This document shows, piece by piece, positions 1 through 64,000 of a stretch of 64,000 bases of DNA. Positions within the stretch are counted from its first letter, which is position 1, and every line of letters begins with the position of its first letter. Location of the stretch: positions 62,001 through 126,000 of the forward strand of contig JAUIFE010000019.1 in assembly GCA_030429565.1 (NCBI GenBank), read 5' to 3'. This DNA comes from Holophagae bacterium (lineage in GTDB: Bacteria > Acidobacteriota > Holophagae > Acanthopleuribacterales > Acanthopleuribacteraceae). The translations under genes and the position numbers were made by a program. Under the pieces are notes generated by a model. The model searched no databases and was not told where the DNA came from. It saw only the letters and a program-made list of their open reading frames with translations.

Positions 1-10
1 AGCTCAGCGC

Positions 11-57
11 CTAACCCGTTTGCTCACGGTGGTTTATCCCGTGAGCGCGAATGGGTT
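11..57. other. imperfect inverted repeat at window start
   Basis: Arms GCTCACGG (22-29) and CCGTGAGC (39-46) are exact complements. They are extended outward by AACCC (13-17) and GGGTT (53-57) across an internal loop. It lies before the first gene and could be the terminator of a gene outside the window or a leader structure. There is no clear T run, so the role is open. Confidence 0.4.
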
Positions 58-197
58 GACCCCGTCCGGCGCGGCCCTTGTGGCTGCGCTTGATTTCCAT
101 TTATATTGATTTGGTGCGACCCCGGTAAACCCCCACAAAGGGCCGACCTCGTCTGCTCTACGTTGGATCTATCTTTGTCGAGCGAACTGAGTGTCTT

Positions 198-2762
198 ATG
201 AAACAAGGTTTTTTGCCCCGCCGGCTACCGCTGCATTTGGTGCGTTTTGCCGCCCATCGGCCTGTGACCGTTTTAGTTTGTGCCGCCATTCTTTTGGCCG
301 GGGCCGCCTTCCTCGCCACACGCGTGCGCATTGCCGCCGATATTTTGGCGCTGATTCCCGAGAACAATCCCAGCGTTGACGAATTTCGCACCACCATGGA
401 GCGTTTTGGTTCGATTGACATTTTGCTGGTTGGTTTAGAGCTCAACCCGGAGCGCGATCTCGAGGCCGATACCACCTACGCCGATATCCTCGTCGAAGAA
501 ATGCGCGCCTCCGACAACATTAATTGGGTCGAATACCGGTTGCAGGATTTTACCGCCGCCTCTGACGAGTTGCTTGACCGGGTCGCTTTATTTCTGCCGC
601 CCGAGAAGGTGCCCGCTTTTGCCGCCAAATTCCAGCCCGAGGGTTTGGACCAGACCGCCGCCCAACTGGCTGAACGGGTTAAGTCTCCGTTTAGTCTCGG
701 TGTGAAAGAGCTGATCCAAAAGGACCCACTTGGTATCTTGCCGTTGTTGGTCGGTGACCTCATGCAGGGTGACTTGGGTTCGCGCTTCGACAGCGACTCC
801 GGTTACATCATTGACCGTGAGGGTCGCTACCTCATGATTTTTGTCAAGCCGAACGGCGTTGCCGCCAATCTACCGTTTGACCGCAAGCTGATGGCCGAGT
901 TGGCCGACATTGAAAAACGCGTCAACGAAAGCTGGGCCGAGGATGAGTGGACGGGCGCACCACCACGGGTGCTTTACGCCGGTGGTTATGCGGCCGCGCT
1001 CGAGGACAGCCGGCTGATTACGCGCGATATGGCGCTGGGCGCCGTGGTGGCCCTCGCCTTGGTTGTGGGTCTGTTTACCCTTGCTTTCGCACGTCTTAAC
1101 GCCATTTTGATTTCGTTGGCGCCTTTGGTGACCGGCTTGGTGTTGACCTTTGCCTTCGTTGCGCTTGTGCTTGGCCGGCTCAATGCGGCGACTTCGGCCT
1201 TTGCCGCGCTGCTGATTGGGTTAGGCATTGACTTTATCATTGTGCTTTACAGTCGTTATCTCGAAGAGCGCCGCGCCGGCGGTGACCACGAGCAGGCCAT
1301 TACCGCCATGGGTCAACACACCGCTATCGGTGTTTTACTGGGTGCGGTGACCACCGCCGCCACCTTCTACGCCTTCCTCATCTCTGGTTTTAAAGGTTTG
1401 GCCGAATTGGGGCTGCTGACCGGCACCGGCATTTTAATTGTGGTGGCCACCGTCTTCTTAATCCTGCCCGCCCTGTTAACCCTTTTGGAGCGGCATCGCG
1501 ATGAGAGCCGTTTTCGCCTGCACGCCTTTGGTTTAGAGAAACTGTGCGTCTGGAGCCACAATCACGCCCGGGTCGTGCTGCTAATTGGCGGCGTGGTGAC
1601 TCTGGTACTCGGCGCCTTTACCGTGAACCTGCGGTACGACGACGATTTGATGAACATGCGCGCCACCGACAGCAACAGTGCGGCCAATATGCGTTCCCTC
1701 ATGAATGCCTTTGGTACCCGTTTTGTACCGCTGATGCTGCGCGTCGACGGTGCCACCGAAGACGAGGCCTTGACCCGTGCGCGTGCCGTGATGGATGAGC
1801 TCAAGACCTTGGTGGCCGGTGGCGATTTGGCCAAGATTGATTCTCCGGTCACGTTTTTACCCAGCCACGAACAGCAACTGGCGACCTTGGCCGCTTTGCG
1901 CGAGGTTGCGGTTGATCGCGAAGCGTTTCTCGCCAACTTTGACGCGGCACTCGACCGTCATGGCTTAAACGCCAAACCCTTTCACGAGGCCGTGATGCCG
2001 GTTTTGGCTTCTCTGGACGTACAGGAACCGCTGACGATTGGTGCGCTGTCCGAAACCAAAATCGGCCGCATTCTGGCCCGTTACGTGCAAACCGAAAACG
2101 GCGTGACCTCCGTCTTGATTTACGCTTTTCCGCCGCCAGATCGCTGGCGTCGACAAACCCCGCCCGCGCTGCAGGCGATTGCCGACCGCAATGAACACGT
2201 GATTCTGACGGGGCCGGTAGTGATCTCGCGCGAACTGAAACAAGTGGTTTGGGACGACGCCTGGCTGGCGGCCCTGTTGGGCATGGTTTTGGTGTTTGTG
2301 TTCCTGGCGATTGATTTGGGGGGGATTTTACGGGCCGTTTTTGCCCTGGTCCCGCTCGGCATCGGCATGGTGTGGATGGTTGGGATCATGGCGGCGCTCG
2401 ACCTTCCGGTCAACGTCATGAACATTTTTGTTTTCACCATGGTGATTGGTATTGGTGTCGACTACGGCGTGCATTTAATCCACCGCTGGCACGAATCCGG
2501 CGGCGATGTCGCCGCCCTGGACGGCACGGCCAAGGCCATTGTGATTGCCGCCTTCACCACGGTCAGCGGCTTCGGCTCGTTGATTCTGTCGCATTACCAG
2601 GGTCTGCGTTCCATGGGGGCGGTCGCCATCATTGGGGCGCTGTCAACAGCGCTGGTGTCGATTACCTTGCTGCCGGCGCTGTTGGTTCACTTTCAAAAGG
2701 AACAAGAACCCGACGAAAAAGGTGTGGCGACCGGTGGTGACGCCAAGTGGGAAGAAGCCTAA
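198..2762 (+). CDS. RND superfamily exporter, MMPL type
   Basis: An 854-residue inner-membrane transporter of the RND/MMPL family, which exports lipids or other hydrophobic molecules using the proton gradient. The architecture is a tandem duplication: a first membrane helix at about residues 22-42, a large periplasmic loop, a helical bundle at about 275-430, a second loop, then a final bundle at about 690-830. Both halves carry the family signature after a GIG/GLG turn (GLGIDFIIVLYSRY and GIGVDYGVHLIHRW), whose Asp belongs to the proton relay. The hopanoid-associated HpnN group is one possible relative, and terpene-cyclase-like genes lie at the far end of the window, but substrate cannot be read from sequence. 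The gene stands alone, with no periplasmic adaptor beside it. Confidence 0.88.
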   Translation: MKQGFLPRRLPLHLVRFAAHRPVTVLVCAAILLAGAAFLATRVRIAADILALIPENNPSVDEFRTTMERFGSIDILLVGLELNPERDLEADTTYADILVEEMRASDNINWVEYRLQDFTAASDELLDRVALFLPPEKVPAFAAKFQPEGLDQTAAQLAERVKSPFSLGVKELIQKDPLGILPLLVGDLMQGDLGSRFDSDSGYIIDREGRYLMIFVKPNGVAANLPFDRKLMAELADIEKRVNESWAEDEWTGAPPRVLYAGGYAAALEDSRLITRDMALGAVVALALVVGLFTLAFARLNAILISLAPLVTGLVLTFAFVALVLGRLNAATSAFAALLIGLGIDFIIVLYSRYLEERRAGGDHEQAITAMGQHTAIGVLLGAVTTAATFYAFLISGFKGLAELGLLTGTGILIVVATVFLILPALLTLLERHRDESRFRLHAFGLEKLCVWSHNHARVVLLIGGVVTLVLGAFTVNLRYDDDLMNMRATDSNSAANMRSLMNAFGTRFVPLMLRVDGATEDEALTRARAVMDELKTLVAGGDLAKIDSPVTFLPSHEQQLATLAALREVAVDREAFLANFDAALDRHGLNAKPFHEAVMPVLASLDVQEPLTIGALSETKIGRILARYVQTENGVTSVLIYAFPPPDRWRRQTPPALQAIADRNEHVILTGPVVISRELKQVVWDDAWLAALLGMVLVFVFLAIDLGGILRAVFALVPLGIGMVWMVGIMAALDLPVNVMNIFVFTMVIGIGVDYGVHLIHRWHESGGDVAALDGTAKAIVIAAFTTVSGFGSLILSHYQGLRSMGAVAIIGALSTALVSITLLPALLVHFQKEQEPDEKGVATGGDAKWEEA

Positions 2763-2789
2763 GCGCGCTGAAAAATTAAGCGAAAACCA

Positions 2790-2831
2790 GGGCGGCCTTT
2801 GCGCGCACGTATGTTGCGCGGCAAGGTCGCC
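2790..2831 (+). terminator. possible hairpin terminator after the RND gene
   Basis: An imperfect GC-rich hairpin pairs GGCGGCCTTTGCGCG with CGCGGCAAGGTCGCC about 30 bases past the stop codon. A short ATTTTGCG follows, not a strong T run. Position suggests a terminator of the RND gene. Confidence 0.4.
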
Positions 2832-3675
2832 CATTTTGCGTTAAGGTGCTGTTTTGAACCTGTTTATGTGTGGGTGATGCGGGTTCAAGTGGCGCCCGGA
2901 ATGGGGTCGGGGCTTTGGTCGGGGCGGCGAGAAAACGGGCTACGGCGCAAGGATTTTTGTGAAGCGAGGAGAGGAATTTAAATACCATAAATTTATTTAA
3001 AAGGCCTCGTATGCAATTAAAGATAACTCTGGATAATTATCCAGCTTCGCCTTCTCGTGGTCAGAATTTTCTCGGGCCTGCCAACCGCCAATGCTGACTT
3101 CGTTTAAAGTGATTTTCGGAGGAAAACAAAGGAACGGAACGCAAGAGAGGTGGGTAAGTCGTTGATTGAGCGCTGTTGTTTGTGCTTAAGTAGTTGGTAA
3201 TGTTTTGGTTAGTCGGGGTGTGGTATTTTTGGCAAAATGAGTAAAACTTGAGGTCCTACGGTGTGAGAAAAACAGACGTGATCATGAAAACAGTTATTTC
3301 TGGCAAAAAACGGCCGATTTCTGACAAACGTTCAAAATTGACAGGCTTTCCTTGATATTATTCTTTGTACAAAGTTGACTATAAAAAAAATAAATTAATT
3401 GTGTTTTTTTATTGCGTCTGTCGGCTGAATCCTTATATTTATAGTATGCGGTTTGGCCGAGTTACCGGTTACACCGAATCCGCCGAGTCTAGCTCGCGGG
3501 TTATTCCTCCCCCCCCAATTAATATGTTGATCCCTGCATGAATTCATTTTTTTTCTTGGCGCGACGATCTTCGGTCCTTGGTGTTCCACCGCCGACTTCG
3601 GCAATCCAAGACAAGCCCTTCTCACCTTCACGATGAACTGCATCCGGGTTTCACCCGGCCCTCCCCGAGGTTTCT
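2832..3675. other. long AT-richer intergenic region
   Basis: About 840 bases with no convincing gene. Composition is clearly more AT-rich than the coding DNA, especially 2980-3010 and 3290-3440. TTGACA at 3338 and TTGACT near 3374 sit close to A/T runs, but neither has a well-spaced -10 box. A run of eight C lies near 3510. An 82-codon reverse frame at 3395-3643 has no ribosome site or recognisable protein character. The region probably holds the promoter and leader of the small gene that follows, and possibly an unrecognised RNA. Confidence 0.4.
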
Positions 3676-3918
3676 ATGTCTGAGCATAAGTTTTACAATT
3701 TAGATGAAATGTGTCGCGTTCGCGAAACCTGTCCTGCTGATGCGCACCTGTTGCGCCACACCATTGAAGACGCTTGCGAAGCACAGGCCGATCAGGCCTC
3801 GTCCGGCGAAATGCTTGGTAATGTGCACAGCTCAGTGCAGAAAAGCGGCGACTTCATTTCCATTATCAACATCGAAATTCGCTCCCGTAAGGGCGCGGCC
3901 AAAAGCTTTTCTTATTAG
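3676..3918 (+). CDS. small hypothetical protein (80 aa)
   Basis: An 80-residue soluble, acidic-to-neutral protein of no family I recognise. It has two cysteines in the N-terminal part (MCRVRETC), a third in a predicted helix (EDACEAQADQ), and a C-terminal segment likely to form a beta strand (FISIINIEIRSR). A GAGG-like site (CCCCGAGG) lies about 8 bases before the ATG, and a strong terminator follows at 3990. Both support a real, separately transcribed gene. It is isolated behind an unusually long AT-rich upstream region, which suggests individual regulation. Confidence 0.6.
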   Translation: MSEHKFYNLDEMCRVRETCPADAHLLRHTIEDACEAQADQASSGEMLGNVHSSVQKSGDFISIINIEIRSRKGAAKSFSY

Positions 3919-3989
3919 GTATGAAGTCGGCACGCGCCCTTGAGGCTGCCCGGCTTCCGTAACAGCATTTATCGCTATACCCACACGAA

Positions 3990-4035
3990 CAAGGCGCCTG
4001 TGAGCTGAAACTCACAGGCGCCTTGCTTCGTTTTC
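3990..4035 (+). terminator. strong intrinsic terminator
   Basis: A perfect 15-base-pair stem (CAAGGCGCCTGTGAG pairing with CTCACAGGCGCCTTG) has a six-base loop CTGAAA and is followed by CTTCGTTTTCG. It ends the transcript of the 80-residue gene. Confidence 0.75.
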
Positions 4036-4130
4036 GCCGATGAATGCGGGCTGTCGCAGTCCCGCCGCCTTCCCTAAATTGAGCGATTCTTGGCGGCGCC
4101 CTCGCACAATCTATTGGGCTACAACGAACT

Positions 4131-4245
4131 GTGAAAATGCTCGCCGTACTTACCAGTACGCGCCGAACGCAGCCCCGGGATGTTTTTTCCAACACAGCAA
4201 CGCTTGACCGGTGCCACGTCAAAAATTGCGCGACGGCAGCCAACG
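4131..4245 (-). repeat. dispersed intergenic repeat, family 2, copy 1
   Basis: Read on the reverse strand, this matches the intergenic copy at 19316-19435. A near-identical core contains GCGTTCGGCGCGTACT, a short loop, then AGTACGGCGAGCATTTTCAC. The core folds as a CGTACT/AGTACG hairpin whose loop differs between copies. The outer part (GTCGCGCAATTTTTGACG) is similar but diverged. It lies between two convergent small genes and has no reading frame of its own. Confidence 0.65.
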
Positions 4246-4262
4246 GCGTCGCGCAATTTCGG

Positions 4263-4670
4263 TTAATCGCCGGCGTCGACCGATGAAACCACCGAACCTT
4301 CTAACAGAAAGTCGTTGATGCGGCCTTTCCCGTCAAGGTCGCCGGCGGAAAACAGCACTTCGAAATCGGCGTCTTCTACGCCGGTTGATGACGACACGTT
4401 GGCGACCATGAAATAGGCGGTACGGGTGGCCGAGCTCCAGCCGCCGGTGCCTTGAGCAAGGCCCATCGTCGGGGTTAGCGCAGTGACATCGTTGGCGGTT
4501 GACTTGATTTCGTAGTAGAAGCCGTTATTGGGTGAGGCGTTGAAGTTGGCGGTCACCCGAATCAAGTTGCCCTTGGTGAGGTTGGGAATCTTGAGTACCG
4601 GCGTGTTGGCCCGGCTGGGTGAGGTGACGGAAATGGCGTGAGTACCCGCTTGGGCGACAAACTTAGTCAT
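4263..4670 (-). CDS. hypothetical protein (135 aa), probably beta-rich
   Basis: A 135-residue protein of no family I recognise. It has no signal peptide or membrane helix. It is rich in Thr, Ser, Asn and Val and alternates short polar and hydrophobic stretches, as expected for a beta-sandwich. It is poor in Lys/Arg after the first third and ends in an acidic tail (VSSVDAGD). The segment SAGDLDGKGRINDFLLEG resembles a calcium-loop-like DxDxKxR turn, but this is too weak to call. An AAGGAGAT ribosome site lies just before the ATG at 4670. A carbohydrate-binding or fibre-like fold is a guess. Confidence 0.65.
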   Translation of the reverse strand: MTKFVAQAGTHAISVTSPSRANTPVLKIPNLTKGNLIRVTANFNASPNNGFYYEIKSTANDVTALTPTMGLAQGTGGWSSATRTAYFMVANVSSSTGVEDADFEVLFSAGDLDGKGRINDFLLEGSVVSSVDAGD

Positions 4671-5290
4671 GGGATCTCCTTGATGAACGATCCCGACGAT
4701 GACGAGGGGCTGAACGGAATCACCGTGGGAAGTTGTATTTTTATGGGAATGGGCTTTTCTATTTTACCTAAAGTTTGCGATTCGGGTGGATGCAATCGCG
4801 CAAGTTTTGGTACGGGACGCGCCCGCGTTGCTGCGAAAGGTGTTGATAAACGGATGCGGGCTTGAAAAATAAGCTGCGCATTTTTACGAGACGTTGCAGG
4901 CCGACAGGTTGGCCGATTTCGGCGGCGAGAATCGCTTAATTCAGGAGCAAGCCGCCGCGCCGTTCTGCCGGCTGATTATGGTCGTCGCATTTAATTCTGC
5001 GGCGGATGGGTTGTGATGTCGTGGCCTTTTTTGTCGATCAGGCTGTTTTTGAAATTTGAAAAGGATGTTAATTGACGGGGTTGTGAAGTTTTTCGGTTGA
5101 CGATTTATTAGCGCAATTCTCATCGGCTTTTCTGGGTTTTCTCACCGCTTATCCATACTTCTCCGGCAGCATGTCCCTAAGCGCGTTTCGTCCTCGTGCG
5201 GCACGTGCTTCGATCAAATCATCTTCGATTTTGGGTCGCTTACGGCAACCTTAATCGAGTTCACGATCTGGAAATTTGGAGCGTCGGACC
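4671..5290. other. intergenic region between divergent small genes
   Basis: About 620 bases without a credible gene. The left end must carry the promoter of the reverse-strand 135-residue gene, and the right end that of the secreted protein at 5291. A copy of repeat family 2 lies at 4770-4840. The part from 5000 to 5110 is AT-richer. I see no clear promoter pair. Confidence 0.45.
4770..4840 (+). repeat. dispersed intergenic repeat, family 2, copy 2 (partial)
   Basis: The stretch TGCGATTCGGGTGGATGCAA with following TCGCGCAA is almost identical to the start of the copy at 19321 (one mismatch over 28 bases). Similarity fades after CGCGTTG. It lacks the CGTACT hairpin core, so it represents only the left module. 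Confidence 0.6.
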
Positions 5291-5830
5291 ATGAAGTCTG
5301 GAGTTTTCGCAGTTCTGTGTCTCATGCTTCCGGGATTTACCGCCACACTCTCGGCCTTTGACCGAGAAGAAGGTGCGGCCCTGGTCGCCCACATCGTTCA
5401 GCGCCAACCCGCTGACCGCGAAATCATGTTTATTGAAATGCTGTTCTCCGGCCCTAATCGCGACATGCTGTTTCAGGACCAGGACCTCGATGGTCTGGTG
5501 AAAATGGTCCGTAAAACCCGCGGCAAACGTTTTGCCCGAGACTACGAAGCTGATGTCAAATACCGCGCTTGGCTGCTGGACAACTTGGATGAAGTACAGG
5601 GTTACAACCAATCCAAGTGGGACGACTTAAACGCCGTCGCCAGAAAAATGTCCGATGCCAGTCTTGAAATGAATGACCGCTTAAACAACCTAAATAAACG
5701 CAATTTGCTTTACCTGATCCAGTTCGCCGCCGGTTTGCCTTCAAGCCAGGTGCTGACGGAAAAACCATTCCGTATTTCCATTGGCCAGTTGTTGCCCGTC
5801 TTACGCGCGGAGTACAACACACGCAAATAA
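5291..5830 (+). CDS. hypothetical secreted protein (179 aa)
   Basis: Start ATG 5291 was chosen for the GGAG eight bases upstream. Residues 1-22 form a typical Sec signal peptide (MKSGVFAVLCLML..., likely cleavage after LSA). The mature part is charged and predicted all-helical, with the run VARKMSDASLEMNDRLNNLN able to form an amphipathic coiled coil. No domain is recognised. It is probably periplasmic. The gene is convergent with the downstream kinase gene, separated by only 36 bases, and no good terminator hairpin was seen between them. Confidence 0.7.
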   Translation: MKSGVFAVLCLMLPGFTATLSAFDREEGAALVAHIVQRQPADREIMFIEMLFSGPNRDMLFQDQDLDGLVKMVRKTRGKRFARDYEADVKYRAWLLDNLDEVQGYNQSKWDDLNAVARKMSDASLEMNDRLNNLNKRNLLYLIQFAAGLPSSQVLTEKPFRISIGQLLPVLRAEYNTRK

Positions 5831-5866
5831 TATAGTCTTCATCTATTGAAATAATACAAGTCCCGG

Positions 5867-6691
5867 TTAGGACCGTATCTCACGCAAGACCAGCTTGTGC
5901 GGGGTACGGTCCTTATTCATGTAAAGCGTCATATGGGCCTGTTGGGGCTGTTCCTGCAGCATGTGGCGGGTGATGCGCTCAAAGTATTGAATGAACCGCG
6001 CCAGTTGGGTGGGGTTCATGACTTGGTCGCCGCTGGGTTGCGATGCCGCCAGGGCTGCTTCCTGTTGGCCGCGCCAACGGCTGACAACCGTGAAACTCGG
6101 CGCGGCCAGGAATAACTGCAGTGTGAAGCGTGCAAAAAAAGCGCGATAGGGACCGGCCAGTTGGCGGTTAATCCAGGTGCGATAGATGCCGTCGGCGTCA
6201 ATTTCGGCTTCCAGCGCGTTAATCGGTGCGGCCAATTGATGCCGCGCTTGCGGCGTGGCGCCCATGCACCAACCTTCACAAATAATCACGTCGGGTCGGC
6301 CGGAAAAAAGGGGGGCCTCGTCGGCGGGGCGACGATCATCGCGGCTTTTGTCAAACGAAGGCAGGCGTGTTCGCGTGTCGGGGCCGGCGGCGCACAAGGC
6401 GTCGAGCAGGCGATGGCCTTCGTCTAGATCATGGGTGCCTGGCACACCGCGCACTGCCAAGGCCGGGTGAATGCGTGCGGCGAGGTCGCGGCGGGCGGCG
6501 CGGGTTAGGTAAAGGTCGTCGATAGAGAACCGGGCGGTGTTCATGCCGTCGGCCGTTAAGTTTTGGGCTAAAACAGAAGCCATTGTGCTTTTGCCCGCAC
6601 CTTGCGCGCCCGCGATGCTCATCAGCAACGGCTGTGTGCCTGTTTGCACCTCGCGGCGCACGGCGTTTTCGATGAGGAAGGGGATGTCCAT
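5867..6691 (-). CDS. P-loop kinase, D-glycerate 3-kinase/Tda10-like
   Basis: A 274-residue cytoplasmic kinase. The Walker A motif GAQGAGKS is at residues 28-35, followed by FSIDDLYLT and the HPALAVRGVPGTHDLD segment typical of the plant-type glycerate kinase/Tda10 branch of the uridine-kinase-like fold. A PSFDKSRDDR loop and a VIICEGWCMG strand complete the active-site features known from that family. Family members phosphorylate D-glycerate to 3-phosphoglycerate. The specific substrate here is inferred from these motifs. GGAG lies seven bases before the ATG at 6691. The gene stands alone, separated from the DUF1501 operon by a strong terminator. Confidence 0.8.
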   Translation of the reverse strand: MDIPFLIENAVRREVQTGTQPLLMSIAGAQGAGKSTMASVLAQNLTADGMNTARFSIDDLYLTRAARRDLAARIHPALAVRGVPGTHDLDEGHRLLDALCAAGPDTRTRLPSFDKSRDDRRPADEAPLFSGRPDVIICEGWCMGATPQARHQLAAPINALEAEIDADGIYRTWINRQLAGPYRAFFARFTLQLFLAAPSFTVVSRWRGQQEAALAASQPSGDQVMNPTQLARFIQYFERITRHMLQEQPQQAHMTLYMNKDRTPHKLVLREIRS

Positions 6692-6753
6692 TGCACTACT
6701 CCACGTCCGTTGATGGGGGTATCCAGCATACCTTGGTGTTAGCGAGTGGCCAT

Positions 6754-6782
6754 AAAAAAAGGGCGCGAATGTCGCGCCCTTT
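6754..6782 (-). terminator. intrinsic terminator of the DUF1800-DUF1501 operon
   Basis: A perfect 11-base-pair stem (AAAGGGCGCGA/TCGCGCCCTTT) with a three-base loop. On the reverse strand it is followed by a run of seven T. It lies just past the DUF1501 stop. Confidence 0.85.
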
Positions 6783-6803
6783 CTCGTCCGATTGTGAACC
6801 GGT

Positions 6804-8096
6804 TTAGGTAATGATGCCCAACGAATTGTAAGCGTGACTCGGGATAATGGTATCCAGAGTCGCGTCGTTGACGCCCATGTGGTTGCGCATTATTTCCCAG
6901 TAAATGTCACGGAAGTCGGTGGTCCAGCCGAGATCGTGACCGCGATACAGGCTACCGAGACCGGGCCATTGCGCATCGGCGCCAACGTGGGTTCCGTTCA
7001 AGGGGCCGCCCATGACCATGGCCAAACTGCCGGTGCCGTGGTCGGTCCCGTTGGAATCGTTTTGGTAGGCGCGTCGGCCGAATTCGGTAACGACCATGAA
7101 AACGACATCCTGCATGCGGGTTGGGCCCATGTCTTGGTAGAAGGCACCCATTGAGCCGGCCAACTCCGTCAGCAATTCCTGGTGCCGTGTGTCGGCGTCG
7201 GTTAGGTTGGCGGGGTTGACTTGAGAGGCGTGGGTATCGTAGCCGCCCTGATCAATGGTGACGACTTCGACGCCGAGGAAATCGTCGTCTTTGAGCATTT
7301 GGGCGGCGTGCATGACGCGGTCACCCAAACCGGTGTCGGGATACACGGCGCCGTTTTCGGGCGTGTAGTTTTCGCGGTCACGGGTGGCGAAGCTGTCGAG
7401 CATGTCGAAGATGCGCTGGCCGGTGTTGTACACCGATTCATTGCCGGGGGTCGGCGTGAAGTTGTACATGGCGCGAATGTTGTTCCGCATCGCTTCTTCT
7501 TCGGCATCTTGCAGCGCGGGGTCCACCGCCATGGTCAAGCGACCGAAGTTGTTGCTGACGGGAACGGGCACTTGGCCCGATGCCATTTGCGGAATGTTGG
7601 AACCGATGTGGACGCCGCGAATCAAACCGGGACCGGTCGTGTTGGCCAGGTAGCGGTTAAGCCAGCCGCTGGACAAACCGTTACCGGGAATCGCCGTTTC
7701 AAAGTAGGACTGCGATTCGAAGTGAGAACGGTCGGAGCCGGGATAGCTGACGGCGTGCACAAACGAGAAGTGGCCGTTGTTGAGCGCGGGTAACAGCGGG
7801 TTGAGCGCCGGGTGCATGCGGAAGAAGCTGGTGCCTGGCACGTTGGTTAGTGCCGATGCGGTGAAACCCATCGACGGGCGCAGGCTGCGGTAGAGGTTGT
7901 ATTCGGTCGACGTGACCGGAATCAACGTGTTGAGGCCGTCATTGCCGCCGCGTTGGAAGAGGACCACCATCTTCTTAATGGTGCCGCGTTTTGAGACGCG
8001 GTGCTTGTTGTGCTTCAAGCCGGAGAGAATGGGCATGGCACTCAAGCCCGTGAGGCCGCCGGTCAATGCTTTCAGAAAGGTTCTGCGTTTTACCAT
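6804..8096 (-). CDS. DUF1501 family protein, Tat-exported
   Basis: A 430-residue protein with a twin-arginine signal at residues 3-25 (KRRTFLKAL then a hydrophobic stretch), so it is exported folded. The mature part has the DUF1501 pattern, a domain related to the alkaline-phosphatase/sulfatase fold: VLFQRGGNDGLNTLIP near the start, a SRSHFESQSYFE-like segment (SDRSHFESQSYFETA), TIDQGGYDTHASQ, VVTEFGRRAYQND and GTDHGTGSLAMVMGG. Asp, His and Glu residues in these motifs are the conserved ones of the family, whose biochemical function is not established. An AGGAG site precedes ATG 8096. It lies 42 bases after the DUF1800 gene in the same operon, the usual pairing. Confidence 0.9.
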   Translation of the reverse strand: MVKRRTFLKALTGGLTGLSAMPILSGLKHNKHRVSKRGTIKKMVVLFQRGGNDGLNTLIPVTSTEYNLYRSLRPSMGFTASALTNVPGTSFFRMHPALNPLLPALNNGHFSFVHAVSYPGSDRSHFESQSYFETAIPGNGLSSGWLNRYLANTTGPGLIRGVHIGSNIPQMASGQVPVPVSNNFGRLTMAVDPALQDAEEEAMRNNIRAMYNFTPTPGNESVYNTGQRIFDMLDSFATRDRENYTPENGAVYPDTGLGDRVMHAAQMLKDDDFLGVEVVTIDQGGYDTHASQVNPANLTDADTRHQELLTELAGSMGAFYQDMGPTRMQDVVFMVVTEFGRRAYQNDSNGTDHGTGSLAMVMGGPLNGTHVGADAQWPGLGSLYRGHDLGWTTDFRDIYWEIMRNHMGVNDATLDTIIPSHAYNSLGIIT

Positions 8097-8138
8097 GGTC
8101 GAAAACTCCTAATCTTTTTTCTTCGTGACGTGGCGGCG

Positions 8139-11100
8139 CTACTGCTTGTTCATTTCCGGCAGGCGCAGGTACAAACTCAGGACTTGACGAACGCGCGTAT
8201 CTAAAAGCTCGTCGGTCAGTTCAAAGTTGGGGTTGTCACGGGTCAACCAAGTCATGGCGAGTTGGCGCATGTCGGCGCTTTCACGGCCATGGGTGGTGAT
8301 CGCCGAAAACAGATCGAGAATTTCATCGGCGGTTTCCGCATCGTATTTCTGAAGCAGGTTTTTAAGGTCGATTTGCGGGAAGTTGCCACTGCCGCGGTTC
8401 ATGGCCAGGCTGTTGGCGTAGTTAAAGCGGCTCAGCATGGCGTTGGTGTCGATCCAGGCAACGCCTTCCTCGGCAAAGCCGGTTGGATCGGCAAATTCCA
8501 ACATGTGCATGCCCATGTCTTCGATCACGCGTGGCATGGTGTTGGGAACCGGGAAGCTTTCGGTAGCCCGAGCCAGGCCAATGACAAATTCCAGCGGTGT
8601 TTTGGTTTTGTTGAGACGGTAGGCCGTATCGGTCAAGAAACGTGGGTGGCTGAAAATGGTGTTGAGCGTGGCCGAAATGTCGCCGTGGGTCGCCTCGAAG
8701 GTATCGGCGGCGGCGGTGACGACGTCGGCGGGGGGATCATCGGCGATGAACAACTGGCAAAGTTTCCAGCAAATGTAGTCGGCGGTGTTGCGCAGACCGG
8801 TCAAGTGCTCGATGAAGGCGATGCCGTCACTCATGCCGCCACCGGCGGGCAGGTCCAGACCGAACGCGGATTTGGCGCCGTAATCGTGGCGGCCCGCGTC
8901 GAAGTAGAACTTGCCATTGCGCAAGCTCCAACCGGTGAACATACGCGCCGCTTCAATGATGTCGTCGTGGGTGTAACCGTTGTTAACACCGACGGTGTGC
9001 AGTTCCATGATTTCACGGGCGTAGTTTTCGTTGGGCGCGCCAACGATGTTGGTGTCGTTGTCGAGGTAGCGCGTCATGGGGTAGTAAGCGGCTGATGACA
9101 TCAGCAGATCGGCGAAGTTGCCCAAGGCGTGCTCGCGGAAACGGTTGTTTTCAGCCAATTCTTCAGCTTGGTGTTCCGTTTTCTCCAACTGGGTGTTGAA
9201 GTGGTTTTCCCAGAACTGGGTCATGATTTCCAACAACTGACGTTTGCTGTAAGCCATGCGCATGAACATGTGGGCGCGCAGGTCGTCGTTGTAGTTCATG
9301 GGGTAGAAGTAATCGGAAGCCAACAGGGTTTCCAGATCGCTGTCGTCGATAGCGGCGGGGTTCATTTGCGCCGCAATCCAGTTGTTGACGCCCATGTTGA
9401 GGATTTCGGTGATGGTTTCGGGATTCGGTCCGAAGGTCAAACGGTTGGCGATGTGGTATGCCTGATCCAAATCGGCGGCGGAGGTGCCGGCCGGTGGGAA
9501 GGTCACGAGGGCGGGTGGCGGTGCCACGCCGGCCGTCGGGTTCATGCTGCGACCGATGTTCATGTTGTGTTCTTGGCGCGATTCGCTCAAGTTGACGGCG
9601 TAAACGGCGGCGGACATGATGCGACCTGGCAACGCGCGGTTGGTGGTGTCGGTGCCGGCAGTGCGACGGAATCGGGGACCGACGTTCACTTGCGCGGTAC
9701 GGTTCCACAGGCTGAGGTCCATATTCATGGTCTGACGGTCGCCTTGCAAGGTGCGGTTGACGTAGATGCGGCCGTTAACGCCGTCGTAGGTGGCGACCAC
9801 ATAGTAGCGGCCCGGTTCACGGATGACGTTGTCGACCGTCAGGGTTGACGAATTGCCGGTGTCGTTGGAAACCGTGAAACGCAGTTGGTCGTTACGCAAG
9901 CGCAAGCGACCCAAGTAGGTGCCGCGTGCCGTGGTAACCGACAACAGGTCGTACTCGTTCCAGTCGTCAATCGGCTCGTCCATGATGAAGTCGACTTCCA
10001 GTGAGAACCTCTGGTTTTCCGCGATTTTTTGCGTGACCTGCGGGCCGGCTTTGGCTGAGAACAACGCCAGGCCGGTCTGCAACTGAATCCCACCGGTTGG
10101 GATCGCGTAGAAACGGGGATCCGGTGACAGGTGGTTGTTGTAGCCGGAGGTGTCCTTCAGCGGATTGCCGGGACGGAACAGGTACTCAGCGACCAGGTCG
10201 TTGGGAATGCGGTTAAAGCGTTCGCCCGCGTCGGGAGCGGGGACCGGCGGTGAGTGGTGGTGGCGGCTGCTGTGCGAGAAAATGCCGTCGGGCACTTGGG
10301 ATTCGGAACCGAGGCTGTCGGGATCGGTGCCGAAGCGCCAGTAAACGCGAATTTGGGGTGAACTCCAGGCCTCGTTGGTGCGCAGGAAGTAGTGGTGACG
10401 GCCGGCGTCGAGGTAAACCACGCCGCGGTCATTCCACTGATCGGGGTAGTCTTGCCAAATCGAAGCCACGCGCGCGCCGTTGATTTCCAGGGCGGCGCCT
10501 TCGTTGATGCGGAACTGGTAGTAACCGGCGTTGGTGATGTTAATGACACCTTCCAGTTCGAGAATCGAACCACCACCGTAGAAGTTCCCGTTGAGAACCA
10601 GGCGGTTGCCGCTGCCGCGAATAAGCTGGGTGCTGTTGTGCGCGGTGAAGCTCCAGGGCTGGAGGTTGAGGTCGTCGGGAATCGGCACCAAGCCGTTGTA
10701 GTGTTCGTGGGAATAGGCGTTGACGAACAAACCGCCGCCGCTGATCGGCTCGTTGTCGCGATAAACGGTGTATTCGGTTTCGTAGGTGTTGCCGTCGCCG
10801 TTGTCGATTTCAAAGGTAAAGCGGTTGAGGCCCGTCTGCAGGTTGATGCGCGGGTAATAACCGCCGTTGGCGACGGGTACCGTTTGGCCGTTCAGTTTTA
10901 AGGTTGAACCAACCAGGGGGCTGACCATAAAGACGTTGACGTCGAGTTGGGCTTGGTTGCCGGGGACGCGGCGGCCGGTGGGCGGATCGAAGTGAAGCTG
11001 CGGCGTGGTGATCTGAATATCGGTGAGTTCCACGCTGGGATGGTAGAAGTAATCCGCTTTAATGGTTTTTTGACCGGGACCGATGGTTGGGCCGTTGCTT

Positions 11101-11738
11101 TCCCAAGACAGGCTCAGCATGGGCGTGCGGGTGCCGGTGTACTGCTCAATGCGAATCGGCATCATGCCGGCTTGCAGGGGGCCGTTATGCGTGGTAGTGC
11201 GCGAGTTCTCAACTTCGGCAACCAAGATGTCGTCGAAGTACAGGCGCACGCCGTCTTCACCGCTGAGGGTGAAGGTGTAGTTGGCGGTATCGGGGACCCA
11301 CAGCCAACCGGTGAAAAGGGCGCCAAAGTTGTTGCGCATGGTGGTGTTGAGGAAGTTTCTGGAATCCTCAACGTCGTCGAACTCCGGTACCGGTTGGATC
11401 AGGATCGGGTCGTAAGGTGGCGCTGCGAAGTTGGGCCAATCAATGTCTTGGTCTTCGGAACCGTCGGCTAAGCCGAAATACTGACCGAGCAGGCCGTGTT
11501 TCAGCGTGCCGTCGCGGCGTGATTGGTTCACGAAATCGAGGATGTTGACCACGCCGTTGCCGTCGAGGTCGGGCACGTCGGGTGTTGCCCCTTGGGTGCG
11601 CCATAGGGGGAAAGAAAGGTGAAGGGTATCACTGCAAAAAGCGCCGTCGCCAAACTGATCGCACGGAAGAGGTTGCGCGAGCAAAGGAACGGCGGTGATT
11701 GCCATACAAAGGGCGGTGAGCCAGGGTTTTATTGTCAT
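8139..11738 (-). CDS. secreted PA14-PA14-LamG-DUF1800 protein (1199 aa)
   Basis: Start ATG 11738 was chosen because GGAG sits seven bases upstream and a signal peptide (residues 1-22) follows. An EF-hand/dockerin-like loop DLDGNGVVNILDF is at about 57-69. A first PA14-like module lies at about 83-230 (GEDGVRLYFDDI) and a second at about 340-480 (YYQFRINEGAALEINGARV). A LamG-like jelly roll is at about 530-730 (YYVVATYDGVNGRIYVNRT), followed by the DUF1800 domain at about 760-1195 (AYHIANRLTFGPNPE, FWENHFNT, NENYAREIMELHTVGV). PA14 and LamG modules often bind carbohydrate. DUF1800 function is unknown. It is a large cell-surface or periplasmic protein whose partner is the Tat-exported DUF1501 protein encoded just downstream. 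Confidence 0.9.
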   Translation of the reverse strand: MTIKPWLTALCMAITAVPLLAQPLPCDQFGDGAFCSDTLHLSFPLWRTQGATPDVPDLDGNGVVNILDFVNQSRRDGTLKHGLLGQYFGLADGSEDQDIDWPNFAAPPYDPILIQPVPEFDDVEDSRNFLNTTMRNNFGALFTGWLWVPDTANYTFTLSGEDGVRLYFDDILVAEVENSRTTTHNGPLQAGMMPIRIEQYTGTRTPMLSLSWESNGPTIGPGQKTIKADYFYHPSVELTDIQITTPQLHFDPPTGRRVPGNQAQLDVNVFMVSPLVGSTLKLNGQTVPVANGGYYPRINLQTGLNRFTFEIDNGDGNTYETEYTVYRDNEPISGGGLFVNAYSHEHYNGLVPIPDDLNLQPWSFTAHNSTQLIRGSGNRLVLNGNFYGGGSILELEGVINITNAGYYQFRINEGAALEINGARVASIWQDYPDQWNDRGVVYLDAGRHHYFLRTNEAWSSPQIRVYWRFGTDPDSLGSESQVPDGIFSHSSRHHHSPPVPAPDAGERFNRIPNDLVAEYLFRPGNPLKDTSGYNNHLSPDPRFYAIPTGGIQLQTGLALFSAKAGPQVTQKIAENQRFSLEVDFIMDEPIDDWNEYDLLSVTTARGTYLGRLRLRNDQLRFTVSNDTGNSSTLTVDNVIREPGRYYVVATYDGVNGRIYVNRTLQGDRQTMNMDLSLWNRTAQVNVGPRFRRTAGTDTTNRALPGRIMSAAVYAVNLSESRQEHNMNIGRSMNPTAGVAPPPALVTFPPAGTSAADLDQAYHIANRLTFGPNPETITEILNMGVNNWIAAQMNPAAIDDSDLETLLASDYFYPMNYNDDLRAHMFMRMAYSKRQLLEIMTQFWENHFNTQLEKTEHQAEELAENNRFREHALGNFADLLMSSAAYYPMTRYLDNDTNIVGAPNENYAREIMELHTVGVNNGYTHDDIIEAARMFTGWSLRNGKFYFDAGRHDYGAKSAFGLDLPAGGGMSDGIAFIEHLTGLRNTADYICWKLCQLFIADDPPADVVTAAADTFEATHGDISATLNTIFSHPRFLTDTAYRLNKTKTPLEFVIGLARATESFPVPNTMPRVIEDMGMHMLEFADPTGFAEEGVAWIDTNAMLSRFNYANSLAMNRGSGNFPQIDLKNLLQKYDAETADEILDLFSAITTHGRESADMRQLAMTWLTRDNPNFELTDELLDTRVRQVLSLYLRLPEMNKQ

Positions 11739-11839
11739 GCTTATGCTCCAGTCCTTATCCAACTCAAACTATTGGGGTCGAAGGGTCACACTTTAAAGAC
11801 AACCATCAGTGGGGGTTAAGTGTGTGACCTGGTGATGTG

Positions 11840-12829
11840 TTACTCCACGGCACCGCGCAGTATCCACATCCGAATACGTTCTTTTTCCACGTCGCTCAAC
11901 GCCGGTGCCGCATCCGGCGGCGGCATTTCATTGGCGCTGACACGGGTATAGATCAGGCTTTGTCCAGGCTCACCGGCAACGAACGACGGGCGGCCGCTGT
12001 TGCCGCCGGCGCGTGCCAGTTCATATGTATTGAGACTCAAACCGCCTTCCGCGGCGGACATATGGCAGCTCTCGCAATGAATGTCGAGAATGTCTGCCTT
12101 GATATCGGTCCAGGTGTCGGGTCGAAAGACCGTTATCTGGACGGTAACTGGTTCCGTCGTTAGGGTCCCGTCGGTAGCGGCAACCGTAAAACGGTCGACA
12201 CCGATAAATCCCTCGTCGGGGGTATAACGAATTTCTTGGTTGATATCCAACCCGAAGCCGTGTTCGGGCTGCTCGAGGAAGACGATCCGTGGAAATTGGT
12301 CGAGATCCTCGTCACCAATGGTGTAGCGCACCGTGATGCCGAGGTTTTCCGAGGTTTCGTACTCCGTGCGGTTAAGGGTTAAGAAAGGGGGCGTGTTTTC
12401 GGGGCGAAAATCAAAATTGCAGAAGTAAAACCAATCGAGCAGGTTGACGAGGCCGTCGCCGTTGGGATCGTAAACCGGCTCCGCCGCGGCGTTGTACCAG
12501 TTCTCAAAAAAGTAGCCCCAATCTTCGTCATCGTGGCGGCCGTTACCGTCCAGGTCGGTGCTTTCGGTGTGCACCAGCACCCAGGTAGTGTCCTCGTAAA
12601 CGGTTTGCGTGTCTAAATCAGTTAACTGCACGCGGTATTCGGTGGTTTCATCGGGCTGCACGACGAAAAAGATGCCAGGTTCGGCGGCGCCGACCCACTG
12701 CACTTGGTAATTCGCCGGTGGATTAAGCGGTGTGGCAACCAGGGTTGTCAGCGATTGGTCGCATGAAAACCCGGCAGGACCGGCATCGATACCAGTCTGC
12801 ATCAGCACCAAAGTCAAAAAGGTGAGCAT
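11840..12829 (-). CDS. secreted protein with dockerin-like Ca motifs and a CxxCH heme motif
   Basis: Start ATG 12829 (329 residues) was chosen over the much longer frame because AAGGA precedes it and a short hydrophobic leader (MLTFLTLVLMQTGIDAG) follows. Two EF-hand/dockerin-like loops occur, DLDGNGRHDDEDW and DPNGDGLVNLLDW. Next comes a cadherin/Ig-like segment (EIRYTPDEGFIGVDRFTVAA). The C-terminal domain has CESCH, a c-type heme-binding motif, as in the small cytochrome domains of planctomycete-type surface proteins. It lies just upstream of the DUF1800 and DUF1501 genes on the same strand and is probably co-expressed. A periplasmic or cell-surface redox role is inferred. Confidence 0.75.
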   Translation of the reverse strand: MLTFLTLVLMQTGIDAGPAGFSCDQSLTTLVATPLNPPANYQVQWVGAAEPGIFFVVQPDETTEYRVQLTDLDTQTVYEDTTWVLVHTESTDLDGNGRHDDEDWGYFFENWYNAAAEPVYDPNGDGLVNLLDWFYFCNFDFRPENTPPFLTLNRTEYETSENLGITVRYTIGDEDLDQFPRIVFLEQPEHGFGLDINQEIRYTPDEGFIGVDRFTVAATDGTLTTEPVTVQITVFRPDTWTDIKADILDIHCESCHMSAAEGGLSLNTYELARAGGNSGRPSFVAGEPGQSLIYTRVSANEMPPPDAAPALSDVEKERIRMWILRGAVE

Positions 12830-13569
12830 GGACGAGAAAATCCTTCTTAAACGGAAATAGAGGGAAGCCTGAGAAAGCGGTCGTTTTGTCCACAGCAGAA
12901 TGGCGAAGAAGGCTTTTTGACGGATGGAAGTATGAAAAAAATCGAAGAATGTTAAACAGGAGGTCGAAAAAAAATCGAACACTCGCGGTCCGTCGTGGGC
13001 GGCATAGTTCCCTAATCTAAAAGAAGTGCGCGGCAAACAGCCGTGAGTTTCATCACCTTAACCCTTGAATCAGTAAGTACCTGAAGGATCGTGATCGGCG
13101 TCGAGTCTCGGCGTGTCGGCGGGTTGGGCGGCGGATGGGCGCGGCGAGAGGGGTCGCGGCGCGGTTAACAGTGGGTTTCAGTCGCTTTCAGGCCCCTGGC
13201 GTGGGTCTGACTGGCGCAACGACTGACGCTGTCTATTGTACACGCTGGATTTGTGTCTTGCAGACGAATTTTTGCCGCCCAAGAAATGAAGACCCTGGCT
13301 TTGGCCTTTGTCCTGGATCCCGTCGTGGGCATCGCCCGAACGGGCGTGTATAATACACAAGTTTGGGTTGATCCCGGCGTCGACAAAGAAACGCTGTTCT
13401 GCACGTGCCCTTGTGGCTCACCGCCGCCCGTGTTGGTTTTGCGTGTCGGCAAGTGTGTGGCTTGTCCGTCGGCGTACGCGCGACTTTTTCGCGAGCCAAC
13501 CCAATTCGAGAGGATGAAAACACGTTTACTTTCACATTCATTTAATGAAAGTCAGGAGGCATGGAGCGC
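12830..13569. other. long intergenic region between divergent genes
   Basis: About 740 bases with several short overlapping open frames on both strands but none with both a ribosome site and protein-like composition. It must contain the promoter of the reverse-strand secreted-protein operon on the left and that of the oxygenase gene on the right. Confidence 0.45.
13333..13354 (+). promoter_or_regulatory. TATAAT box with adjacent palindrome
   Basis: A perfect TATAAT at 13349-13354 is immediately preceded by the inverted repeat CGCCCG-AA-CGGGCG (13333-13346). No good -35 box is seen, which would fit an activator- or repressor-controlled promoter. The oxygenase start lies about 215 bases downstream, so the assignment is tentative. 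Confidence 0.3.
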
Positions 13570-14514
13570 ATGAGCATTCCCCATATTAATCTCCGCGATT
13601 ACCGCGAGGGCGACGCCCAAACCAAAGCCGCTTTTGTTCAAACCCTGGGCAAAGGTCTTGAGGAAGTGGGTTTCCTCACCGTCGGCGGCCACGGTCTCGA
13701 CAAAGCGAACATCGAAAAAAGCTACGCGATGTTTCGCGAGTTTTTTGCGTTGCCCGACGACGTCAAACGACAGTACGACAAAGTTGCCGGCGGTGCACGC
13801 GGCTACACACCCTTTGGTCGTGAGCACGCCAAGGACCAAAAGTTGCCCGACCTGAAAGAGTTCTGGCACACCGGCCAAGACTTACCCGAAGGCCACGCTC
13901 TGCGCGGCGAGTATCCCGACAACGTATGGCCCGAAGAATTGCCAGGCATGCAGGCCGCCATTTTGCATCTTTACCGCCAGTTCGAAGAATGCGCCGCGAC
14001 CATGCTCAAGGCGCTTGCCGAGTACTATGGCTTGCCCAGCAATACCTTCTCCGACATGATCGTCGCCGGCAACTCTATTTTGCGCACCATTCACTATCCG
14101 CCGCTGTCGGCCGACATGCCCGCCGGTGCCGTGCGCGCCGCGGCCCATGAAGACATCAACTTAATTACGCTGTTGATTGAAAGTCAGGGCGCCGGGTTGG
14201 AAATCCTGACCCAAGACAACCAATGGGAAGCGGTTCACGCGCTCGAAGGCGATATCATCGTCGACTCCGGCGACATGTTGCACCGCCTGACCAACGGCGT
14301 GATTCCGGCGACGACCCACCGCGTCGTCAATCCGGCTGAAGGCGAGAACAAGTCGCGTTACTCGATGCCGTTTTTCGTTCACCCCTACTCAGCCTGTGAC
14401 TTAACCGTCATGGAGCGTTTTGTCAGCGCCGAGCGTCCCGCCAAGTGGCCACCGATCACCGCCGGCCAGTTCCTGCAGCAGCGTTTGGAAGAAATCGGCT
14501 TAATCAAAAAATAA
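13570..14514 (+). CDS. 2-oxoglutarate/Fe(II) oxygenase, isopenicillin-N-synthase family
   Basis: Start ATG 13570 sits ten bases after AGGAGG. An earlier ATG at 13561 is only one base from it. At 314 residues it has the family length. Iron ligands are His193 and Asp195 (AAHEDINLITLLIE) and His250 (ATTHRVVNP). The 2-oxoglutarate anchor RxS is at about 263-265 (SRYSMPFF). The N-terminal DIOX_N-like part (IPHINLRDYREGD, GFLTVGGHGLD) matches. Such enzymes hydroxylate or oxidise small molecules with O2, and the substrate cannot be predicted. It is a single gene with its own terminator. Confidence 0.88.
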   Translation: MSIPHINLRDYREGDAQTKAAFVQTLGKGLEEVGFLTVGGHGLDKANIEKSYAMFREFFALPDDVKRQYDKVAGGARGYTPFGREHAKDQKLPDLKEFWHTGQDLPEGHALRGEYPDNVWPEELPGMQAAILHLYRQFEECAATMLKALAEYYGLPSNTFSDMIVAGNSILRTIHYPPLSADMPAGAVRAAAHEDINLITLLIESQGAGLEILTQDNQWEAVHALEGDIIVDSGDMLHRLTNGVIPATTHRVVNPAEGENKSRYSMPFFVHPYSACDLTVMERFVSAERPAKWPPITAGQFLQQRLEEIGLIKK

Positions 14515-14539
14515 GCCACGCTGTTCCCGGTAAAAAACA

Positions 14540-14569
14540 AAAACCCACGCCTCGTGCGTGGGTTTTTTT
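14540..14569. terminator. bidirectional intrinsic terminator
   Basis: An 11-base-pair stem (AAAACCCACGC/GCGTGGGTTTT) with a CTCGT loop is flanked by A and T runs. It serves both the oxygenase gene and the convergent CYTH-CHAD gene. Confidence 0.85.
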
Positions 14570-14590
14570 ATACCTGAAAGAACGCGGTTC

Positions 14591-16117
14591 CTAGCGCCAG
14601 AAGGGGCGCGCCTTTTTGAAGCGGCTCCAGTGGCTGTCGAAATCGCGGCACAGGTGCTCGATGTTACACGCGAACCAACCGCGAATGAGGGCGGCACCGG
14701 CATCGTCCGTCGCAATGTCCAGTTGCGCCAACAGGCTGTCGGCAACCACGGCGTCGTTGAGGTAACCGAGCTGGTCTTGCAGGCCCTTTTGCGCTTTGCG
14801 ATAGGGTTTGGTTTTATCGCCGGGGTAGAGATCGGAGAAGAAGTCAGTGGCGTAACGGGTGCGTTTGCCGAGAATCCGCAGGCGGTGGCGCTGCTCGAGG
14901 GTGAGGGCGTCAAATTTTTTGCCGCGTTTGTAGAAACGGTCGTGGGCGTCGTCCATTAAGACGCGCGCCGTTTCACCCAAGGGTTGTGACCAGGCGGCGG
15001 CTTGGCTTTCGTCGCCGCCGTTGCGCCACAAGCGCTGGTCGAGCCAATGGCGCAGGCGCAGCACCAACAATAAATAGCGTTGCGAACGCAGCGCGGCGCG
15101 GGCGCGCACGTAGCCGGCACGCCGTTGCGCTTCGGCGCCGACATTGATTTGGGCCAGGGCGGCGTTTTCGGGAAAGTAACGGCGAATGACAGCCAACGAG
15201 TCGTCGCAAAAAACGTCCCAATCGCGGGCGGGTCCCAGTTCGCTTGCCAACCACTGCAATTCATCACCCCAATACTGAAACTGGCGTGCCGGCAAACTTT
15301 CGCGGAAAAGGCGGATGCTGGAACGCATGCGCCGCAAGCCGACGCGGAGCTGGTGAATGCCCTCGGGATGATCGCTGTAAAGAACGGGGCCCTCGTTGGC
15401 GAGCACCTGGCTCAGGCAGTTGTCGATCATGGCGGCAAAGCCTTCGCTGCAGGGGCTTTTGGCGTTTAGCTTTAAGGGTTGTGCGTTGACCGGCGTCCAG
15501 GTCGGCGGTTCGATCAGATTGTAGGCGCGGGCCGCTTTGCTGCGGAACTCAGCCCGGCACGGCAGGCTTTCGGCAAGCGCAATCGCGGTTTTCATGAGCG
15601 ATACCGGGTTGCCGCCCTTGAGTTCCAGTTCGATTTCGCAAATCGGTTCGGTTTGGCCGGCGGCGCGAATTTCGCCGACATCCAGCACCATCTCAATCGT
15701 GGTGAAATCTTCCAGCTCCAGGTACCAAGCGGTGCGTTCGAAGTCGGTGGTAAACAGTGGTTGCAGGGTTGCGCGAAAGGCTTCATCGGCGAAGTGGGCG
15801 GCAAATGGACTTTCCGCAAGTTGTTCATAATCGGGTTGATCGTCGATGATGGGGCACTCAAATTCTTCGCGCTGATGCAGGCTGCCCGCGCCGGAGCCCT
15901 TGGCTTTGACGGTTTGCACCCAGCCCTCGGGGGTGCGGCGCACGCGGAAACCGATACCTTGGTTGCGCAAGTCGTATGCGGCGCTGTCGAGGTAGGTACT
16001 GACGACCTGCTTCTTTTTGGCCGGTCCGAGGGCCAAACGTTTGACGGTCGGGTGATCGAGAACAAGGGGAATATGCTCTGGGTCGATCACAAATTTAATT
16101 TCAATTTCTTTGGCCAT
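14591..16117 (-). CDS. CYTH-CHAD domain protein
   Basis: Start ATG 16117 (508 residues) was chosen because AAGGAG precedes it and the CYTH signature ExExK (EIEIKF) begins at residue 4. Residues 1 to about 205 form the CYTH triphosphate tunnel domain, with conserved basic and acidic strands such as GFRVRRTPEGWVQTVKAKG and WYLELEDF. About 225-508 form the helical CHAD domain, with repeated basic His/Arg helices (EGIHQLRVGLRRMRSSIRLF, RHRLRILGKRTRYATDFF). CYTH proteins hydrolyse inorganic or organic triphosphates and CHAD domains bind polyphosphate, so a role in polyphosphate metabolism is likely. Both domains look intact. Confidence 0.9.
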   Translation of the reverse strand: MAKEIEIKFVIDPEHIPLVLDHPTVKRLALGPAKKKQVVSTYLDSAAYDLRNQGIGFRVRRTPEGWVQTVKAKGSGAGSLHQREEFECPIIDDQPDYEQLAESPFAAHFADEAFRATLQPLFTTDFERTAWYLELEDFTTIEMVLDVGEIRAAGQTEPICEIELELKGGNPVSLMKTAIALAESLPCRAEFRSKAARAYNLIEPPTWTPVNAQPLKLNAKSPCSEGFAAMIDNCLSQVLANEGPVLYSDHPEGIHQLRVGLRRMRSSIRLFRESLPARQFQYWGDELQWLASELGPARDWDVFCDDSLAVIRRYFPENAALAQINVGAEAQRRAGYVRARAALRSQRYLLLVLRLRHWLDQRLWRNGGDESQAAAWSQPLGETARVLMDDAHDRFYKRGKKFDALTLEQRHRLRILGKRTRYATDFFSDLYPGDKTKPYRKAQKGLQDQLGYLNDAVVADSLLAQLDIATDDAGAALIRGWFACNIEHLCRDFDSHWSRFKKARPFWR

Positions 16118-18035
<1,918 letters not shown>

Positions 18036-18194
18036 ACGCCCGTTTCGGGTCAGCCAAGTTTCACACGCGGTGGAACGGCGGGTCGTTTGACCGCTGTTTC
18101 ACCGCGTTTTTGGTTGGGCGCGACCAAAAGGAGGCTGGATCTTTGCGGCACGATCGTTTTTAATGGGCCTTCACGCTACGGTGGCGGAGGACCC

Positions 18195-18938
18195 TTGAAA
18201 CTCGACATTCTTTATCGCGACGAACATCTGGTCGCTGTTTTTAAACCCAGCGGTTTGTTGGTTCACCGCACCGCCCTGTCGCGCGACCGCCGTTTTGCGC
18301 TGCAATTGGTGCGCAACCAGGTTGGTTGTCACATTTATCCGGTCCATCGCTTGGATCGCGCCACTTCCGGTTTGCTGATCTTTGGGCTTTCTTCGGAAAT
18401 TGCCGGCTTGATTTCGGAACAGATTCGCGAGCACCGGGTTGATAAGGGGTACTGGGCCTTTGTACGTGGTTTTGTCAAAGAAGCGACGACCATCGACCGG
18501 CCCCTTAAAAACGCCGAATTGGAACTGATGCAAGAAGCGCAAACCCACTACCTGCCTCTGCGTCAATTAACCTTGCCGGTGCCGGTCGGCAAGTTCCCCG
18601 AGGCACGTTACAGCTTGGTTGAGGTTTGGCCCAAGACCGGTCGACGCCACCAAATACGCCGCCATTTAGCGCGCGCCGGCTACCCGCTCATCGGCGACAC
18701 CATGCACGGCGACGGGCGCAACAACCGCGTTTTCCGCGAGCATTGCGACAGCCAACGGCTGCTGCTTGAATCGCGCTACCTGCGCCTGACCCATCCCGTT
18801 AGTGGTGAGGAACTGACGTTGCAAGCACCCCTGGGCCGCGACTTCAGCGCCCTGTGCACGCGTTTTGGTTGGGATGATTTGTGTGACGGCGGCGTGCTGT
18901 ATGCCCCGCCAACCCGTCATCAAGGCGGCGAACCCTAG
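18195..18938 (+). CDS. RluA-family pseudouridine synthase, TruC-like
   Basis: I take the TTG at 18195 as start. GGAGG ends four bases upstream and the protein then begins like TruC relatives (MKLDILYRDEHLVAVFKPSG), giving 247 residues. An in-frame start at 18087 would add 36 unlike residues. The catalytic Asp is in HRLDRATSGLLIFG and the second family motif is KTGRRHQIRRHL. TruC modifies U65 in tRNA in Escherichia coli, and length and motifs match it better than the longer RluC/D enzymes, which carry an S4 domain. It lies downstream of eno with a 159-base gap and no strong terminator between. Confidence 0.88.
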   Translation: MKLDILYRDEHLVAVFKPSGLLVHRTALSRDRRFALQLVRNQVGCHIYPVHRLDRATSGLLIFGLSSEIAGLISEQIREHRVDKGYWAFVRGFVKEATTIDRPLKNAELELMQEAQTHYLPLRQLTLPVPVGKFPEARYSLVEVWPKTGRRHQIRRHLARAGYPLIGDTMHGDGRNNRVFREHCDSQRLLLESRYLRLTHPVSGEELTLQAPLGRDFSALCTRFGWDDLCDGGVLYAPPTRHQGGEP

Positions 18939-19054
18939 CATTACAGTTTCTCGGTTAACCAAAAATTCCATTGGCGCTAAACATTGCCGGCCCCTTCTTC
19001 GTTCTGCTTACGCTAGAACCCACGGAACCCAACTGTGGTAAAGAGGTATGTGTG

Positions 19055-19309
19055 ATGACGATGGTATTAGGCGGTGTGGCCGCCATTTTGGTGTGGATTT
19101 TGTTTTTTCGGTTGTTTTTTAGTGATCGCGACGAGTTTCTGGAGGCGATTCGCTTTTGGTTGACACCCGACTGGTTTTCACGTTGGAGTAGCGAGTTTTG
19201 GGACAATTTTTGGGCCGAATTGAAATTGGGTTTGTGGTTCAATTTGGGGTTAGGTGCCGGCGTTTTTGTCCACTTTGCCTTGCTGAATTTATCGACCGCC
19301 GGCGTGTAA
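19055..19309 (+). CDS. small membrane protein, hypothetical (84 aa)
   Basis: Start ATG 19055 follows AAAGAGG. One N-terminal helix (VLGGVAAILVWILFFRLFF) and a C-terminal hydrophobic segment (WFNLGLGAGVFVHFALLNL) flank a Trp-rich amphipathic stretch (FWLTPDWFSRWSSEFW). Two membrane passes are likely. I do not recognise the family. It is followed by the intergenic repeat of family 2. Confidence 0.6.
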   Translation: MTMVLGGVAAILVWILFFRLFFSDRDEFLEAIRFWLTPDWFSRWSSEFWDNFWAELKLGLWFNLGLGAGVFVHFALLNLSTAGV

Positions 19310-19315
19310 TACCCT

Positions 19316-19435
19316 AAGTGTGCGATTCGGCTGGATGCAATCGCGCAAAGAATTGGTGCGAACCGCGTTGGGAAAAGCGGGCCGGGGCCGCGTTCGGCGC
19401 GTACTTGAAAAGTACGGCGAGCATTTTCACCGTAC
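19316..19435 (+). repeat. dispersed intergenic repeat, family 2, fullest copy
   Basis: Contains both modules: TGCGATTCGGCTGGATGCAA (shared with 4770-4840) and GCGTTCGGCGCGTACT...AGTACGGCGAGCATTTTCAC (shared with the inverted copy at 4131-4245). The core hairpin is CGTACT with loop TGAA and AGTACG. It lies between the convergent 84-residue and VOC genes. Confidence 0.65.
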
Positions 19436-19448
19436 CGTCATACACCCG

Positions 19449-19820
19449 TTATTTTTTGATAGGAATTTCCATCAGGGTCAGCCAAATGCCGTTGGGATCG
19501 CGCAGGTGCGCTTCCCATGGCCCGTAAGGATTGCTGGGCGGAATAATAAATTCAACACCGTCTTCCTGCATGCGCAGGTATTCGGCACGAACATCGTTGC
19601 AGCTCAGCACCATGATGATGTCGCCCGCTTTGGGCGTCCCTTCCTGATCGCTCCCCATCACCGGCATCGGCCAGATTTGCGTGCCGCCGACCTCGCCGAA
19701 CGCTTTTTCGCCGGCGATGGGTTGTTGTTCGCTCATGCCGAGCAGTTCGCCGTAGAACTTGCGGGTGGCCGCTATATCTTCGCTGATCACGTGAACCATC
19801 AATATGCCGTTGATTGCCAT
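19449..19820 (-). CDS. VOC (glyoxalase-fold) protein
   Basis: Start ATG 19820 has AAAGGAGAT upstream. The open frame extends much further but without protein-like content. At 123 residues it is a single vicinal-oxygen-chelate domain of two beta-alpha-beta-beta-beta modules: ILMVHVISEDIAATRKFYGE at the start and a C-terminal YGPWEAHLRDPNGIWLTLME ending with the usual DPxGxxxxL(x)E pattern. The metal-ligand positions look like those of bleomycin-resistance or lyase-type VOC proteins, but substrate is unknown. It is probably monocistronic. Confidence 0.85.
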   Translation of the reverse strand: MAINGILMVHVISEDIAATRKFYGELLGMSEQQPIAGEKAFGEVGGTQIWPMPVMGSDQEGTPKAGDIIMVLSCNDVRAEYLRMQEDGVEFIIPPSNPYGPWEAHLRDPNGIWLTLMEIPIKK

Positions 19821-19957
19821 GGGCGATCTCCTTTGTTGTTTGTTGGCACGATCATAACCAAATCGCGGGCGGAAGCAAAACATAACCGCGCGCAGCGCGT
19901 CGGGTCGCATCCAGCAGTACCGGGGCGGTCGTGTCGGACGACCACCCGCTGATCCGC

Positions 19958-21391
19958 TTAATCGCGCAGGTGCTTGACCAAGCTGCTGTTGGCGGCGACC
20001 AAGATGCCGATTACCAAACCGAACTGGATCAAACAGCTCACTAGCCATTCGGTACCGACGCCGGTGAGCTGAACCATCCACCAAATGAGCAGCACCAGAC
20101 CTTGGACCAGCAGCAGGAACATAAGCGGCTGAAACCAGGCGCCGATTTTGATGAGGCCGGCGTTTTTGTTGAGCACCTCGTCGGCGAAGCGTTGCGCGCC
20201 GAAGCGCAGCACCATGAAAATCATAAACAAACCCGAGACAATTAGGCCGATCGCCCAAATGAAGTCTTGGTCGTCGAAGATGCGGTCACTCAGCGCACTG
20301 GGCGCGCCCAACAGGGCACCCATCGCCAAAGCGATTGCCAACGCCTTCTCGCGGGAAATTTTGAAATCCATAAAAAACCGCGTACTCAACTCGACCATGG
20401 CCACCAATGAGGTGAGTGCGGCAAAAGCCAAGCCGGTAAAAAACAGGATGTTGAGCAAGGGACCGCCGCTCATTTGACCGAACAACATGGGAATCACTTG
20501 AAAGGCAATCCCGCCTTTGCCGGATGTGCCGCCGACGAGTGTGGTTGCGTTGTCGGCCATCAGCGAAAAAACAGCAGGGAAAATCAACAGCGCCACAATT
20601 AACTCGATGCCGTTATTGCCGGAACCGGTGGCCATCGGTGTGGTGACCGGGTCTTCATTATCGCGGGCGTAAACGGCATAGGTCAGCATCAGCCCCCAAC
20701 CGGCGCCGGTCGACCAGGCCGATTGCGTAAGGCCCGCGATCCAGTGGCCGGGTTTCGCAAGTTTGTCCCAGTGAATGTCGGTCAGGTAGCCCAGACCGAG
20801 GTTCGCGTTGGGTAACATCAGCGCATTGACGGCGCCAAACACCAAAATCAGAATGAGCGCCGGGATCAAAATCTTGTTGAGCCACTCAATACCTTTGGTG
20901 CCGCGCCAGACGAAGAAGCCGGCCAGACCCAAGGCGATCCAGTGGAACAACAGCGCTTGCGGTGTGCTGCGGAAGCTGTCGAAAATTTGGACCGAGGTTT
21001 CGGCGGTGATTTGGTTGAGCGCGCCGCTCCAGGCGAGGATCGCGTATTTAAGCGTCCAGCCGGTGACGACCGCGTAGTAACACATAATCAGCATGGTACA
21101 CAGGCTGACGAAGCCGCCCATCCAGGCGAATTTGGGACCGGCGATTTTGGCAAAAGCGCCGAAGGGGCCGCGACGGGCGTATTGACCGGCGCCGAGCTCG
21201 ATCATAAGTAGCGGCACCGACCACAAGAACAAAAACAAAAACCAGGGGATCAAAAAGGTGCCGCCGTCGTACTGAGCAACCTGGCGGGGGAAACGCCAAA
21301 TGTTGCCGGTGCCAACCGCCATGCCCATGCAGGTCAAGATCATGGCGAGTTTGGAGGAAAAGCGGGGCGGGGAAGTGGGAGAAGAATTCAT
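19958..21391 (-). CDS. sodium:neurotransmitter symporter (NSS/SNF) family transporter
   Basis: A 477-residue inner-membrane protein with about 12 hydrophobic helices. The N-terminal GTGNIWRFPRQVAQYDGGTF is the TM1 signature (usually GLGNIWRFPY) that forms the Na+ and substrate site. Helices 6 to 8 include QSAWSTGAGWGLMLTYAVYA, the expected unwound region. Bacterial members import amino acids such as Trp, Tyr, Leu or Met with Na+. Substrate here is not predictable. It is a single gene, with a 317-base gap to the next upstream reverse-strand gene. Confidence 0.92.
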   Translation of the reverse strand: MNSSPTSPPRFSSKLAMILTCMGMAVGTGNIWRFPRQVAQYDGGTFLIPWFLFLFLWSVPLLMIELGAGQYARRGPFGAFAKIAGPKFAWMGGFVSLCTMLIMCYYAVVTGWTLKYAILAWSGALNQITAETSVQIFDSFRSTPQALLFHWIALGLAGFFVWRGTKGIEWLNKILIPALILILVFGAVNALMLPNANLGLGYLTDIHWDKLAKPGHWIAGLTQSAWSTGAGWGLMLTYAVYARDNEDPVTTPMATGSGNNGIELIVALLIFPAVFSLMADNATTLVGGTSGKGGIAFQVIPMLFGQMSGGPLLNILFFTGLAFAALTSLVAMVELSTRFFMDFKISREKALAIALAMGALLGAPSALSDRIFDDQDFIWAIGLIVSGLFMIFMVLRFGAQRFADEVLNKNAGLIKIGAWFQPLMFLLLVQGLVLLIWWMVQLTGVGTEWLVSCLIQFGLVIGILVAANSSLVKHLRD

Positions 21392-21708
21392 AAGAATGCC
21401 TTGTTGGGATATTTGTGATATTTCAGTTGTAGTCTATACCTTTAGGAGCCTTTTCATCAACCCGATCCAAGCCGCTTCGGCCCTGAATCGCTTGTCTGCC
21501 ACGCGCTGCAGGTCGCGCCCTTCTTCTAAGGTTCTGGTGCGACATGGTTTGGAAAAATCGGCGCAGGTCCGGCCCCATGTTGGGCACACTGGGTCTGGCG
21601 GCGCCCTTGCCTTTGAGATTCGCGTTGCTTAGGTGTCACCCGCATTCTAAAGGAAAAGCCGCCTTCCGCTCAAACAAAGAAGCCGTTTCTGCTTTCTGCA
21701 CCCACCTG
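21392..21708. other. intergenic spacer, no feature identified
   Basis: 317 bases between two same-strand genes. It holds the transporter promoter region on the left and the 3' end of the 962-residue gene transcript on the right. I see no clear hairpin terminator, repeat or small gene. Confidence 0.4.
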
Positions 21709-24597
21709 TTAACGCAGGTCTTCTAGGCGGTCGCCGACCAATTCAGCCACGTCGGTGATTAAACAGCGCACATTGGTTTCGTAATTTTTGACGAAGTTGC
21801 GCGGCTCAAAGGCCTGCATGCGTTTGCGGTACTGCGTCCAAATGCGACGCAGCACGCGCAGGCGTTCACGATCGTACTTTTTCACCAAACTCATCATCTG
21901 CAATATTCCCTTGTACAGAGCCTTATTGCGAATGTGCTGCATGCTGACATAGTTCAGCGTGCGAATCAGCAGTTCCGCCTCCGATTCCAGAATTTCCGGT
22001 ACCTGGTTCAGCATGTCAATCTTGAGATCGAGCGGGACGCGTTTGTCTTCGGTGAACTTCTTAAAGGCACGACGGTTAATTTGTTTGATGATGGTCGGCG
22101 GCACTTCCGGCGCTTTGTTGTAAGCGCGTTGGTAGAGATCTTCCATGAGTTGGTTCTTGTGCTGGTAAACCACGCCGAAGCGTTTGACGTCCATCAAGGT
22201 GATGTTCTCGACGAAGTGGTAAATGCCTTTGAGCCGTTCCAAATCATCAATATTAATGGTGACCTTAAACTGCGATGTCTCGAAGTTACCGCCGAAACGG
22301 TTTTGCAGCTTGCGCACGTCGCGTAGGCCGTCGTTGACTTCGCTCAACAAGCGGTTGAGGTCTTCGAAATTCTCGCTCAGGTCGTTTTTGATCTCTTCAA
22401 TGATGGTTTTGGGCAGCAAGCGCGCCCGTGTCAATTCGCGCAAGCGGTCCTGTGCTTCGCCACCTGGTCGGGTGAGTCTTTGAGATTCAATAACTTGTGC
22501 TTCGATAGATTGGATGTTGTCGATCAGGCGCTCACCTTCGTTTTGGCTGGTCACGCGGGGCGCCGCCCGTAGCAGGGCGCGCAAGAGGGTGCGCAAATTG
22601 CCCGCATAACAATCGGCCAGCGAGAAGATCTCGAAACGCAAGCGCGCCGGTCGCAGCGGGATATCCTCAATGCGCTCGCGCAGTTCGGCGCGGACATCGT
22701 CGACAATTTTTTGCAGGCGCTGTTCGTTCTCGAAAATGAACTGTTGCTTGGCTTCGAAATCACTTTTCTTGAGCTGGCTCTCCCAGTCGCTCAGCGCGTG
22801 GATCAATTGCTCTTGGCGCGGTAAGGCATTCATTTCATGAAGGATCTGATCCAGTTGGTGCATGCAGTCTTGCGGCGAGAACTGCAGGGCGCGGTCGACC
22901 AGATCGGCGTACATATCGGCGTCGATGACGCTGTAATCGAGTTTTTTGAGCTGCAATAAGTTGCGGTCAATCACGAGGTCGAGCGTGTCTTGTAACAGGG
23001 TTTCATCGACGTCTTGGTAAGACATGTCGCGGTAACAGCGCACGATTTGCGCTTCGCAGTTGATGCGCAAGCTTTCAAGGCGCGACTCCGCACCGGCGAA
23101 TTCCAGTAATTTACTTTCGTACTCGTCGAAGTCCTCACAATCGGCGCGCAGTCGGCGGTGGATTAAGGTGTCGCCAAACGCCGCCAAGCGTTGCAGGACC
23201 TTGGTGCGCAGTGCCAGCCAACGGGCCAAAATGTCGCCGTCCGCGATTTGTGCTTCCTCACTGAGTTTGTCGTATTCCTGGTGCAGATCCAGAATCGACA
23301 AACGCGGCAGCGTGCTGTCGGTTCCCGCGCCGGCGGCCGTTTCGGCATCGGATAGTTCGGCGGCCACCGCGCCCGCCAAGGCCTCGGGCAAGGCCAGTTC
23401 CGGGTACTTGCTTTTGAGATCGATAAAGTTCTGGAATAGTTCGAGTTTGAGCCGCTGCAGCTTGGTTTTGTTGTCTTTGATCCAAGCCAAGGCCGTGACG
23501 GCTTCTCCGGCGCTTAAGTTGCCGTGTTCCAGGTCGTTGGCCACCGCTTGTTGCGGTTCGCCGTCCGGTTGACTCGAGGCGCGAATTTTTTCTTCCAGGG
23601 TGAAGTAAACGGTGGCCAGCTTGCCGAGGTTCTCCTGCAAATCGCGTTGCGATGGGAACAGGCTTTCGATGACCTGGCGGAAGCTGTCGGCGTCCCAAGC
23701 GGCGCGCACCATAAACCAGGTCATGCGTTTCAGTTTCTTTTCCACCTGCTCTTCATTGCTGAACAGGGTCACGAAATCTTCGCCGCGTTTTTGGGCCGCA
23801 CCCAATGAGAACCAATTGGCGTGCACTTCCAAGTCGCCCAGGTTGCGTTGGAAGGTAATGCCGCTGAGGCGTTCCATTTCGTCAAAGATTTCGTTGCTTT
23901 TGCGATCAAGCACGTTCAGGCCGTCTTCAATGACCTTGCGCAACACCGTGATATTGCCTTGGAACGGCGATTGCGCCACCCAGTTCATCGCTTCGTGGTG
24001 GCGCAGATGGTGCGGGTCGTCGATCATGCCGAGGAACACGCTGAACTCGGCATGATACTGGGCCGGAATATGTAACGCCTTGGTCAGGATGTCCAGCTTG
24101 CGCGAAACCGATTTGGTTAACTGTGACATCGATTGGTAGCGTTGCATCTGTTCAATGCCGCTGCGCATGCGGCGGCTGACATTGAGATGCGCAAAGCTGA
24201 GGTGGCGTTCGCGCGCCTGTTCTTCTTCGAGTTTGGTCAGAATGCGGCGGTGTTGGGCCATCAGGTAACGGCGAATACGGCGCATGACGATCACGGTTGG
24301 GTTGCGGAAATGGCTTTTGAGGAGGGGCAGATAATCGACGTCGAAGGGGACCGGCAGTGGGAATTGTTTGATGCTGAAGTAAAGTAAATGGCCCATTTGA
24401 TCGCGCAATTCGGCGATGTCGATGTTGGTCAAGACGCCGCGTCGGCGTGCGTTAATTTCGCCGATGATGCCCGCGATGATTTGACGGTACGGCCCCGAAT
24501 GACGGCTGTACGAGCTTTGCAGGTCGGCGGTGGTTTCATCAATGCGCCGAGGGTCCAGTTTCTTTGGGGGCACCCCGTCCATCTCTCGCCATGGCAT
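21709..24597 (-). CDS. large helical hypothetical protein (962 aa)
   Basis: A 962-residue cytoplasmic protein with no signal peptide or membrane helix, very rich in Leu, Glu, Arg, Gln and Asp. Long heptad-like stretches (for example LTKLEEEQARERHL near residue 120, EVNDGLRDVRKLQNRF near 760) indicate extended coiled coils. No enzymatic motif or nucleotide-binding loop is seen. Weakly hydrophobic patches occur near residue 70 (MGHLLYFSIKQFPLPVPF). GGGAGAA lies before ATG 24597. It is divergent from the flgD operon across a 396-base region, so a link to flagellar function is possible but unproven. I do not recognise the family. Confidence 0.8.
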   Translation of the reverse strand: MPWREMDGVPPKKLDPRRIDETTADLQSSYSRHSGPYRQIIAGIIGEINARRRGVLTNIDIAELRDQMGHLLYFSIKQFPLPVPFDVDYLPLLKSHFRNPTVIVMRRIRRYLMAQHRRILTKLEEEQARERHLSFAHLNVSRRMRSGIEQMQRYQSMSQLTKSVSRKLDILTKALHIPAQYHAEFSVFLGMIDDPHHLRHHEAMNWVAQSPFQGNITVLRKVIEDGLNVLDRKSNEIFDEMERLSGITFQRNLGDLEVHANWFSLGAAQKRGEDFVTLFSNEEQVEKKLKRMTWFMVRAAWDADSFRQVIESLFPSQRDLQENLGKLATVYFTLEEKIRASSQPDGEPQQAVANDLEHGNLSAGEAVTALAWIKDNKTKLQRLKLELFQNFIDLKSKYPELALPEALAGAVAAELSDAETAAGAGTDSTLPRLSILDLHQEYDKLSEEAQIADGDILARWLALRTKVLQRLAAFGDTLIHRRLRADCEDFDEYESKLLEFAGAESRLESLRINCEAQIVRCYRDMSYQDVDETLLQDTLDLVIDRNLLQLKKLDYSVIDADMYADLVDRALQFSPQDCMHQLDQILHEMNALPRQEQLIHALSDWESQLKKSDFEAKQQFIFENEQRLQKIVDDVRAELRERIEDIPLRPARLRFEIFSLADCYAGNLRTLLRALLRAAPRVTSQNEGERLIDNIQSIEAQVIESQRLTRPGGEAQDRLRELTRARLLPKTIIEEIKNDLSENFEDLNRLLSEVNDGLRDVRKLQNRFGGNFETSQFKVTINIDDLERLKGIYHFVENITLMDVKRFGVVYQHKNQLMEDLYQRAYNKAPEVPPTIIKQINRRAFKKFTEDKRVPLDLKIDMLNQVPEILESEAELLIRTLNYVSMQHIRNKALYKGILQMMSLVKKYDRERLRVLRRIWTQYRKRMQAFEPRNFVKNYETNVRCLITDVAELVGDRLEDLR

Positions 24598-24993
24598 GGA
24601 TGTTTTGTTCTCCCTTCGGCAAGCATCATCTTGCGGTGTCGGCGCCTCGTGGGTGCTTCGAGCGTTCGGAACATCGGATGCTCGAGAGCCGTCTGGTTAA
24701 ACCTGTCGGCAAACCGAGGCGGTGCATAAGCAAATAAAGGTACGGCTAGAAGTCCTAAGAATACTGGAAATGGGGTAAATGCTCAAACCGATTGCCGACC
24801 GGTTCGGCGTGCTCGGAAAAAATTGCCAGGCGGCAAAGGTGACGGGCAGTTTTTTCCGAAACGGTGAGGCCTTTTGGTGTGCGCTTTGGCAAGGTGTTGT
24901 TTTCTAGTGCTTTGCAAGCGCGTCGAGATTGGCGTTTGATTTGCTACAGAACCGCTTGAGATCAGCCCGAATCAGCGTGGCGGAGGTTGGATC
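24598..24993. other. divergent regulatory region between the 962-aa gene and flgD
   Basis: 396 bases carrying the promoters of two divergent transcripts. A sigma-54-like site lies close to flgD (listed separately). No gene or repeat is seen. Confidence 0.5.
24928..24944 (+). promoter_or_regulatory. putative sigma-54 (-24/-12) promoter of flgD-flgE-flgE
   Basis: TTGGCGTTTGATTTGCT has GG at 24930-24931 and GC at 24942-24943, the exact spacing of the sigma-54 consensus (TGGCacg-N4-TTGCw). It lies 50 bases before the flgD ATG. Sigma-54 control of hook genes is common in polar-flagellated bacteria. Confidence 0.6.
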
Positions 24994-25764
24994 ATGGAAG
25001 TTTCGAGTATCAGTGGTGCTTACGGCATTACCGGTAACCCCGTCGAGAACGACGAAATTACCGAAGAAACCTTTTTGCAGTTGTTAACCGTTCAATTACA
25101 GCACCAAGACCCGTTGCAGCCGGCCAGTGACTTGGAGTTTATTCAGCAGATGGCCACCTTTGCGTCATTGGAACAACAGCGCATTACCAACGATAATTTA
25201 GAAGTGCTGCAGATTTACCAGTCCTCGATTAACAACAGCAACGCGCTGGGTGTGGTTGGCAAAGACGTTAAGATTGCCGACAATACGGTCACCCACGAAG
25301 AGGGCGAAACCCATACATTCCTCTACCAGGACGATTCCGAAGCGGTACGTGCGCATTTCGAAGTGCGTGATCAGAGCGGCCGTGTCGTGTACACCTCGCA
25401 GTTGCCAGGTGGCTTTGAGGGCGAGCAGCGTTTTATGTGGAACGGTTACGACGATGACGGCAACCTCTTGTCGGCCGGAAATTACACCGCTTCGGTTCGC
25501 CTCGAAAACGTCGAGGGTCAATACTTCAACACGCCGGTTTTCCAAACCAAACGCATCGACGGTATTTCCTGGGAAGGCGGTTCGGTGAACGTCATGGTCG
25601 ACGGCAACCGCATCCCCATCGAACAAGTGGTGGAAGTCTACGAGCCTGGCTACGGCAGCAGCGCCGGCCAGAGTGAGGATGAGGAAACCGAAACAACCAC
25701 CAATGATCCAAACGGGAACTTCAAGACGAGATGGCCCTTCCAGGTCATTGCAGGAGGTAAATAA
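24994..25764 (+). CDS. flgD: flagellar hook-capping (scaffold) protein FlgD
   Basis: At 256 residues it is slightly longer than enterobacterial FlgD. The conserved N-terminal motif EETFLQLLTVQLQHQDPLQP at about 25-44 is the family hallmark. It is followed by DLEFIQQMATFASLEQ, a Tudor/FnIII-like region (RVVYTSQLPGGFEGEQRFMW), and a C-terminal acidic, Glu/Thr-rich extension. FlgD caps the growing hook and directs FlgE assembly outside the cell. GGAGG lies before the ATG. Its TAA overlaps the flgE ATG (TAATG), implying translational coupling. Confidence 0.96.
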   Translation: MEVSSISGAYGITGNPVENDEITEETFLQLLTVQLQHQDPLQPASDLEFIQQMATFASLEQQRITNDNLEVLQIYQSSINNSNALGVVGKDVKIADNTVTHEEGETHTFLYQDDSEAVRAHFEVRDQSGRVVYTSQLPGGFEGEQRFMWNGYDDDGNLLSAGNYTASVRLENVEGQYFNTPVFQTKRIDGISWEGGSVNVMVDGNRIPIEQVVEVYEPGYGSSAGQSEDEETETTTNDPNGNFKTRWPFQVIAGGK

Positions 25765-27143
25765 TGTTACTCGGTTCCTTCTACACCGGCCTCTCCGGCC
25801 TGCAATCCAATGCCGTCGCGCTTAACGTCATTGGTAACAACTTGGCCAACATCAACACCTCGGGCTTTAAGCGCAGCCAAACCAACTTTGCCCAAATTAT
25901 GTCCGACACCGTGCGCGGCATTAACGGCGGCGGTAACCCGATTCAGGTCGGCTTGGGTGTGCGTACCAGTGAGATCGTCGCCAAGTTCGAACAGGGTTCC
26001 ATTCAAACCACCGGCATTAAAACGCACTTGGCTATTCAGGGTGAAGGTTTCTTCACCGTGGCCACCAACGGCATTTCGTCTTACACCCGGTCCGGGAACT
26101 TCGGTTTCGACGACGAAGGTTTTATGGTGGCCGCCAGCGGCGCCCGTGTTCAGGGTTTCCTTGGCACCCGTGCCGACGGCACCGTCGATACCAGCGGCGA
26201 TTTAACCGATATTCGCCTCGACTTGGGTGAAGCATCGCCACCGCGCGAAACCGAAGTGGTGCGTTTCATTTCCAACTTAAGTGCCGAGGCGCTCAACGGC
26301 GAGACTTACTCAACCTCGGTCGAGGTCTTTGATTCCAAAGGTGTACCGCACCAGATGACGATTACCTTCACGCGCGACACCACGCAAGATATTGCCATTG
26401 GTGCGGTTGATCCTGCGACCGGTGCCGCTAGTACGATCAACCAGGTCGGTTGGACCTACGATTTCGCTTGGAACGGCGATGAGACCTTGGTGGACGGCGG
26501 CGGTAACGGCGACGGTACCGGCGTGGTTCGTTTCGGCGAAGACGGCCAATTGTTTTCCATTGACGACGCCCTGCTCAACGACCCCGTGACCGGTTTGGCT
26601 TTGTCGACCACCTTCGACCCGGTGCTCACCGTGCCCGATCCCGGCACCGGCGCTGAATCGCTTTCGATCACTTGGGATGCGATTGATACCCCCGCCGACC
26701 CGACCTCGGGGCCCAACGAATCCTTTATTACCAGTTTTGGCAGCACCTTCAACACCGGGACCCTGTTCCAAGACGGGTTTGGTTCCGGTATTTTGCAGGA
26801 CATCGACTTCAGCCAAGAAGGGGTCATGATCGGCTTCTACGACAACGGCTTAACGTTGGAGTTGGCCAAAATCGCGATTGCCACCTTTAACAACAGGCTC
26901 GGTTTGAAACAGGTCGACGGCGGCTTCTATCTGCCGACGGCGGCCTCGGGTCCGGCCTCGATTGACGGTGAAGGCACCGGCGGCCGTGGTTCGGTCATTG
27001 CCAGTAGTTTGGAGAGCTCGAACGTCGACATCGCCGAGGAATTCACCTCGCTGATCGTTCACCAACGGGGTTATCAGTCCAACTCACGCACGATTACCAC
27101 CGCCGACCAGTTACTCCAGGAAGCGCTTAACCTCAAACGGTGA
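25764..27143 (+). CDS. flgE: flagellar hook protein FlgE (copy 1)
   Basis: 459 residues. The rod/hook N-terminal signature GLSGLQSNAVALNVIGNNLA with NTSGFKRS and the C-terminal coiled part NVDIAEEFTSLIVHQRGYQS...TADQLLQEAL form the D0/D1 core. The middle D2 domain (about residues 200-320) is variable. The protein is exported through the flagellar type III gate and polymerises into the hook. It is coupled to flgD and followed 232 bases later by a second flgE. Confidence 0.96.
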   Translation: MLLGSFYTGLSGLQSNAVALNVIGNNLANINTSGFKRSQTNFAQIMSDTVRGINGGGNPIQVGLGVRTSEIVAKFEQGSIQTTGIKTHLAIQGEGFFTVATNGISSYTRSGNFGFDDEGFMVAASGARVQGFLGTRADGTVDTSGDLTDIRLDLGEASPPRETEVVRFISNLSAEALNGETYSTSVEVFDSKGVPHQMTITFTRDTTQDIAIGAVDPATGAASTINQVGWTYDFAWNGDETLVDGGGNGDGTGVVRFGEDGQLFSIDDALLNDPVTGLALSTTFDPVLTVPDPGTGAESLSITWDAIDTPADPTSGPNESFITSFGSTFNTGTLFQDGFGSGILQDIDFSQEGVMIGFYDNGLTLELAKIAIATFNNRLGLKQVDGGFYLPTAASGPASIDGEGTGGRGSVIASSLESSNVDIAEEFTSLIVHQRGYQSNSRTITTADQLLQEALNLKR

Positions 27144-27375
27144 TCCTTACCACCCGGTGCTCGGTCTGTTTTCCGCGCGCGCCGGTTTCCCTTTCAATCG
27201 CCCGTTGTCGATGCGCGTGTGGGGCCGACCTGCACCACACGCCGGCGCGTCGCCGACGGGAAGGGGTTCGGTCGCGGTTCGTACCGCCGCCTGAACACCG
27301 TGTCCTTCAGGTCGCCGAAAGCTCCAGTTGCACCGCCGCACCTCAGGCTGCCGTCCCACTGGAAAGGGGGCTTTA

Positions 27376-28668
27376 ATGCTTTTGGGTTCTTTTTATACCG
27401 GTTTATCCGGTCTGAACGCCAACGCCACCGCGTTGAACGTGATTGGCAACAACCTTGCCAACATCAACACCAGTGGTTTCAAGCGCAGTCAAACCAACTT
27501 CTCGCAAATCATGTCCGATACCATTCGCGGCGTGAACGGATCGGGTAACCCGATTCAGGTGGGGTTGGGCACGCGCACCACTGAAGTCCAGGCCAAATTC
27601 GAGCAGGGTTCCATCCAAACGACCGGCATTAAAACCCACCTCGCTGTTCAGGGTGAGGGGTTTTTTGCCGTCAGCCAAGATAGCCGAACCGCCTACACGC
27701 GTTCGGGTAACTTCGGTTTCGATGACGAAGGTTTTATGGTGGCCGCGTCCGGTGGGCGTGTGCAGGGTTTCTTGGGGACCAATCCCGATGGCACCGTGAA
27801 CACCACCGGCGGCATTACCGACTTGCGCATTGACTTTGGCGAGGCCTCTCAACCGAGCGCGACCAGTGCCGTGCGATTTGTGTCGAACTTGAGTGCCGAG
27901 GGCGTCAACGGCGACACTTACACCTCGTCGATTGAAATCTTCGACAGCAAAGGCGTGCCCCATCAGCTTTCGGTCACCTGGACCAAAACGCCCAACCAAG
28001 GTGAGTGGAACTACAGCTTCGACATGCCGAGCGGCACGGTCAGCCCGGCTGCGCCTAACCAGGGCACCGGGACCGTGATTTTTGGTGCCGACGGCCTGCT
28101 GGCGGAGGTTGACGGTGCACCGGTTAACACCATTGCCGCCAACCGCGAAATTTTGATTACCAACCTGGACAGCGATGCCGAAGACATCCTGTTCCGCTTT
28201 GATCTGGTCGATATTCCCGATCCGACCGACCTGACCCAAAACACCAGCTTCGTGACCAACTTCGGCAGCACCTACAACACCGGTACCATCTCGCAAAACG
28301 GTTATGGTACCGGCGTGTTGCAGGACATTGATTTCAGTCAAGACGGCACCATGATCGGTTTCTACGACAGCGGATTGACGTTGGAGTTGGGTCGCATTGC
28401 CCTGGCAACGTTTAACAACAAACTGGGCCTGAAACAAATCGACGGCGGTTTCTATTTTCCGACGGCGGCTTCGGGGCCGGCTTCGGTCGACGGGGAAGGC
28501 ACCGGGGGCCGTGGTTCCATCATTGCCTCCAGCTTGGAAAGTTCCAACGTCGATATCGCCGAGGAATTTACCGCGCTGATTGTGCACCAACGCGGTTATC
28601 AAAGTAACTCGCGCACGATTACCACCGCCGACCAGTTACTCCAGGAAGCACTCAACATTAAACGCTGA
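27376..28668 (+). CDS. flgE: flagellar hook protein FlgE (copy 2, tandem paralogue)
   Basis: Start ATG 27376 lies behind AAAGGGGG, giving 430 residues. The first 150 and last 120 residues are almost identical to the upstream FlgE, including INTSGFKRSQTNF and the motif GRGSIIASSLESSNVDIAEE. The central domain differs in sequence and is shorter (contains SVTWTKTPNQGEWNYSF). Both copies therefore look functional and could form a mixed or switchable hook. The 232-base spacer before it has no clear promoter or gene, so read-through from the flgD promoter is likely. Confidence 0.95.
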   Translation: MLLGSFYTGLSGLNANATALNVIGNNLANINTSGFKRSQTNFSQIMSDTIRGVNGSGNPIQVGLGTRTTEVQAKFEQGSIQTTGIKTHLAVQGEGFFAVSQDSRTAYTRSGNFGFDDEGFMVAASGGRVQGFLGTNPDGTVNTTGGITDLRIDFGEASQPSATSAVRFVSNLSAEGVNGDTYTSSIEIFDSKGVPHQLSVTWTKTPNQGEWNYSFDMPSGTVSPAAPNQGTGTVIFGADGLLAEVDGAPVNTIAANREILITNLDSDAEDILFRFDLVDIPDPTDLTQNTSFVTNFGSTYNTGTISQNGYGTGVLQDIDFSQDGTMIGFYDSGLTLELGRIALATFNNKLGLKQIDGGFYFPTAASGPASVDGEGTGGRGSIIASSLESSNVDIAEEFTALIVHQRGYQSNSRTITTADQLLQEALNIKR

Positions 28669-28882
28669 CGGCGCAGGCGTGCGCTAAACGACGCCGTTGC
28701 AGGATTTATCAAAACGACCCCCAAAACGACGTCGGTCGGTGCAGGCAAGCACCGCCGGCGTCGTTGTTGTCTCGGACCGAATTTAGGCGTGTCGGCGGGT
28801 CGGTCTCCCGAGCGAAAACAGCATCGAGCGCGGCGTGGCGCACGTAAAAGTTTGAATGTAAAAGTTTTAGAAAATAGGTGCC

Positions 28883-28899
28883 GTGGCTCGATTTTTGCA
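28883..28899 (+). promoter_or_regulatory. putative sigma-54 (-24/-12) promoter of the fliL operon
   Basis: GTGGCTCGATTTTTGCA matches the sigma-54 consensus TGGCacG-N4-TTGCA with exact spacing (GG at 28885-28886, GC at 28897-28898). It lies 61 bases before the fliL ATG in an AT-rich stretch, the best match to this consensus that I found in the window. Confidence 0.72.
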
Positions 28900-28959
28900 A
28901 TTTCAAGCGATAAAATTAATTCTGAACACCCATACCTAATTGCTTATCCGGGAGGGGCC

Positions 28960-29505
28960 ATGGCCTGGGAAGAAGAGAGCATTGATACCGGTGCCGATTT
29001 CGAAGAAGTTGGCGGTAAACGCAACCCGATCAAGCTGATTTTGATCGCGGTGGTGCTGTTGGCCGTGGTGGCCGGTGCTTGGTTTGCCTACAAACACTTC
29101 ACCAAAGAAGAACCGGTTGAAGGTGAAAACGGCGAAGTCGCCACCGGCGAAAATGTCGAGGAAGTTGTCGAAGAAGTGGTCCCCGAGGCCGGTTTCAAGG
29201 TGGATTTGGAAAAATTCACGCTCAACTTGGCCGACACCGGAAAACCCCATTACCTGGTGGTGAAGATTTCCCTGGAAGTGACCCAGGAAACCCTCAAAAC
29301 CTCGGTTGAAACCGATGAGAAGCTCTATCAAACCAAAACCCGTGACCTGATTCTCAACATCCTGCGCGGCAAAACGATGAAAGAGGTCAACGATCCGGCG
29401 ACCATGAAGGAAATCACCAAGGAAATTCAACACAAACTGAATCGCATTTACGGCGATGACGGCAAAGTGATGAACGTGTACTACACCGAATTTATGGTGC
29501 AGTAA
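28960..29505 (+). CDS. fliL: flagellar basal-body-associated protein FliL
   Basis: Start ATG 28960 follows GGAGGGG. 181 residues: a short cytoplasmic N terminus, one membrane helix (IKLILIAVVLLAVVAGAWFA, about 24-43), an acidic Glu/Val-rich linker (about 50-80), and a periplasmic FliL domain (FTLNLADTGKPHYLVVKISL through the C-terminal VYYTEFMVQ). FliL forms rings around stator units and supports torque. It is the first gene of the large export/switch operon. Confidence 0.92.
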   Translation: MAWEEESIDTGADFEEVGGKRNPIKLILIAVVLLAVVAGAWFAYKHFTKEEPVEGENGEVATGENVEEVVEEVVPEAGFKVDLEKFTLNLADTGKPHYLVVKISLEVTQETLKTSVETDEKLYQTKTRDLILNILRGKTMKEVNDPATMKEITKEIQHKLNRIYGDDGKVMNVYYTEFMVQ

Positions 29506-29538
29506 GCCGCAACCCACCCGCTCGGGAAAGGATAGACC

Positions 29539-29832
29539 ATGGCCAGAAAAACGACCGTCGCCCAAACCAAGTTCGAAGATGTCATCGGTGATTTGATTTT
29601 TTTCAAAGAGCTGGTGGTGCCGCTCAGCATTGAGTTGGGTCGCGCCACGGTGACCATTCGCGATTTGCTCGATTTTGAGCCCGGTTCAATTGTGGAGCTC
29701 AAAAAGTCGGCGGGTGAAACGCTGGATGTGTATGCCCACAATTACCTGATTATGAAAGCTGAAGTGACCGTGATTGAAGATAGCTTCGGTTTGCGTGTCA
29801 CCGAAATTACCAACCCCTGGAAACGAATTTAA
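29539..29832 (+). CDS. fliN: flagellar motor switch protein FliN (short form)
   Basis: 97 residues, essentially only the SpoA (FliN C-terminal) domain: PLSIELGRATVTIRDLLDFE, GSIVELKKSAGETLDVYAHN and a final FGLRVTEITNPWKR. It builds the bottom of the C ring with FliM and docks the export ATPase complex through FliH. GGAAAGGA lies before the ATG. A second, much longer FliN is encoded after fliM, so the C ring may contain two FliN types. Confidence 0.93.
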   Translation: MARKTTVAQTKFEDVIGDLIFFKELVVPLSIELGRATVTIRDLLDFEPGSIVELKKSAGETLDVYAHNYLIMKAEVTVIEDSFGLRVTEITNPWKRI

Positions 29833-29854
29833 CCTCTGGAAGGAACCTTACCCC

Positions 29855-30424
29855 ATGATCCGATTGTTAACCCCGTGTCGTCTCGTGAGCCTGCTTGGCT
29901 TGTGTTTGTTGTTGGCCCTTAGCGGCGGTCCCGTGCTTTTCGCGCAAACCGCCGACGGCGGCGCCGAACAAACCCAATCCGGCGACAGCCAAGATGACGG
30001 CGCGACCCAAAGCCAACCGGCCGACGCCGGCGACGACGCCTTGTACAGCCCGCGCCAACGGCCCGATGTGAAACCGCCGATTCCCGGCTCGGAAAATTTG
30101 AGCGGGACGCTCACCAAGCTGGTGATGTCGTTGGCGATTGTCATCGGCTTGATCGTGGCCTTTGGCTATTTCGCCAAACGCATTTTGCCGCGTCAGTTCG
30201 GTATCGCCGGCGGCGAGGCCTCGATGCGTTTGGTACAGAACCTGGCCCTCGGCCCCAATCGCTTTGTGTCGCTGGTGGAAGTTGACGGCCGTCGCTTCTT
30301 GCTTGGCGTGACTGAAAACCAAATCAACCTACTCAACGCCCTGGACGAGCAGACCTTTAGTCAGGAGATGGCCGCCGCCGCGGCGCCGCCGACCGTGCGT
30401 GAGTTGATGGAGGAAGAGTCGTGA
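29855..30424 (+). CDS. fliO: flagellar biosynthetic protein FliO
   Basis: Start ATG 29855 has GGAAGGA upstream. 189 residues: a signal-like N-terminal hydrophobic segment (LVSLLGLCLLLALSGGPVLF), a long Gln/Asp/Gly-rich periplasmic linker, a membrane helix (LVMSLAIVIGLIVAFGYFA) and a small cytoplasmic FliO domain (SLVEVDGRRFLLGVTENQINLL). FliO is the assembly factor for the FliP5 ring. The stop overlaps the fliP GTG start. Confidence 0.85.
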   Translation: MIRLLTPCRLVSLLGLCLLLALSGGPVLFAQTADGGAEQTQSGDSQDDGATQSQPADAGDDALYSPRQRPDVKPPIPGSENLSGTLTKLVMSLAIVIGLIVAFGYFAKRILPRQFGIAGGEASMRLVQNLALGPNRFVSLVEVDGRRFLLGVTENQINLLNALDEQTFSQEMAAAAAPPTVRELMEEES

Positions 30425-31167
30425 AATCGTTTTGCGGGCTGGGGCTTTTCCTGTGCAGTGCTTTGGTGAGCGCCCAAATTCAGACGCCCACCAATTCGCC
30501 GACCATTAGCATTAACCTCGGTAATACGGCCGGTGAGGCCGCCTCCAACAGCATTCAAATTTTTGTGATGCTGACCATTTTGTCGCTGGTGCCCGCCATC
30601 TTTATGATGTTCACCAGCTTCGCCCGCCTCACCATTGTGCTCAGTTTCCTGCGCCAGGCGCTCGGCACGCAAAACGTTCCCTCCAACCAAGTTTTGGCCG
30701 GGTTGGCGATGATCATGACCTTCTACATCATGTCGCCCACCTTCAACGCGATTAAAACCGAAGCCTACGAACCCATGAGGCGCGGCGAGATCACGCTGGA
30801 ACAGGCCTGGGATCGCGGCGCCGAACCGCTGCGCAAGTTCATGCTCAAGCACACGCGTGAAAAGGATTTGGCGCTGTTTATTCGACTCAGCAACCAACCC
30901 AAACCCGCCACACGCCTGGAAACACCGATGGAGATTTTGACGCCCGCCTTCATGATCAGCGAGCTCAAAACCGCCTTTGAGATTGGTTTTTTGATTTTTA
31001 TTCCCTTTTTGATTGTGGATCTGGTGGTCGCCTCGATTCTGTTGGCGATGGGCATGATGATGTTGCCGCCGGTCATGATTTCCATGCCGTTTAAAATTCT
31101 GCTTTTTGTCATGGTCGACGGTTGGCACTTGCTGGTCGGCTCGCTCGTTCAGAGCTTCAACGTTTAG
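30421..31167 (+). CDS. fliP: flagellar export gate protein FliP
   Basis: A GTG start overlaps the fliO TGA (GTGA). 248 residues with a cleavable signal peptide (LGLFLCSALVSAQ) and the FliP core: IVLSFLRQALGTQNVPSNQV, a periplasmic loop, FLIFIPFLIVDLVVASILLA and the signature MMMLPPVMISMPFKILLFVM. Five FliP subunits with FliQ and FliR make the export channel core. Confidence 0.97.
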   Translation: MKSFCGLGLFLCSALVSAQIQTPTNSPTISINLGNTAGEAASNSIQIFVMLTILSLVPAIFMMFTSFARLTIVLSFLRQALGTQNVPSNQVLAGLAMIMTFYIMSPTFNAIKTEAYEPMRRGEITLEQAWDRGAEPLRKFMLKHTREKDLALFIRLSNQPKPATRLETPMEILTPAFMISELKTAFEIGFLIFIPFLIVDLVVASILLAMGMMMLPPVMISMPFKILLFVMVDGWHLLVGSLVQSFNV

Positions 31168-31182
31168 CCGAAAGGAGGCACC

Positions 31183-31452
31183 GTGGATGAAACCGTCATT
31201 TTAGAACTGGCCGCCGCCGCCATTCGCACCGCCTTCCTGGTGGCTGCGCCCGCGTTGCTGTTGGGTTTGGTTGTCGGTGTCGCCATTTCGCTGTTCCAAG
31301 CCGTGACCTCGATTCAAGATCCCACCCTGAGTTTTATCCCCAAAATCCTCGCCGTCATGCTGGTGATTTTGGTGGCCTTTCCCTGGATGATTTCGGTGAT
31401 GCGCGACTTTACCCTCGAACTCTTTTCCAATCTCAATTACTACGTGCGTTAA
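31183..31452 (+). CDS. fliQ: flagellar export gate protein FliQ
   Basis: GTG start at 31183 after AAAGGAGG. 89 residues with two membrane helices and the family motif ISLFQAVTSIQDPTLSFIPK between them. Full length for FliQ, which packs around the FliP/FliR channel. Confidence 0.96.
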   Translation: MDETVILELAAAAIRTAFLVAAPALLLGLVVGVAISLFQAVTSIQDPTLSFIPKILAVMLVILVAFPWMISVMRDFTLELFSNLNYYVR

Positions 31453-31474
31453 CGGCCGTACACCAAGGTCCTTT

Positions 31475-32263
31475 ATGAACCCACTGCTCGAAATGCCCAC
31501 CGCTTGGATCAACGACTTTGTCGTTATTTCCGCCCGTATCGGCGGCATTGTGGCATTTGCGCCCATGTTTGGCGCCGCCAATTTGCCGGTGCGGTTGAAG
31601 GTGTTGCTGGCCATGTCTTTGAGCTGGGTGATTACCGGGTTTTTGCATCCGATGAGTTTTGAGCCCGATACCGAAAGTGCCGGTTTAATCATGCAACTCG
31701 CCGCCGAGGTGACGATTGGCGCCGTGATTGGGTTTACCGCCTCGATCATCTTTGAAATTGTCATTTTCGGCGGTTATCTTATCGATTACTTTATCGGTTT
31801 TGGTTTTATCAACATTGTCGACCCGCAGTCCGGCAGCAGTATCTCGATTTTTTCCTTTTTCTACAGCTATTTGGCACTAATTGTTTTCCTTTTATTCGAC
31901 GCCCACCACATTGTTTTGGAAGTGATGGTGCGCAGTTACGAGCTGATTCCCATCTTCGGCGCCGAGCTACACCGCGAGGCCTTGAGCCGCCTGCTCGACT
32001 TCACCGCCGGTATTTTCTACATTGGTTTTCAAATTGCAGCGCCCATGTTCCTGGTCATGTTCACTATCGATTTCTCGTTGGGCATGATTAGTAAAACCGT
32101 ACCCCAACTGCAAGTCCTGGTCGTCGGCTTCCCCTTAAAAATTTCAATTGGTTTATTGGCGGTTGCTCTCGTGTTGCGACCCACTTTCGAGTTTTTCATG
32201 GAACTGCTCGGCAGTTACCGCGAAACCCTGCTTTGGCTCATCAAATACTATGGTGCGGGTTAA
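31475..32263 (+). CDS. fliR: flagellar export gate protein FliR
   Basis: 262 residues with about six to seven hydrophobic segments. The N-terminal region with ARIGGIVAFAPMFGAANLPV and the later EIVIFGGYLIDYFIGFGF follow the FliR pattern, as does the C-terminal VVGFPLKISIGLLAVALVL. FliR is the single capping subunit of the export gate. It is followed 12 bases later by flhB behind AAGGGGGG. Confidence 0.95.
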   Translation: MNPLLEMPTAWINDFVVISARIGGIVAFAPMFGAANLPVRLKVLLAMSLSWVITGFLHPMSFEPDTESAGLIMQLAAEVTIGAVIGFTASIIFEIVIFGGYLIDYFIGFGFINIVDPQSGSSISIFSFFYSYLALIVFLLFDAHHIVLEVMVRSYELIPIFGAELHREALSRLLDFTAGIFYIGFQIAAPMFLVMFTIDFSLGMISKTVPQLQVLVVGFPLKISIGLLAVALVLRPTFEFFMELLGSYRETLLWLIKYYGAG

Positions 32264-32275
32264 GGGGGGTGGCGC

Positions 32276-33346
32276 GTGTCAGCGGCGGACGAGGGAAGAA
32301 CCGAAAAAGGTTCGCAGAAGAAACGACAGAAACAACGCGAAGAGGGCAATGTTCTCAAGTCGCAGGAAGTCAACACGGCGGTTCAATATTTAGCCGGCTT
32401 AGTCGCTTTGTCGTTTTTTGGCGGCGGTTTGGGGGTCGACATGGGTGAGCTGATGGCCTATGTGCTGACCGTGGCGCCCTTCAGCAATGTTGAGGGTGAA
32501 ATCACCAACATCAGTTGGTTCTATTCCGCCGAGTTCGTCATTATGCTGGTTCCGTTTTTCTCCGTGCTGATGATTGCGGCACTAGCCAGTAACATCAGCC
32601 AAGTCGGGTTCATGTTTTCGTTGACACCGCTCAAACCTAAGTTGACCAAACTCAATGCGTTCGCCAACCTTAAACGCATTATGTTTAGTACCAACAGCAT
32701 TATGGAGCTGGCCAAATCCGTCGCCAAAATCGGCGTGCTCGGCTTTTTGATGTACAACGCCGCCGTACCCCATCTCAGCGATTATTTGGGCATGCTACAA
32801 CTGACGCCGATGATGGTGGTTCACCGTGTTTGGGATGTGGCTTATTCCATTTGGATCATGATCATTATGTTTATGGTGATCATTGCCGTCGCCGACTACG
32901 CCTACCAGTGGTACAAGTTTGAGGACAACCTCAAAATGTCCAAGTTCGACGTGAAGGACGAGCAAAAACAAGCGATGGGCGACATGCAGGCCAAAGCCAA
33001 AATGCGCCAACTCGGCGTCCAACGTTTGATGAACATCATGGCCGAAAACGCGACCAAGGCCGATGTCGTGATCACCAACCCGACCCACTTCGCGGTAGCC
33101 CTCGCTTATGAACAAGGCGCCATGGGCGCGCCCAAGGTTGTCGCTAAAGGTGTCGATCACGTTGCGCTACGCATTCGCAAACGCGCGCGCAGCAAAAACA
33201 TTCCCATTATTGAGAACCGCGCCCTGGCGCGCGGTCTTTACTATGCGGTGGAAGTCGGCCAAGAGATTCCCGACGCCTTTTTCCGCCCCGTCGCCGAGAT
33301 TTTGGCCTTTGTCTACAAATTGGGTCGTAGGCAGGCGAGCGCATGA
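32276..33346 (+). CDS. flhB: flagellar export specificity switch protein FlhB
   Basis: GTG start. 356 residues: a charged N terminus (GRTEKGSQKKRQKQREEGNV), four membrane helices to about residue 210, and a cytoplasmic domain with the autocleavage motif NPTH (ITNPTHFAVALAY, about residue 265). Cleavage between Asn and Pro switches export from hook to filament substrates, and all motif residues are present. The stop overlaps the flhA ATG (ATGA). Confidence 0.97.
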   Translation: MSAADEGRTEKGSQKKRQKQREEGNVLKSQEVNTAVQYLAGLVALSFFGGGLGVDMGELMAYVLTVAPFSNVEGEITNISWFYSAEFVIMLVPFFSVLMIAALASNISQVGFMFSLTPLKPKLTKLNAFANLKRIMFSTNSIMELAKSVAKIGVLGFLMYNAAVPHLSDYLGMLQLTPMMVVHRVWDVAYSIWIMIIMFMVIIAVADYAYQWYKFEDNLKMSKFDVKDEQKQAMGDMQAKAKMRQLGVQRLMNIMAENATKADVVITNPTHFAVALAYEQGAMGAPKVVAKGVDHVALRIRKRARSKNIPIIENRALARGLYYAVEVGQEIPDAFFRPVAEILAFVYKLGRRQASA

Positions 33347-35469
33347 AGGAAAAATTTGGCGAATTGGCCAAACGGCTTTCGCCGCACCAGCACTTAATTA
33401 CCCCGGTTCTGATCATGATCATGCTCGTCATGTTCATGATCCCCGTTCCCACGATCATTCTCGACATTATGATCGCCGCCAACTTCACCATTGGTTTGGT
33501 GATTTTGGTGACCGTGATGTACATGCCGCGGCCCACCGCCTTTTCCGTTTTCCCTTCGATTCTTTTGATTACCACCCTGTTTCGCCTCAGTTTAAACGTG
33601 GCTTCGACGCGCGTGATTTTGCTGCACGGCCACGAGGGGCAGGGCGCCGCTGGGACCGTCATCCAGGCCTTTGGTCAATTTGTTGTCGGCGGTGAGTACT
33701 TAATTGGTGTTTTGATTTTCGCCGTGTTGATCACCATCCAAATGATGGTCATTAACACCGGTTCGTCGCGGATCGCCGAGGTGACCGCGCGTTTCACCCT
33801 GGACGCGATGCCGGGTAAACAAATGTCGATCGACGCCGATCTCAACTCCGGCATTATTTCCGAAGCGGAGGCCCGCGACAAACGGAAGTTGTTGCAAGAA
33901 GAAGCCGATTTCTACGGGTCGATGGACGGGGCGATTAAGTTCGTTGCCAAAGACGCTATGGCCGGTTTGATCATTACCGCCATTAACATCGTCGGCGGTC
34001 TGACCTTCGGGGTGGTACGCCACGAGATGACGGTTGGCGAGGCGGCCACCACCTTTACGATTTTAACCATCGGCGACGGCTTGGTCAGTGCCTTGCCGTC
34101 GTTGTTCATTTCGATTGCCGCCGGCCTGTTGACAACGCGCTCGACCGCCAAAAAAACGCTGGGTGAAGATGTGCTCGATCAGGTCTTCTACGATAAAAAG
34201 CCGCTGGCATTTGTCGGGATCTCGCTGTTCCTGTTCGGGATGGTGCCAGGGCTGCCGACCCTTGCTTTTTGGTCGCTGAGCACCGCTATTTTGGGTTTTG
34301 CTTATTACAAGCACATCGCGCCGGAAGGCGATGCGGTCCCAGCGGCCTTGGGTCCGGGGGCGCCGCCGCCTGGCGAGAAAAAGCCGGAAGCGGTGGCGGG
34401 GAAAGCAGGGGCACCGGCATTGCCACAACCGGAACCTGTTGAAAAACTGTTAAAAGTGGATATGATGGGTTTAGAAGTTGGCTATGGACTTATTTCCTTG
34501 GTAGATACGAAAAGGGGCGGTAACATTCTGGAGCGAATTAAGTCAATTCGCCGTCAGTTAGCCCTTGAGTTGGGCGTTGTTGTGCCTCCGATTCGTATTC
34601 GTGACAACCTGCAACTACGCCCCAACCAATATTCGGTATTGGTGAAAGGCGTATCCGTTGCAACAGGAGAGTTAATGCTGAACCACCTGCTGGCCATGAA
34701 TCCGGGGACGGCGACCGCGGAGATTGACGGCGTGCTGACGCGCGAGCCGGCCTTTGGTTTGGATGCCTACTGGATTCGCGAGGAGCTGAAGGACGAAGCG
34801 CAAAATGTCGGCTACACCGTCGTCGATTTGCAAACGGTGGTCACGACGCACCTGAGCGAGATCATAAAACGCCACGCGCCCGAGTTGTTGGGACGCCAAG
34901 AAACGCAGGCATTGCTGGACAATCTCGCCGATACCTACCCCAAGATTGTCGAAGATTTGGTGCCGCAGATTTTGCCCCTGGGCACGGTCCAGCGCGTGTT
35001 GCAAAACCTGTTGGCGGAACGGGTGTCCGTGCGTGATTTGCTGAGTGTTTTGGAAGCGCTCGCCGACGGCGGCATGATGACCAAGGATCCCTACGCACTC
35101 ACTGAGTTGGTGCGCCAGGCGATCAGTCGCGGCATTGTCGCGCCCTACCTCAATGATCGCGGCGAGATTGCCGTGATTGTCATGAACCCCGAGTTAGAGC
35201 GCAAGCTGACGGAAGCGATCCAGCAAACCGATTCGGGCAATTTTGTCGTGATCGCGCCCGAGAAAGCGCAGCAATTTGTCGATAACCTGCAGCAATCGAT
35301 TCAAAACTCGGCTTTCGCAATCCAACCGATTTTGCTGGTGAATCCGGGGCTGCGCATGCCGTTGCGGCGTCTGCTTGAACGCGTGCTACCGAACCTTTTG
35401 ATCTTCAGTCAAAGTGAGGTCCCTGCGCATGTCAATATCATTACGATTGGTGTGGTGGGTGACATATGA
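33343..35469 (+). CDS. flhA: flagellar export gate protein FlhA
   Basis: 708 residues. The N-terminal half has eight membrane helices, with family motifs ASTRVILLHGHEGQGAAGTV, GSSRIAEVTARFTLDAMPGK and QMSIDADLNSGII. A Pro/Ala/Gly-rich linker (about 330-360) follows, then the cytoplasmic domain that docks chaperone-substrate complexes. DNA near 34441-34680, coding for the start of the cytoplasmic domain, is strikingly AT-richer than the flanks (21 of 60 G+C in one line against 39 of 60 in the line before), yet the frame is intact. Stop overlaps flhF. Confidence 0.97.
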   Translation: MKEKFGELAKRLSPHQHLITPVLIMIMLVMFMIPVPTIILDIMIAANFTIGLVILVTVMYMPRPTAFSVFPSILLITTLFRLSLNVASTRVILLHGHEGQGAAGTVIQAFGQFVVGGEYLIGVLIFAVLITIQMMVINTGSSRIAEVTARFTLDAMPGKQMSIDADLNSGIISEAEARDKRKLLQEEADFYGSMDGAIKFVAKDAMAGLIITAINIVGGLTFGVVRHEMTVGEAATTFTILTIGDGLVSALPSLFISIAAGLLTTRSTAKKTLGEDVLDQVFYDKKPLAFVGISLFLFGMVPGLPTLAFWSLSTAILGFAYYKHIAPEGDAVPAALGPGAPPPGEKKPEAVAGKAGAPALPQPEPVEKLLKVDMMGLEVGYGLISLVDTKRGGNILERIKSIRRQLALELGVVVPPIRIRDNLQLRPNQYSVLVKGVSVATGELMLNHLLAMNPGTATAEIDGVLTREPAFGLDAYWIREELKDEAQNVGYTVVDLQTVVTTHLSEIIKRHAPELLGRQETQALLDNLADTYPKIVEDLVPQILPLGTVQRVLQNLLAERVSVRDLLSVLEALADGGMMTKDPYALTELVRQAISRGIVAPYLNDRGEIAVIVMNPELERKLTEAIQQTDSGNFVVIAPEKAQQFVDNLQQSIQNSAFAIQPILLVNPGLRMPLRRLLERVLPNLLIFSQSEVPAHVNIITIGVVGDI

Positions 35470-36905
35470 AAATAAAGAAATTTGAAGCGCCCAGCATGAA
35501 AGAGGCGCTGGAAAAAATTAAAGAAGAAATGGGGCCGGACGCCTTTATTTTGGGCACCAAAAGCATTAAGAAAAAAGGTCCGCTGGGTTTTGGCGACCGC
35601 AACTTTCTGCAGGTGACCGCCGCGGTTGAGGAAACCGCGTTGCCGTCGGAGGAGGGTGGGAGCAGCCCGCGTATTGATATTCGCCAAGACTCCGAGTCGG
35701 CGTTTGGCAAGTCCGCCGAAGTACCCAAGAGCGAGCCGAGCCGTTCCGAACCGATTTTTCCCAAAATTCCCACCTACACCGCCGGCGGGACCACTATTCT
35801 GCCCGAGGACGACCTGCTCGACGGGCGTAAACCGGGCGGCGCGTCGTTTAACCAAGGCTTTGAAGCGATCTACGGCGATGCCCTGCGCAAGGCCAAAGTG
35901 CCCGAGCCCAAAGCACGTGAGTCCAAGGACGGCCGTTCGTTGCGTGAGGAGCTGGCCGAAGTGCGCGAGATGGTTGCCGGTTTGAGCGGCAAGGAAACTG
36001 ATTTAGCACCGCTGCAACGCGAGATTCAGGATCTCAAAGGCCTGTTGTATTCGGTGATTCGCAACCAATCGCCGATTGCGGGTCTCAAGCTGTCGCCCGC
36101 CATGATTGGCCAGTACCAGCGCATGAAGGACAGCGGCGTTGAAGACAACATCGCCGCCAAGCTGATCAAAATGGCGCACGACAAAATGAAACCCGAGTAC
36201 CACGATCAAGGCAAACGCATTCAGGCCTTTTTGCGCACCCTGTTCGCGGGATTGGTCGACGTCGCCGACCCCAAGCTGGTGGATCCGGGTCGCCCGCGCG
36301 TGATGGCCTTGGTGGGACCGACGGGGGTCGGCAAAACCACGACCCTGGCCAAGCTGGCGGCATACGCCCATTTACAAGCGGGCTCCGAGGTGGTGCTGAT
36401 TACGCTCGATACCTACCGCATCGCCGCCGTCGAGCAATTGAAAACCTACGCTAAAATTATGGAAATCCCGGTTCAGGTGGCGCTCAACAGCAGCGAATTA
36501 CGGCAAGCCGTTCAGTTCCACCAGGACAAAGCGTTAATTTTGATCGATACCGCCGGCCACTCGCAACGCGATGAAATCGGCATGGACAACCTGATGCAGT
36601 TTTTCGGCAATCAGGAAGATATCGAGGTTCATTTGGTGCTGAGCGCGACCACCAAGGGTTCCGACCTCAACGATATCGTGACCCGCTTCGCCCCGCTCCA
36701 ACCCGACTACTTGCTGTTCACCAAGCTGGATGAAACCTCACAATACGGATCGCTGTTTACGCAGATGATTAAAGCCGGCAAGCCGGTGAGTTTTGTGACA
36801 ACCGGCCAAAACGTGCCTGAAGATTTCGAGTTTGCCGGCAAAGAACTGTTGGCCGCCTTGTTTTCCGGTTACACGCTCACGCAAGCGAAAGGGAGCTCTA
36901 ACTGA
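35466..36905 (+). CDS. flhF: flagellar placement SRP-like GTPase FlhF
   Basis: 479 residues. The N-terminal B domain has KKFEAPSMKEALEKIKEEMG and DAFILGTKSIKKKG. A variable linker follows. The NG domain from about residue 230 has the P loop VGPTGVGKTTTLAKLA, LITLDTYRIAAVEQLKTYA, DTAGHSQRD and a TKLDE guanine-specificity motif. FlhF marks the site and number of polar flagella together with FlhG, encoded next with an overlapping start (TGATG). Confidence 0.96.
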   Translation: MKIKKFEAPSMKEALEKIKEEMGPDAFILGTKSIKKKGPLGFGDRNFLQVTAAVEETALPSEEGGSSPRIDIRQDSESAFGKSAEVPKSEPSRSEPIFPKIPTYTAGGTTILPEDDLLDGRKPGGASFNQGFEAIYGDALRKAKVPEPKARESKDGRSLREELAEVREMVAGLSGKETDLAPLQREIQDLKGLLYSVIRNQSPIAGLKLSPAMIGQYQRMKDSGVEDNIAAKLIKMAHDKMKPEYHDQGKRIQAFLRTLFAGLVDVADPKLVDPGRPRVMALVGPTGVGKTTTLAKLAAYAHLQAGSEVVLITLDTYRIAAVEQLKTYAKIMEIPVQVALNSSELRQAVQFHQDKALILIDTAGHSQRDEIGMDNLMQFFGNQEDIEVHLVLSATTKGSDLNDIVTRFAPLQPDYLLFTKLDETSQYGSLFTQMIKAGKPVSFVTTGQNVPEDFEFAGKELLAALFSGYTLTQAKGSSN

Positions 36906-37771
36906 TGGATCAAGCAGAAACCTTACGGCGCCTCGCCGCGCGCAAGCAGAAACAGCCGAATGCGGAAGAAGGCCACGACATTCACATCATGGCGGTCACG
37001 AGTGGTAAAGGTGGTGTGGGCAAAAGCAACGTCACGCTCAACACGGCGGTGGCCCTGGCCAAACGCGGCCACAATACGCTGATCCTCGACGCCGATATGG
37101 GCACCGCCAACATCGATATTCTGCTGGGGATCGATCCCCGTCTCAACTTGGGCCATGTCATCGAAGGCAAGGCCGGTTTGTTCGAAATTCTGACGAAGGT
37201 GACCGACAATCTGTATTTGGTGCCAGGTGCGTCCGGCATCATGGATCCCGGTTATATGGGCATCCACAATCTTGAACAACTGCGCAAGGACATTGAGCAG
37301 TTGGAATCCATGTTCCAGTATGTGTTTATTGACACCGCCGCCGGTGTGAATCAAATGGTCATCCAGGCCCTCAAAGGCTCGGACCGGGTGCTGCTCATTT
37401 GCAACGACGAACCCACCTCAATCGTCGATGCCTACGCCCTGGTTAAGGTGCTTTACAAACAAGATCCGGAAGCTGTTATCCAACTCGTGGTGAATGACGT
37501 CGCGGGAGAGGAGGAAGCGGAGGATGTTTATGGTAAGCTAAGAGCTGCAATCCAACATTTCTTAAAACGAGACCTGGAATACCTGAATCACATCGCCCAT
37601 GACGAGGTGATTGCGCGCGGCGTGATTCTCCAGAAACCTTTTATGTTCACAGCCGCCGATTCGCCGGCACGCGGCCACGTGGAAACGTTGGCCGAGAAAC
37701 TCGAATCCAAGTTGAAACCGTCGCATGGCAAGGGATTGTTGCAACTGTTTCAACGGCTTATTCAACCATAG
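36905..37771 (+). CDS. flhG: MinD-like ATPase FlhG (FleN/YlxH), flagellar number control
   Basis: 288 residues. Deviant Walker A motif KGGVGKSNVTLNTA, ILDADMGTANIDILLG, and the switch segment YVFIDTAAGVNQMV. It has the family C-terminal region and no membrane helix. It limits flagellar number by stimulating FlhF GTPase and, in some species, by restraining the sigma-54 activator. It sits between flhF and fliA, the usual order. Confidence 0.95.
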   Translation: MDQAETLRRLAARKQKQPNAEEGHDIHIMAVTSGKGGVGKSNVTLNTAVALAKRGHNTLILDADMGTANIDILLGIDPRLNLGHVIEGKAGLFEILTKVTDNLYLVPGASGIMDPGYMGIHNLEQLRKDIEQLESMFQYVFIDTAAGVNQMVIQALKGSDRVLLICNDEPTSIVDAYALVKVLYKQDPEAVIQLVVNDVAGEEEAEDVYGKLRAAIQHFLKRDLEYLNHIAHDEVIARGVILQKPFMFTAADSPARGHVETLAEKLESKLKPSHGKGLLQLFQRLIQP

Positions 37772-37785
37772 GAGGGGGATTGATC

Positions 37786-38550
37786 ATGCCACAGGTGCGG
37801 ATGGAAGAAAAAACCATGGATTATGAAGCACGACAACACCAAATTGAAGACTACATTCCTTTAGTCAAATACTTGGCGCATCGCATTTCGATGAAGCTGC
37901 CCAACCATGTCGAAATAGACGACTTGGTGAACTCCGGCATTATCGGCTTGATTGACGCCATTGAAAAATTTGATCCCAGTCGCGGGATTAAGTTCAAAAC
38001 CTACGCCGAGTTCCGCATTCGCGGTGCGATCTTCGACGGCTTGCGGAGTTTGGACTGGGTGCCGCGATCGGTGCGCAAACAAAAGAAACTGGTCGAACAG
38101 TCCTACGCCCAACTGGAACAACAGCTCGGTCGTCATGCCACCGACGAAGAGTTGTCGAAAGAATTGGGTGTCGGCCTGGACGAGTTCTACAAAATCCTCG
38201 ACAACCTGAAAGGGGTATCGCTGGGTAAGTTCGTGGAACTCAACAACAACGACAGCCAATCCAACGGTGAAGGTGACTCCGTAATTGCCTTTATCCCCGA
38301 TCGTTCGACCGACGATCCGTACCACAAGTTTCAGAAGCACGAACTCACCGAAATCCTGTCGGAGGCGATTCGCAAGTTGCCCGACAAGGAGCGTTACGTC
38401 GTGTCGCTGTACTATTTCGACGAGCTGACCATGAAGGAAATCGGCACCGTTCTGAACATTACTGAATCGCGCGTGTCGCAGTTGCACACCAAGTCAATGA
38501 TTCGGTTGCGCGACGCCCTCAAAAGTTACGTTGAAAACAAAGGTCGTTAA
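37786..38550 (+). CDS. fliA: flagellar sigma factor sigma-28 (FliA/WhiG)
   Basis: ATG 37786 lies seven bases after GGAGGGGG and gives 254 residues. Region 2 is seen in LVKYLAHRISMKLPNHVEID, DLVNSGIIGLIDAIEKFDP and GIKFKTYAEFRIRGAIFDGL. Region 3 is SVRKQKKLVEQSYAQLEQQL, and region 4 is LPDKERYVVSLYYFDELTMK then ITESRVSQLHTKSM. It directs late flagellar and chemotaxis genes. No flgM anti-sigma gene is seen in the window. Confidence 0.96.
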   Translation: MPQVRMEEKTMDYEARQHQIEDYIPLVKYLAHRISMKLPNHVEIDDLVNSGIIGLIDAIEKFDPSRGIKFKTYAEFRIRGAIFDGLRSLDWVPRSVRKQKKLVEQSYAQLEQQLGRHATDEELSKELGVGLDEFYKILDNLKGVSLGKFVELNNNDSQSNGEGDSVIAFIPDRSTDDPYHKFQKHELTEILSEAIRKLPDKERYVVSLYYFDELTMKEIGTVLNITESRVSQLHTKSMIRLRDALKSYVENKGR

Positions 38551-38581
38551 ACGCTAACCCCCTGTTTTCGGAGCCCGCCCT

Positions 38582-39619
38582 ATGGCCAAAATTCTCACTC
38601 AGGAAGAAGTTGACGCACTGCTTAACTCGGTTCAGTCCGGTGGCGACGCCGCGATTGAAGACGAGCCCGGGGACGCGCCCGGGGCGAGTATGTCGTCGAC
38701 CGGCACCATTGAACGCGAGAAACCCAAACAGAAACAATACAAAAAGGTCATGGTCTACAACTTCAAAAGACCCGACCGTGTTTCCAAAGAGCAAATGCGT
38801 TCGTTGCACTTCTTGCACGACCGTTTTGCGCGTAACTTCTCGTCATCGCTGAGTGCCTACCTGCGGACGATTTCCGAAATCAACCTCGTTAGTGTTGAAC
38901 AGCTCACGTACTCTGAATTTTTGCTGTCGTTGCCCGATCCCACCTGTTTCTCTTCCATTGCGATGAAGCCGCTGGAAGGGAACGCCGCGTTGGAGATCAA
39001 CCCCTCGCTTGTTTTTCCCATTATCGACAAAATGTTGGGCGGTCCCGGCGAACCCCTCACGGAAATTCGCGCCATGACCGCCATTGAACAAAACATATTT
39101 GAAGCCATCATTCGCTTGATTCTCGAAGACCTCAAAGAGGTGTGGAAGCAAATTGTCAATCTCGACATGCGCATCCACGCCCAGGAAACGTCGCCACAGT
39201 TGGTGCAAGTTGTTGCCCCGAACGAGGTTGTCGTTCTGATCGTGTTCGAGGTCAAGTTCCAAGAAGTGGTTGGCATGATGAACTTTTGTATTCCATCAAT
39301 CATCCTTGAACCGATTGCCAAAGAGTTCGACCAAGAGTGGTACACCGGTTACAAGAAAAGTGAGACCTTCGAAGAAGCCAAAATGTTGTCTGAGCTGATG
39401 AAACGCGTGTACTTCGATGTCGGCGCCGAGATTCGTGGTTCGACGATCACGGTGCAGGACTTCCTCAACCTTGAGCGCGGCGACATCATTGAGCTGACAA
39501 CGCGGCCGGAAGACCCGCTCATGTTGAGTGTGAACCACGTGCCCAAGTACCAGGGTCAGGTTCTGATTAACGACGAGATTCGAGCGTTTCAGATCCACGA
39601 GAAGATCGAACCCCTGTGA
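38582..39619 (+). CDS. fliM: flagellar motor switch protein FliM
   Basis: 345 residues. The N-terminal ILTQEEVDALLNSVQSGGDA is the usual start, with a DALL motif, then a Gly/Asp-rich linker. The middle domain (YNFKRPDRVSKEQMRSLHFL to about 240) is CheC-like, and the C-terminal SpoA domain ends with DIIELTTRPEDPLMLSVNHV and KYQGQVLINDEIRAFQI. It binds phospho-CheY and reverses the motor. It is followed by a 514-base gap containing repeats before fliN. Confidence 0.96.
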   Translation: MAKILTQEEVDALLNSVQSGGDAAIEDEPGDAPGASMSSTGTIEREKPKQKQYKKVMVYNFKRPDRVSKEQMRSLHFLHDRFARNFSSSLSAYLRTISEINLVSVEQLTYSEFLLSLPDPTCFSSIAMKPLEGNAALEINPSLVFPIIDKMLGGPGEPLTEIRAMTAIEQNIFEAIIRLILEDLKEVWKQIVNLDMRIHAQETSPQLVQVVAPNEVVVLIVFEVKFQEVVGMMNFCIPSIILEPIAKEFDQEWYTGYKKSETFEEAKMLSELMKRVYFDVGAEIRGSTITVQDFLNLERGDIIELTTRPEDPLMLSVNHVPKYQGQVLINDEIRAFQIHEKIEPL

Positions 39620-39784
39620 GTTGAGGAAGGCCACGCCCTTTGTCCCATTGTGGCTGGTATCGCCTTGGATGATGAGGCGCGTGCCCGCCGCCGTCTTTTA
39701 CCAGACCGGGTAGCGCGCTTCGTCTGGTCCGGTTCCGCGTTGACGGATTCGTGGCCCAAGCTCTGCCGTGCGAATCGGCCGTCC

Positions 39785-39845
39785 GTGCCAAACCCTCCGA
39801 GGCGGTAGCGGCAAAAAAGGAGGGTGAAAGCCGGGTCGCCCTTCC
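39785..39845 (+). repeat. 61-bp dispersed repeat, family 1, copy A
   Basis: Begins GTGCCAAACCCTCCGAGGCG and ends TCGCCCTTCC. Same length, same ends and same orientation as copy B, 104 bases downstream, and copy C at 46606. The middle is variable. Confidence 0.75.
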
Positions 39846-39888
39846 AAACAACGCGCAACCAAGCTAGGTCGTGAACTCCGGCGGCGAC

Positions 39889-39949
39889 GCGCCAACCCTT
39901 CCGAGGCGGAAAGCGAAACGAGGGGGGACGCTAACAAAAGCGCCCTTCC
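39889..39949 (+). repeat. 61-bp dispersed repeat, family 1, copy B
   Basis: Begins GCGCCAACCCTTCCGAGGCG and ends AGCGCCCTTCC. Exactly 61 bases, like copies A and C. Confidence 0.75.
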
Positions 39950-40133
39950 CACTTGTGTTTGGGGAACCTTTCGCCTAAGCTGATTTTGTGACTTCCAGTC
40001 CTCAGCAAACACCTTGGCGTCAAACCACTTTTTCCGGTTTGGCGAACTTGATCATCGGCGTTTTGTGCCGATGGGGTAGGTAGGGACCGGCGTTGTGACG
40101 CGCGTGTCGCGGGACGAAGTAGGGAAGGGGCCG

Positions 40134-41150
40134 ATGACCGACTTAAATACCAACCAGGTGGAAACGCTAGGCATTGTCAGTGAAGTGATTGCCGATGCCG
40201 CCTTTACCGTGTTGAGCATGTTGCTGGGGCGCGAGATCGATTTGATCCCGTTGCGCTCGGCCTTTGTCGGCATGGGTGAAATTCAAGACCACAATTGGGA
40301 TACGATCATTGTCGCCAAAGCCAGCTTTACCAAAGGCTTGGAAGGCACCATTTACTTTGTCGTCAACATCGAGGACGCCACCCGCATTATCGATTTGATG
40401 CTTGGTGGTGAAGGTGAAAACGCCGCCGAGCTCGACGAGGACAGCTCCGACGCCTTAAGTGAAACCATCAACCAGATCATGGGCGCCAGTTGTCAAACAT
40501 TGACTGAAAAAACCGGCGACAGTATTTCGATTGGCCAGGTAGAGATTGTGACCGGCTCCGATACCAGCGTGGTCAGTGAGCAGGTTGAGGCCGACGAGTT
40601 TCCCGGCATTGAGTTCGATATTGAACTCGAAGGGCTGATTAACTCAAAAATGTACGTGGCGTTGAACAAAACCCTGCTCGATTCGATTGACGCCGGGCTC
40701 CATAAAAAACCCGAGGAACCGGCGCCGCCACCACCGCAAGCGGCACCCCCGCCCGCCGCCGCCGCGCCGCCGCCAGGTGCTGCGCCGCCTCCCGCCGCCG
40801 CGCCGCCGCCCGGCGTTGCGCCCGCCGCCGCTGCGCCACAGGCCGCGTACCATTACCAGCCGCCGGCTGCGCCACCGCCACCCGATATCGGCGGCAATAT
40901 CGATCTGCTCATGGATATCGAGTTGCCGGTCATTATTCGCATCGGTCGCACCGAACTCCTGTTGCAGGACATTTTGAAGCTCACGCCGGGTTCAATCATT
41001 GAGCTCAACAAAGCGATGGACGATCCAATCGACATGTTGGTGAACAACAAGCTGGTCGCGCGCGGTGAGGTCGTGGTGGTCGACGGCAACTTTGCCTTTC
41101 GAATTACCGAGATCGTGTCGCCGCAGGCGCGCATTCGCAGCTTGGGTTAG
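40134..41150 (+). CDS. fliN: motor switch protein FliN, long FliY-like form
   Basis: ATG 40134 follows AGGGAAGGGG, giving 338 residues. The N-terminal part to about 200 looks CheC/FliY-like (VLSMLLGREIDLIPLRSAFV, DALSETINQIMGASCQTLTE). A striking Pro/Ala/Gly linker of about 50 residues follows at about 203-255 (repeats of APPPxxAAPPP), then a SpoA domain (ELPVIIRIGRTELLLQDILK, GSIIELNKAMDDPIDMLVNN, FAFRITEIVSP). Short FliN at 29539 has only the last part. The stop overlaps the stop of the convergent next gene by four bases. Confidence 0.9.
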   Translation: MTDLNTNQVETLGIVSEVIADAAFTVLSMLLGREIDLIPLRSAFVGMGEIQDHNWDTIIVAKASFTKGLEGTIYFVVNIEDATRIIDLMLGGEGENAAELDEDSSDALSETINQIMGASCQTLTEKTGDSISIGQVEIVTGSDTSVVSEQVEADEFPGIEFDIELEGLINSKMYVALNKTLLDSIDAGLHKKPEEPAPPPPQAAPPPAAAAPPPGAAPPPAAAPPPGVAPAAAAPQAAYHYQPPAAPPPPDIGGNIDLLMDIELPVIIRIGRTELLLQDILKLTPGSIIELNKAMDDPIDMLVNNKLVARGEVVVVDGNFAFRITEIVSPQARIRSLG

Positions 41151-41995
41151 CCGGTAACCATCAGTCCTAGTGTTACTGTGAGGAGACCGAGGATGAAGCC
41201 GAAAATTGGTAAGTTTAATAAAGCAATAAAATTGAGTCTTCGCCCTGGGCAGTGAACAAGGATATAACCCGTGGCCATGAAATAGACGAGGCTGTTAGCG
41301 AAGATCCCGATACTCCAGCCGAGGTAAGAAGTTAAGCCAACCAGGAAGCCGATGATCATGAACATGCCCCAAAACCAATGTTCCATGACTGCAGTGCTCA
41401 TTAAGTAAAAGTAGAAGCCTAGATTGATCAGGGTTGATAGAAAGAAAATGAGGACTGCTAAAATTAGCAGTGCGGCGAAAGTTCGCGATTCGAAGCGTTG
41501 TTCGATTTGTTGGAGGGTGGGCTGCATGGACGGTGGCGCGTCGCGAAAGGCGCGACGGAGGTAATCGGTTGAGACAACGCCGTCTTCGTAAACACCGCGC
41601 TTGCGGCCATTGTATTTGCCGTCGCCACGGTCGCTGTAACCGTTTTGTTCTTGCGTTTCGGGCGAGACCACGGTGCTGAGGCCTTGGTAATCGCGGCCTT
41701 TAACCTCGCGGAAGTTCGAATTTTTTTTCACCATTTCCTTGGCGGTTGTTTTTCCGGTCGCAATGGCTTGGTTACGGGTCTGGGTTGCCGGCATATCGAC
41801 TTTGTCGAGCGGGAGCAAGGTTGTATTGCCGTCGCCGAGCTTGAAATAGACATTGCTGCCTTCGATAGTGTAATCGCCGTCGATCGGAATGGTTTGGCCG
41901 CTCTTTAGAACGAGCACTTTGCTGTTTTGGTAGGCATAGAGCAGGCTGCCGCCGGCGAGCATGGCCAATAAGAAAAAGGAGATGGTACGTTTCAT
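41147..41995 (-). CDS. membrane protein, hypothetical (282 aa)
   Basis: ATG 41995 is preceded by GAGG; a longer frame lacks a site. Residues 1-22 form a signal peptide or anchor (MKRTISFFLLAMLAGGSLLY). Then comes a soluble region with strand-like VLVLKSGQTIPIDGDYTIEG, and four membrane helices fill the C-terminal third. I do not recognise the family. The 3' half, coding for the helices, is distinctly AT-richer (21 to 28 G+C per 60 bases) than the 5' half and neighbours, hinting at separate origins for the two parts. Convergent with fliN and probably single. Confidence 0.7.
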   Translation of the reverse strand: MKRTISFFLLAMLAGGSLLYAYQNSKVLVLKSGQTIPIDGDYTIEGSNVYFKLGDGNTTLLPLDKVDMPATQTRNQAIATGKTTAKEMVKKNSNFREVKGRDYQGLSTVVSPETQEQNGYSDRGDGKYNGRKRGVYEDGVVSTDYLRRAFRDAPPSMQPTLQQIEQRFESRTFAALLILAVLIFFLSTLINLGFYFYLMSTAVMEHWFWGMFMIIGFLVGLTSYLGWSIGIFANSLVYFMATGYILVHCPGRRLNFIALLNLPIFGFILGLLTVTLGLMVTG

Positions 41996-42091
41996 AGCGC
42001 CTCTTCGCGGAATAGGATGGTTCGCGTCATAATAGGGCGCGCCGCGGCGAAAAGAGGTGACGCTCGTCAAGCCGATTGACCCTTCGGCGAC

Positions 42092-42415
42092 CTAAACCGA
42101 CAACGATCCAATCGGTTCGGCATACTTTTCGAGCATGTTCATGTTGTATTCGTAGGCCAAGCCGGAAGTGAAATTGGTAATCACGGGGAAGGGGAACAGG
42201 TTGATGTTCTGGCACAGGCGAATGTAGGTAGATACTTTGTAGTAGGCGCGCGGGCCGCGTTCGGTAGCGTTGCGCAGGTAAACACCGAGTAATTCTTCCT
42301 GCATGTCTTGGCTGAGGTTAAACAAGCCAAATTCGCGCACCATTTTGTGGTTAATACGCGCCGAGCCGTCGTGGGCGCGTATGATCAAATCCTCGGGATG
42401 AATTTCTCTGAACAT
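42092..42415 (-). CDS. hypothetical protein (107 aa)
   Basis: ATG 42415 lies six bases after AGGA. Longer starts in the same frame (42481, 42454) have weaker sites. 107 residues, soluble, with RAHDGSARINHKMVREFGLF, a helical QDMQEELLGVYLRNATERG and an aromatic C-terminal region. No recognised family. It lies upstream of the hypothetical membrane protein on the same strand, about 96 bases apart. Confidence 0.6.
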   Translation of the reverse strand: MFREIHPEDLIIRAHDGSARINHKMVREFGLFNLSQDMQEELLGVYLRNATERGPRAYYKVSTYIRLCQNINLFPFPVITNFTSGLAYEYNMNMLEKYAEPIGSLSV

Positions 42416-42803
42416 CAAACGTCCTACCTTGCCATCAGGGTTCCGTCCCGGCATGTCGAAAACCCGGCGTCGGCCAAGCATTTACCGACATGATGCGACC
42501 CAATCCGCATGGGCTATAAATCTGGTACCACGGTGTTATTATTGTCAAAACCGACGATAAATGCAACCGCTGAGGAATTATCGGGCTCGGTAAAACCGCT
42601 GGGTTGGCGAGCGCTTCATGTATTGCGAGAGTTGATGGTAAGTCACTAAGGAAAAATGCACTTCTTGTGTTGGGTTTGTGGCGCGTTAGCGACTAAGCTT
42701 TAAATAGTGCTTGCGATTCACCTCGTTTTTCCTCTATATTTCTGGCAAAACCTGACGACCGCCTTGGTTTTGGCGGTTGGGCTTTGATTGCGGAGGTTGG
42801 CTT
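42416..42803. other. divergent intergenic region
   Basis: 388 bases between the 107-residue gene and the FmdB-type gene. It has a candidate sigma-70 promoter for the latter (42711-42740). The rest contains no clear gene or repeat. Confidence 0.45.
42711..42740 (+). promoter_or_regulatory. candidate sigma-70 promoter for the FmdB-type gene
   Basis: TTGCGA (42711-42716) and TATATT (42735-42740) are 18 bases apart, about 64 bases before the ATG at 42804. Both boxes are near consensus. Confidence 0.4.
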
Positions 42804-43118
42804 ATGCCGTTGTTTGATTACCAGTGTGCGGCCTGTGGTCACGAGTTTGAGACTTTACAGGGCATTAACGAGCAACCCTTAACCGATTGCCCTGAATGTG
42901 CCGCCCCCCAGCTTAAGAAAAAGGTTGCGGCGCCCGCTTTTACTTTTAAAGGCGGTGGCTGGTATAAGGACCTTTACAGCAGTTCTTCCGGTGGTGCCAA
43001 GTCCGGCGATACCGCGTCGTCTTCTTCGTCGTCTTCTTCGAGCGCGTCGACGTCGTCCAGTTCCGACTCATCCGGGAGTTCTTCTTCCGACAGCGGTGGC
43101 AGCGCCAAAGCGAGTTAA
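42804..43118 (+). CDS. FmdB-family zinc-ribbon protein with a serine-rich tail
   Basis: ATG 42804 sits about 12 bases after GGAGG. 104 residues. Residues 1 to about 45 are the FmdB zinc ribbon: PLFDYQCAACGHEFETLQ, then DCPECAAPQLKKKV, four cysteines in two CxxC knuckles binding zinc. AFTFKGGGWYKDLYSS is the usual next segment. The tail of about 45 residues is nearly all Ser with Gly, Asp and Ala. FmdB-type proteins were named from amide-induced regulators but most are of unknown role. It has its own promoter and terminator. Confidence 0.88.
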   Translation: MPLFDYQCAACGHEFETLQGINEQPLTDCPECAAPQLKKKVAAPAFTFKGGGWYKDLYSSSSGGAKSGDTASSSSSSSSSASTSSSSDSSGSSSSDSGGSAKAS

Positions 43119-43153
43119 CCGATTCCGTCGCTTGGCTGAAACGCCGTCCAAAG

Positions 43154-43199
43154 AAAAGCGCATAACGTGGGGGTTCCCTTCGGTATGCGCTTTTTGTTT
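43154..43199. terminator. bidirectional intrinsic terminator
   Basis: An 11-base-pair stem (AAAAGCGCATA/TATGCGCTTTT) with a 19-base loop and T run. It lies between the FmdB-type gene and the convergent WS/DGAT gene. Confidence 0.78.
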
Positions 43200-43206
43200 T
43201 GGAGAG

Positions 43207-44610
43207 TTAGTTGTCGGCGACTTGGTCGGCTAAGGCTGTCAGTGCGTCCATCTCGCGGTAGAACCCTTCGATGATCCGTTCCGGGTCGGGGACCAGGCCT
43301 GCGTCCGTGGCAATGCCCAGACGTACTTGGCCCGCGTAACTCAAAATGCTGATGCCCATGCCGACGCGACCCGAGCAAGGTACCCAGAACATCATGTCGC
43401 TGATCTCGCTGCCTGCCAAAAACAGCGGCGCGCGCGGCCCCGGTACGTTGGTCATGACGCAGGTCGTTTTGGCGCCGAAAATGTTGACGATAATTTTCTG
43501 GATATCGGCCGGTGTCATGCCGACCGCCTTTAACATGCCAAACGCGACCACCGCCTGCTGGCTTTCCTTGATGTAGTCCATACGTTTTTTGAGTTCGAAT
43601 AGGCGGTCGAGTGGGTCCTCGATACCAATGGGTAACTCCAAGAAAACCAGCCCGAATTGGTTGCCCAGTTCGTCCATTTTGTCGAGTGGACGCACGTTGA
43701 CCGGCACCGCCGCGCGGAAGTTGAGATCGTCCGTGTCTTGCTCGCGCTCGCGTAGGTAACGGCGCAAGCCGCCCGCCATTGCGGTCAGTAGCACGTCGTT
43801 AACCGTGCCGTTGGTGACCTGGCGAATTTTCTTAACGTCTTCAAGGGGAACTGCTTGTGACCAGGCGGCGATTTTGGGGACGCCCAGGTCGCCGCGAAAG
43901 AGGGTGTGCGGATCCGGCGATTTGAGCACCAGGCTCGCCGCCGTGGCTGCGCCTTGGGTGCCCTGCTTGGCAAGGTCGAGGATGCGTGTCGGATGGCTGA
44001 GTACGTCAATCGAATCTTGCACGAACTGCTCCGACACTTTGAGCGTCGTATCCCAGGCTTTAGCGGCCTGCTTGAACAAATTACCCGAGCCGCTTAAGCG
44101 GGGTCGGGGTTTGTCACTTTGTTTTAGTGAGGCTTCGGCCGATTCCGCCGTTAGTGAAATTAACACCGAAATCAAGGCGATGCCGTCGGCGATGCAGTGG
44201 TGAATTCGCATAAAAAGGGCGTTGCCGTCTCCGAAACCATCGAGGATGGTCACGTGCCATAGCGGCCGCTCAAAATCCAAGGGTTGGCTGAGTAACTCGC
44301 TGCAGCGTTGTTGTAGGGTCGCTTTATCGCCTGGCTGCGGCAGGACCTCGTAGCTGAGGTGGTTCTCCAGGCTGAATTCGGGATCCTCTTCCCAGTGCGG
44401 CGTTTTGAGGATCGGCGCGTCGACGACCTTTTGGCGAAAACGCGGGTAGCGCAACAGACGATCTTGCAGGGTTTTGCGCAGTTGGTCTGGATCGATTGGG
44501 TCGGCAAAGTGCATGACCCCGGAGACCATCATTAAGTTGTCCGGTTCCTCCATGTGGCGCCAAGCGGCGTCGACATTGCTCATGGATTCCTTTTGGGGGG
44601 TGGCGGGCAT
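43207..44610 (-). CDS. wax ester synthase/acyl-CoA:diacylglycerol acyltransferase (WS/DGAT)
   Basis: A 467-residue enzyme that transfers acyl groups from acyl-CoA to fatty alcohols or diacylglycerol to make storage wax esters or triacylglycerol. The catalytic HHxxxDG motif is intact at 137-143 (HHCIADG). Other family features are PRFRQKVVD, ERPLWHVTILDGFG, the NDVLLTAMAGGLRRYL motif, and TNVPGPRAPLFLAGSEI near the C terminus. ATG 44610 has AGGAG six bases upstream. It is a single gene and indicates neutral lipid storage or surface lipid synthesis. Confidence 0.95.
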   Translation of the reverse strand: MPATPQKESMSNVDAAWRHMEEPDNLMMVSGVMHFADPIDPDQLRKTLQDRLLRYPRFRQKVVDAPILKTPHWEEDPEFSLENHLSYEVLPQPGDKATLQQRCSELLSQPLDFERPLWHVTILDGFGDGNALFMRIHHCIADGIALISVLISLTAESAEASLKQSDKPRPRLSGSGNLFKQAAKAWDTTLKVSEQFVQDSIDVLSHPTRILDLAKQGTQGAATAASLVLKSPDPHTLFRGDLGVPKIAAWSQAVPLEDVKKIRQVTNGTVNDVLLTAMAGGLRRYLREREQDTDDLNFRAAVPVNVRPLDKMDELGNQFGLVFLELPIGIEDPLDRLFELKKRMDYIKESQQAVVAFGMLKAVGMTPADIQKIIVNIFGAKTTCVMTNVPGPRAPLFLAGSEISDMMFWVPCSGRVGMGISILSYAGQVRLGIATDAGLVPDPERIIEGFYREMDALTALADQVADN

Positions 44611-44752
44611 GGGTTACTCCTATGGTTGAGTCCGAATGGAAAGCGGCGGCGCCGATGGAAACAGGAGCCGGCAAAGCCGGAGAAACAAAATAAGATGGAT
44701 CAAAGCCACTATAGAAAGGAAGGGCGGGGTCGACCGCGCGGGGCGGTGGTGG

Positions 44753-45169
44753 TTAAGAGGCAAACAGCTTGGCGGGATCGCGAAAGGATTTGAACTCAAG
44801 CACATTGCCGGAAGGATCGCGCAAAAACATAATCGCTTGTTCGCCGACCTCGCCGGCGAAACGAATTTGCGGTTCGTGAACGAAGGCGGTGTCGGCGGCG
44901 CGCAGTTGCTCGGCCAGCTCGTGGAAATCGGACCAGGGCAGGACCGCGCCAAAGTGGGGAATCGGAATCATTTTGCTGTCGACCGGATTGGCGAAGGCGT
45001 CGTTGCGGTCGGGACCGAGATGGGCGGAAATTTGATGGCCGAAAAAGTTGAAATCGATCCATTTGGTATCGCGGCGACCGATGGTACAGCCCAGCAAACC
45101 CGCGTAGAAGGATTCAGTCGCCTCAAGGTCGCGTACGGGAAAAGCCAAGTGAAAGGGAATCAATGACAC
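44753..45169 (-). CDS. VOC (glyoxalase-fold) protein
   Basis: The GTG start at 45169 lies six bases after GAGG and gives 138 residues that begin as family members do ([20 protein letters not shown]). Two VOC modules: [15 protein letters not shown] in the first, [20 protein letters not shown] and [15 protein letters not shown] in the second. The metal ligands expected are His in the first strand, His in FGHQISAHL and Glu in LEFKSF. Substrate unknown. Confidence 0.85.
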
Positions 45170-45404
45170 GAAAGACCTCGTTGGGGCGCGTGGCGCGTGG
45201 CCAGGCGGCGTTTCAGACTCAGGCATTCTACAACGACGGGCGGGACGAGTTCAATCAAGCCGGTGCGAAGAAAGGCGGGCGGCGTGGTAAGATGCGCAGG
45301 TTTTAAAGCGGCGCCTCGCAAAAACCTTGGTTCCGCCCAAAAACCAAACCATCCGTCTGTTGCCGCGCGCGTGCCGCGACGGCCCCGTCCTTGGGAGGGC
45401 TAGC

Positions 45405-46142
45405 ATGATCGCCGCGTCGCCGTTTCGCGTCGTCATTTTTGATTTAGACGACACCTTGCTCGACACCTGGGGCCAATTGGTACAGCCGGCCGCACGCGAA
45501 GCCTGCGAAGCCATGGTGGCGGCAGGCCTAGCCGCCGACGTTGCAAGCGCACTAGAGCAGCGCGATTTGATCTTTCGCAGGGACCCACGCGGCGACATTT
45601 ACGCGGCCGTGGTCGCGCATTTCGGCGTCGACCCAAGCCGCGCCAAAGGCAAGGCCGAAGCAGCGCATCATCAACAGGTGCGCGATGCCGGCCACGACGC
45701 CTACTTCAAACGCGACGTGCGCGGCCCCTTGTCCCTCTTTGAAGGCGCGGAAGCGCTACTGCAAGCACTCAAGCCACACCATCACCTGCACTTGGTCACC
45801 TCGGGCTCGCCACCGACCCAGCGCCAAAAAGTGGACTTATTGGCGGTCGCGGCCCATTTCGACGACCTGCACTTCGTCAATTCGCCGGCAGGCGAAACCA
45901 AAGACGCGGCCCTGGCAGCCATCCGCACGCGCTACGCAGGCGTCGACGCCTCGGCTTTCCTCTGCGTTGGCGACCGCGTCGACCGCGAAATTCGCGCCGC
46001 CAATCGCCTGGGCATGATCACCTGTCGGGTGCGTTACGGCGAGTTCGCCCACCTAGACGCGGCAAACGAAGAAGAAACCCCGCATCACGAAATCACCCAG
46101 GTCACCGAACTCCAAGCCCTGCTGAAAATCAAAACAAAATAA
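45405..46142 (+). CDS. HAD-superfamily hydrolase
   Basis: ATG 45405 follows GGGAGG. 245 residues. Motif I is VIFDLDDTLLDTW (nucleophile and acid Asp pair), motif II is LVTSGSPPTQRQKVDLL (Thr/Ser), motif III Lys is the one in AGETKDAAL, and motif IV is FLCVGDRVDREIRAANRLG. A helical cap domain lies between. Typical for small-molecule phosphatases such as phosphoglycolate-type enzymes. Substrate not assignable. Confidence 0.9.
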   Translation: MIAASPFRVVIFDLDDTLLDTWGQLVQPAAREACEAMVAAGLAADVASALEQRDLIFRRDPRGDIYAAVVAHFGVDPSRAKGKAEAAHHQQVRDAGHDAYFKRDVRGPLSLFEGAEALLQALKPHHHLHLVTSGSPPTQRQKVDLLAVAAHFDDLHFVNSPAGETKDAALAAIRTRYAGVDASAFLCVGDRVDREIRAANRLGMITCRVRYGEFAHLDAANEEETPHHEITQVTELQALLKIKTK

Positions 46143-46201
46143 AAGCAACAGTCTAAAAACGGCCTGCCAAAACAGCCCAGGCTATCAATTGTCGACAAAA
46201 G

Positions 46202-46459
46202 CTATTCGTAAACCCGCGCCCCGGCCAATGTATCGGCAAAAAATTGCCACTGAGGCCCATCGAGATCGATCCGTTGGCCGGTCCCGCGGTCGAACCCGTC
46301 GAGGTCAGACGCATACGCATGCAGGGCTTCAATAAAAAGGTCTAACCGATTGTTTTCCCAGGTCTCTCCATGCTTTTTAAAATCCTGATGCAGTCGCTGA
46401 AGAAACTGCAAGAAATCCTCTCGCGACCTAATTTCTCCCTCAAAGTCATCCAAATCCAT
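46202..46459 (-). CDS. small acidic hypothetical protein, DUF7660-like (85 aa)
   Basis: ATG 46459 follows GGGAGG, giving 85 residues. The pattern SREDFLQFLQRLHQDFKKHG, WENNRLDLFIEALHAYASDL and a final QWQFFADTLAGARVY resembles small bacterial proteins grouped as DUF7660. That assignment is from memory of the pattern and needs a profile search. It is acidic and probably helical. It is convergent with the HAD gene. Confidence 0.65.
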   Translation of the reverse strand: MDLDDFEGEIRSREDFLQFLQRLHQDFKKHGETWENNRLDLFIEALHAYASDLDGFDRGTGQRIDLDGPQWQFFADTLAGARVYE

Positions 46460-46605
46460 AAAGACCTCCCTATAAACAACCATTCTAACGCGCAGCAAAG
46501 CCTAGGTAATGGTGCGAAAAAACAAACCAGGTAAAGGCCTGCGACGAGGCAAATGGTGGAATCTGACATCGCGGGTTCCGCGCGGATAAAAGCGAAAGAA
46601 CGCAC

Positions 46606-46666
46606 GCGCCAATCCTTCCGAGGCGGCAGCGGCGGCGGACGGGGGCGGCCGCAGGGACGCCCTTCC
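46606..46666 (+). repeat. 61-bp dispersed repeat, family 1, copy C
   Basis: Begins GCGCCAATCCTTCCGAGGCG and ends GACGCCCTTCC. Exactly 61 bases, as for copies A and B about 6.8 kb away. Confidence 0.72.
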
Positions 46667-46746
46667 TACCCAAGCCCATCGAAGGTAACCAATGTCCCAG
46701 GCGCGTTTCTGAATAAAGGGGCCGCTTTCCTCCCACGCCTTCGAAG

Positions 46747-46807
46747 AACGGCTTCTTCCGCCGGGCGGAAGCGGCAACCAAGGGAAATCTCCGCAAATCG
46801 CCCTTCC
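46747..46807 (+). repeat. 61-bp dispersed repeat, family 1, diverged copy D
   Basis: Has CTTCTTCCGCCGGGCGGAAG with GCGGC, and ends ATCGCCCTTCC. It shares the right end and the GCGGNAGCGGC segment with copies A-C, with about one inserted base and several changes on the left. Confidence 0.5.
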
Positions 46808-46860
46808 TCATGTTATTTTGGGCCGGTTTGCCGTGTGTCGAAACCGAGGGAGGTCCTTTG

Positions 46861-47841
46861 ATGAATGCCGTGTCCCGTGAACGGGAACCAGAATTAAGTG
46901 TCGAACAAGTCGGCGTGTTACTGCGGCGTGCCACGATGGCCTCGGTCTCGGTGGCGGCGGTGCTGATTGTCGTCAAATGGGGCGCATGGTGGACCACCGC
47001 TTCCGTCAGTGTGTTGTCTTCGCTGGTCGACTCCCTTTTGGATGCCTTGGCCTCGCTCATCAACTTTTTCGCCGTGCGCATCGCGCTCAAACCGGCCGAC
47101 CACAACCACCGCTTCGGTCACGGCAAAACGGAAGCGGTGGCTGCGATGGGCCAAGCACTGGTGATTGCCGGCTCGGCCGCGTTTCTCGTTTACGAGTCGG
47201 TGCTGCGGTTCATTACACCGCGCGCGGTGGCTCACGGCGAGGTTGGCATCGCTGTGATGGTGTTTTCGATTGTGCTGACATTGGTGCTCGTGCTGTATCA
47301 ACGGCACGTGGTCCGCAAAACGCGTTCGCTGGCGATTGACTCCGATCAACTCCATTACACCGGCGATATCCTCATGAACGGGACCATTATTGTGTCGCTG
47401 GTCGGCGCCGACTTCTTTGAATGGACCTGGGCCGATCCTTTATTCGGCTTGCTGATTGCCGGCTACATCCTCAACTCGGCACGGCAAATTCTGTCGGGTG
47501 CGATGGCGATGCTGCTGGACCGCGAGTTGCCGAGCGAAATTCGTCGCGACATTTTTCTGCGTGCGCGCGGTGTGGCGGGCGTGCGTGGTGTTCACGATTT
47601 GCGCACGCGGCGCAGCGGCATGCATTACCTTGCCCAAATGCACGTGGAGCTGGACCCCACACTTAATTTATATGATGCCCATTTGATCGGCGAGCAGGTC
47701 GAACGCACCATTCAAGCTGTTTATCCTCAAATGGAAATCTTGATCCATCTCGATCCCGAAGGCTATCAAGAGCCTGAAGACGGCTTTGATGTGGTCCTCG
47801 AACAGCGTGAAAAGCCTGAGCCGCAAGGGTTCCAGAAATAA
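46861..47841 (+). CDS. cation diffusion facilitator (CDF) metal exporter
   Basis: ATG 46861 follows GGGAGG. 326 residues. Six membrane helices occur in the first two thirds. Metal-site residues are seen in SSLVDSLLDALASLINFFAV (DxxxD of helix II) and in the second half in LHYTGDILMNGTIIVSLVGA (HxxxD of helix V). The loop DHNHRFGHGKTEAV is the family signature. A cytoplasmic dimerisation domain (GVHDLRTRRSGMHYLAQMHV, with final ILIHLDPEG) follows. It probably exports Fe2+, Zn2+ or Cd2+ as FieF does. Confidence 0.94.
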   Translation: MNAVSREREPELSVEQVGVLLRRATMASVSVAAVLIVVKWGAWWTTASVSVLSSLVDSLLDALASLINFFAVRIALKPADHNHRFGHGKTEAVAAMGQALVIAGSAAFLVYESVLRFITPRAVAHGEVGIAVMVFSIVLTLVLVLYQRHVVRKTRSLAIDSDQLHYTGDILMNGTIIVSLVGADFFEWTWADPLFGLLIAGYILNSARQILSGAMAMLLDRELPSEIRRDIFLRARGVAGVRGVHDLRTRRSGMHYLAQMHVELDPTLNLYDAHLIGEQVERTIQAVYPQMEILIHLDPEGYQEPEDGFDVVLEQREKPEPQGFQK

Positions 47842-47865
47842 GCGAAATTTTTGTGAAAAAACGGG

Positions 47866-47894
47866 TTGACCGTTCTGAGAAAACCCCATAGAAT
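47866..47894 (+). promoter_or_regulatory. sigma-70 promoter of the tRNA-Ser genes
   Basis: TTGACC and TAGAAT are separated by 17 bases. The -10 box lies 26 bases before the first tRNA base, giving a very short leader. Confidence 0.72.
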
Positions 47895-47920
47895 CACCGC
47901 TTGAATGTGAACGGCTCAGC

Positions 47921-48007
47921 GGAGGAATGGCTGAGTGGTCGAAAGCGGCGGTCTTGAAAACCGTTGACCTCATGGGTCCGTGGGTTCGAATCCTACTTCC
48001 TCCGCCA
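47921..48007 (+). tRNA. tRNA-Ser(UGA)
   Basis: Class II tRNA with a long variable arm. The acceptor stem GGAGGAA pairs with TTCCTCC, the anticodon loop is CTTGAAA with anticodon TGA, and the T loop is GTTCGAATC. Discriminator G and an encoded CCA end the gene at 48007. It reads UCA and related Ser codons. Confidence 0.95.
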
Positions 48008-48030
48008 TTCACATTCTTACAATTTAGGTT

Positions 48031-48120
48031 GGAGAGATGCCGGAGTGGCCGAACGGGGTTGCCTGCTAAGCAATTGTCCTGGCAACGGGACCAAGGGTTC
48101 GAATCCCTTTCTCTCCGCCA
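48031..48120 (+). tRNA. tRNA-Ser(GCU)
   Basis: A second class II tRNA, 23 bases after the first. Acceptor GGAGAGA pairs with TCTCTCC, anticodon loop CTGCTAA with anticodon GCT, T loop GTTCGAATC, encoded CCA at 48118-48120. It reads AGC and AGU. It is probably cotranscribed with tRNA-Ser(UGA). Confidence 0.95.
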
Positions 48121-48140
48121 CCTAATCGGTTGGTTGTCAA

Positions 48141-48164
48141 AAGTCGCGTTAAGCGGCTTTTTTT
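48141..48164 (+). terminator. intrinsic terminator after the tRNA genes
   Basis: Stem AAGTCGC/GCGGCTT (one G-T pair) with loop GTTAA, then a run of T. Confidence 0.7.
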
Positions 48165-48406
48165 ATTTGTACTTTTCCTCGGTTCCGCCTAGCGCGATGA
48201 ACCCACGCAACCCAAACCCGATCTGAAAATTACCAGCCGTTTCTCCCTTTTCGGGTTGAAACGCGACCGGTCGTCGTACTTATACCTGGGCGGCGCTTTT
48301 GGGGGAATCCAAAGGCGCGGTCGTTATCCGGGCTGTATCCCTGTTTCGGGGTCACTGGCCGGGCGCTATGATGTCGCTTACCCGGCTTTGCGCTATTGGA
48401 GAAATC

Positions 48407-49828
48407 ATGCAATCCCCATCTGATCAAAAGGCATCCGATCCGCATCCCCACTTTTGGGCCGACCTGCGGGCGGTGATCCTTGGCAAGTCGCGCGACTATA
48501 CCCAAGGGCCGATTACGCGTTCGATTATTTTGCTCGCTATCCCGATGGTGCTCGAAATGATCATGGAGTCGCTGTTCACCATCGCCGATGTTTATTTCGT
48601 CGCCAAACTCGGCGCCGAACAAGTGGCCGTGCTCGGCATTACCGAGTCGGTCATGGTGTCCGTGTTTGCCGTTGGCATCGGCCTCTCGCTGGCGACCAAT
48701 GCGATGGTGGCGCGTCGCGTCGGTGAAAAAGACGCCGAGGCCGCGCGCAAATCGGCGACCCAAGCGATTTTTCTGACCTTACTGATCTCTGTTCCCATCG
48801 CGGTAGTGGGTTTGCTGTTTAGCCGGGAAATTCTGATGTTGATGGGGGCCTCGGCGTCGACCGCGACGATCGGCACACCCTATATGACGATTATGCTCAG
48901 CACCAACGTGATCTTGCTGCTGTTGTTCGTCAACAACGCCGTCTTTCGCGGCGCCGGCGACGCCTTTCTGTCGATGCAGGCGCTTTGGCTCGCCAACATC
49001 ATTAATATCATCCTCGATCCCTGTTTCATTTTTGGTTGGGGTCCGTTTCCCGAGCTCGGTCTGACCGGTGCTGCGGTCGCCACTTGTACCGGTCGCGGTA
49101 TCGGTGTGGTGTTTCAACTCGTCATTCTCTATCGCGGCAAGGGCTTGATTTGCTTGCGTGAGAGTCGCCTCCGTTTGGATCGCGAACTGTTGATGCGCAT
49201 TTTCAAGCTCTCGCTCGGCGGCATCATGCAGTGGTTGGTGGCGACCTCTAGTTGGACCTTCCTGCTGCGGGTGGTGGCGCTTTTTGGTGAGACGGCGATT
49301 GCCGGTTACACCATCGGCGTGCGCCTGGTGGTGTTTGCGCTTCTGCCGGCCTGGGGGCTGAGCAACGCCGCCGCCACGTTGGTCGGCCAAAACCTCGGTG
49401 CCGGTAACCCGGATCGCGCCGAAACCTGCGTGTGGCAATCGACCTTTCTGAACATGGCCTTTCTGGGCAGTGTCGCGGTGGTGTTTATCATTTGGGCCGA
49501 ACCACTGGTGGCCGTGTTTAACCCGACGCCCGAAGTCGCGCTGGTTGCCGCCGACTGTTTGCGTTATGTCAGTTACAGTAACCTCGGCCTGGCGATTGGG
49601 CTCGTGGTTGTGCAGGCGTTTAACGGCGCCGGCGACACGCGCACGCCGACCTCGGTGAACTTGCTGTGTTATTGGTTTTTTCAGATACCGGCGGCCTATC
49701 TTTTGGCTAAAACTATGGAGCTCGGCCCGCGCGGCGTATTTATTTCGGTTGCATTATCCGAAACGCTGTTGGGTTTGGTTGGTGCCTATCTGTTCCGCAA
49801 AGGGGCTTGGAAAAACCGCCAGGTCTGA
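48407..49828 (+). CDS. MATE-family multidrug/toxin exporter
   Basis: ATG 48407 follows TGGAGA. 473 residues with 12 hydrophobic helices in two related halves. The first half has SIILLAIPMVLEMIMESLFT and DVYFVAKLGAEQVAVLGITE. The second has GIMQWLVATSSWTFLLRVVA and the matching VGQNLGAGNPDRAETCVWQS. Cation/H+ or Na+-coupled antiport of drugs or metabolites is the family role. Substrate is unknown. It is followed by a long AT-rich gap. Confidence 0.93.
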   Translation: MQSPSDQKASDPHPHFWADLRAVILGKSRDYTQGPITRSIILLAIPMVLEMIMESLFTIADVYFVAKLGAEQVAVLGITESVMVSVFAVGIGLSLATNAMVARRVGEKDAEAARKSATQAIFLTLLISVPIAVVGLLFSREILMLMGASASTATIGTPYMTIMLSTNVILLLLFVNNAVFRGAGDAFLSMQALWLANIINIILDPCFIFGWGPFPELGLTGAAVATCTGRGIGVVFQLVILYRGKGLICLRESRLRLDRELLMRIFKLSLGGIMQWLVATSSWTFLLRVVALFGETAIAGYTIGVRLVVFALLPAWGLSNAAATLVGQNLGAGNPDRAETCVWQSTFLNMAFLGSVAVVFIIWAEPLVAVFNPTPEVALVAADCLRYVSYSNLGLAIGLVVVQAFNGAGDTRTPTSVNLLCYWFFQIPAAYLLAKTMELGPRGVFISVALSETLLGLVGAYLFRKGAWKNRQV

Positions 49829-50535
49829 TCGTGCGGTTCATTTAACCTAAGAAGCGCGATAACTCGCGGTGGTTTTAGCTAAATCACTGGGTTGCAACGG
49901 TCTGCGAAAAAATTCATCGCACCTTGTGGGTGCACTTCCGCTTTTTTAAAGCTATTTCACCTCAGGTCTTTAGACAGACCCTCGCGCGTTTATCGCGTCT
50001 GCTCGGTTTGAAAAGTTGTCGCGGCTGATCTTGTGACGGCCGTCGCTGAGATGCTTTAGGCAGTATTTAAGTACTGTATGCGAAGTTTTAATGAAGGGTC
50101 GGTAACATTTCTGTGGATTTGGTGTAGGTTGTTGGTTTGGTTCAGTGATCAAATGCTGGAATTCTGAATTAGTGTTTGTTTTGAAAGGTTTAGAGATGAT
50201 TTGAGCTGTTGAGATCGGCACCTTGTCGCCGGCGTCTTTGTTCTTTTTAAAGGAGGGTGATGCACCTTTCTTGGATGTGGAAATATCTTGTGTACGAAGG
50301 AAATATCGTGATAGCCTGCGACGTTTGAGCGAAACTTTGCCAGGCGGTTTGGAAAAACCAAAACGGGCCCTATTTCAAGCTCGGAAAGGGTGTACGGGTT
50401 GGTTTTCTTAATGCGGATTGGTAACCATTGGCGGCCCTATTACTTCAATCACGGGGTCCGTGTCCTTTCCCAAAGTCGCCGTGCCTTGGCGCTCTACTAC
50501 CATGGAAGTACCATGCTTCTAAAAGGAGTGACGCA
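49829..50535. other. long AT-richer intergenic region
   Basis: About 700 bases without a supported gene. GCACC/GGTGC (49919-49933) followed by a T run at 49941-49947 could be a weak terminator for the MATE gene. The stretch 50060-50220 is AT-rich with long GT-rich runs. Open frames on both strands (62 and 83 codons) have neither sites nor composition to support them. Confidence 0.4.
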
Positions 50536-51252
50536 ATGAGTCACTATGCAGGAATTGCCGGCTATTACGATCAGCTCATGCACGGCGGTTACTATGATCA
50601 CGAGGCGCTGAGCCAGACCATTTTCGGCGTGGTTGGTTCAGGCAAAAATCTGTTGGAGTTGGGGGTCGGAACCGGCCTGATGGTGCAACAGATGTTGAAA
50701 GGGGATGCATCCGCGAAGCTAACCGGCATTGATTACAGTTCCGCCATGCTGGAAATTGCCCGTGACCGCTTACCCGAGCAGGTCCGCTTGGTTGAGTGTG
50801 ATGTGGCGGAAATGGAACTCAACGACCAATTCGATGCGGCCTTTTCCACCGGTGGAACCTGGGTCATTATTCAGTCCGAAGAAGGGCTGTTGTTGGGTAC
50901 CCATCTTTATCAGGCCGAAAATGATCGGCGCGGTTTGCAGAAGGTGGCGGAGCATTTGGTGCCTGGCGGCTTGTTGCTGCTGAGTGTGCACCCGCCCCAT
51001 CAGGATCACAGTTTAAACCTGTCCGAGGGTTTGATTTATACCCAATCGCTGGGGGCGCCTTCCGATCAGGGTGAGCACTTTTTCCTGGAAAAGAAATACG
51101 CTTTTTCACGCGACCAACAAAGCTTGGCCGAAGACCGGGTCATCCTGGGTTTTTACAAAGAGAGCCTGTATCCGAAAATGATGGCGGCGGCCGGTTTTCG
51201 TCCGCTTGGTTTGACCAATGACGAGAAGTTTTTTGTCTTTAAGAAGGCGTGA
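50536..51252 (+). CDS. class I SAM-dependent methyltransferase
   Basis: ATG 50536 follows AAAAGGAG. 238 residues. The glycine-rich SAM loop is LLELGVGTGLM (motif I), followed by LTGIDYSSAMLEIARDR (motif II acidic) and VRLVECDVAEMEL. The N-terminal YAGIAGYYDQLMHGGYYDHE is typical of small-molecule methyltransferases. The C terminus is convergent with the RNA-repair operon, separated by about 10 bases. Substrate not assignable. Confidence 0.87.
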   Translation: MSHYAGIAGYYDQLMHGGYYDHEALSQTIFGVVGSGKNLLELGVGTGLMVQQMLKGDASAKLTGIDYSSAMLEIARDRLPEQVRLVECDVAEMELNDQFDAAFSTGGTWVIIQSEEGLLLGTHLYQAENDRRGLQKVAEHLVPGGLLLLSVHPPHQDHSLNLSEGLIYTQSLGAPSDQGEHFFLEKKYAFSRDQQSLAEDRVILGFYKESLYPKMMAAAGFRPLGLTNDEKFFVFKKA

Positions 51253-51262
51253 TGCAGCGGCC

Positions 51263-52684
51263 TCAGGCGTCACGGCTTGGGGCCGACCCGCTTTTGCGGA
51301 ATAAGGCACATTGGGTGGGTGGCCCGTATGCCTCGTGAACCGGTCCAATCGCGTGGTAGGCGACAGCATAGCCGTATTTGGCCGCCACCGCCTCGGCCCA
51401 GGCGTGAAACTCGGCGCGTGTCCATTCGAAACGGTGGTCGGCGTGGCGCATGCGGTCGGCCGGCATCTCGGGGAACAGCGCGTTGTACTCGCGGTTGGGT
51501 GTGGTTACGATGATCACGGCCGCGCCCGTGCCCGCGAAGACGTTGTGGGCGGTGAGCCCGAGCCGGTCGGCGTCGATGTGTTCGATGACCTCGACCAAAC
51601 AGGCGGCGTCAAACCCCTGCAAACGGCGGTCGTGGTAGGCCAAGCTGCCGTGCAGTAAGCTAATGCGTTCCCGTTCCCGTTCGCTTTTTTGCTCGAGTTT
51701 CAGGCGGCGTGCGGCAATTTCCAGAATGCGGTGGCTGACATCCATACCAACGATGCGGGAAAATTCCGGCTGTTCCAACAGTTTTTTGAGCAACTTGCCT
51801 TCACCGCAGCCGAGATCGACTACCGAACGCACCTTTTCCGCCTGGAGCAGTTGCACCACCGTCTCCAGCCGCGTTTGGTTGAGGTTCATTGGTTTTTCGA
51901 CCGATGCTTCGACTTGTTGGTCGTCCGGCAGATCTTCCGGCAGCGATTCCTCGCGGAAGAGTTGTTCAATGGCGGCGTTGGCCAGCGCACGTCGGTTGAC
52001 CATATAACGCCGCGCAATCGTTTCACGATGCGGGTGGTCTTTCAACCAACCCTCGCCGTGGTTCATCAACTTTTCGATTTCGGCAGGGCCGATATAATAA
52101 TGTTTCTCGCGGTCAAGGGCCGGGATCAAAACGTAGAGATGGCTCAGTGCTTGGGTGAGCGGTATCTGGTGGGTGAGCGTTACGCTGAATACCGAGGCGC
52201 CGCCCCATTCGGGAAAGGCCGTATCAAGCGGGTGTTCTTGAGCCTCGACCTGATAGCCCAGCGGTTCAAACAAGTCGCGCAGCACTTTTTCACCGCCGCG
52301 CACCGGCAACACCGGCAGATGGAACGCAAGCGGGATGGCTTGCTGCACCAACTCGGGTCGTTTTTTGCAATTGCCGGCAAGGGCGGTGCCGAACACCTTG
52401 GAAATGGCGGTACTCAAAAACGACGAGGCGGCATAGGGCCGGTCGTTGACGTAATGGCCCAGCGTGCGCGAGGTGCCTGGTGGCGCCTTGAACGAGCGCA
52501 CCAGCGCGATCGGATCGATTTCCAGCAACAGTGCCGCCGTGCAGCGCGTGTCGCTGCTCTCCGGGTAAAACACGAGCGCTTCGCCGTAGCTCAGTTCGAA
52601 GTTGTGCACGCGGTCTGGATTTTTGTGCAGCAGGTAACCCAAATCCTGCGCGGGCTGGTGGGTGGTGGAAATGGTCAGCAGCAT
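51263..52684 (-). CDS. hen1: bacterial Hen1 RNA 3'-terminal ribose 2'-O-methyltransferase
   Basis: 473 residues. The N-terminal half (to about 265) is the Hen1-N domain that activates Pnkp ligase. The C-terminal methyltransferase has the SAM motif VVDLGCGEGKLLKKLL (288-303), the metal and catalytic motif EVIEHID (365-371), and RHADHRFEW (413-421) supplying the further His. It methylates the 2'-OH of the 3'-terminal ribose at a cut site during RNA repair, which protects against re-cleavage. It starts 30 bases after the Pnkp gene stop, with AGAGG before the ATG, so it is in the same operon. Confidence 0.94.
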   Translation of the reverse strand: MLLTISTTHQPAQDLGYLLHKNPDRVHNFELSYGEALVFYPESSDTRCTAALLLEIDPIALVRSFKAPPGTSRTLGHYVNDRPYAASSFLSTAISKVFGTALAGNCKKRPELVQQAIPLAFHLPVLPVRGGEKVLRDLFEPLGYQVEAQEHPLDTAFPEWGGASVFSVTLTHQIPLTQALSHLYVLIPALDREKHYYIGPAEIEKLMNHGEGWLKDHPHRETIARRYMVNRRALANAAIEQLFREESLPEDLPDDQQVEASVEKPMNLNQTRLETVVQLLQAEKVRSVVDLGCGEGKLLKKLLEQPEFSRIVGMDVSHRILEIAARRLKLEQKSERERERISLLHGSLAYHDRRLQGFDAACLVEVIEHIDADRLGLTAHNVFAGTGAAVIIVTTPNREYNALFPEMPADRMRHADHRFEWTRAEFHAWAEAVAAKYGYAVAYHAIGPVHEAYGPPTQCALFRKSGSAPSRDA

Positions 52685-52714
52685 GACAGCCTCTCGTTTG
52701 ACGGTGTGAGTCGG

Positions 52715-55273
52715 TTACAGACGGGGGTCGATGGGTTCGGTTTCCAGCGCAGCGACGGCGATGACACATTCGTGAACGCGCGAAATGGTGTCGCCCTCGG
52801 CCCAGCGCGCCAAACCTTCCATGCCGAGCGCCCATTCGCGCACGGCATTGCGGTGTTTGAGTGTCAGGCCGCGTTGGCGCAAGCGTTCCAATTGCTCGGG
52901 TTCGGTATAGTCGGGGCCGTAGATGATGCGCAGGTAATCGCGTCCGCGACATTTGATCGCGGGCAAAACCAGGCGGTTTTCTTCGCAGACCGCCATGAAG
53001 GGGATCGGTTTGACGACCATGCCCTCGCCGCCGGCTTCGGTCATGTCTCGCCACCACTCGGTGACGGCGGCTTCGGCGTCGCGGTCGGCCAACTGCAGGC
53101 GGCGGTACCGCGTTTTCTGCAGTAGCTCGGGATCGGCGTCGGCCAGACGGTCGGCCATCGCCATGTGCCACAAGTGATCCTTGTCGAAATGGGCCTGGCC
53201 CTCGCTTGCCAGAATATGAAACGGCGCGACGCGCAGCCCTTGCAAGCCGTCGGTGGCCCAACAGTAAGTGCCGTAAGCACGGCGGTACTTGTCCAGGTTC
53301 TCGGCGCGCTTTTGCCAAGCGGTGAGTTTGTCGTCGAGCGCCAGACCGCGGTCCGTGGCTTGGCGCAGCGCGCTGATCGTGGCGGGAATCGCCGCGCCGG
53401 CGGCCGCCCCGACACGGGCGTATTGGTTTTGCAGTAAGTCCAAACCCTTGGCCGACCAGGGCATGATTTCGCAATCCAATGTCAAACGATCCGTGGCCAG
53501 TTCACGCCACAAACCGGCTTTTTCGACGGCCGCCGCTAATCGCGTTAAAAACGCCTGTTCCAAGGCCGCCTCGGCAAAAAAGCGGCGACCGGAGCGGGTG
53601 TAAACCGTGCCCAAAACGTCTTCTTCCAGGTTAAAGGCGTGACGCGCGGCGGTGACGTCGCGACAGACCTGAACGACGGCGCGCGAGCCCATGTGTTTTT
53701 CCTGGCAAATGACTTCCTCGATGTCTTTTTTGCGGTAATAGGCAAAGGCTTCTTCGGGGTGTTCCAGGTAGCCGTCGCGCTTACTGGTTTCAGGTGGCGC
53801 CATGGTGGCGGGTATGTAAGTCAGCAGGCGCGGATCGATGGCAAACCGGCTGATGACCTCGACCGCCGCCATGCTGTATCCCTCGCGAATGGTGATCTGG
53901 CGATTGAAACGCGTGTTGATGATGCGTTTGCCGCGCACATCGTCCAAATAGAAGGTATTTGCCCCCTGGCCGTTGGGCGCCTGATCTTCGGTATTGAGTG
54001 GCTTAACCGGTTCGTAGTGAAGCGCGTGCGCTGGTTCTTCGACCAGCTCGCGTTCCGGCCAGCGCAGCGCGGTTAGCTTGCCGCCGAAAACACAGCCGGT
54101 ATCCAAACAGATGGTGCGGTTGACCCAGGTCGCCGTGGGCACCGGCGTGTGGCCGTAAACGACTGTCGCCTTACCGCGATATTCGGCGGCCCAATCGTAG
54201 CGAACCGGTAAGCCGTAGTTGTCGGTTTCCCCCGAGGTCTCGCCGTAAAGGGCAAACGAACGCACGGCGGCCGAGGCGCGACCCGCCATCGATTCCTTCA
54301 TGCCCGCGTGGGCGACAATCAACCGGCCGTCCTCCAAGATGAGGTGGCTGACCAGGCTGTTGATAAAGGTGCGGACGCGGGCGCGAAACGCTTCCGATTC
54401 GCCTTCCAACTGGTTGACGGTGGTTTCCAAGCCATAAGTAAGTTTGACACGGCGACCGGCCAACCAGCGTTCCAGCTTGTTTTCGTGGTTGCCAGGCACG
54501 CACAGGGCGACGCCGGCGTCGACCATGTCCATTGCCAAACGCAAGACGCGGTTGCTGGCCGGACCCCGGTCGACCAGGTCACCCAAGAAAATGACACGGC
54601 GTTTTTCGGGATGGCTGACGGTAAAACGCGCCGCGTCACCGCTGCCGGTTTCCGTGATCTGGTAACCCAATTTGGCCAGCAAGGCCAGGGTCTCGTCAAA
54701 GCAACCGTGAATGTCGCCAATGATGTCGAACGGACCGCGTTCATGGCGTCGATCCGGCCACATCGGCTGGACTTCGAGGGTAGCGGCATTGACGGCCTCT
54801 TCGCCTTCGAGGCGGAACACATGGTGGAAGCCTTCTTTTTTCAGGTGTTTGATGGAACGACGCATGTCGCGGTGCTGGCCGCGTACCACGTGCGGCCCGA
54901 AGTTGCGGTCCGGTCGTTGGTCATTGCGCGCCAGGCAGAGAGCTTCGGGCATGTCGAGCACGACGGCGACCACGCGGGCGTGGTAACTTTTGGCCAGTTT
55001 TACCAGCGAGGCGCGCGCGTCTTGTTTGACGCTGGTGGCGTCAATCACCGCGCGTTTACCGCGTTTCAAACGCAAACCGGCCCAGTAGTGCACCAAGTCA
55101 AAGGCGTCTTTCGAGGCGGTTAAACTGTTCTCATCATCGCAAACCATGCCGCGACAGCGGTCGGAAGAGATGATTTCCGTGGGTAAAAAGTGCTTGGCGG
55201 CAAAGGTTGACTTGCCGCTGCCGGAAGGGCCGATCAACACGATCAGCGATAATTCGGGGATCGAAAGCTTCAT
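52715..55273 (-). CDS. pnkp: polynucleotide kinase-phosphatase-ligase Pnkp
   Basis: 852 residues, the full three-domain enzyme of bacterial RNA repair. Kinase: P loop GPSGSGKS at 15-22. Metallo-phosphatase: DIHG at 187-190, GDLVDRGP at 231-238, GNHENK at 261-266. Ligase/adenylyltransferase: lysine motif KHMGSR at about 525, with later IYGPDY and TEPEQLER regions. It end-heals cut RNA (5' kinase, 2',3' phosphatase) and, together with Hen1, seals it. All three catalytic centres look intact. It is the first gene of the operon with hen1. Confidence 0.95.
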   Translation of the reverse strand: MKLSIPELSLIVLIGPSGSGKSTFAAKHFLPTEIISSDRCRGMVCDDENSLTASKDAFDLVHYWAGLRLKRGKRAVIDATSVKQDARASLVKLAKSYHARVVAVVLDMPEALCLARNDQRPDRNFGPHVVRGQHRDMRRSIKHLKKEGFHHVFRLEGEEAVNAATLEVQPMWPDRRHERGPFDIIGDIHGCFDETLALLAKLGYQITETGSGDAARFTVSHPEKRRVIFLGDLVDRGPASNRVLRLAMDMVDAGVALCVPGNHENKLERWLAGRRVKLTYGLETTVNQLEGESEAFRARVRTFINSLVSHLILEDGRLIVAHAGMKESMAGRASAAVRSFALYGETSGETDNYGLPVRYDWAAEYRGKATVVYGHTPVPTATWVNRTICLDTGCVFGGKLTALRWPERELVEEPAHALHYEPVKPLNTEDQAPNGQGANTFYLDDVRGKRIINTRFNRQITIREGYSMAAVEVISRFAIDPRLLTYIPATMAPPETSKRDGYLEHPEEAFAYYRKKDIEEVICQEKHMGSRAVVQVCRDVTAARHAFNLEEDVLGTVYTRSGRRFFAEAALEQAFLTRLAAAVEKAGLWRELATDRLTLDCEIMPWSAKGLDLLQNQYARVGAAAGAAIPATISALRQATDRGLALDDKLTAWQKRAENLDKYRRAYGTYCWATDGLQGLRVAPFHILASEGQAHFDKDHLWHMAMADRLADADPELLQKTRYRRLQLADRDAEAAVTEWWRDMTEAGGEGMVVKPIPFMAVCEENRLVLPAIKCRGRDYLRIIYGPDYTEPEQLERLRQRGLTLKHRNAVREWALGMEGLARWAEGDTISRVHECVIAVAALETEPIDPRL

Positions 55274-55367
55274 AGTTCACTCACTTGGCGGGTGGCTGGG
55301 GTGTTCGTCGGTCACCGCGTTCCATGGGTTATTCGGTTACGCGCTATCCAAAGGTAAATCCGCTTAC

Positions 55368-55400
55368 AAAAAAAGGGCCCAACTGACGATGGGCCCTTTT
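55368..55400 (-). terminator. intrinsic terminator of the radical SAM gene
   Basis: Stem AAAAGGGCCCA/TGGGCCCTTTT with an eight-base loop. The reverse strand then has a run of T. It lies 29 bases past the stop. Confidence 0.85.
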
Positions 55401-55428
55401 CGGGTTATTCGAAACGCGATTATCGGAT

Positions 55429-56619
55429 TTAGCCGAGCGCACCCATGCCGAAAAAGACCTGTTTCTTGAGGAATCGGTAAACCCAATAATCTTCGGGGAT
55501 CTCTTCATCGGGCAAGTGGTGCGAGTGGCGCGGCTCAATCGATTCAATTTCGCTGAGTGCATCGCGCGTGCTGTAGTCGGTGGCGCCGTGCTCGCGAATG
55601 AAGCCGGCCAGCTCCTGCGGATGTTCCAAAATAACGCAGCCCTTGGTGCGGTCTTTGACAAAATTTTGGAAACCGCGCAAATAGGCGCTTTCATTGATGG
55701 TTGAGAACAAATCGTCGCGGTTGTCCTGCACGCGGTCGGTGGCAAACGACAAAGGGGGACAGGGCTCAATGCTGCCCTCGGGACCGATGTGAAAACCCAG
55801 GCCCGTCGCCGCCGGGCAAAAAGCCTCGCCTTCAGCGGTCCAGTAGGTGTCGATGAGCAGAATCGGGTGTTTGCGGCGCAAACGCAGTAACCGGCGGCGC
55901 ATGTCGACAATTTGCGATTTCTGCATGCAGTATTCCGGGTGAGACTCTTCGCCGACCGGGCGGTAAATGTAGTACCACAGGTACATGGCGCCTTTATCGA
56001 TGAACATCTTGACGTAATCGTCCGACATCACCTCTTCCATGTTTTTGCCGGTGGCCGTGGTGGCAATTCCAAAGAATAATTTGTACTTTCTGAGGCGGTC
56101 GAGGCCTTCCATGATTTTGGTGAAGGTGCCCTCGCCGCGGCGCATATCGTTTTGGGTTTCCATGCCGTCGATGCTGATTAAGGGCGTGACATTGCCCAAT
56201 TTGGCCAGTTTCTGAACCACTTCTTCGCTAAAAAACATGCCGTTGGTGATGACTTGGAAGTAGCAGTCGGAATGGCGCTCGAAAATCGACAACAAATTCT
56301 TGTGCAAGAAGGGTTCGCCGCCAAGCAGCGTGTAATAGTAAGCGTTTTGTTTTTTTCCGTTTTCGATAATGGCGTCGATGTCTTCGGTGGGCATGTGACG
56401 CGCCTTGCCGACCTTTTCGACCCAACAGCCTTGGCAGCGCAGGTTACAGGTATTGGTGAGGGCCACAAACATGAAAGGTGGATAGAGCACGTCGTTTTTG
56501 AGCCGTTTCTTGTACGAGTGAATGGCTTTCATGCCTTTGAAGCCGTAGAGATAAGCTGCTTTGTAGGCGACCTTGGGCGCAAGTTCGGTGGCCATTCGGT
56601 AAGTGAAACGGGCGAGCAT
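55429..56619 (-). CDS. radical SAM enzyme, family not assigned
   Basis: 396 residues, ATG 56619 behind AAGGAG. The N-terminal part has an unusual basic helix (about 10-40). The radical SAM cluster motif CNLRCQGC has Cys58, 62 and 65. LGGEPFLHKN is the GGE(P) SAM contact. More cysteines occur in AFCPAATG and EPCPPL (about 18 apart) and in the C-terminal half, as in SPASM-type auxiliary cluster enzymes, but the spacing does not let me name one. Substrate is unknown. It sits close to the Pnkp/Hen1 operon and the cysteine desulfurase. Confidence 0.85.
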   Translation of the reverse strand: MLARFTYRMATELAPKVAYKAAYLYGFKGMKAIHSYKKRLKNDVLYPPFMFVALTNTCNLRCQGCWVEKVGKARHMPTEDIDAIIENGKKQNAYYYTLLGGEPFLHKNLLSIFERHSDCYFQVITNGMFFSEEVVQKLAKLGNVTPLISIDGMETQNDMRRGEGTFTKIMEGLDRLRKYKLFFGIATTATGKNMEEVMSDDYVKMFIDKGAMYLWYYIYRPVGEESHPEYCMQKSQIVDMRRRLLRLRRKHPILLIDTYWTAEGEAFCPAATGLGFHIGPEGSIEPCPPLSFATDRVQDNRDDLFSTINESAYLRGFQNFVKDRTKGCVILEHPQELAGFIREHGATDYSTRDALSEIESIEPRHSHHLPDEEIPEDYWVYRFLKKQVFFGMGALG

Positions 56620-56820
56620 GAATGCATCTCCTTGGATAAGTGGCTTATTTTAACCCGAACCGGGGGCCGCGTTTGGGTCTTCGTGCCGAGGTCGGCTAGG
56701 GCGGGTGCGGCGCGGGACCTGTCTGCATAGCTTACGTACCAAACGCGGCTGAGTTTTGCTTGCGTTGATCGCGAGTGCGGCGAGCGGTTGTTTTCGTCCA
56801 GGATGAACGGCCGGCGTCGA

Positions 56821-58017
56821 TTACAGCGAGCACTCGGCTTCAGCCACGCTGCGTGGGTTTTCCAGGCACCAGGCGACGGCTTGTTTGAGCATGGCCGCCG
56901 CCAGTTCAATGTCGTCGCGGGTCGTGAAACGGCCCCATGAAATGCGCACGGCTTGACGCGCCTGCGCCGGCGTTTGGCCCATTGCCAAAAGTACGCGCGA
57001 CGGACCCGGCGTTTGGCTGCTGCAGGCCGCGCCTTGGGAAACGGCCAAACGCGGTAAACGGCCCAAGAGCCGGTCGGCCTCGATGCCGGGAAACCGCAGG
57101 TTGAGATTGTGGGCGAGGCGTGGTTTTAAGGCGCCGTTTATGCAGTAGCCGCCGTGCACATCGGTCAACTGTTCGCGCAGAAAGGTGCCGAGCTCGGCGG
57201 CGTGGCGTTGATCCTGGGCGCGTTCGGTAAGGCACAATTGCAAGGCGGTTGCGGTGCCGATGATGCCCGGGACGTTGAGCGTCCCCGAGCGAAAACCGCG
57301 CTGGTGACCGCCGCCGTGCATTTGCGCCGTCAGGCGGACGCGCGGGTTTTTGCGGCGCACCCACAAACCGCCTGATCCGCGTGGTCCGTAAAATTTGTGG
57401 GCGGTGAAGGTCAGCAAATCGATACCGGCCGCCTCCACGTCGAGCGCGATTTTGCCCGCCGTTTGCGCTGCATCACAGTGGAAAAACGCACCGTGCTGTT
57501 TGGCGAGCGCGCCGATGGCGTGAATGTCGTGCAATACGCCGATTTCGTTGTTGGCCGCCATCAACGAGACCGCCAGGGTGTCCGCTCGAAAGGCTTCGGC
57601 CAGCGCCGTCATGTCCAGGTGGCCGCGCTCATCGTGGGGCACATAGCTGATTTCGTAGCCGCGTGTTGCCAAATGAGCCAGGACATCCATGACGGCACTG
57701 TGTTCGGCCCGGCTTGAGATGATGTGGCGTTTGCCGTCGCCGTGGTGGTCGGCCAGCCCTTTGAGCGCCAAATTATTGGCTTCAGTGGCGCCACTGGTGA
57801 AGATGAGGCCGAGTGGATCGGCGTTAAATACCGCGGCGACCGCGTCCCGTGCCGCCGTAACCGCGCTGTTGACCCAACGGCTCGGTCCGTGGCCACCCGC
57901 CGGGTTGGCGAAATGGATACGCATGTAGGGCAGCATGGCCTCAATGACGCGTTCGTCCATGGGGGTTGTGGCCTGGTAGTCGAGGTAGATTGAACTGGAG
58001 TAATCGATATCGTTCAT
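56821..58017 (-). CDS. cysteine desulfurase, IscS/NifS type
   Basis: 398 residues, PLP enzyme. YLDYQATTPMDERVIEAMLP is the start of the class V aminotransferase fold. FTSGATEANNLALKG is the PLP phosphate region. The PLP lysine is in FTAHKFYGPRGSGG. The catalytic cysteine is in VSQGAACSSQTPGPSRVL. It releases sulfur from cysteine for Fe-S cluster or thiocofactor assembly. No iscU or iscA is adjacent. It is divergent from the gcvH-like gene and shares a 285-base region with it. Confidence 0.93.
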   Translation of the reverse strand: MNDIDYSSSIYLDYQATTPMDERVIEAMLPYMRIHFANPAGGHGPSRWVNSAVTAARDAVAAVFNADPLGLIFTSGATEANNLALKGLADHHGDGKRHIISSRAEHSAVMDVLAHLATRGYEISYVPHDERGHLDMTALAEAFRADTLAVSLMAANNEIGVLHDIHAIGALAKQHGAFFHCDAAQTAGKIALDVEAAGIDLLTFTAHKFYGPRGSGGLWVRRKNPRVRLTAQMHGGGHQRGFRSGTLNVPGIIGTATALQLCLTERAQDQRHAAELGTFLREQLTDVHGGYCINGALKPRLAHNLNLRFPGIEADRLLGRLPRLAVSQGAACSSQTPGPSRVLLAMGQTPAQARQAVRISWGRFTTRDDIELAAAMLKQAVAWCLENPRSVAEAECSL

Positions 58018-58121
58018 GGTGAGGTCCCTGTTGGTGACACATGCTGAGTTTCACGAAAGTGTGCCAACCCATGCTACCATTTGCTGTGGTTGCCTCACTA
58101 CAACTGACGTGTGCGATACCC

Positions 58122-58158
58122 GCGAATTTCGCGCGACCGCGAGACCCTCGGTCTCGCC
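58122..58158. promoter_or_regulatory. two adjacent palindromes in the divergent promoter region
   Basis: CGCGAATTTCGCG (58122-58134) and GCGAGACC-CTC-GGTCTCGC (58140-58158) are perfect inverted repeats lying close together, between the desulfurase and the gcvH-like gene. They could be operators or an RNA hairpin; there is no T run. Confidence 0.4.
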
Positions 58159-58302
58159 CAATGCGATCCTTTGTGAAACCTAAATACGCGTTACCAACGT
58201 ACAAGCAGCTATCAACTTTTTACCGCGGCCTAACGCAACGTCACAACGCGCGGCCGCCGGTGCCGAACACCACCCTTGATTACTTCTAGGAATTATCAAA
58301 GC

Positions 58303-58767
58303 ATGATTGGATCCAACGAGACGATCGCGTATAAGCGGTCCCGTTTTTCGACCCGTCTTCCCCGTTTTTATCGCTTCACCCAGGCGCACTTTTGGATTGC
58401 CGGCGAAGACGACGGTATTCTGCGGGTCGGTCTTACCAAGTTTGCCACCCGCATGTTGGGTGATTTGGTCGAGACCGGACTTGAAGTGCCGGTTGGCAAA
58501 ACCATTCGCATTGGCGATGTGATTGGCTTCATTGAGTGTCTGAAAGCCGCGTCCGACCTCTACGCCGTTGTAGAGGGCGAAGTCACGGCCTTTAACGAGG
58601 CGCTCAACGAATCGCCGGAATGGTTGGTTAAGGACGGCTACGGCAAAGGTTGGTTGTACGAAGTTCGCGGGGTGGGTGAGCCCAAGGCCTTGGACGCCGA
58701 GGGATACGCCGCGTTTTTGGATGAAACAATTGATCGCATGATGGGAGAAGGTTATGGAGAGCCCTAA
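58303..58767 (+). CDS. GcvH-like lipoyl-carrier protein
   Basis: ATG 58303 with AGGA upstream gives 154 residues. The fold matches glycine-cleavage H protein: HFWIAGEDDGILRVGLTKFA, LGDLVETGLEVPVGKTI, and the lipoyl lysine in ECLKAASDLYAVVEGEV (Lys81, like ESVKAVSD in GcvH), then NEALNESPEWL and GYGKGWLYEV. None of the glycine cleavage genes (T, P, L) is next to it. Instead it overlaps a G3E GTPase by 14 bases. It may be the carrier for an Fe-S or isoprenoid process, as LbpA-type paralogues serve other systems. Confidence 0.85.
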   Translation: MIGSNETIAYKRSRFSTRLPRFYRFTQAHFWIAGEDDGILRVGLTKFATRMLGDLVETGLEVPVGKTIRIGDVIGFIECLKAASDLYAVVEGEVTAFNEALNESPEWLVKDGYGKGWLYEVRGVGEPKALDAEGYAAFLDETIDRMMGEGYGEP

Positions 58768-59884
58768 ACAATCGGCGCGTTACATTATGATCGGCGGCTT
58801 TTTAGGTGCCGGTAAAAGTACCGCCATTGCGCGGCTTGCGAGCCGTTTGGCCGATCGCGGCTTGCGCGTCGGACTAATCACCAATGACCAGGGCAACCGC
58901 TTGGTCGACACGTTGAACCTGAGCGCGCGCGGGTTTGACGTTGAAGAAATTCCCGGCGGCTGTTTTTGCTGCCGATTCGATTCCCTCATGCAGGCCGCTG
59001 AGAACCTGTCGCGCGAAACGCGGCCCGATGTGTTCATCGCCGAGCCGGTTGGGAGCTGCACCGATTTGGTTGCATCCGTGTCCTACCCGCTGCGTCGCAT
59101 TTACGGCGACCAGTTTCGCGTGGCGCCGTTAAGTGTGCTGGTTGATCCCCGTCGCGCGCGCCGCGTGTTGGGTTTAAGCGACGAGCGCGGCTTTTCCGAA
59201 AAGGTCACCTACATTTACTTAAAACAGCTTGAAGAAGCGTCGATGATTGTGATCAACAAATGCGACCTGCTCGACGACGGCGAATTCGACGCCTTGGCCC
59301 AGGCCTTGCGCGCGCGTTTTCCCCAAGCCGAAGTGCTCGGCGCCTCGGCCCGTGAAGGAACCGGGCTCGATACCTGGTTTGACGCCGTTTGGGAACGCGA
59401 TATGCCGCTTGGCGAAACCATGCCCTTGGATTACCGCATCTACGCTGAAGGTGAAGCACTGCTGGGCTGGCTCAACGCTTCCTTGAAACTCAAAGCGACC
59501 GAACTGCAAGACGGCGATCAGTTGTTGCAGAACTTGGCGCGTGCGGTGCAGCTTCGTCTCAACAGTCTCAACATCGAAATCGCTCACTTCAAAATGACCC
59601 TAGATCCGCACGACGGCAGTGGTGAAATTGCCGTGTTGAACTTGGTCGGTTCGGAATACCGCCCTGAATTCACGATGTCGCTGGTGGACCCACTCCAGAC
59701 CGGCGACCTGATTGTGAACTTGCGCGCCGAAGGGGAGCCGGCCCAACTGCAAGCAGTCCTCAACGACGCCATTGCGGCCTGTCAAACCCCTGGCATTCAA
59801 TGGGAACTTGAACATTTAGAATGCTTTAAGCCAGGCGAACCGAAACCCATTTACCGTATGGCGCATGCCGAGGCGGAAGTATAG
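58754..59884 (+). CDS. G3E GTPase, CobW-like metal/cofactor chaperone
   Basis: 376 residues. P loop GGFLGAGKST at 14-23, the cysteine motif GGCFCC at 68-73 (metal-binding GCxCC type), INKCDLLDD for guanine specificity, and a separate C-terminal domain (from about 245). G3E proteins load metals or deliver cofactors to target enzymes. The start overlaps the gcvH-like gene by 14 bases, an unusual and therefore telling coupling, so the two probably act together. The metal and target are unknown. Confidence 0.88.
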   Translation: MESPKQSARYIMIGGFLGAGKSTAIARLASRLADRGLRVGLITNDQGNRLVDTLNLSARGFDVEEIPGGCFCCRFDSLMQAAENLSRETRPDVFIAEPVGSCTDLVASVSYPLRRIYGDQFRVAPLSVLVDPRRARRVLGLSDERGFSEKVTYIYLKQLEEASMIVINKCDLLDDGEFDALAQALRARFPQAEVLGASAREGTGLDTWFDAVWERDMPLGETMPLDYRIYAEGEALLGWLNASLKLKATELQDGDQLLQNLARAVQLRLNSLNIEIAHFKMTLDPHDGSGEIAVLNLVGSEYRPEFTMSLVDPLQTGDLIVNLRAEGEPAQLQAVLNDAIAACQTPGIQWELEHLECFKPGEPKPIYRMAHAEAEV

Positions 59885-59923
59885 CGCGGATTTGCCCCGC
59901 TCACCCCACGAGGAAGCTTGCTT

Positions 59924-60841
59924 ATGACTGTTACCGATTCATCCGCGGCCGCCGCCGCCAAGCAGGACACCAAAATTGTGTTTTGCCACTGCGCCTACAC
60001 CAAGATTTTGCCCCAAAAAGTGAAGGACCAAGTGTTGGCCGGCCTCGACGCCGCCGACGTCGCTGTTGAAGAAGTTGAAGACCTGTGTCGGATGTCGGCA
60101 GAAAAAGACCCGCGTTTGCAAGAACTGGCCGGCGAGAAAACGCTCAAAATCGCCGCCTGTTTCCCGCGCGCCGTGAAATGGTTGTTCCACGCGGCGGAAA
60201 CCCCGCTCGACGACAGCCGTCACGAAGTGCTCAACATGCGTGAATCCTCGGCTGAGGAAGTGTGCAGCGCGATTGTTGGTGAAAGTGTGACCGTACCGGA
60301 AGAGGTACCCGAAGCCGTCGCTGAAAAAAGTCAACCTTGGAAACCCTGGTTCCCGGTCATCGACTTTGACCGCTGCACCAACTGCATGCAGTGCTTGAGC
60401 TTCTGCTTGTTCGATGTTTACGGCGTGTCCGCCGATAAAAAAATCCAAGTGCAAAACCCAACCAAATGTAAAACGGACTGTCCGGCCTGTTCGCGCGTTT
60501 GTCCCGAAGCCGCCATCTTGTTTCCCAAATACCGCGCCGCGCCCATTAACGGTGCGCCGGTTAGCGAAGCCGATTTGGATCGCGAAAAGATGAAGGTCGA
60601 CATTTCATCGTTACTGGGCGGTGACATTTACAGCCTGTTACGCGACCGCTCCACGCGGGCCCGATCGCGCTTTTCCAAGGAACGCGACGAGGAGCGTGCG
60701 CTCAAAGAACGCAAGCGCTGCCTGAAAAAGCTGCAAGAAACACTGGATATTCCGCAAGAACTGATGAATCAATTGCCTTCGTCCGAACAAATTCAAGATA
60801 AATTCAGTCAAGCATCGCAACGACCGAAAACTGAAGGCTAG
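59924..60841 (+). CDS. di-[4Fe-4S] ferredoxin with an extra N-terminal domain
   Basis: ATG 59924 follows GAGGA. 305 residues. The N-terminal domain (about 1-110) has FCHCAYTKILPQKV, VEDLCRMSAEKD and IAACFPRAVKWLF, the last resembling the AACSPRTHE-type segment of HdrA-like redox proteins. Residues about 145-205 form the ferredoxin: CTNCMQCLSFC and CKTDCPACSRVCPEAA, two clusters (CxxCxxCxxxC and CxxxCxxCxxxC). The C-terminal part is a charged helix. It is likely an electron carrier for neighbouring enzymes. The HdrA resemblance is suggestive only. Confidence 0.82.
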   Translation: MTVTDSSAAAAAKQDTKIVFCHCAYTKILPQKVKDQVLAGLDAADVAVEEVEDLCRMSAEKDPRLQELAGEKTLKIAACFPRAVKWLFHAAETPLDDSRHEVLNMRESSAEEVCSAIVGESVTVPEEVPEAVAEKSQPWKPWFPVIDFDRCTNCMQCLSFCLFDVYGVSADKKIQVQNPTKCKTDCPACSRVCPEAAILFPKYRAAPINGAPVSEADLDREKMKVDISSLLGGDIYSLLRDRSTRARSRFSKERDEERALKERKRCLKKLQETLDIPQELMNQLPSSEQIQDKFSQASQRPKTEG

Positions 60842-60848
60842 GCGCCGC

Positions 60849-60879
60849 GACCCGCGTCTGTTGTCGCAACGCGTGGGTC
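60849..60879 (+). other. intercistronic hairpin
   Basis: GACCCGCGT pairs with ACGC(GT)GGGTC between the ferredoxin and DUF116-fusion genes. There is no T run, so it is not a clear terminator. It could affect mRNA processing within the operon. Confidence 0.3.
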
Positions 60880-60913
60880 GATTTAGTGTGGTTAACGATA
60901 GGGGAGCAACACC

Positions 60914-62638
60914 ATGAGTACCAGCGAATTTACCATCCCGAAGATGATTACCTCGCGCGCCGAACGGCCCGCCGAGGCCAACGTGCCGCCGACCCAAGAA
61001 CTGCGCCGCCAAATTAAAGACAAAGTGCGTGCCTTTGTGACCGAAAAAGCCTTGGTGCCGCCGATTCCCATCGACGACCTCAAAGTGTACGCGGTCGAGC
61101 TGGCCGAGCGCGAAGGGATCTCCCACGATTTCCTCAACTTTTTGGCCGTGTTAATGAACAACCAAAGTTGGGAAGACACACTGGCGACGATCCCTTTTAA
61201 CCGTCGCTTGCTGTTATTACCCAAGTGTTTGCGCACCGAAGCCGTGTGTCCGGCGCCCTTCGATGAGTTCGGCCTGCTGTGCAAACAGTGCGGTCAGTGT
61301 TCGCTGGAAGACCTGCAAATCGAAGCCGAGAAACTCGGGTACGCTGTGCTGATTGCCGAAGGGTCCGCGTTGGTCATGGCCATCATCGAAACCGGCAAAA
61401 TCGACGCCATTGTCGGTGTTTCTTGTCTATCCGTGCTCGAACGCGCCTTCCCCTACATGGAAGCCGCCGCCATTCCCGGCGTCGCCATCCCGCTGCTGCA
61501 GGGTGATTGCCTCGATACCAACGTCGATCTCGACTGGGTTTGGGATGCGATTCACCTGTCCAGTGAAGACAAAACGCGTCGGCTCAATTTAGAAACCCTG
61601 CGCAAGGATGTCAGCGGCTGGTTCACCGACGAACATCTGAGCCAAGTCATGGGCCCGGCCCAAGGCGAAAGCGAAAAAATCGCGCGCACCTGGCTGCGCC
61701 GCAACGGCAAACGCTGGCGCCCTTTTCTCGCCGCCTGTGTCGCCAAGGCGCTGGCCGAGGATCCCGAGGCGCCGTTGCCCGAGACCTTCCACAAATTAGC
61801 CGTCGGCATTGAATGTTTTCACAAAGCCTCGCTCATTCACGACGATATTGAGGACGGCGACGACCTGCGTTACGGCGAGCAAACCCTGCACGCGCTTTAC
61901 GGTGAAGCCATGGCCATTAACATCGGTGACTTACTCATCGGTGAAGGTTACCGCTTGATTGCCGAGTGCGAGGCGCCGCCCGCCGCTGTTGCTGAAATGC
62001 TGCGTATTGCCGCCATTGGTCAGCGCGATCTGTGTGTGGGTCAAGGTCGTGAGCTCGAGTGGTTGCGCGCGCCGCTGCCGCTAAAAGTGAACGACGTGCT
62101 GGGCATTTTCTCCAAAAAAACCGCGCCTGCTTTTGAGGTCGCCTTGCGTATTGGCGCCGCTTTCGCCGGTGCCGACGCCAAGGTTCACGATGCCCTGGCC
62201 ACTTACAGCGAGGCGCTCGGCATTGCCTACCAAATCCACGACGACTTACAGGATGCCGGCGCCGATGAGGCCGATGACATCGAAGCGCTGCGGCCTTCGG
62301 TCCTGCTGGCCATGGCCCATCAACGGGCCAAGGGCGAGGACAAGGCATTTTTAACCAAACTTTGGTCGCGCCAAACCGGTGACCATCCCGATTATGCCGC
62401 CGAAGTGAAGCGGCTGTATCAGGTTCACGACATTGTCGACCGCGCCCAACAAATGGAAAACACCTACCGCGACCAGGCCGTGAAATCACTGCAAGCACTG
62501 GAGAGTATTAACCTCAAAGGCTTGTTGCGACGCGTGCTTGGCAAAATTTTCGACGATCTTGAAATAAAGGATTGGTGCCGTGAGTATGAGGCTCGAAATG
62601 CTGCAGACCGCGAGGCTCGCACCCCGTTTACTGTCTGA
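60914..62638 (+). CDS. DUF116-polyprenyl synthase fusion protein
   Basis: 574 residues with two parts. Residues about 60-205 have a DUF116-like region with many cysteines: Cys105, 112, 123, 126, 129 (CKQCGQC), 171 and 199, able to bind a cluster or metal. From about 245 comes a full trans-prenyltransferase: GKRWRP (265-270, IPP-binding Lys/Arg), first aspartate-rich motif DDIED (310-314), GQGRELEW, KKTAPAF and second motif DDLQD (443-447). It makes C15-C20 or longer prenyl diphosphates. I have not seen this fusion described. Its 3' end overlaps the next gene by 59 bases. Confidence 0.85.
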   Translation: MSTSEFTIPKMITSRAERPAEANVPPTQELRRQIKDKVRAFVTEKALVPPIPIDDLKVYAVELAEREGISHDFLNFLAVLMNNQSWEDTLATIPFNRRLLLLPKCLRTEAVCPAPFDEFGLLCKQCGQCSLEDLQIEAEKLGYAVLIAEGSALVMAIIETGKIDAIVGVSCLSVLERAFPYMEAAAIPGVAIPLLQGDCLDTNVDLDWVWDAIHLSSEDKTRRLNLETLRKDVSGWFTDEHLSQVMGPAQGESEKIARTWLRRNGKRWRPFLAACVAKALAEDPEAPLPETFHKLAVGIECFHKASLIHDDIEDGDDLRYGEQTLHALYGEAMAINIGDLLIGEGYRLIAECEAPPAAVAEMLRIAAIGQRDLCVGQGRELEWLRAPLPLKVNDVLGIFSKKTAPAFEVALRIGAAFAGADAKVHDALATYSEALGIAYQIHDDLQDAGADEADDIEALRPSVLLAMAHQRAKGEDKAFLTKLWSRQTGDHPDYAAEVKRLYQVHDIVDRAQQMENTYRDQAVKSLQALESINLKGLLRRVLGKIFDDLEIKDWCREYEARNAADREARTPFTV

Positions 62639-63455
62639 CGCTAGCGAACTCGTCGCGCGCTTTACCTTAGATCAGCTTCATCCTCAGGGTGGGTTCGTCG
62701 ATCGCGGCGGCGATTGCGACCTGTATTACACCGTTTTCGGTTTAGGCAACCTGTTGGCTTTGCGCCAAACCGTGCCGCACGAGACCCTTGCCGGTTATTT
62801 GCAGCGCTTTGACGCCGGTGCCGAGCTCGACCTGATCCACCGTTGCGCGCTCGTGCGCGCCTGGGCCGGGTTGGGCGCCGTGCCGGCCGACTTGCGCGAC
62901 GGCTTGGCCGCCGGTATTGAAGCTTATCGCAGTGACGACGGGGGTTTTAACGAAACGCGCGGCGAAGCCGAGGGCAGCGCGTACGGCGCTTTCTTGGCCG
63001 TCGCCGCCTACCAAGATTTGGAACGCGACCTGCCGCAAGCCGAACGCGTGCTGGCCTCGGTGCAAGCCTTGGCCACTGCCGATGGTGGCTTTTCCAATTA
63101 TCGCGGCTTGCCGGTTGGGACCACGCCCGCTTTTTCCGCCGCCGAAAACGTGTTGCGTGCGCTTGGACAACCCCTCGACGCCGACCGCGCTTCGTGGCTG
63201 ATGGATCGCCGGCAACACGGCGGCTTTCTCGCCGTTCCGGGTGCACCCATGCCCGATCTCCTGTCGACCGCCGTTGCTTTGTACGCCTTGACCGCCATGC
63301 AGGTATCGCTCGATATTATCCGGGAACCCTGTCTGGATTACATTGATACCCTGTGGGTTAACACCGGCGCTTTTTACGGGAATTGGGGCGATGACATCCT
63401 CGATTGCGAATACACCTTTTACGGATTGCTCGCTTTGGGTTGTTTGGCGCTCTGA
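62580..63455 (+). CDS. prenyltransferase/squalene-cyclase-like alpha-barrel protein
   Basis: GTG 62580 lies eight bases after AAAGGA, inside the preceding gene. 291 residues. Repeats of the prenyltransferase beta/squalene-oxidase type occur: GGFVDRGGDCDLYYTVFGLG, DDGGFNETRGEAEGSAYGAF, DGGFSNYRGLPVGTTPAF and the final DDILDCEYTFYGLLALG. These build an alpha/alpha barrel. A D-C-x-Y pattern resembles the zinc site of protein prenyltransferase beta subunits, but there is no sign of an alpha subunit here. It might process the product of the upstream prenyl synthase. Confidence 0.82.
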   Translation: MSMRLEMLQTARLAPRLLSDASELVARFTLDQLHPQGGFVDRGGDCDLYYTVFGLGNLLALRQTVPHETLAGYLQRFDAGAELDLIHRCALVRAWAGLGAVPADLRDGLAAGIEAYRSDDGGFNETRGEAEGSAYGAFLAVAAYQDLERDLPQAERVLASVQALATADGGFSNYRGLPVGTTPAFSAAENVLRALGQPLDADRASWLMDRRQHGGFLAVPGAPMPDLLSTAVALYALTAMQVSLDIIREPCLDYIDTLWVNTGAFYGNWGDDILDCEYTFYGLLALGCLAL

Positions 63456-63593
63456 AAAAGTGACTAAGTGTGATCTAGCGCGAATTATATTGAATAGGGA
63501 AACGCGAAACTTGAAGAAATCCTTTCTGGAGTCGATGTTAATTTGGTGTCCCTAGAAAAATAATTTGGTTGCGTTGTTAATGCAGGAGTAGTT

Positions 63594-64000
63594 ATGACTG
63601 CGCTAGGAATGAATCGGACCTTTGAACCTGCTGATTTTGTTTGGGCCCACCAGACCCTGGTGGACGGCCTGCTCGGTTGGCGCGAGCTCGACGGCTTTTG
63701 GGAAGGGGAACTCTCCACCAGCGCACTGTCCACCGCCACCGCCGTTGTCGCCCTTTATTTAGTTGATAGCGACGGCTACCGACCCATGATCGTCGACGGT
63801 GTTCACTGGTTGGCGCGCAACGCCAATGCCGACGGTGGTTGGGGCGATACCGTGCGCAGCGATTCAAACGTCAGTACCACCGCCCTTGCCTGGGGTGCTT
63901 TGTCGCTCGTCGACGACCTGACCACCCGTGCCGCCGTTCAGCAAGCCGAAGCTTGGTTGACCGAGGAAATTGGCACGCCCACCCCCGAAAACATCGCCAC
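63594..64000 (+). CDS. squalene-hopene-cyclase-like protein, 5' part only
   Basis: ATG 63594 follows AGGAG. The gene runs off the window after 135 codons. The N-terminal part has [18 protein letters not shown] and a QW-type repeat [20 protein letters not shown] followed by [11 protein letters not shown], as in squalene-hopene cyclases and other triterpene cyclases. The active-site DxDD or similar motif lies outside the window, so a cyclase function cannot be verified. It follows the related protein by 138 AT-richer bases, which may carry a promoter. Confidence 0.75.

Follow-up and report, generated by a model that had tools for sequence, protein, structure and literature searches.

A DUF116-polyprenyl diphosphate synthase fusion is part of a co-inherited bacterial gene module that likely leads to a cyclised isoprenoid

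DUF116 proteins (PF01976 / COG1852 / arCOG02078) were considered in a 2015 comparative-genomics paper, which proposed a role in electron transfer, found them weakly linked to flavodoxin-like folds and already mentioned, as Psta_0175, the fusion architecture described here (PMC5898192). Archaeal members are described as carrying two N-terminal transmembrane helices (PMC5898192). Other described systems with which the present locus can be compared are the type I trans-polyprenyl diphosphate synthases (PF00348), the squalene-hopene cyclases and other class II terpene cyclases, the beta subunits of protein prenyltransferases, and the sHdr / lipoate-binding-protein system of sulfur oxidation. In the last of these, a GcvH-like lipoyl protein occurs together with Fe-S proteins.

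The locus lies in a 64,000-nucleotide stretch of DNA (the window) whose source is related to Acanthopleuribacter pedis (87% identity). First-pass annotation of the window had proposed a DUF116 domain fused to a polyprenyl diphosphate synthase, and both Pfam profiles matched the protein far above their cut-offs: PF01976 with an E value of 5e-34 (117.5 bits against 25) and PF00348 (polyprenyl_synt) with 3e-43 (148.4 bits against 27). Cysteines were found at exactly the positions it had listed (105, 112, 123, 126, 129, 171 and 199), and all seven were invariant in an alignment of 50 fusions from five phyla. The same seven, including the CxxCxxC motif, also showed no variation among 26 fused and 6 stand-alone DUF116 proteins, although identity for the stand-alone ones was only 19-25%. 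Neither of the outcomes named in that annotation as speaking against it, a missing DUF116 match or variable cysteines, was seen. The window protein is therefore like described DUF116 proteins in its profile match and shared cysteines and unlike them in being fused to a synthase; its N-terminus was modelled as helices that, judged by appearance, look soluble, in contrast to the membrane helices of the archaeal proteins.

In the synthase half, the GKR (residues 265-267) and both Asp-rich motifs (DDIED, 310-314; DDLQD, 443-447), as first annotated, were present and conserved among the 50 fusions, a few of which have N in place of K in GKR. A structure search matched its predicted fold to the geranylgeranyl diphosphate (GGPP) synthase of Pyrococcus, 1wy0 (E 1.6e-13, TM(target) 0.84). 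Fold, GKR and Asp-rich motifs are thus common to the fusion and to type I synthases, including the cargo synthase of family-2 encapsulins (NF041169); the fusion differs by its N-terminal DUF116 half and by scores that fall far short of all NCBIfam equivalog cut-offs. Ala305/Ser306 at positions -5/-4 and Phe302 at -8 before the first Asp-rich motif were invariant among the fusions. Ala/Ser at -5/-4 means that there is no aromatic stop at the usual place, which would allow a product of C20 or longer; on these grounds the fused synthase may make a polyprenyl diphosphate that is all-trans and no shorter than C20.

Fusions of this kind had been called unusual at first annotation, a view that did not survive a scan of GTDB species genomes, in which relatives were encoded in at least 568 candidate stretches; the architecture had, moreover, been noted before (PMC5898192). 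The 80 loci listed, all matching over nearly the full length, came from Verrucomicrobiota, Planctomycetota, Acidobacteriota, Lentisphaerota and Hydrogenedentota. A rare or chance fusion was ruled out by the number of matches together with the full-length homologues in five phyla. In even samples of genomes, the fusion was present in 4 of 197 Acidobacteriota and in 36 of 148 Planctomycetota, the latter counted as open frames of at least 550 aa with a DUF116 match. A maximum-likelihood tree grouped the sequences broadly by phylum and also contained several mixed clades of Acidobacteriota and Planctomycetota, which would fit transfer without proving it.

Table 1. Positions in the window of the fusion gene, its two domains and the neighbouring module genes.
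Feature	Position	Strand	Details and evidence
DUF116-polyprenyl diphosphate synthase fusion	60914..62638	+	574 aa, ATG start; ORF, Pfam, alignment
DUF116 domain, residues 67-213, seven invariant Cys	61112..61552	+	Pfam, alignments, model pLDDT 87.7
Polyprenyl diphosphate synthase domain, residues 255-492	61676..62389	+	Pfam, motifs, fold match 1wy0
Radical SAM protein, CX3CX2C (C58, C62, C65), SPASM-like C-terminal Cys (C268, C287, C328)	55429..56619	-	profile, alignment
IscS/NifS-type cysteine desulfurase	56821..58017	-	profile; neighbour in many loci
GcvH-like protein, paralogous to the ordinary GcvH of the genome	58276..58767	+	PF01597; lipoylation Lys79
CobW-family GTPase with GGCFCC	58754..59884	+	PF02492
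Ferredoxin-type protein: Cys-rich N-terminal domain (FDa) and 2[4Fe-4S] ferredoxin domain (FDb)	59918..60841	+	profile, clustering
PT-like alpha-alpha toroid	62580..63455	+	291 aa, GTG start; PF00432, overlap, co-occurrence
SHC-like class II cyclase	63594..64000, runs past the window to contig position 127474	+	626 aa; profile, alignment

All-against-all clustering and profile searches of the 80 loci revealed a recurring gene order: cysteine desulfurase (NifS), GcvH-like protein, CobW, FDa, FDb, radical SAM protein, fusion, PT-like toroid and SHC-like cyclase. This order was found in four or more phyla. In the window the radical SAM and desulfurase genes are divergently transcribed. The ferredoxin component comprised one or two genes, depending on the locus, with FDa and FDb encoded separately in most loci other than the window's. 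The GTG start of the PT-like gene lies 59 nt inside the fusion ORF (overlap 62580-62638), and the overlap was exactly 59 nt in most adjacent pairs, across phyla; this conservation suggests that the two genes are translationally coupled. In the papers searched we found no description of the module beyond the 2015 remark on the fusion (PMC5898192), and no measurement of a metal or Fe-S cluster on DUF116.

Several loci departed from this arrangement in other ways. In the window, as in Lentisphaerae-type loci (L044, L045), FDa and FDb form a single gene, from which the N-terminal domain of FDb has been lost. In Verrucomicrobiaceae loci L059, L060, L065, L069, L074 and L077-L081, which come from related genomes, the fusion was surrounded by five other recurring gene families and not by the module. 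Family '2' of the first clustering, a spurious ORF antisense to the fusion gene, was discarded.

The SHC-like protein has both the SQHop N and C domains, and DXDDT (354-358, outside the window, in L082) was found in every family member that spans the site, as PDADDT or, once, PDGDDT. A TAH stretch with an upstream Asp aligned with the VTAH of squalene-hopene cyclase, so that the D/H pair is kept as well. Because of these retained residues, proton-initiated cyclisation by the SHC-like protein is likely. The family is nevertheless separate from squalene-hopene cyclase and single-copy, and it also occurs where a genome (G198) has neither a squalene/phytoene synthase (SQS/PSY) member nor any other strong SHC match. 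The squalene/phytoene synthase family (PF00494) was absent from 6 of 23 fusion genomes, among them that of Sulfidibacter, which is complete; the general substrate is therefore not squalene made by that family, and the cyclase need not use squalene. As squalene was not available in this way throughout, we use the name SHC-like and not SHC. A squalene-using hopanoid pathway is weakened by these same genomes, and the natural candidate substrate would be the product of the fused synthase.

The PT-like toroid was nearest to prenyltransferase beta subunits and cyclase domains, its best matches among solved structures being the beta subunits of RabGGTase and FTase (E 2.5e-10). It resembles the protein prenyltransferase subunits in structure and differs from them in keeping only the Asp among the zinc ligands (Asp226), with Leu228 and Tyr50 replacing Cys and His. 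With two of three zinc ligands lost, a function as a zinc protein prenyltransferase was rejected. The lipoylation lysine of the GcvH-like protein was invariant in 15 sequences. The radical SAM cysteines given in Table 1 were invariant in their own alignment. Profile searches gave weak matches to HdrA-like ferredoxins. The pairing of a GcvH-like protein with Fe-S proteins recalls the sHdr system; unlike that system, the conserved set of the module is without HdrB and HdrC and has isoprenoid enzymes instead.

Co-occurrence was assessed for the PT-like toroid (match threshold E < 1e-20), which was present in 39 of 40 sampled fusion genomes and in none of 305 without the fusion. By phylum, it was found in 4/4 fusion genomes against 0/193 others in Acidobacteriota, and in 35/36 against 0/112 in Planctomycetota (Fisher 3e-33). 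None of the 19 Planctomycetota genomes with a stand-alone DUF116 had it. The fusion-free comparison genomes serve for the toroid only; counts for the other parts cover 23 genomes, all fusion carriers and some of them Verrucomicrobiota picked for a broken-looking neighbourhood. Among these, the module ferredoxin and CobW were present in all 23, and the SHC-like cyclase, the module radical SAM protein and the special GcvH in 22 each, mostly in single copy; the special GcvH scored clearly apart from the ordinary one. The module parts tested were retained even where genes were scattered, and in one such genome (L097) GcvH, radical SAM, FDa and FDb were still together. It is established that this two-domain protein is conserved and that the module to which it belongs is strictly co-inherited.

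AlphaFold gave pLDDT values of 84 for the whole fusion and 88 for DUF116 alone, the latter as a confident alpha/beta fold. In the DSSP secondary-structure string of this model, C82, C148 and C176 (model numbering) come after strands 1, 3 and 4, and the other four cysteines lie in the loop after strand 1, with the CxxCxxC loop before the next helix. Read from that string, all seven cysteines are predicted at one edge of a Rossmann-like sheet. A Foldseek search of the PDB with DUF116 returned nothing at E ≤ 0.001, and assignment of the fold from its best matches, which were poor dehydrogenase ones, was rejected; sequence searches of the PDB found no relative either. The first-pass suggestion that the cysteines suffice for a metal or Fe-S site has good support from their invariance, from their predicted place at one sheet edge and from the ferredoxin of the module. 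DUF116 is likely an Fe-S domain fed by that ferredoxin. Neither its sequence nor its fold led to a relative with a solved structure, so any enzymatic role given to it is a guess.

Sequence shows the domain identity, motif conservation, gene order, co-occurrence and conserved overlap; the module likely leads to a cyclised isoprenoid. We lean towards the reading that a dedicated pathway, not described before, produces such a compound and that the fusion is one of its enzymes, with DUF116 as the Fe-S redox half of the protein; for this pathway we infer Fe-S clusters, electron flow, an order of steps and a product. The synthase half would condense isopentenyl diphosphate into the all-trans polyprenyl diphosphate described above. 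The DUF116 half would hold one or two Fe-S clusters on its seven cysteines, receive electrons from the module's own ferredoxin, and perform or feed a reductive step, with either the isoprenoid or the lipoyl carrier as substrate. The PT-like toroid and the DXDDT cyclase would bind and cyclise the chain, and the radical SAM enzyme and lipoyl-type carrier may carry out further steps. Against this reading, plain terpenoid chemistry offers no evident role for the cysteine desulfurase, CobW or GcvH.

Two more specific forms of this reading can be given. It is conceivable, though unlikely, that DUF116, acting on the product of the fused synthase, removes the diphosphate reductively in the manner of IspH or reduces a double bond. 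We attach the same low weight to a bolder form, in which DUF116 would be a new Fe-S reductase fold acting directly on the polyprenyl diphosphates of its own synthase, within a previously unknown, phylum-spanning pathway in which this Fe-S domain works with a lipoyl carrier and a radical SAM enzyme, and with a class II cyclase independent of squalene, and which ends in a polycyclic isoprenoid, a membrane lipid or a cofactor.

The alternative that survives best is that DUF116 acts only as an electron relay, from ferredoxin to the radical SAM enzyme or the lipoyl carrier, or as a docking domain, the fusion serving to hold enzymes together with no DUF116 chemistry on the isoprenoid. Electron transfer and a weak flavodoxin-like link are what had been proposed for the domain (PMC5898192), and ferredoxin, radical SAM enzyme and lipoyl carrier are all in the module. 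However, the number of cysteines, seven and not four or eight, would allow a cluster with an open site, suited to catalysis. A pure relay would fit the same cysteines, as would structural zinc, and we regard the relay or docking role as possible but rather doubtful.

Stand-alone DUF116 genes bear on a further alternative. At single loci they adjoin genes for pyruvate:ferredoxin oxidoreductase (2-oxoacid:ferredoxin oxidoreductase), fmt (def-fmt) or an IspH-like gene, neighbours that all fit Fe-S or redox roles without being decisive. At the first annotation, a redox or metal sensor controlling isoprenoid flux and a channelled two-step enzyme had been offered as options. A sensor gating the synthase, with flux following iron, oxygen or redox state, would account for a Cys-rich domain joined to an enzyme and for its seven invariant cysteines. 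The same seven are kept, however, in stand-alone DUF116 proteins that have no synthase and lie beside 2-oxoacid:ferredoxin oxidoreductase or def-fmt genes, and the fusion goes with one particular biosynthetic module, not with isoprenoid supply in general. We therefore consider the sensor improbable; the two-step enzyme fits better with a co-inherited module of cyclases, radical SAM enzyme and lipoyl carrier. That the cysteines bind structural zinc, the fusion being an ordinary synthase with an accessory domain in a loose neighbourhood, is very improbable. CxxCxxC-type spacing is also known in zinc sites, but a loose neighbourhood does not suit the almost perfect co-occurrence of the toroid or the presence of the other parts even where the genes are scattered. 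In one planctomycete locus (L120, 1-3071), a stand-alone DUF116 gene lies beside an ORF joining LytB/IspH to a UbiA-like part.

About nine genes are kept together in Planctomycetota, Acidobacteriota, Verrucomicrobiota, Lentisphaerota and Hydrogenedentota, and their product must be worth keeping. If the fusion is indeed an enzyme of a dedicated pathway, DUF116, a widespread domain of unknown function, gains a testable enzymatic setting. The module also points towards a class II terpene cyclase with no need for squalene, and a new set of bacterial isoprenoids, perhaps lipid biomarkers, would become accessible to direct search.

Other genes in the window were also recorded. A Pnkp-Hen1 RNA repair pair occupies 51263-55273 on the minus strand, with Hen1 matching PF12623 (E 9e-109) and Pnkp having kinase, phosphatase and ligase domains (PF16542, E 6e-163). 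A wax ester synthase/diacylglycerol acyltransferase (WS/DGAT) gene lies at 43207-44610 on the same strand. From about 24994 to 41150 there is a long run of genes that, judged by their first residues only, look flagellar (hook, FlhB, FlhA, FlhF, switch-like).
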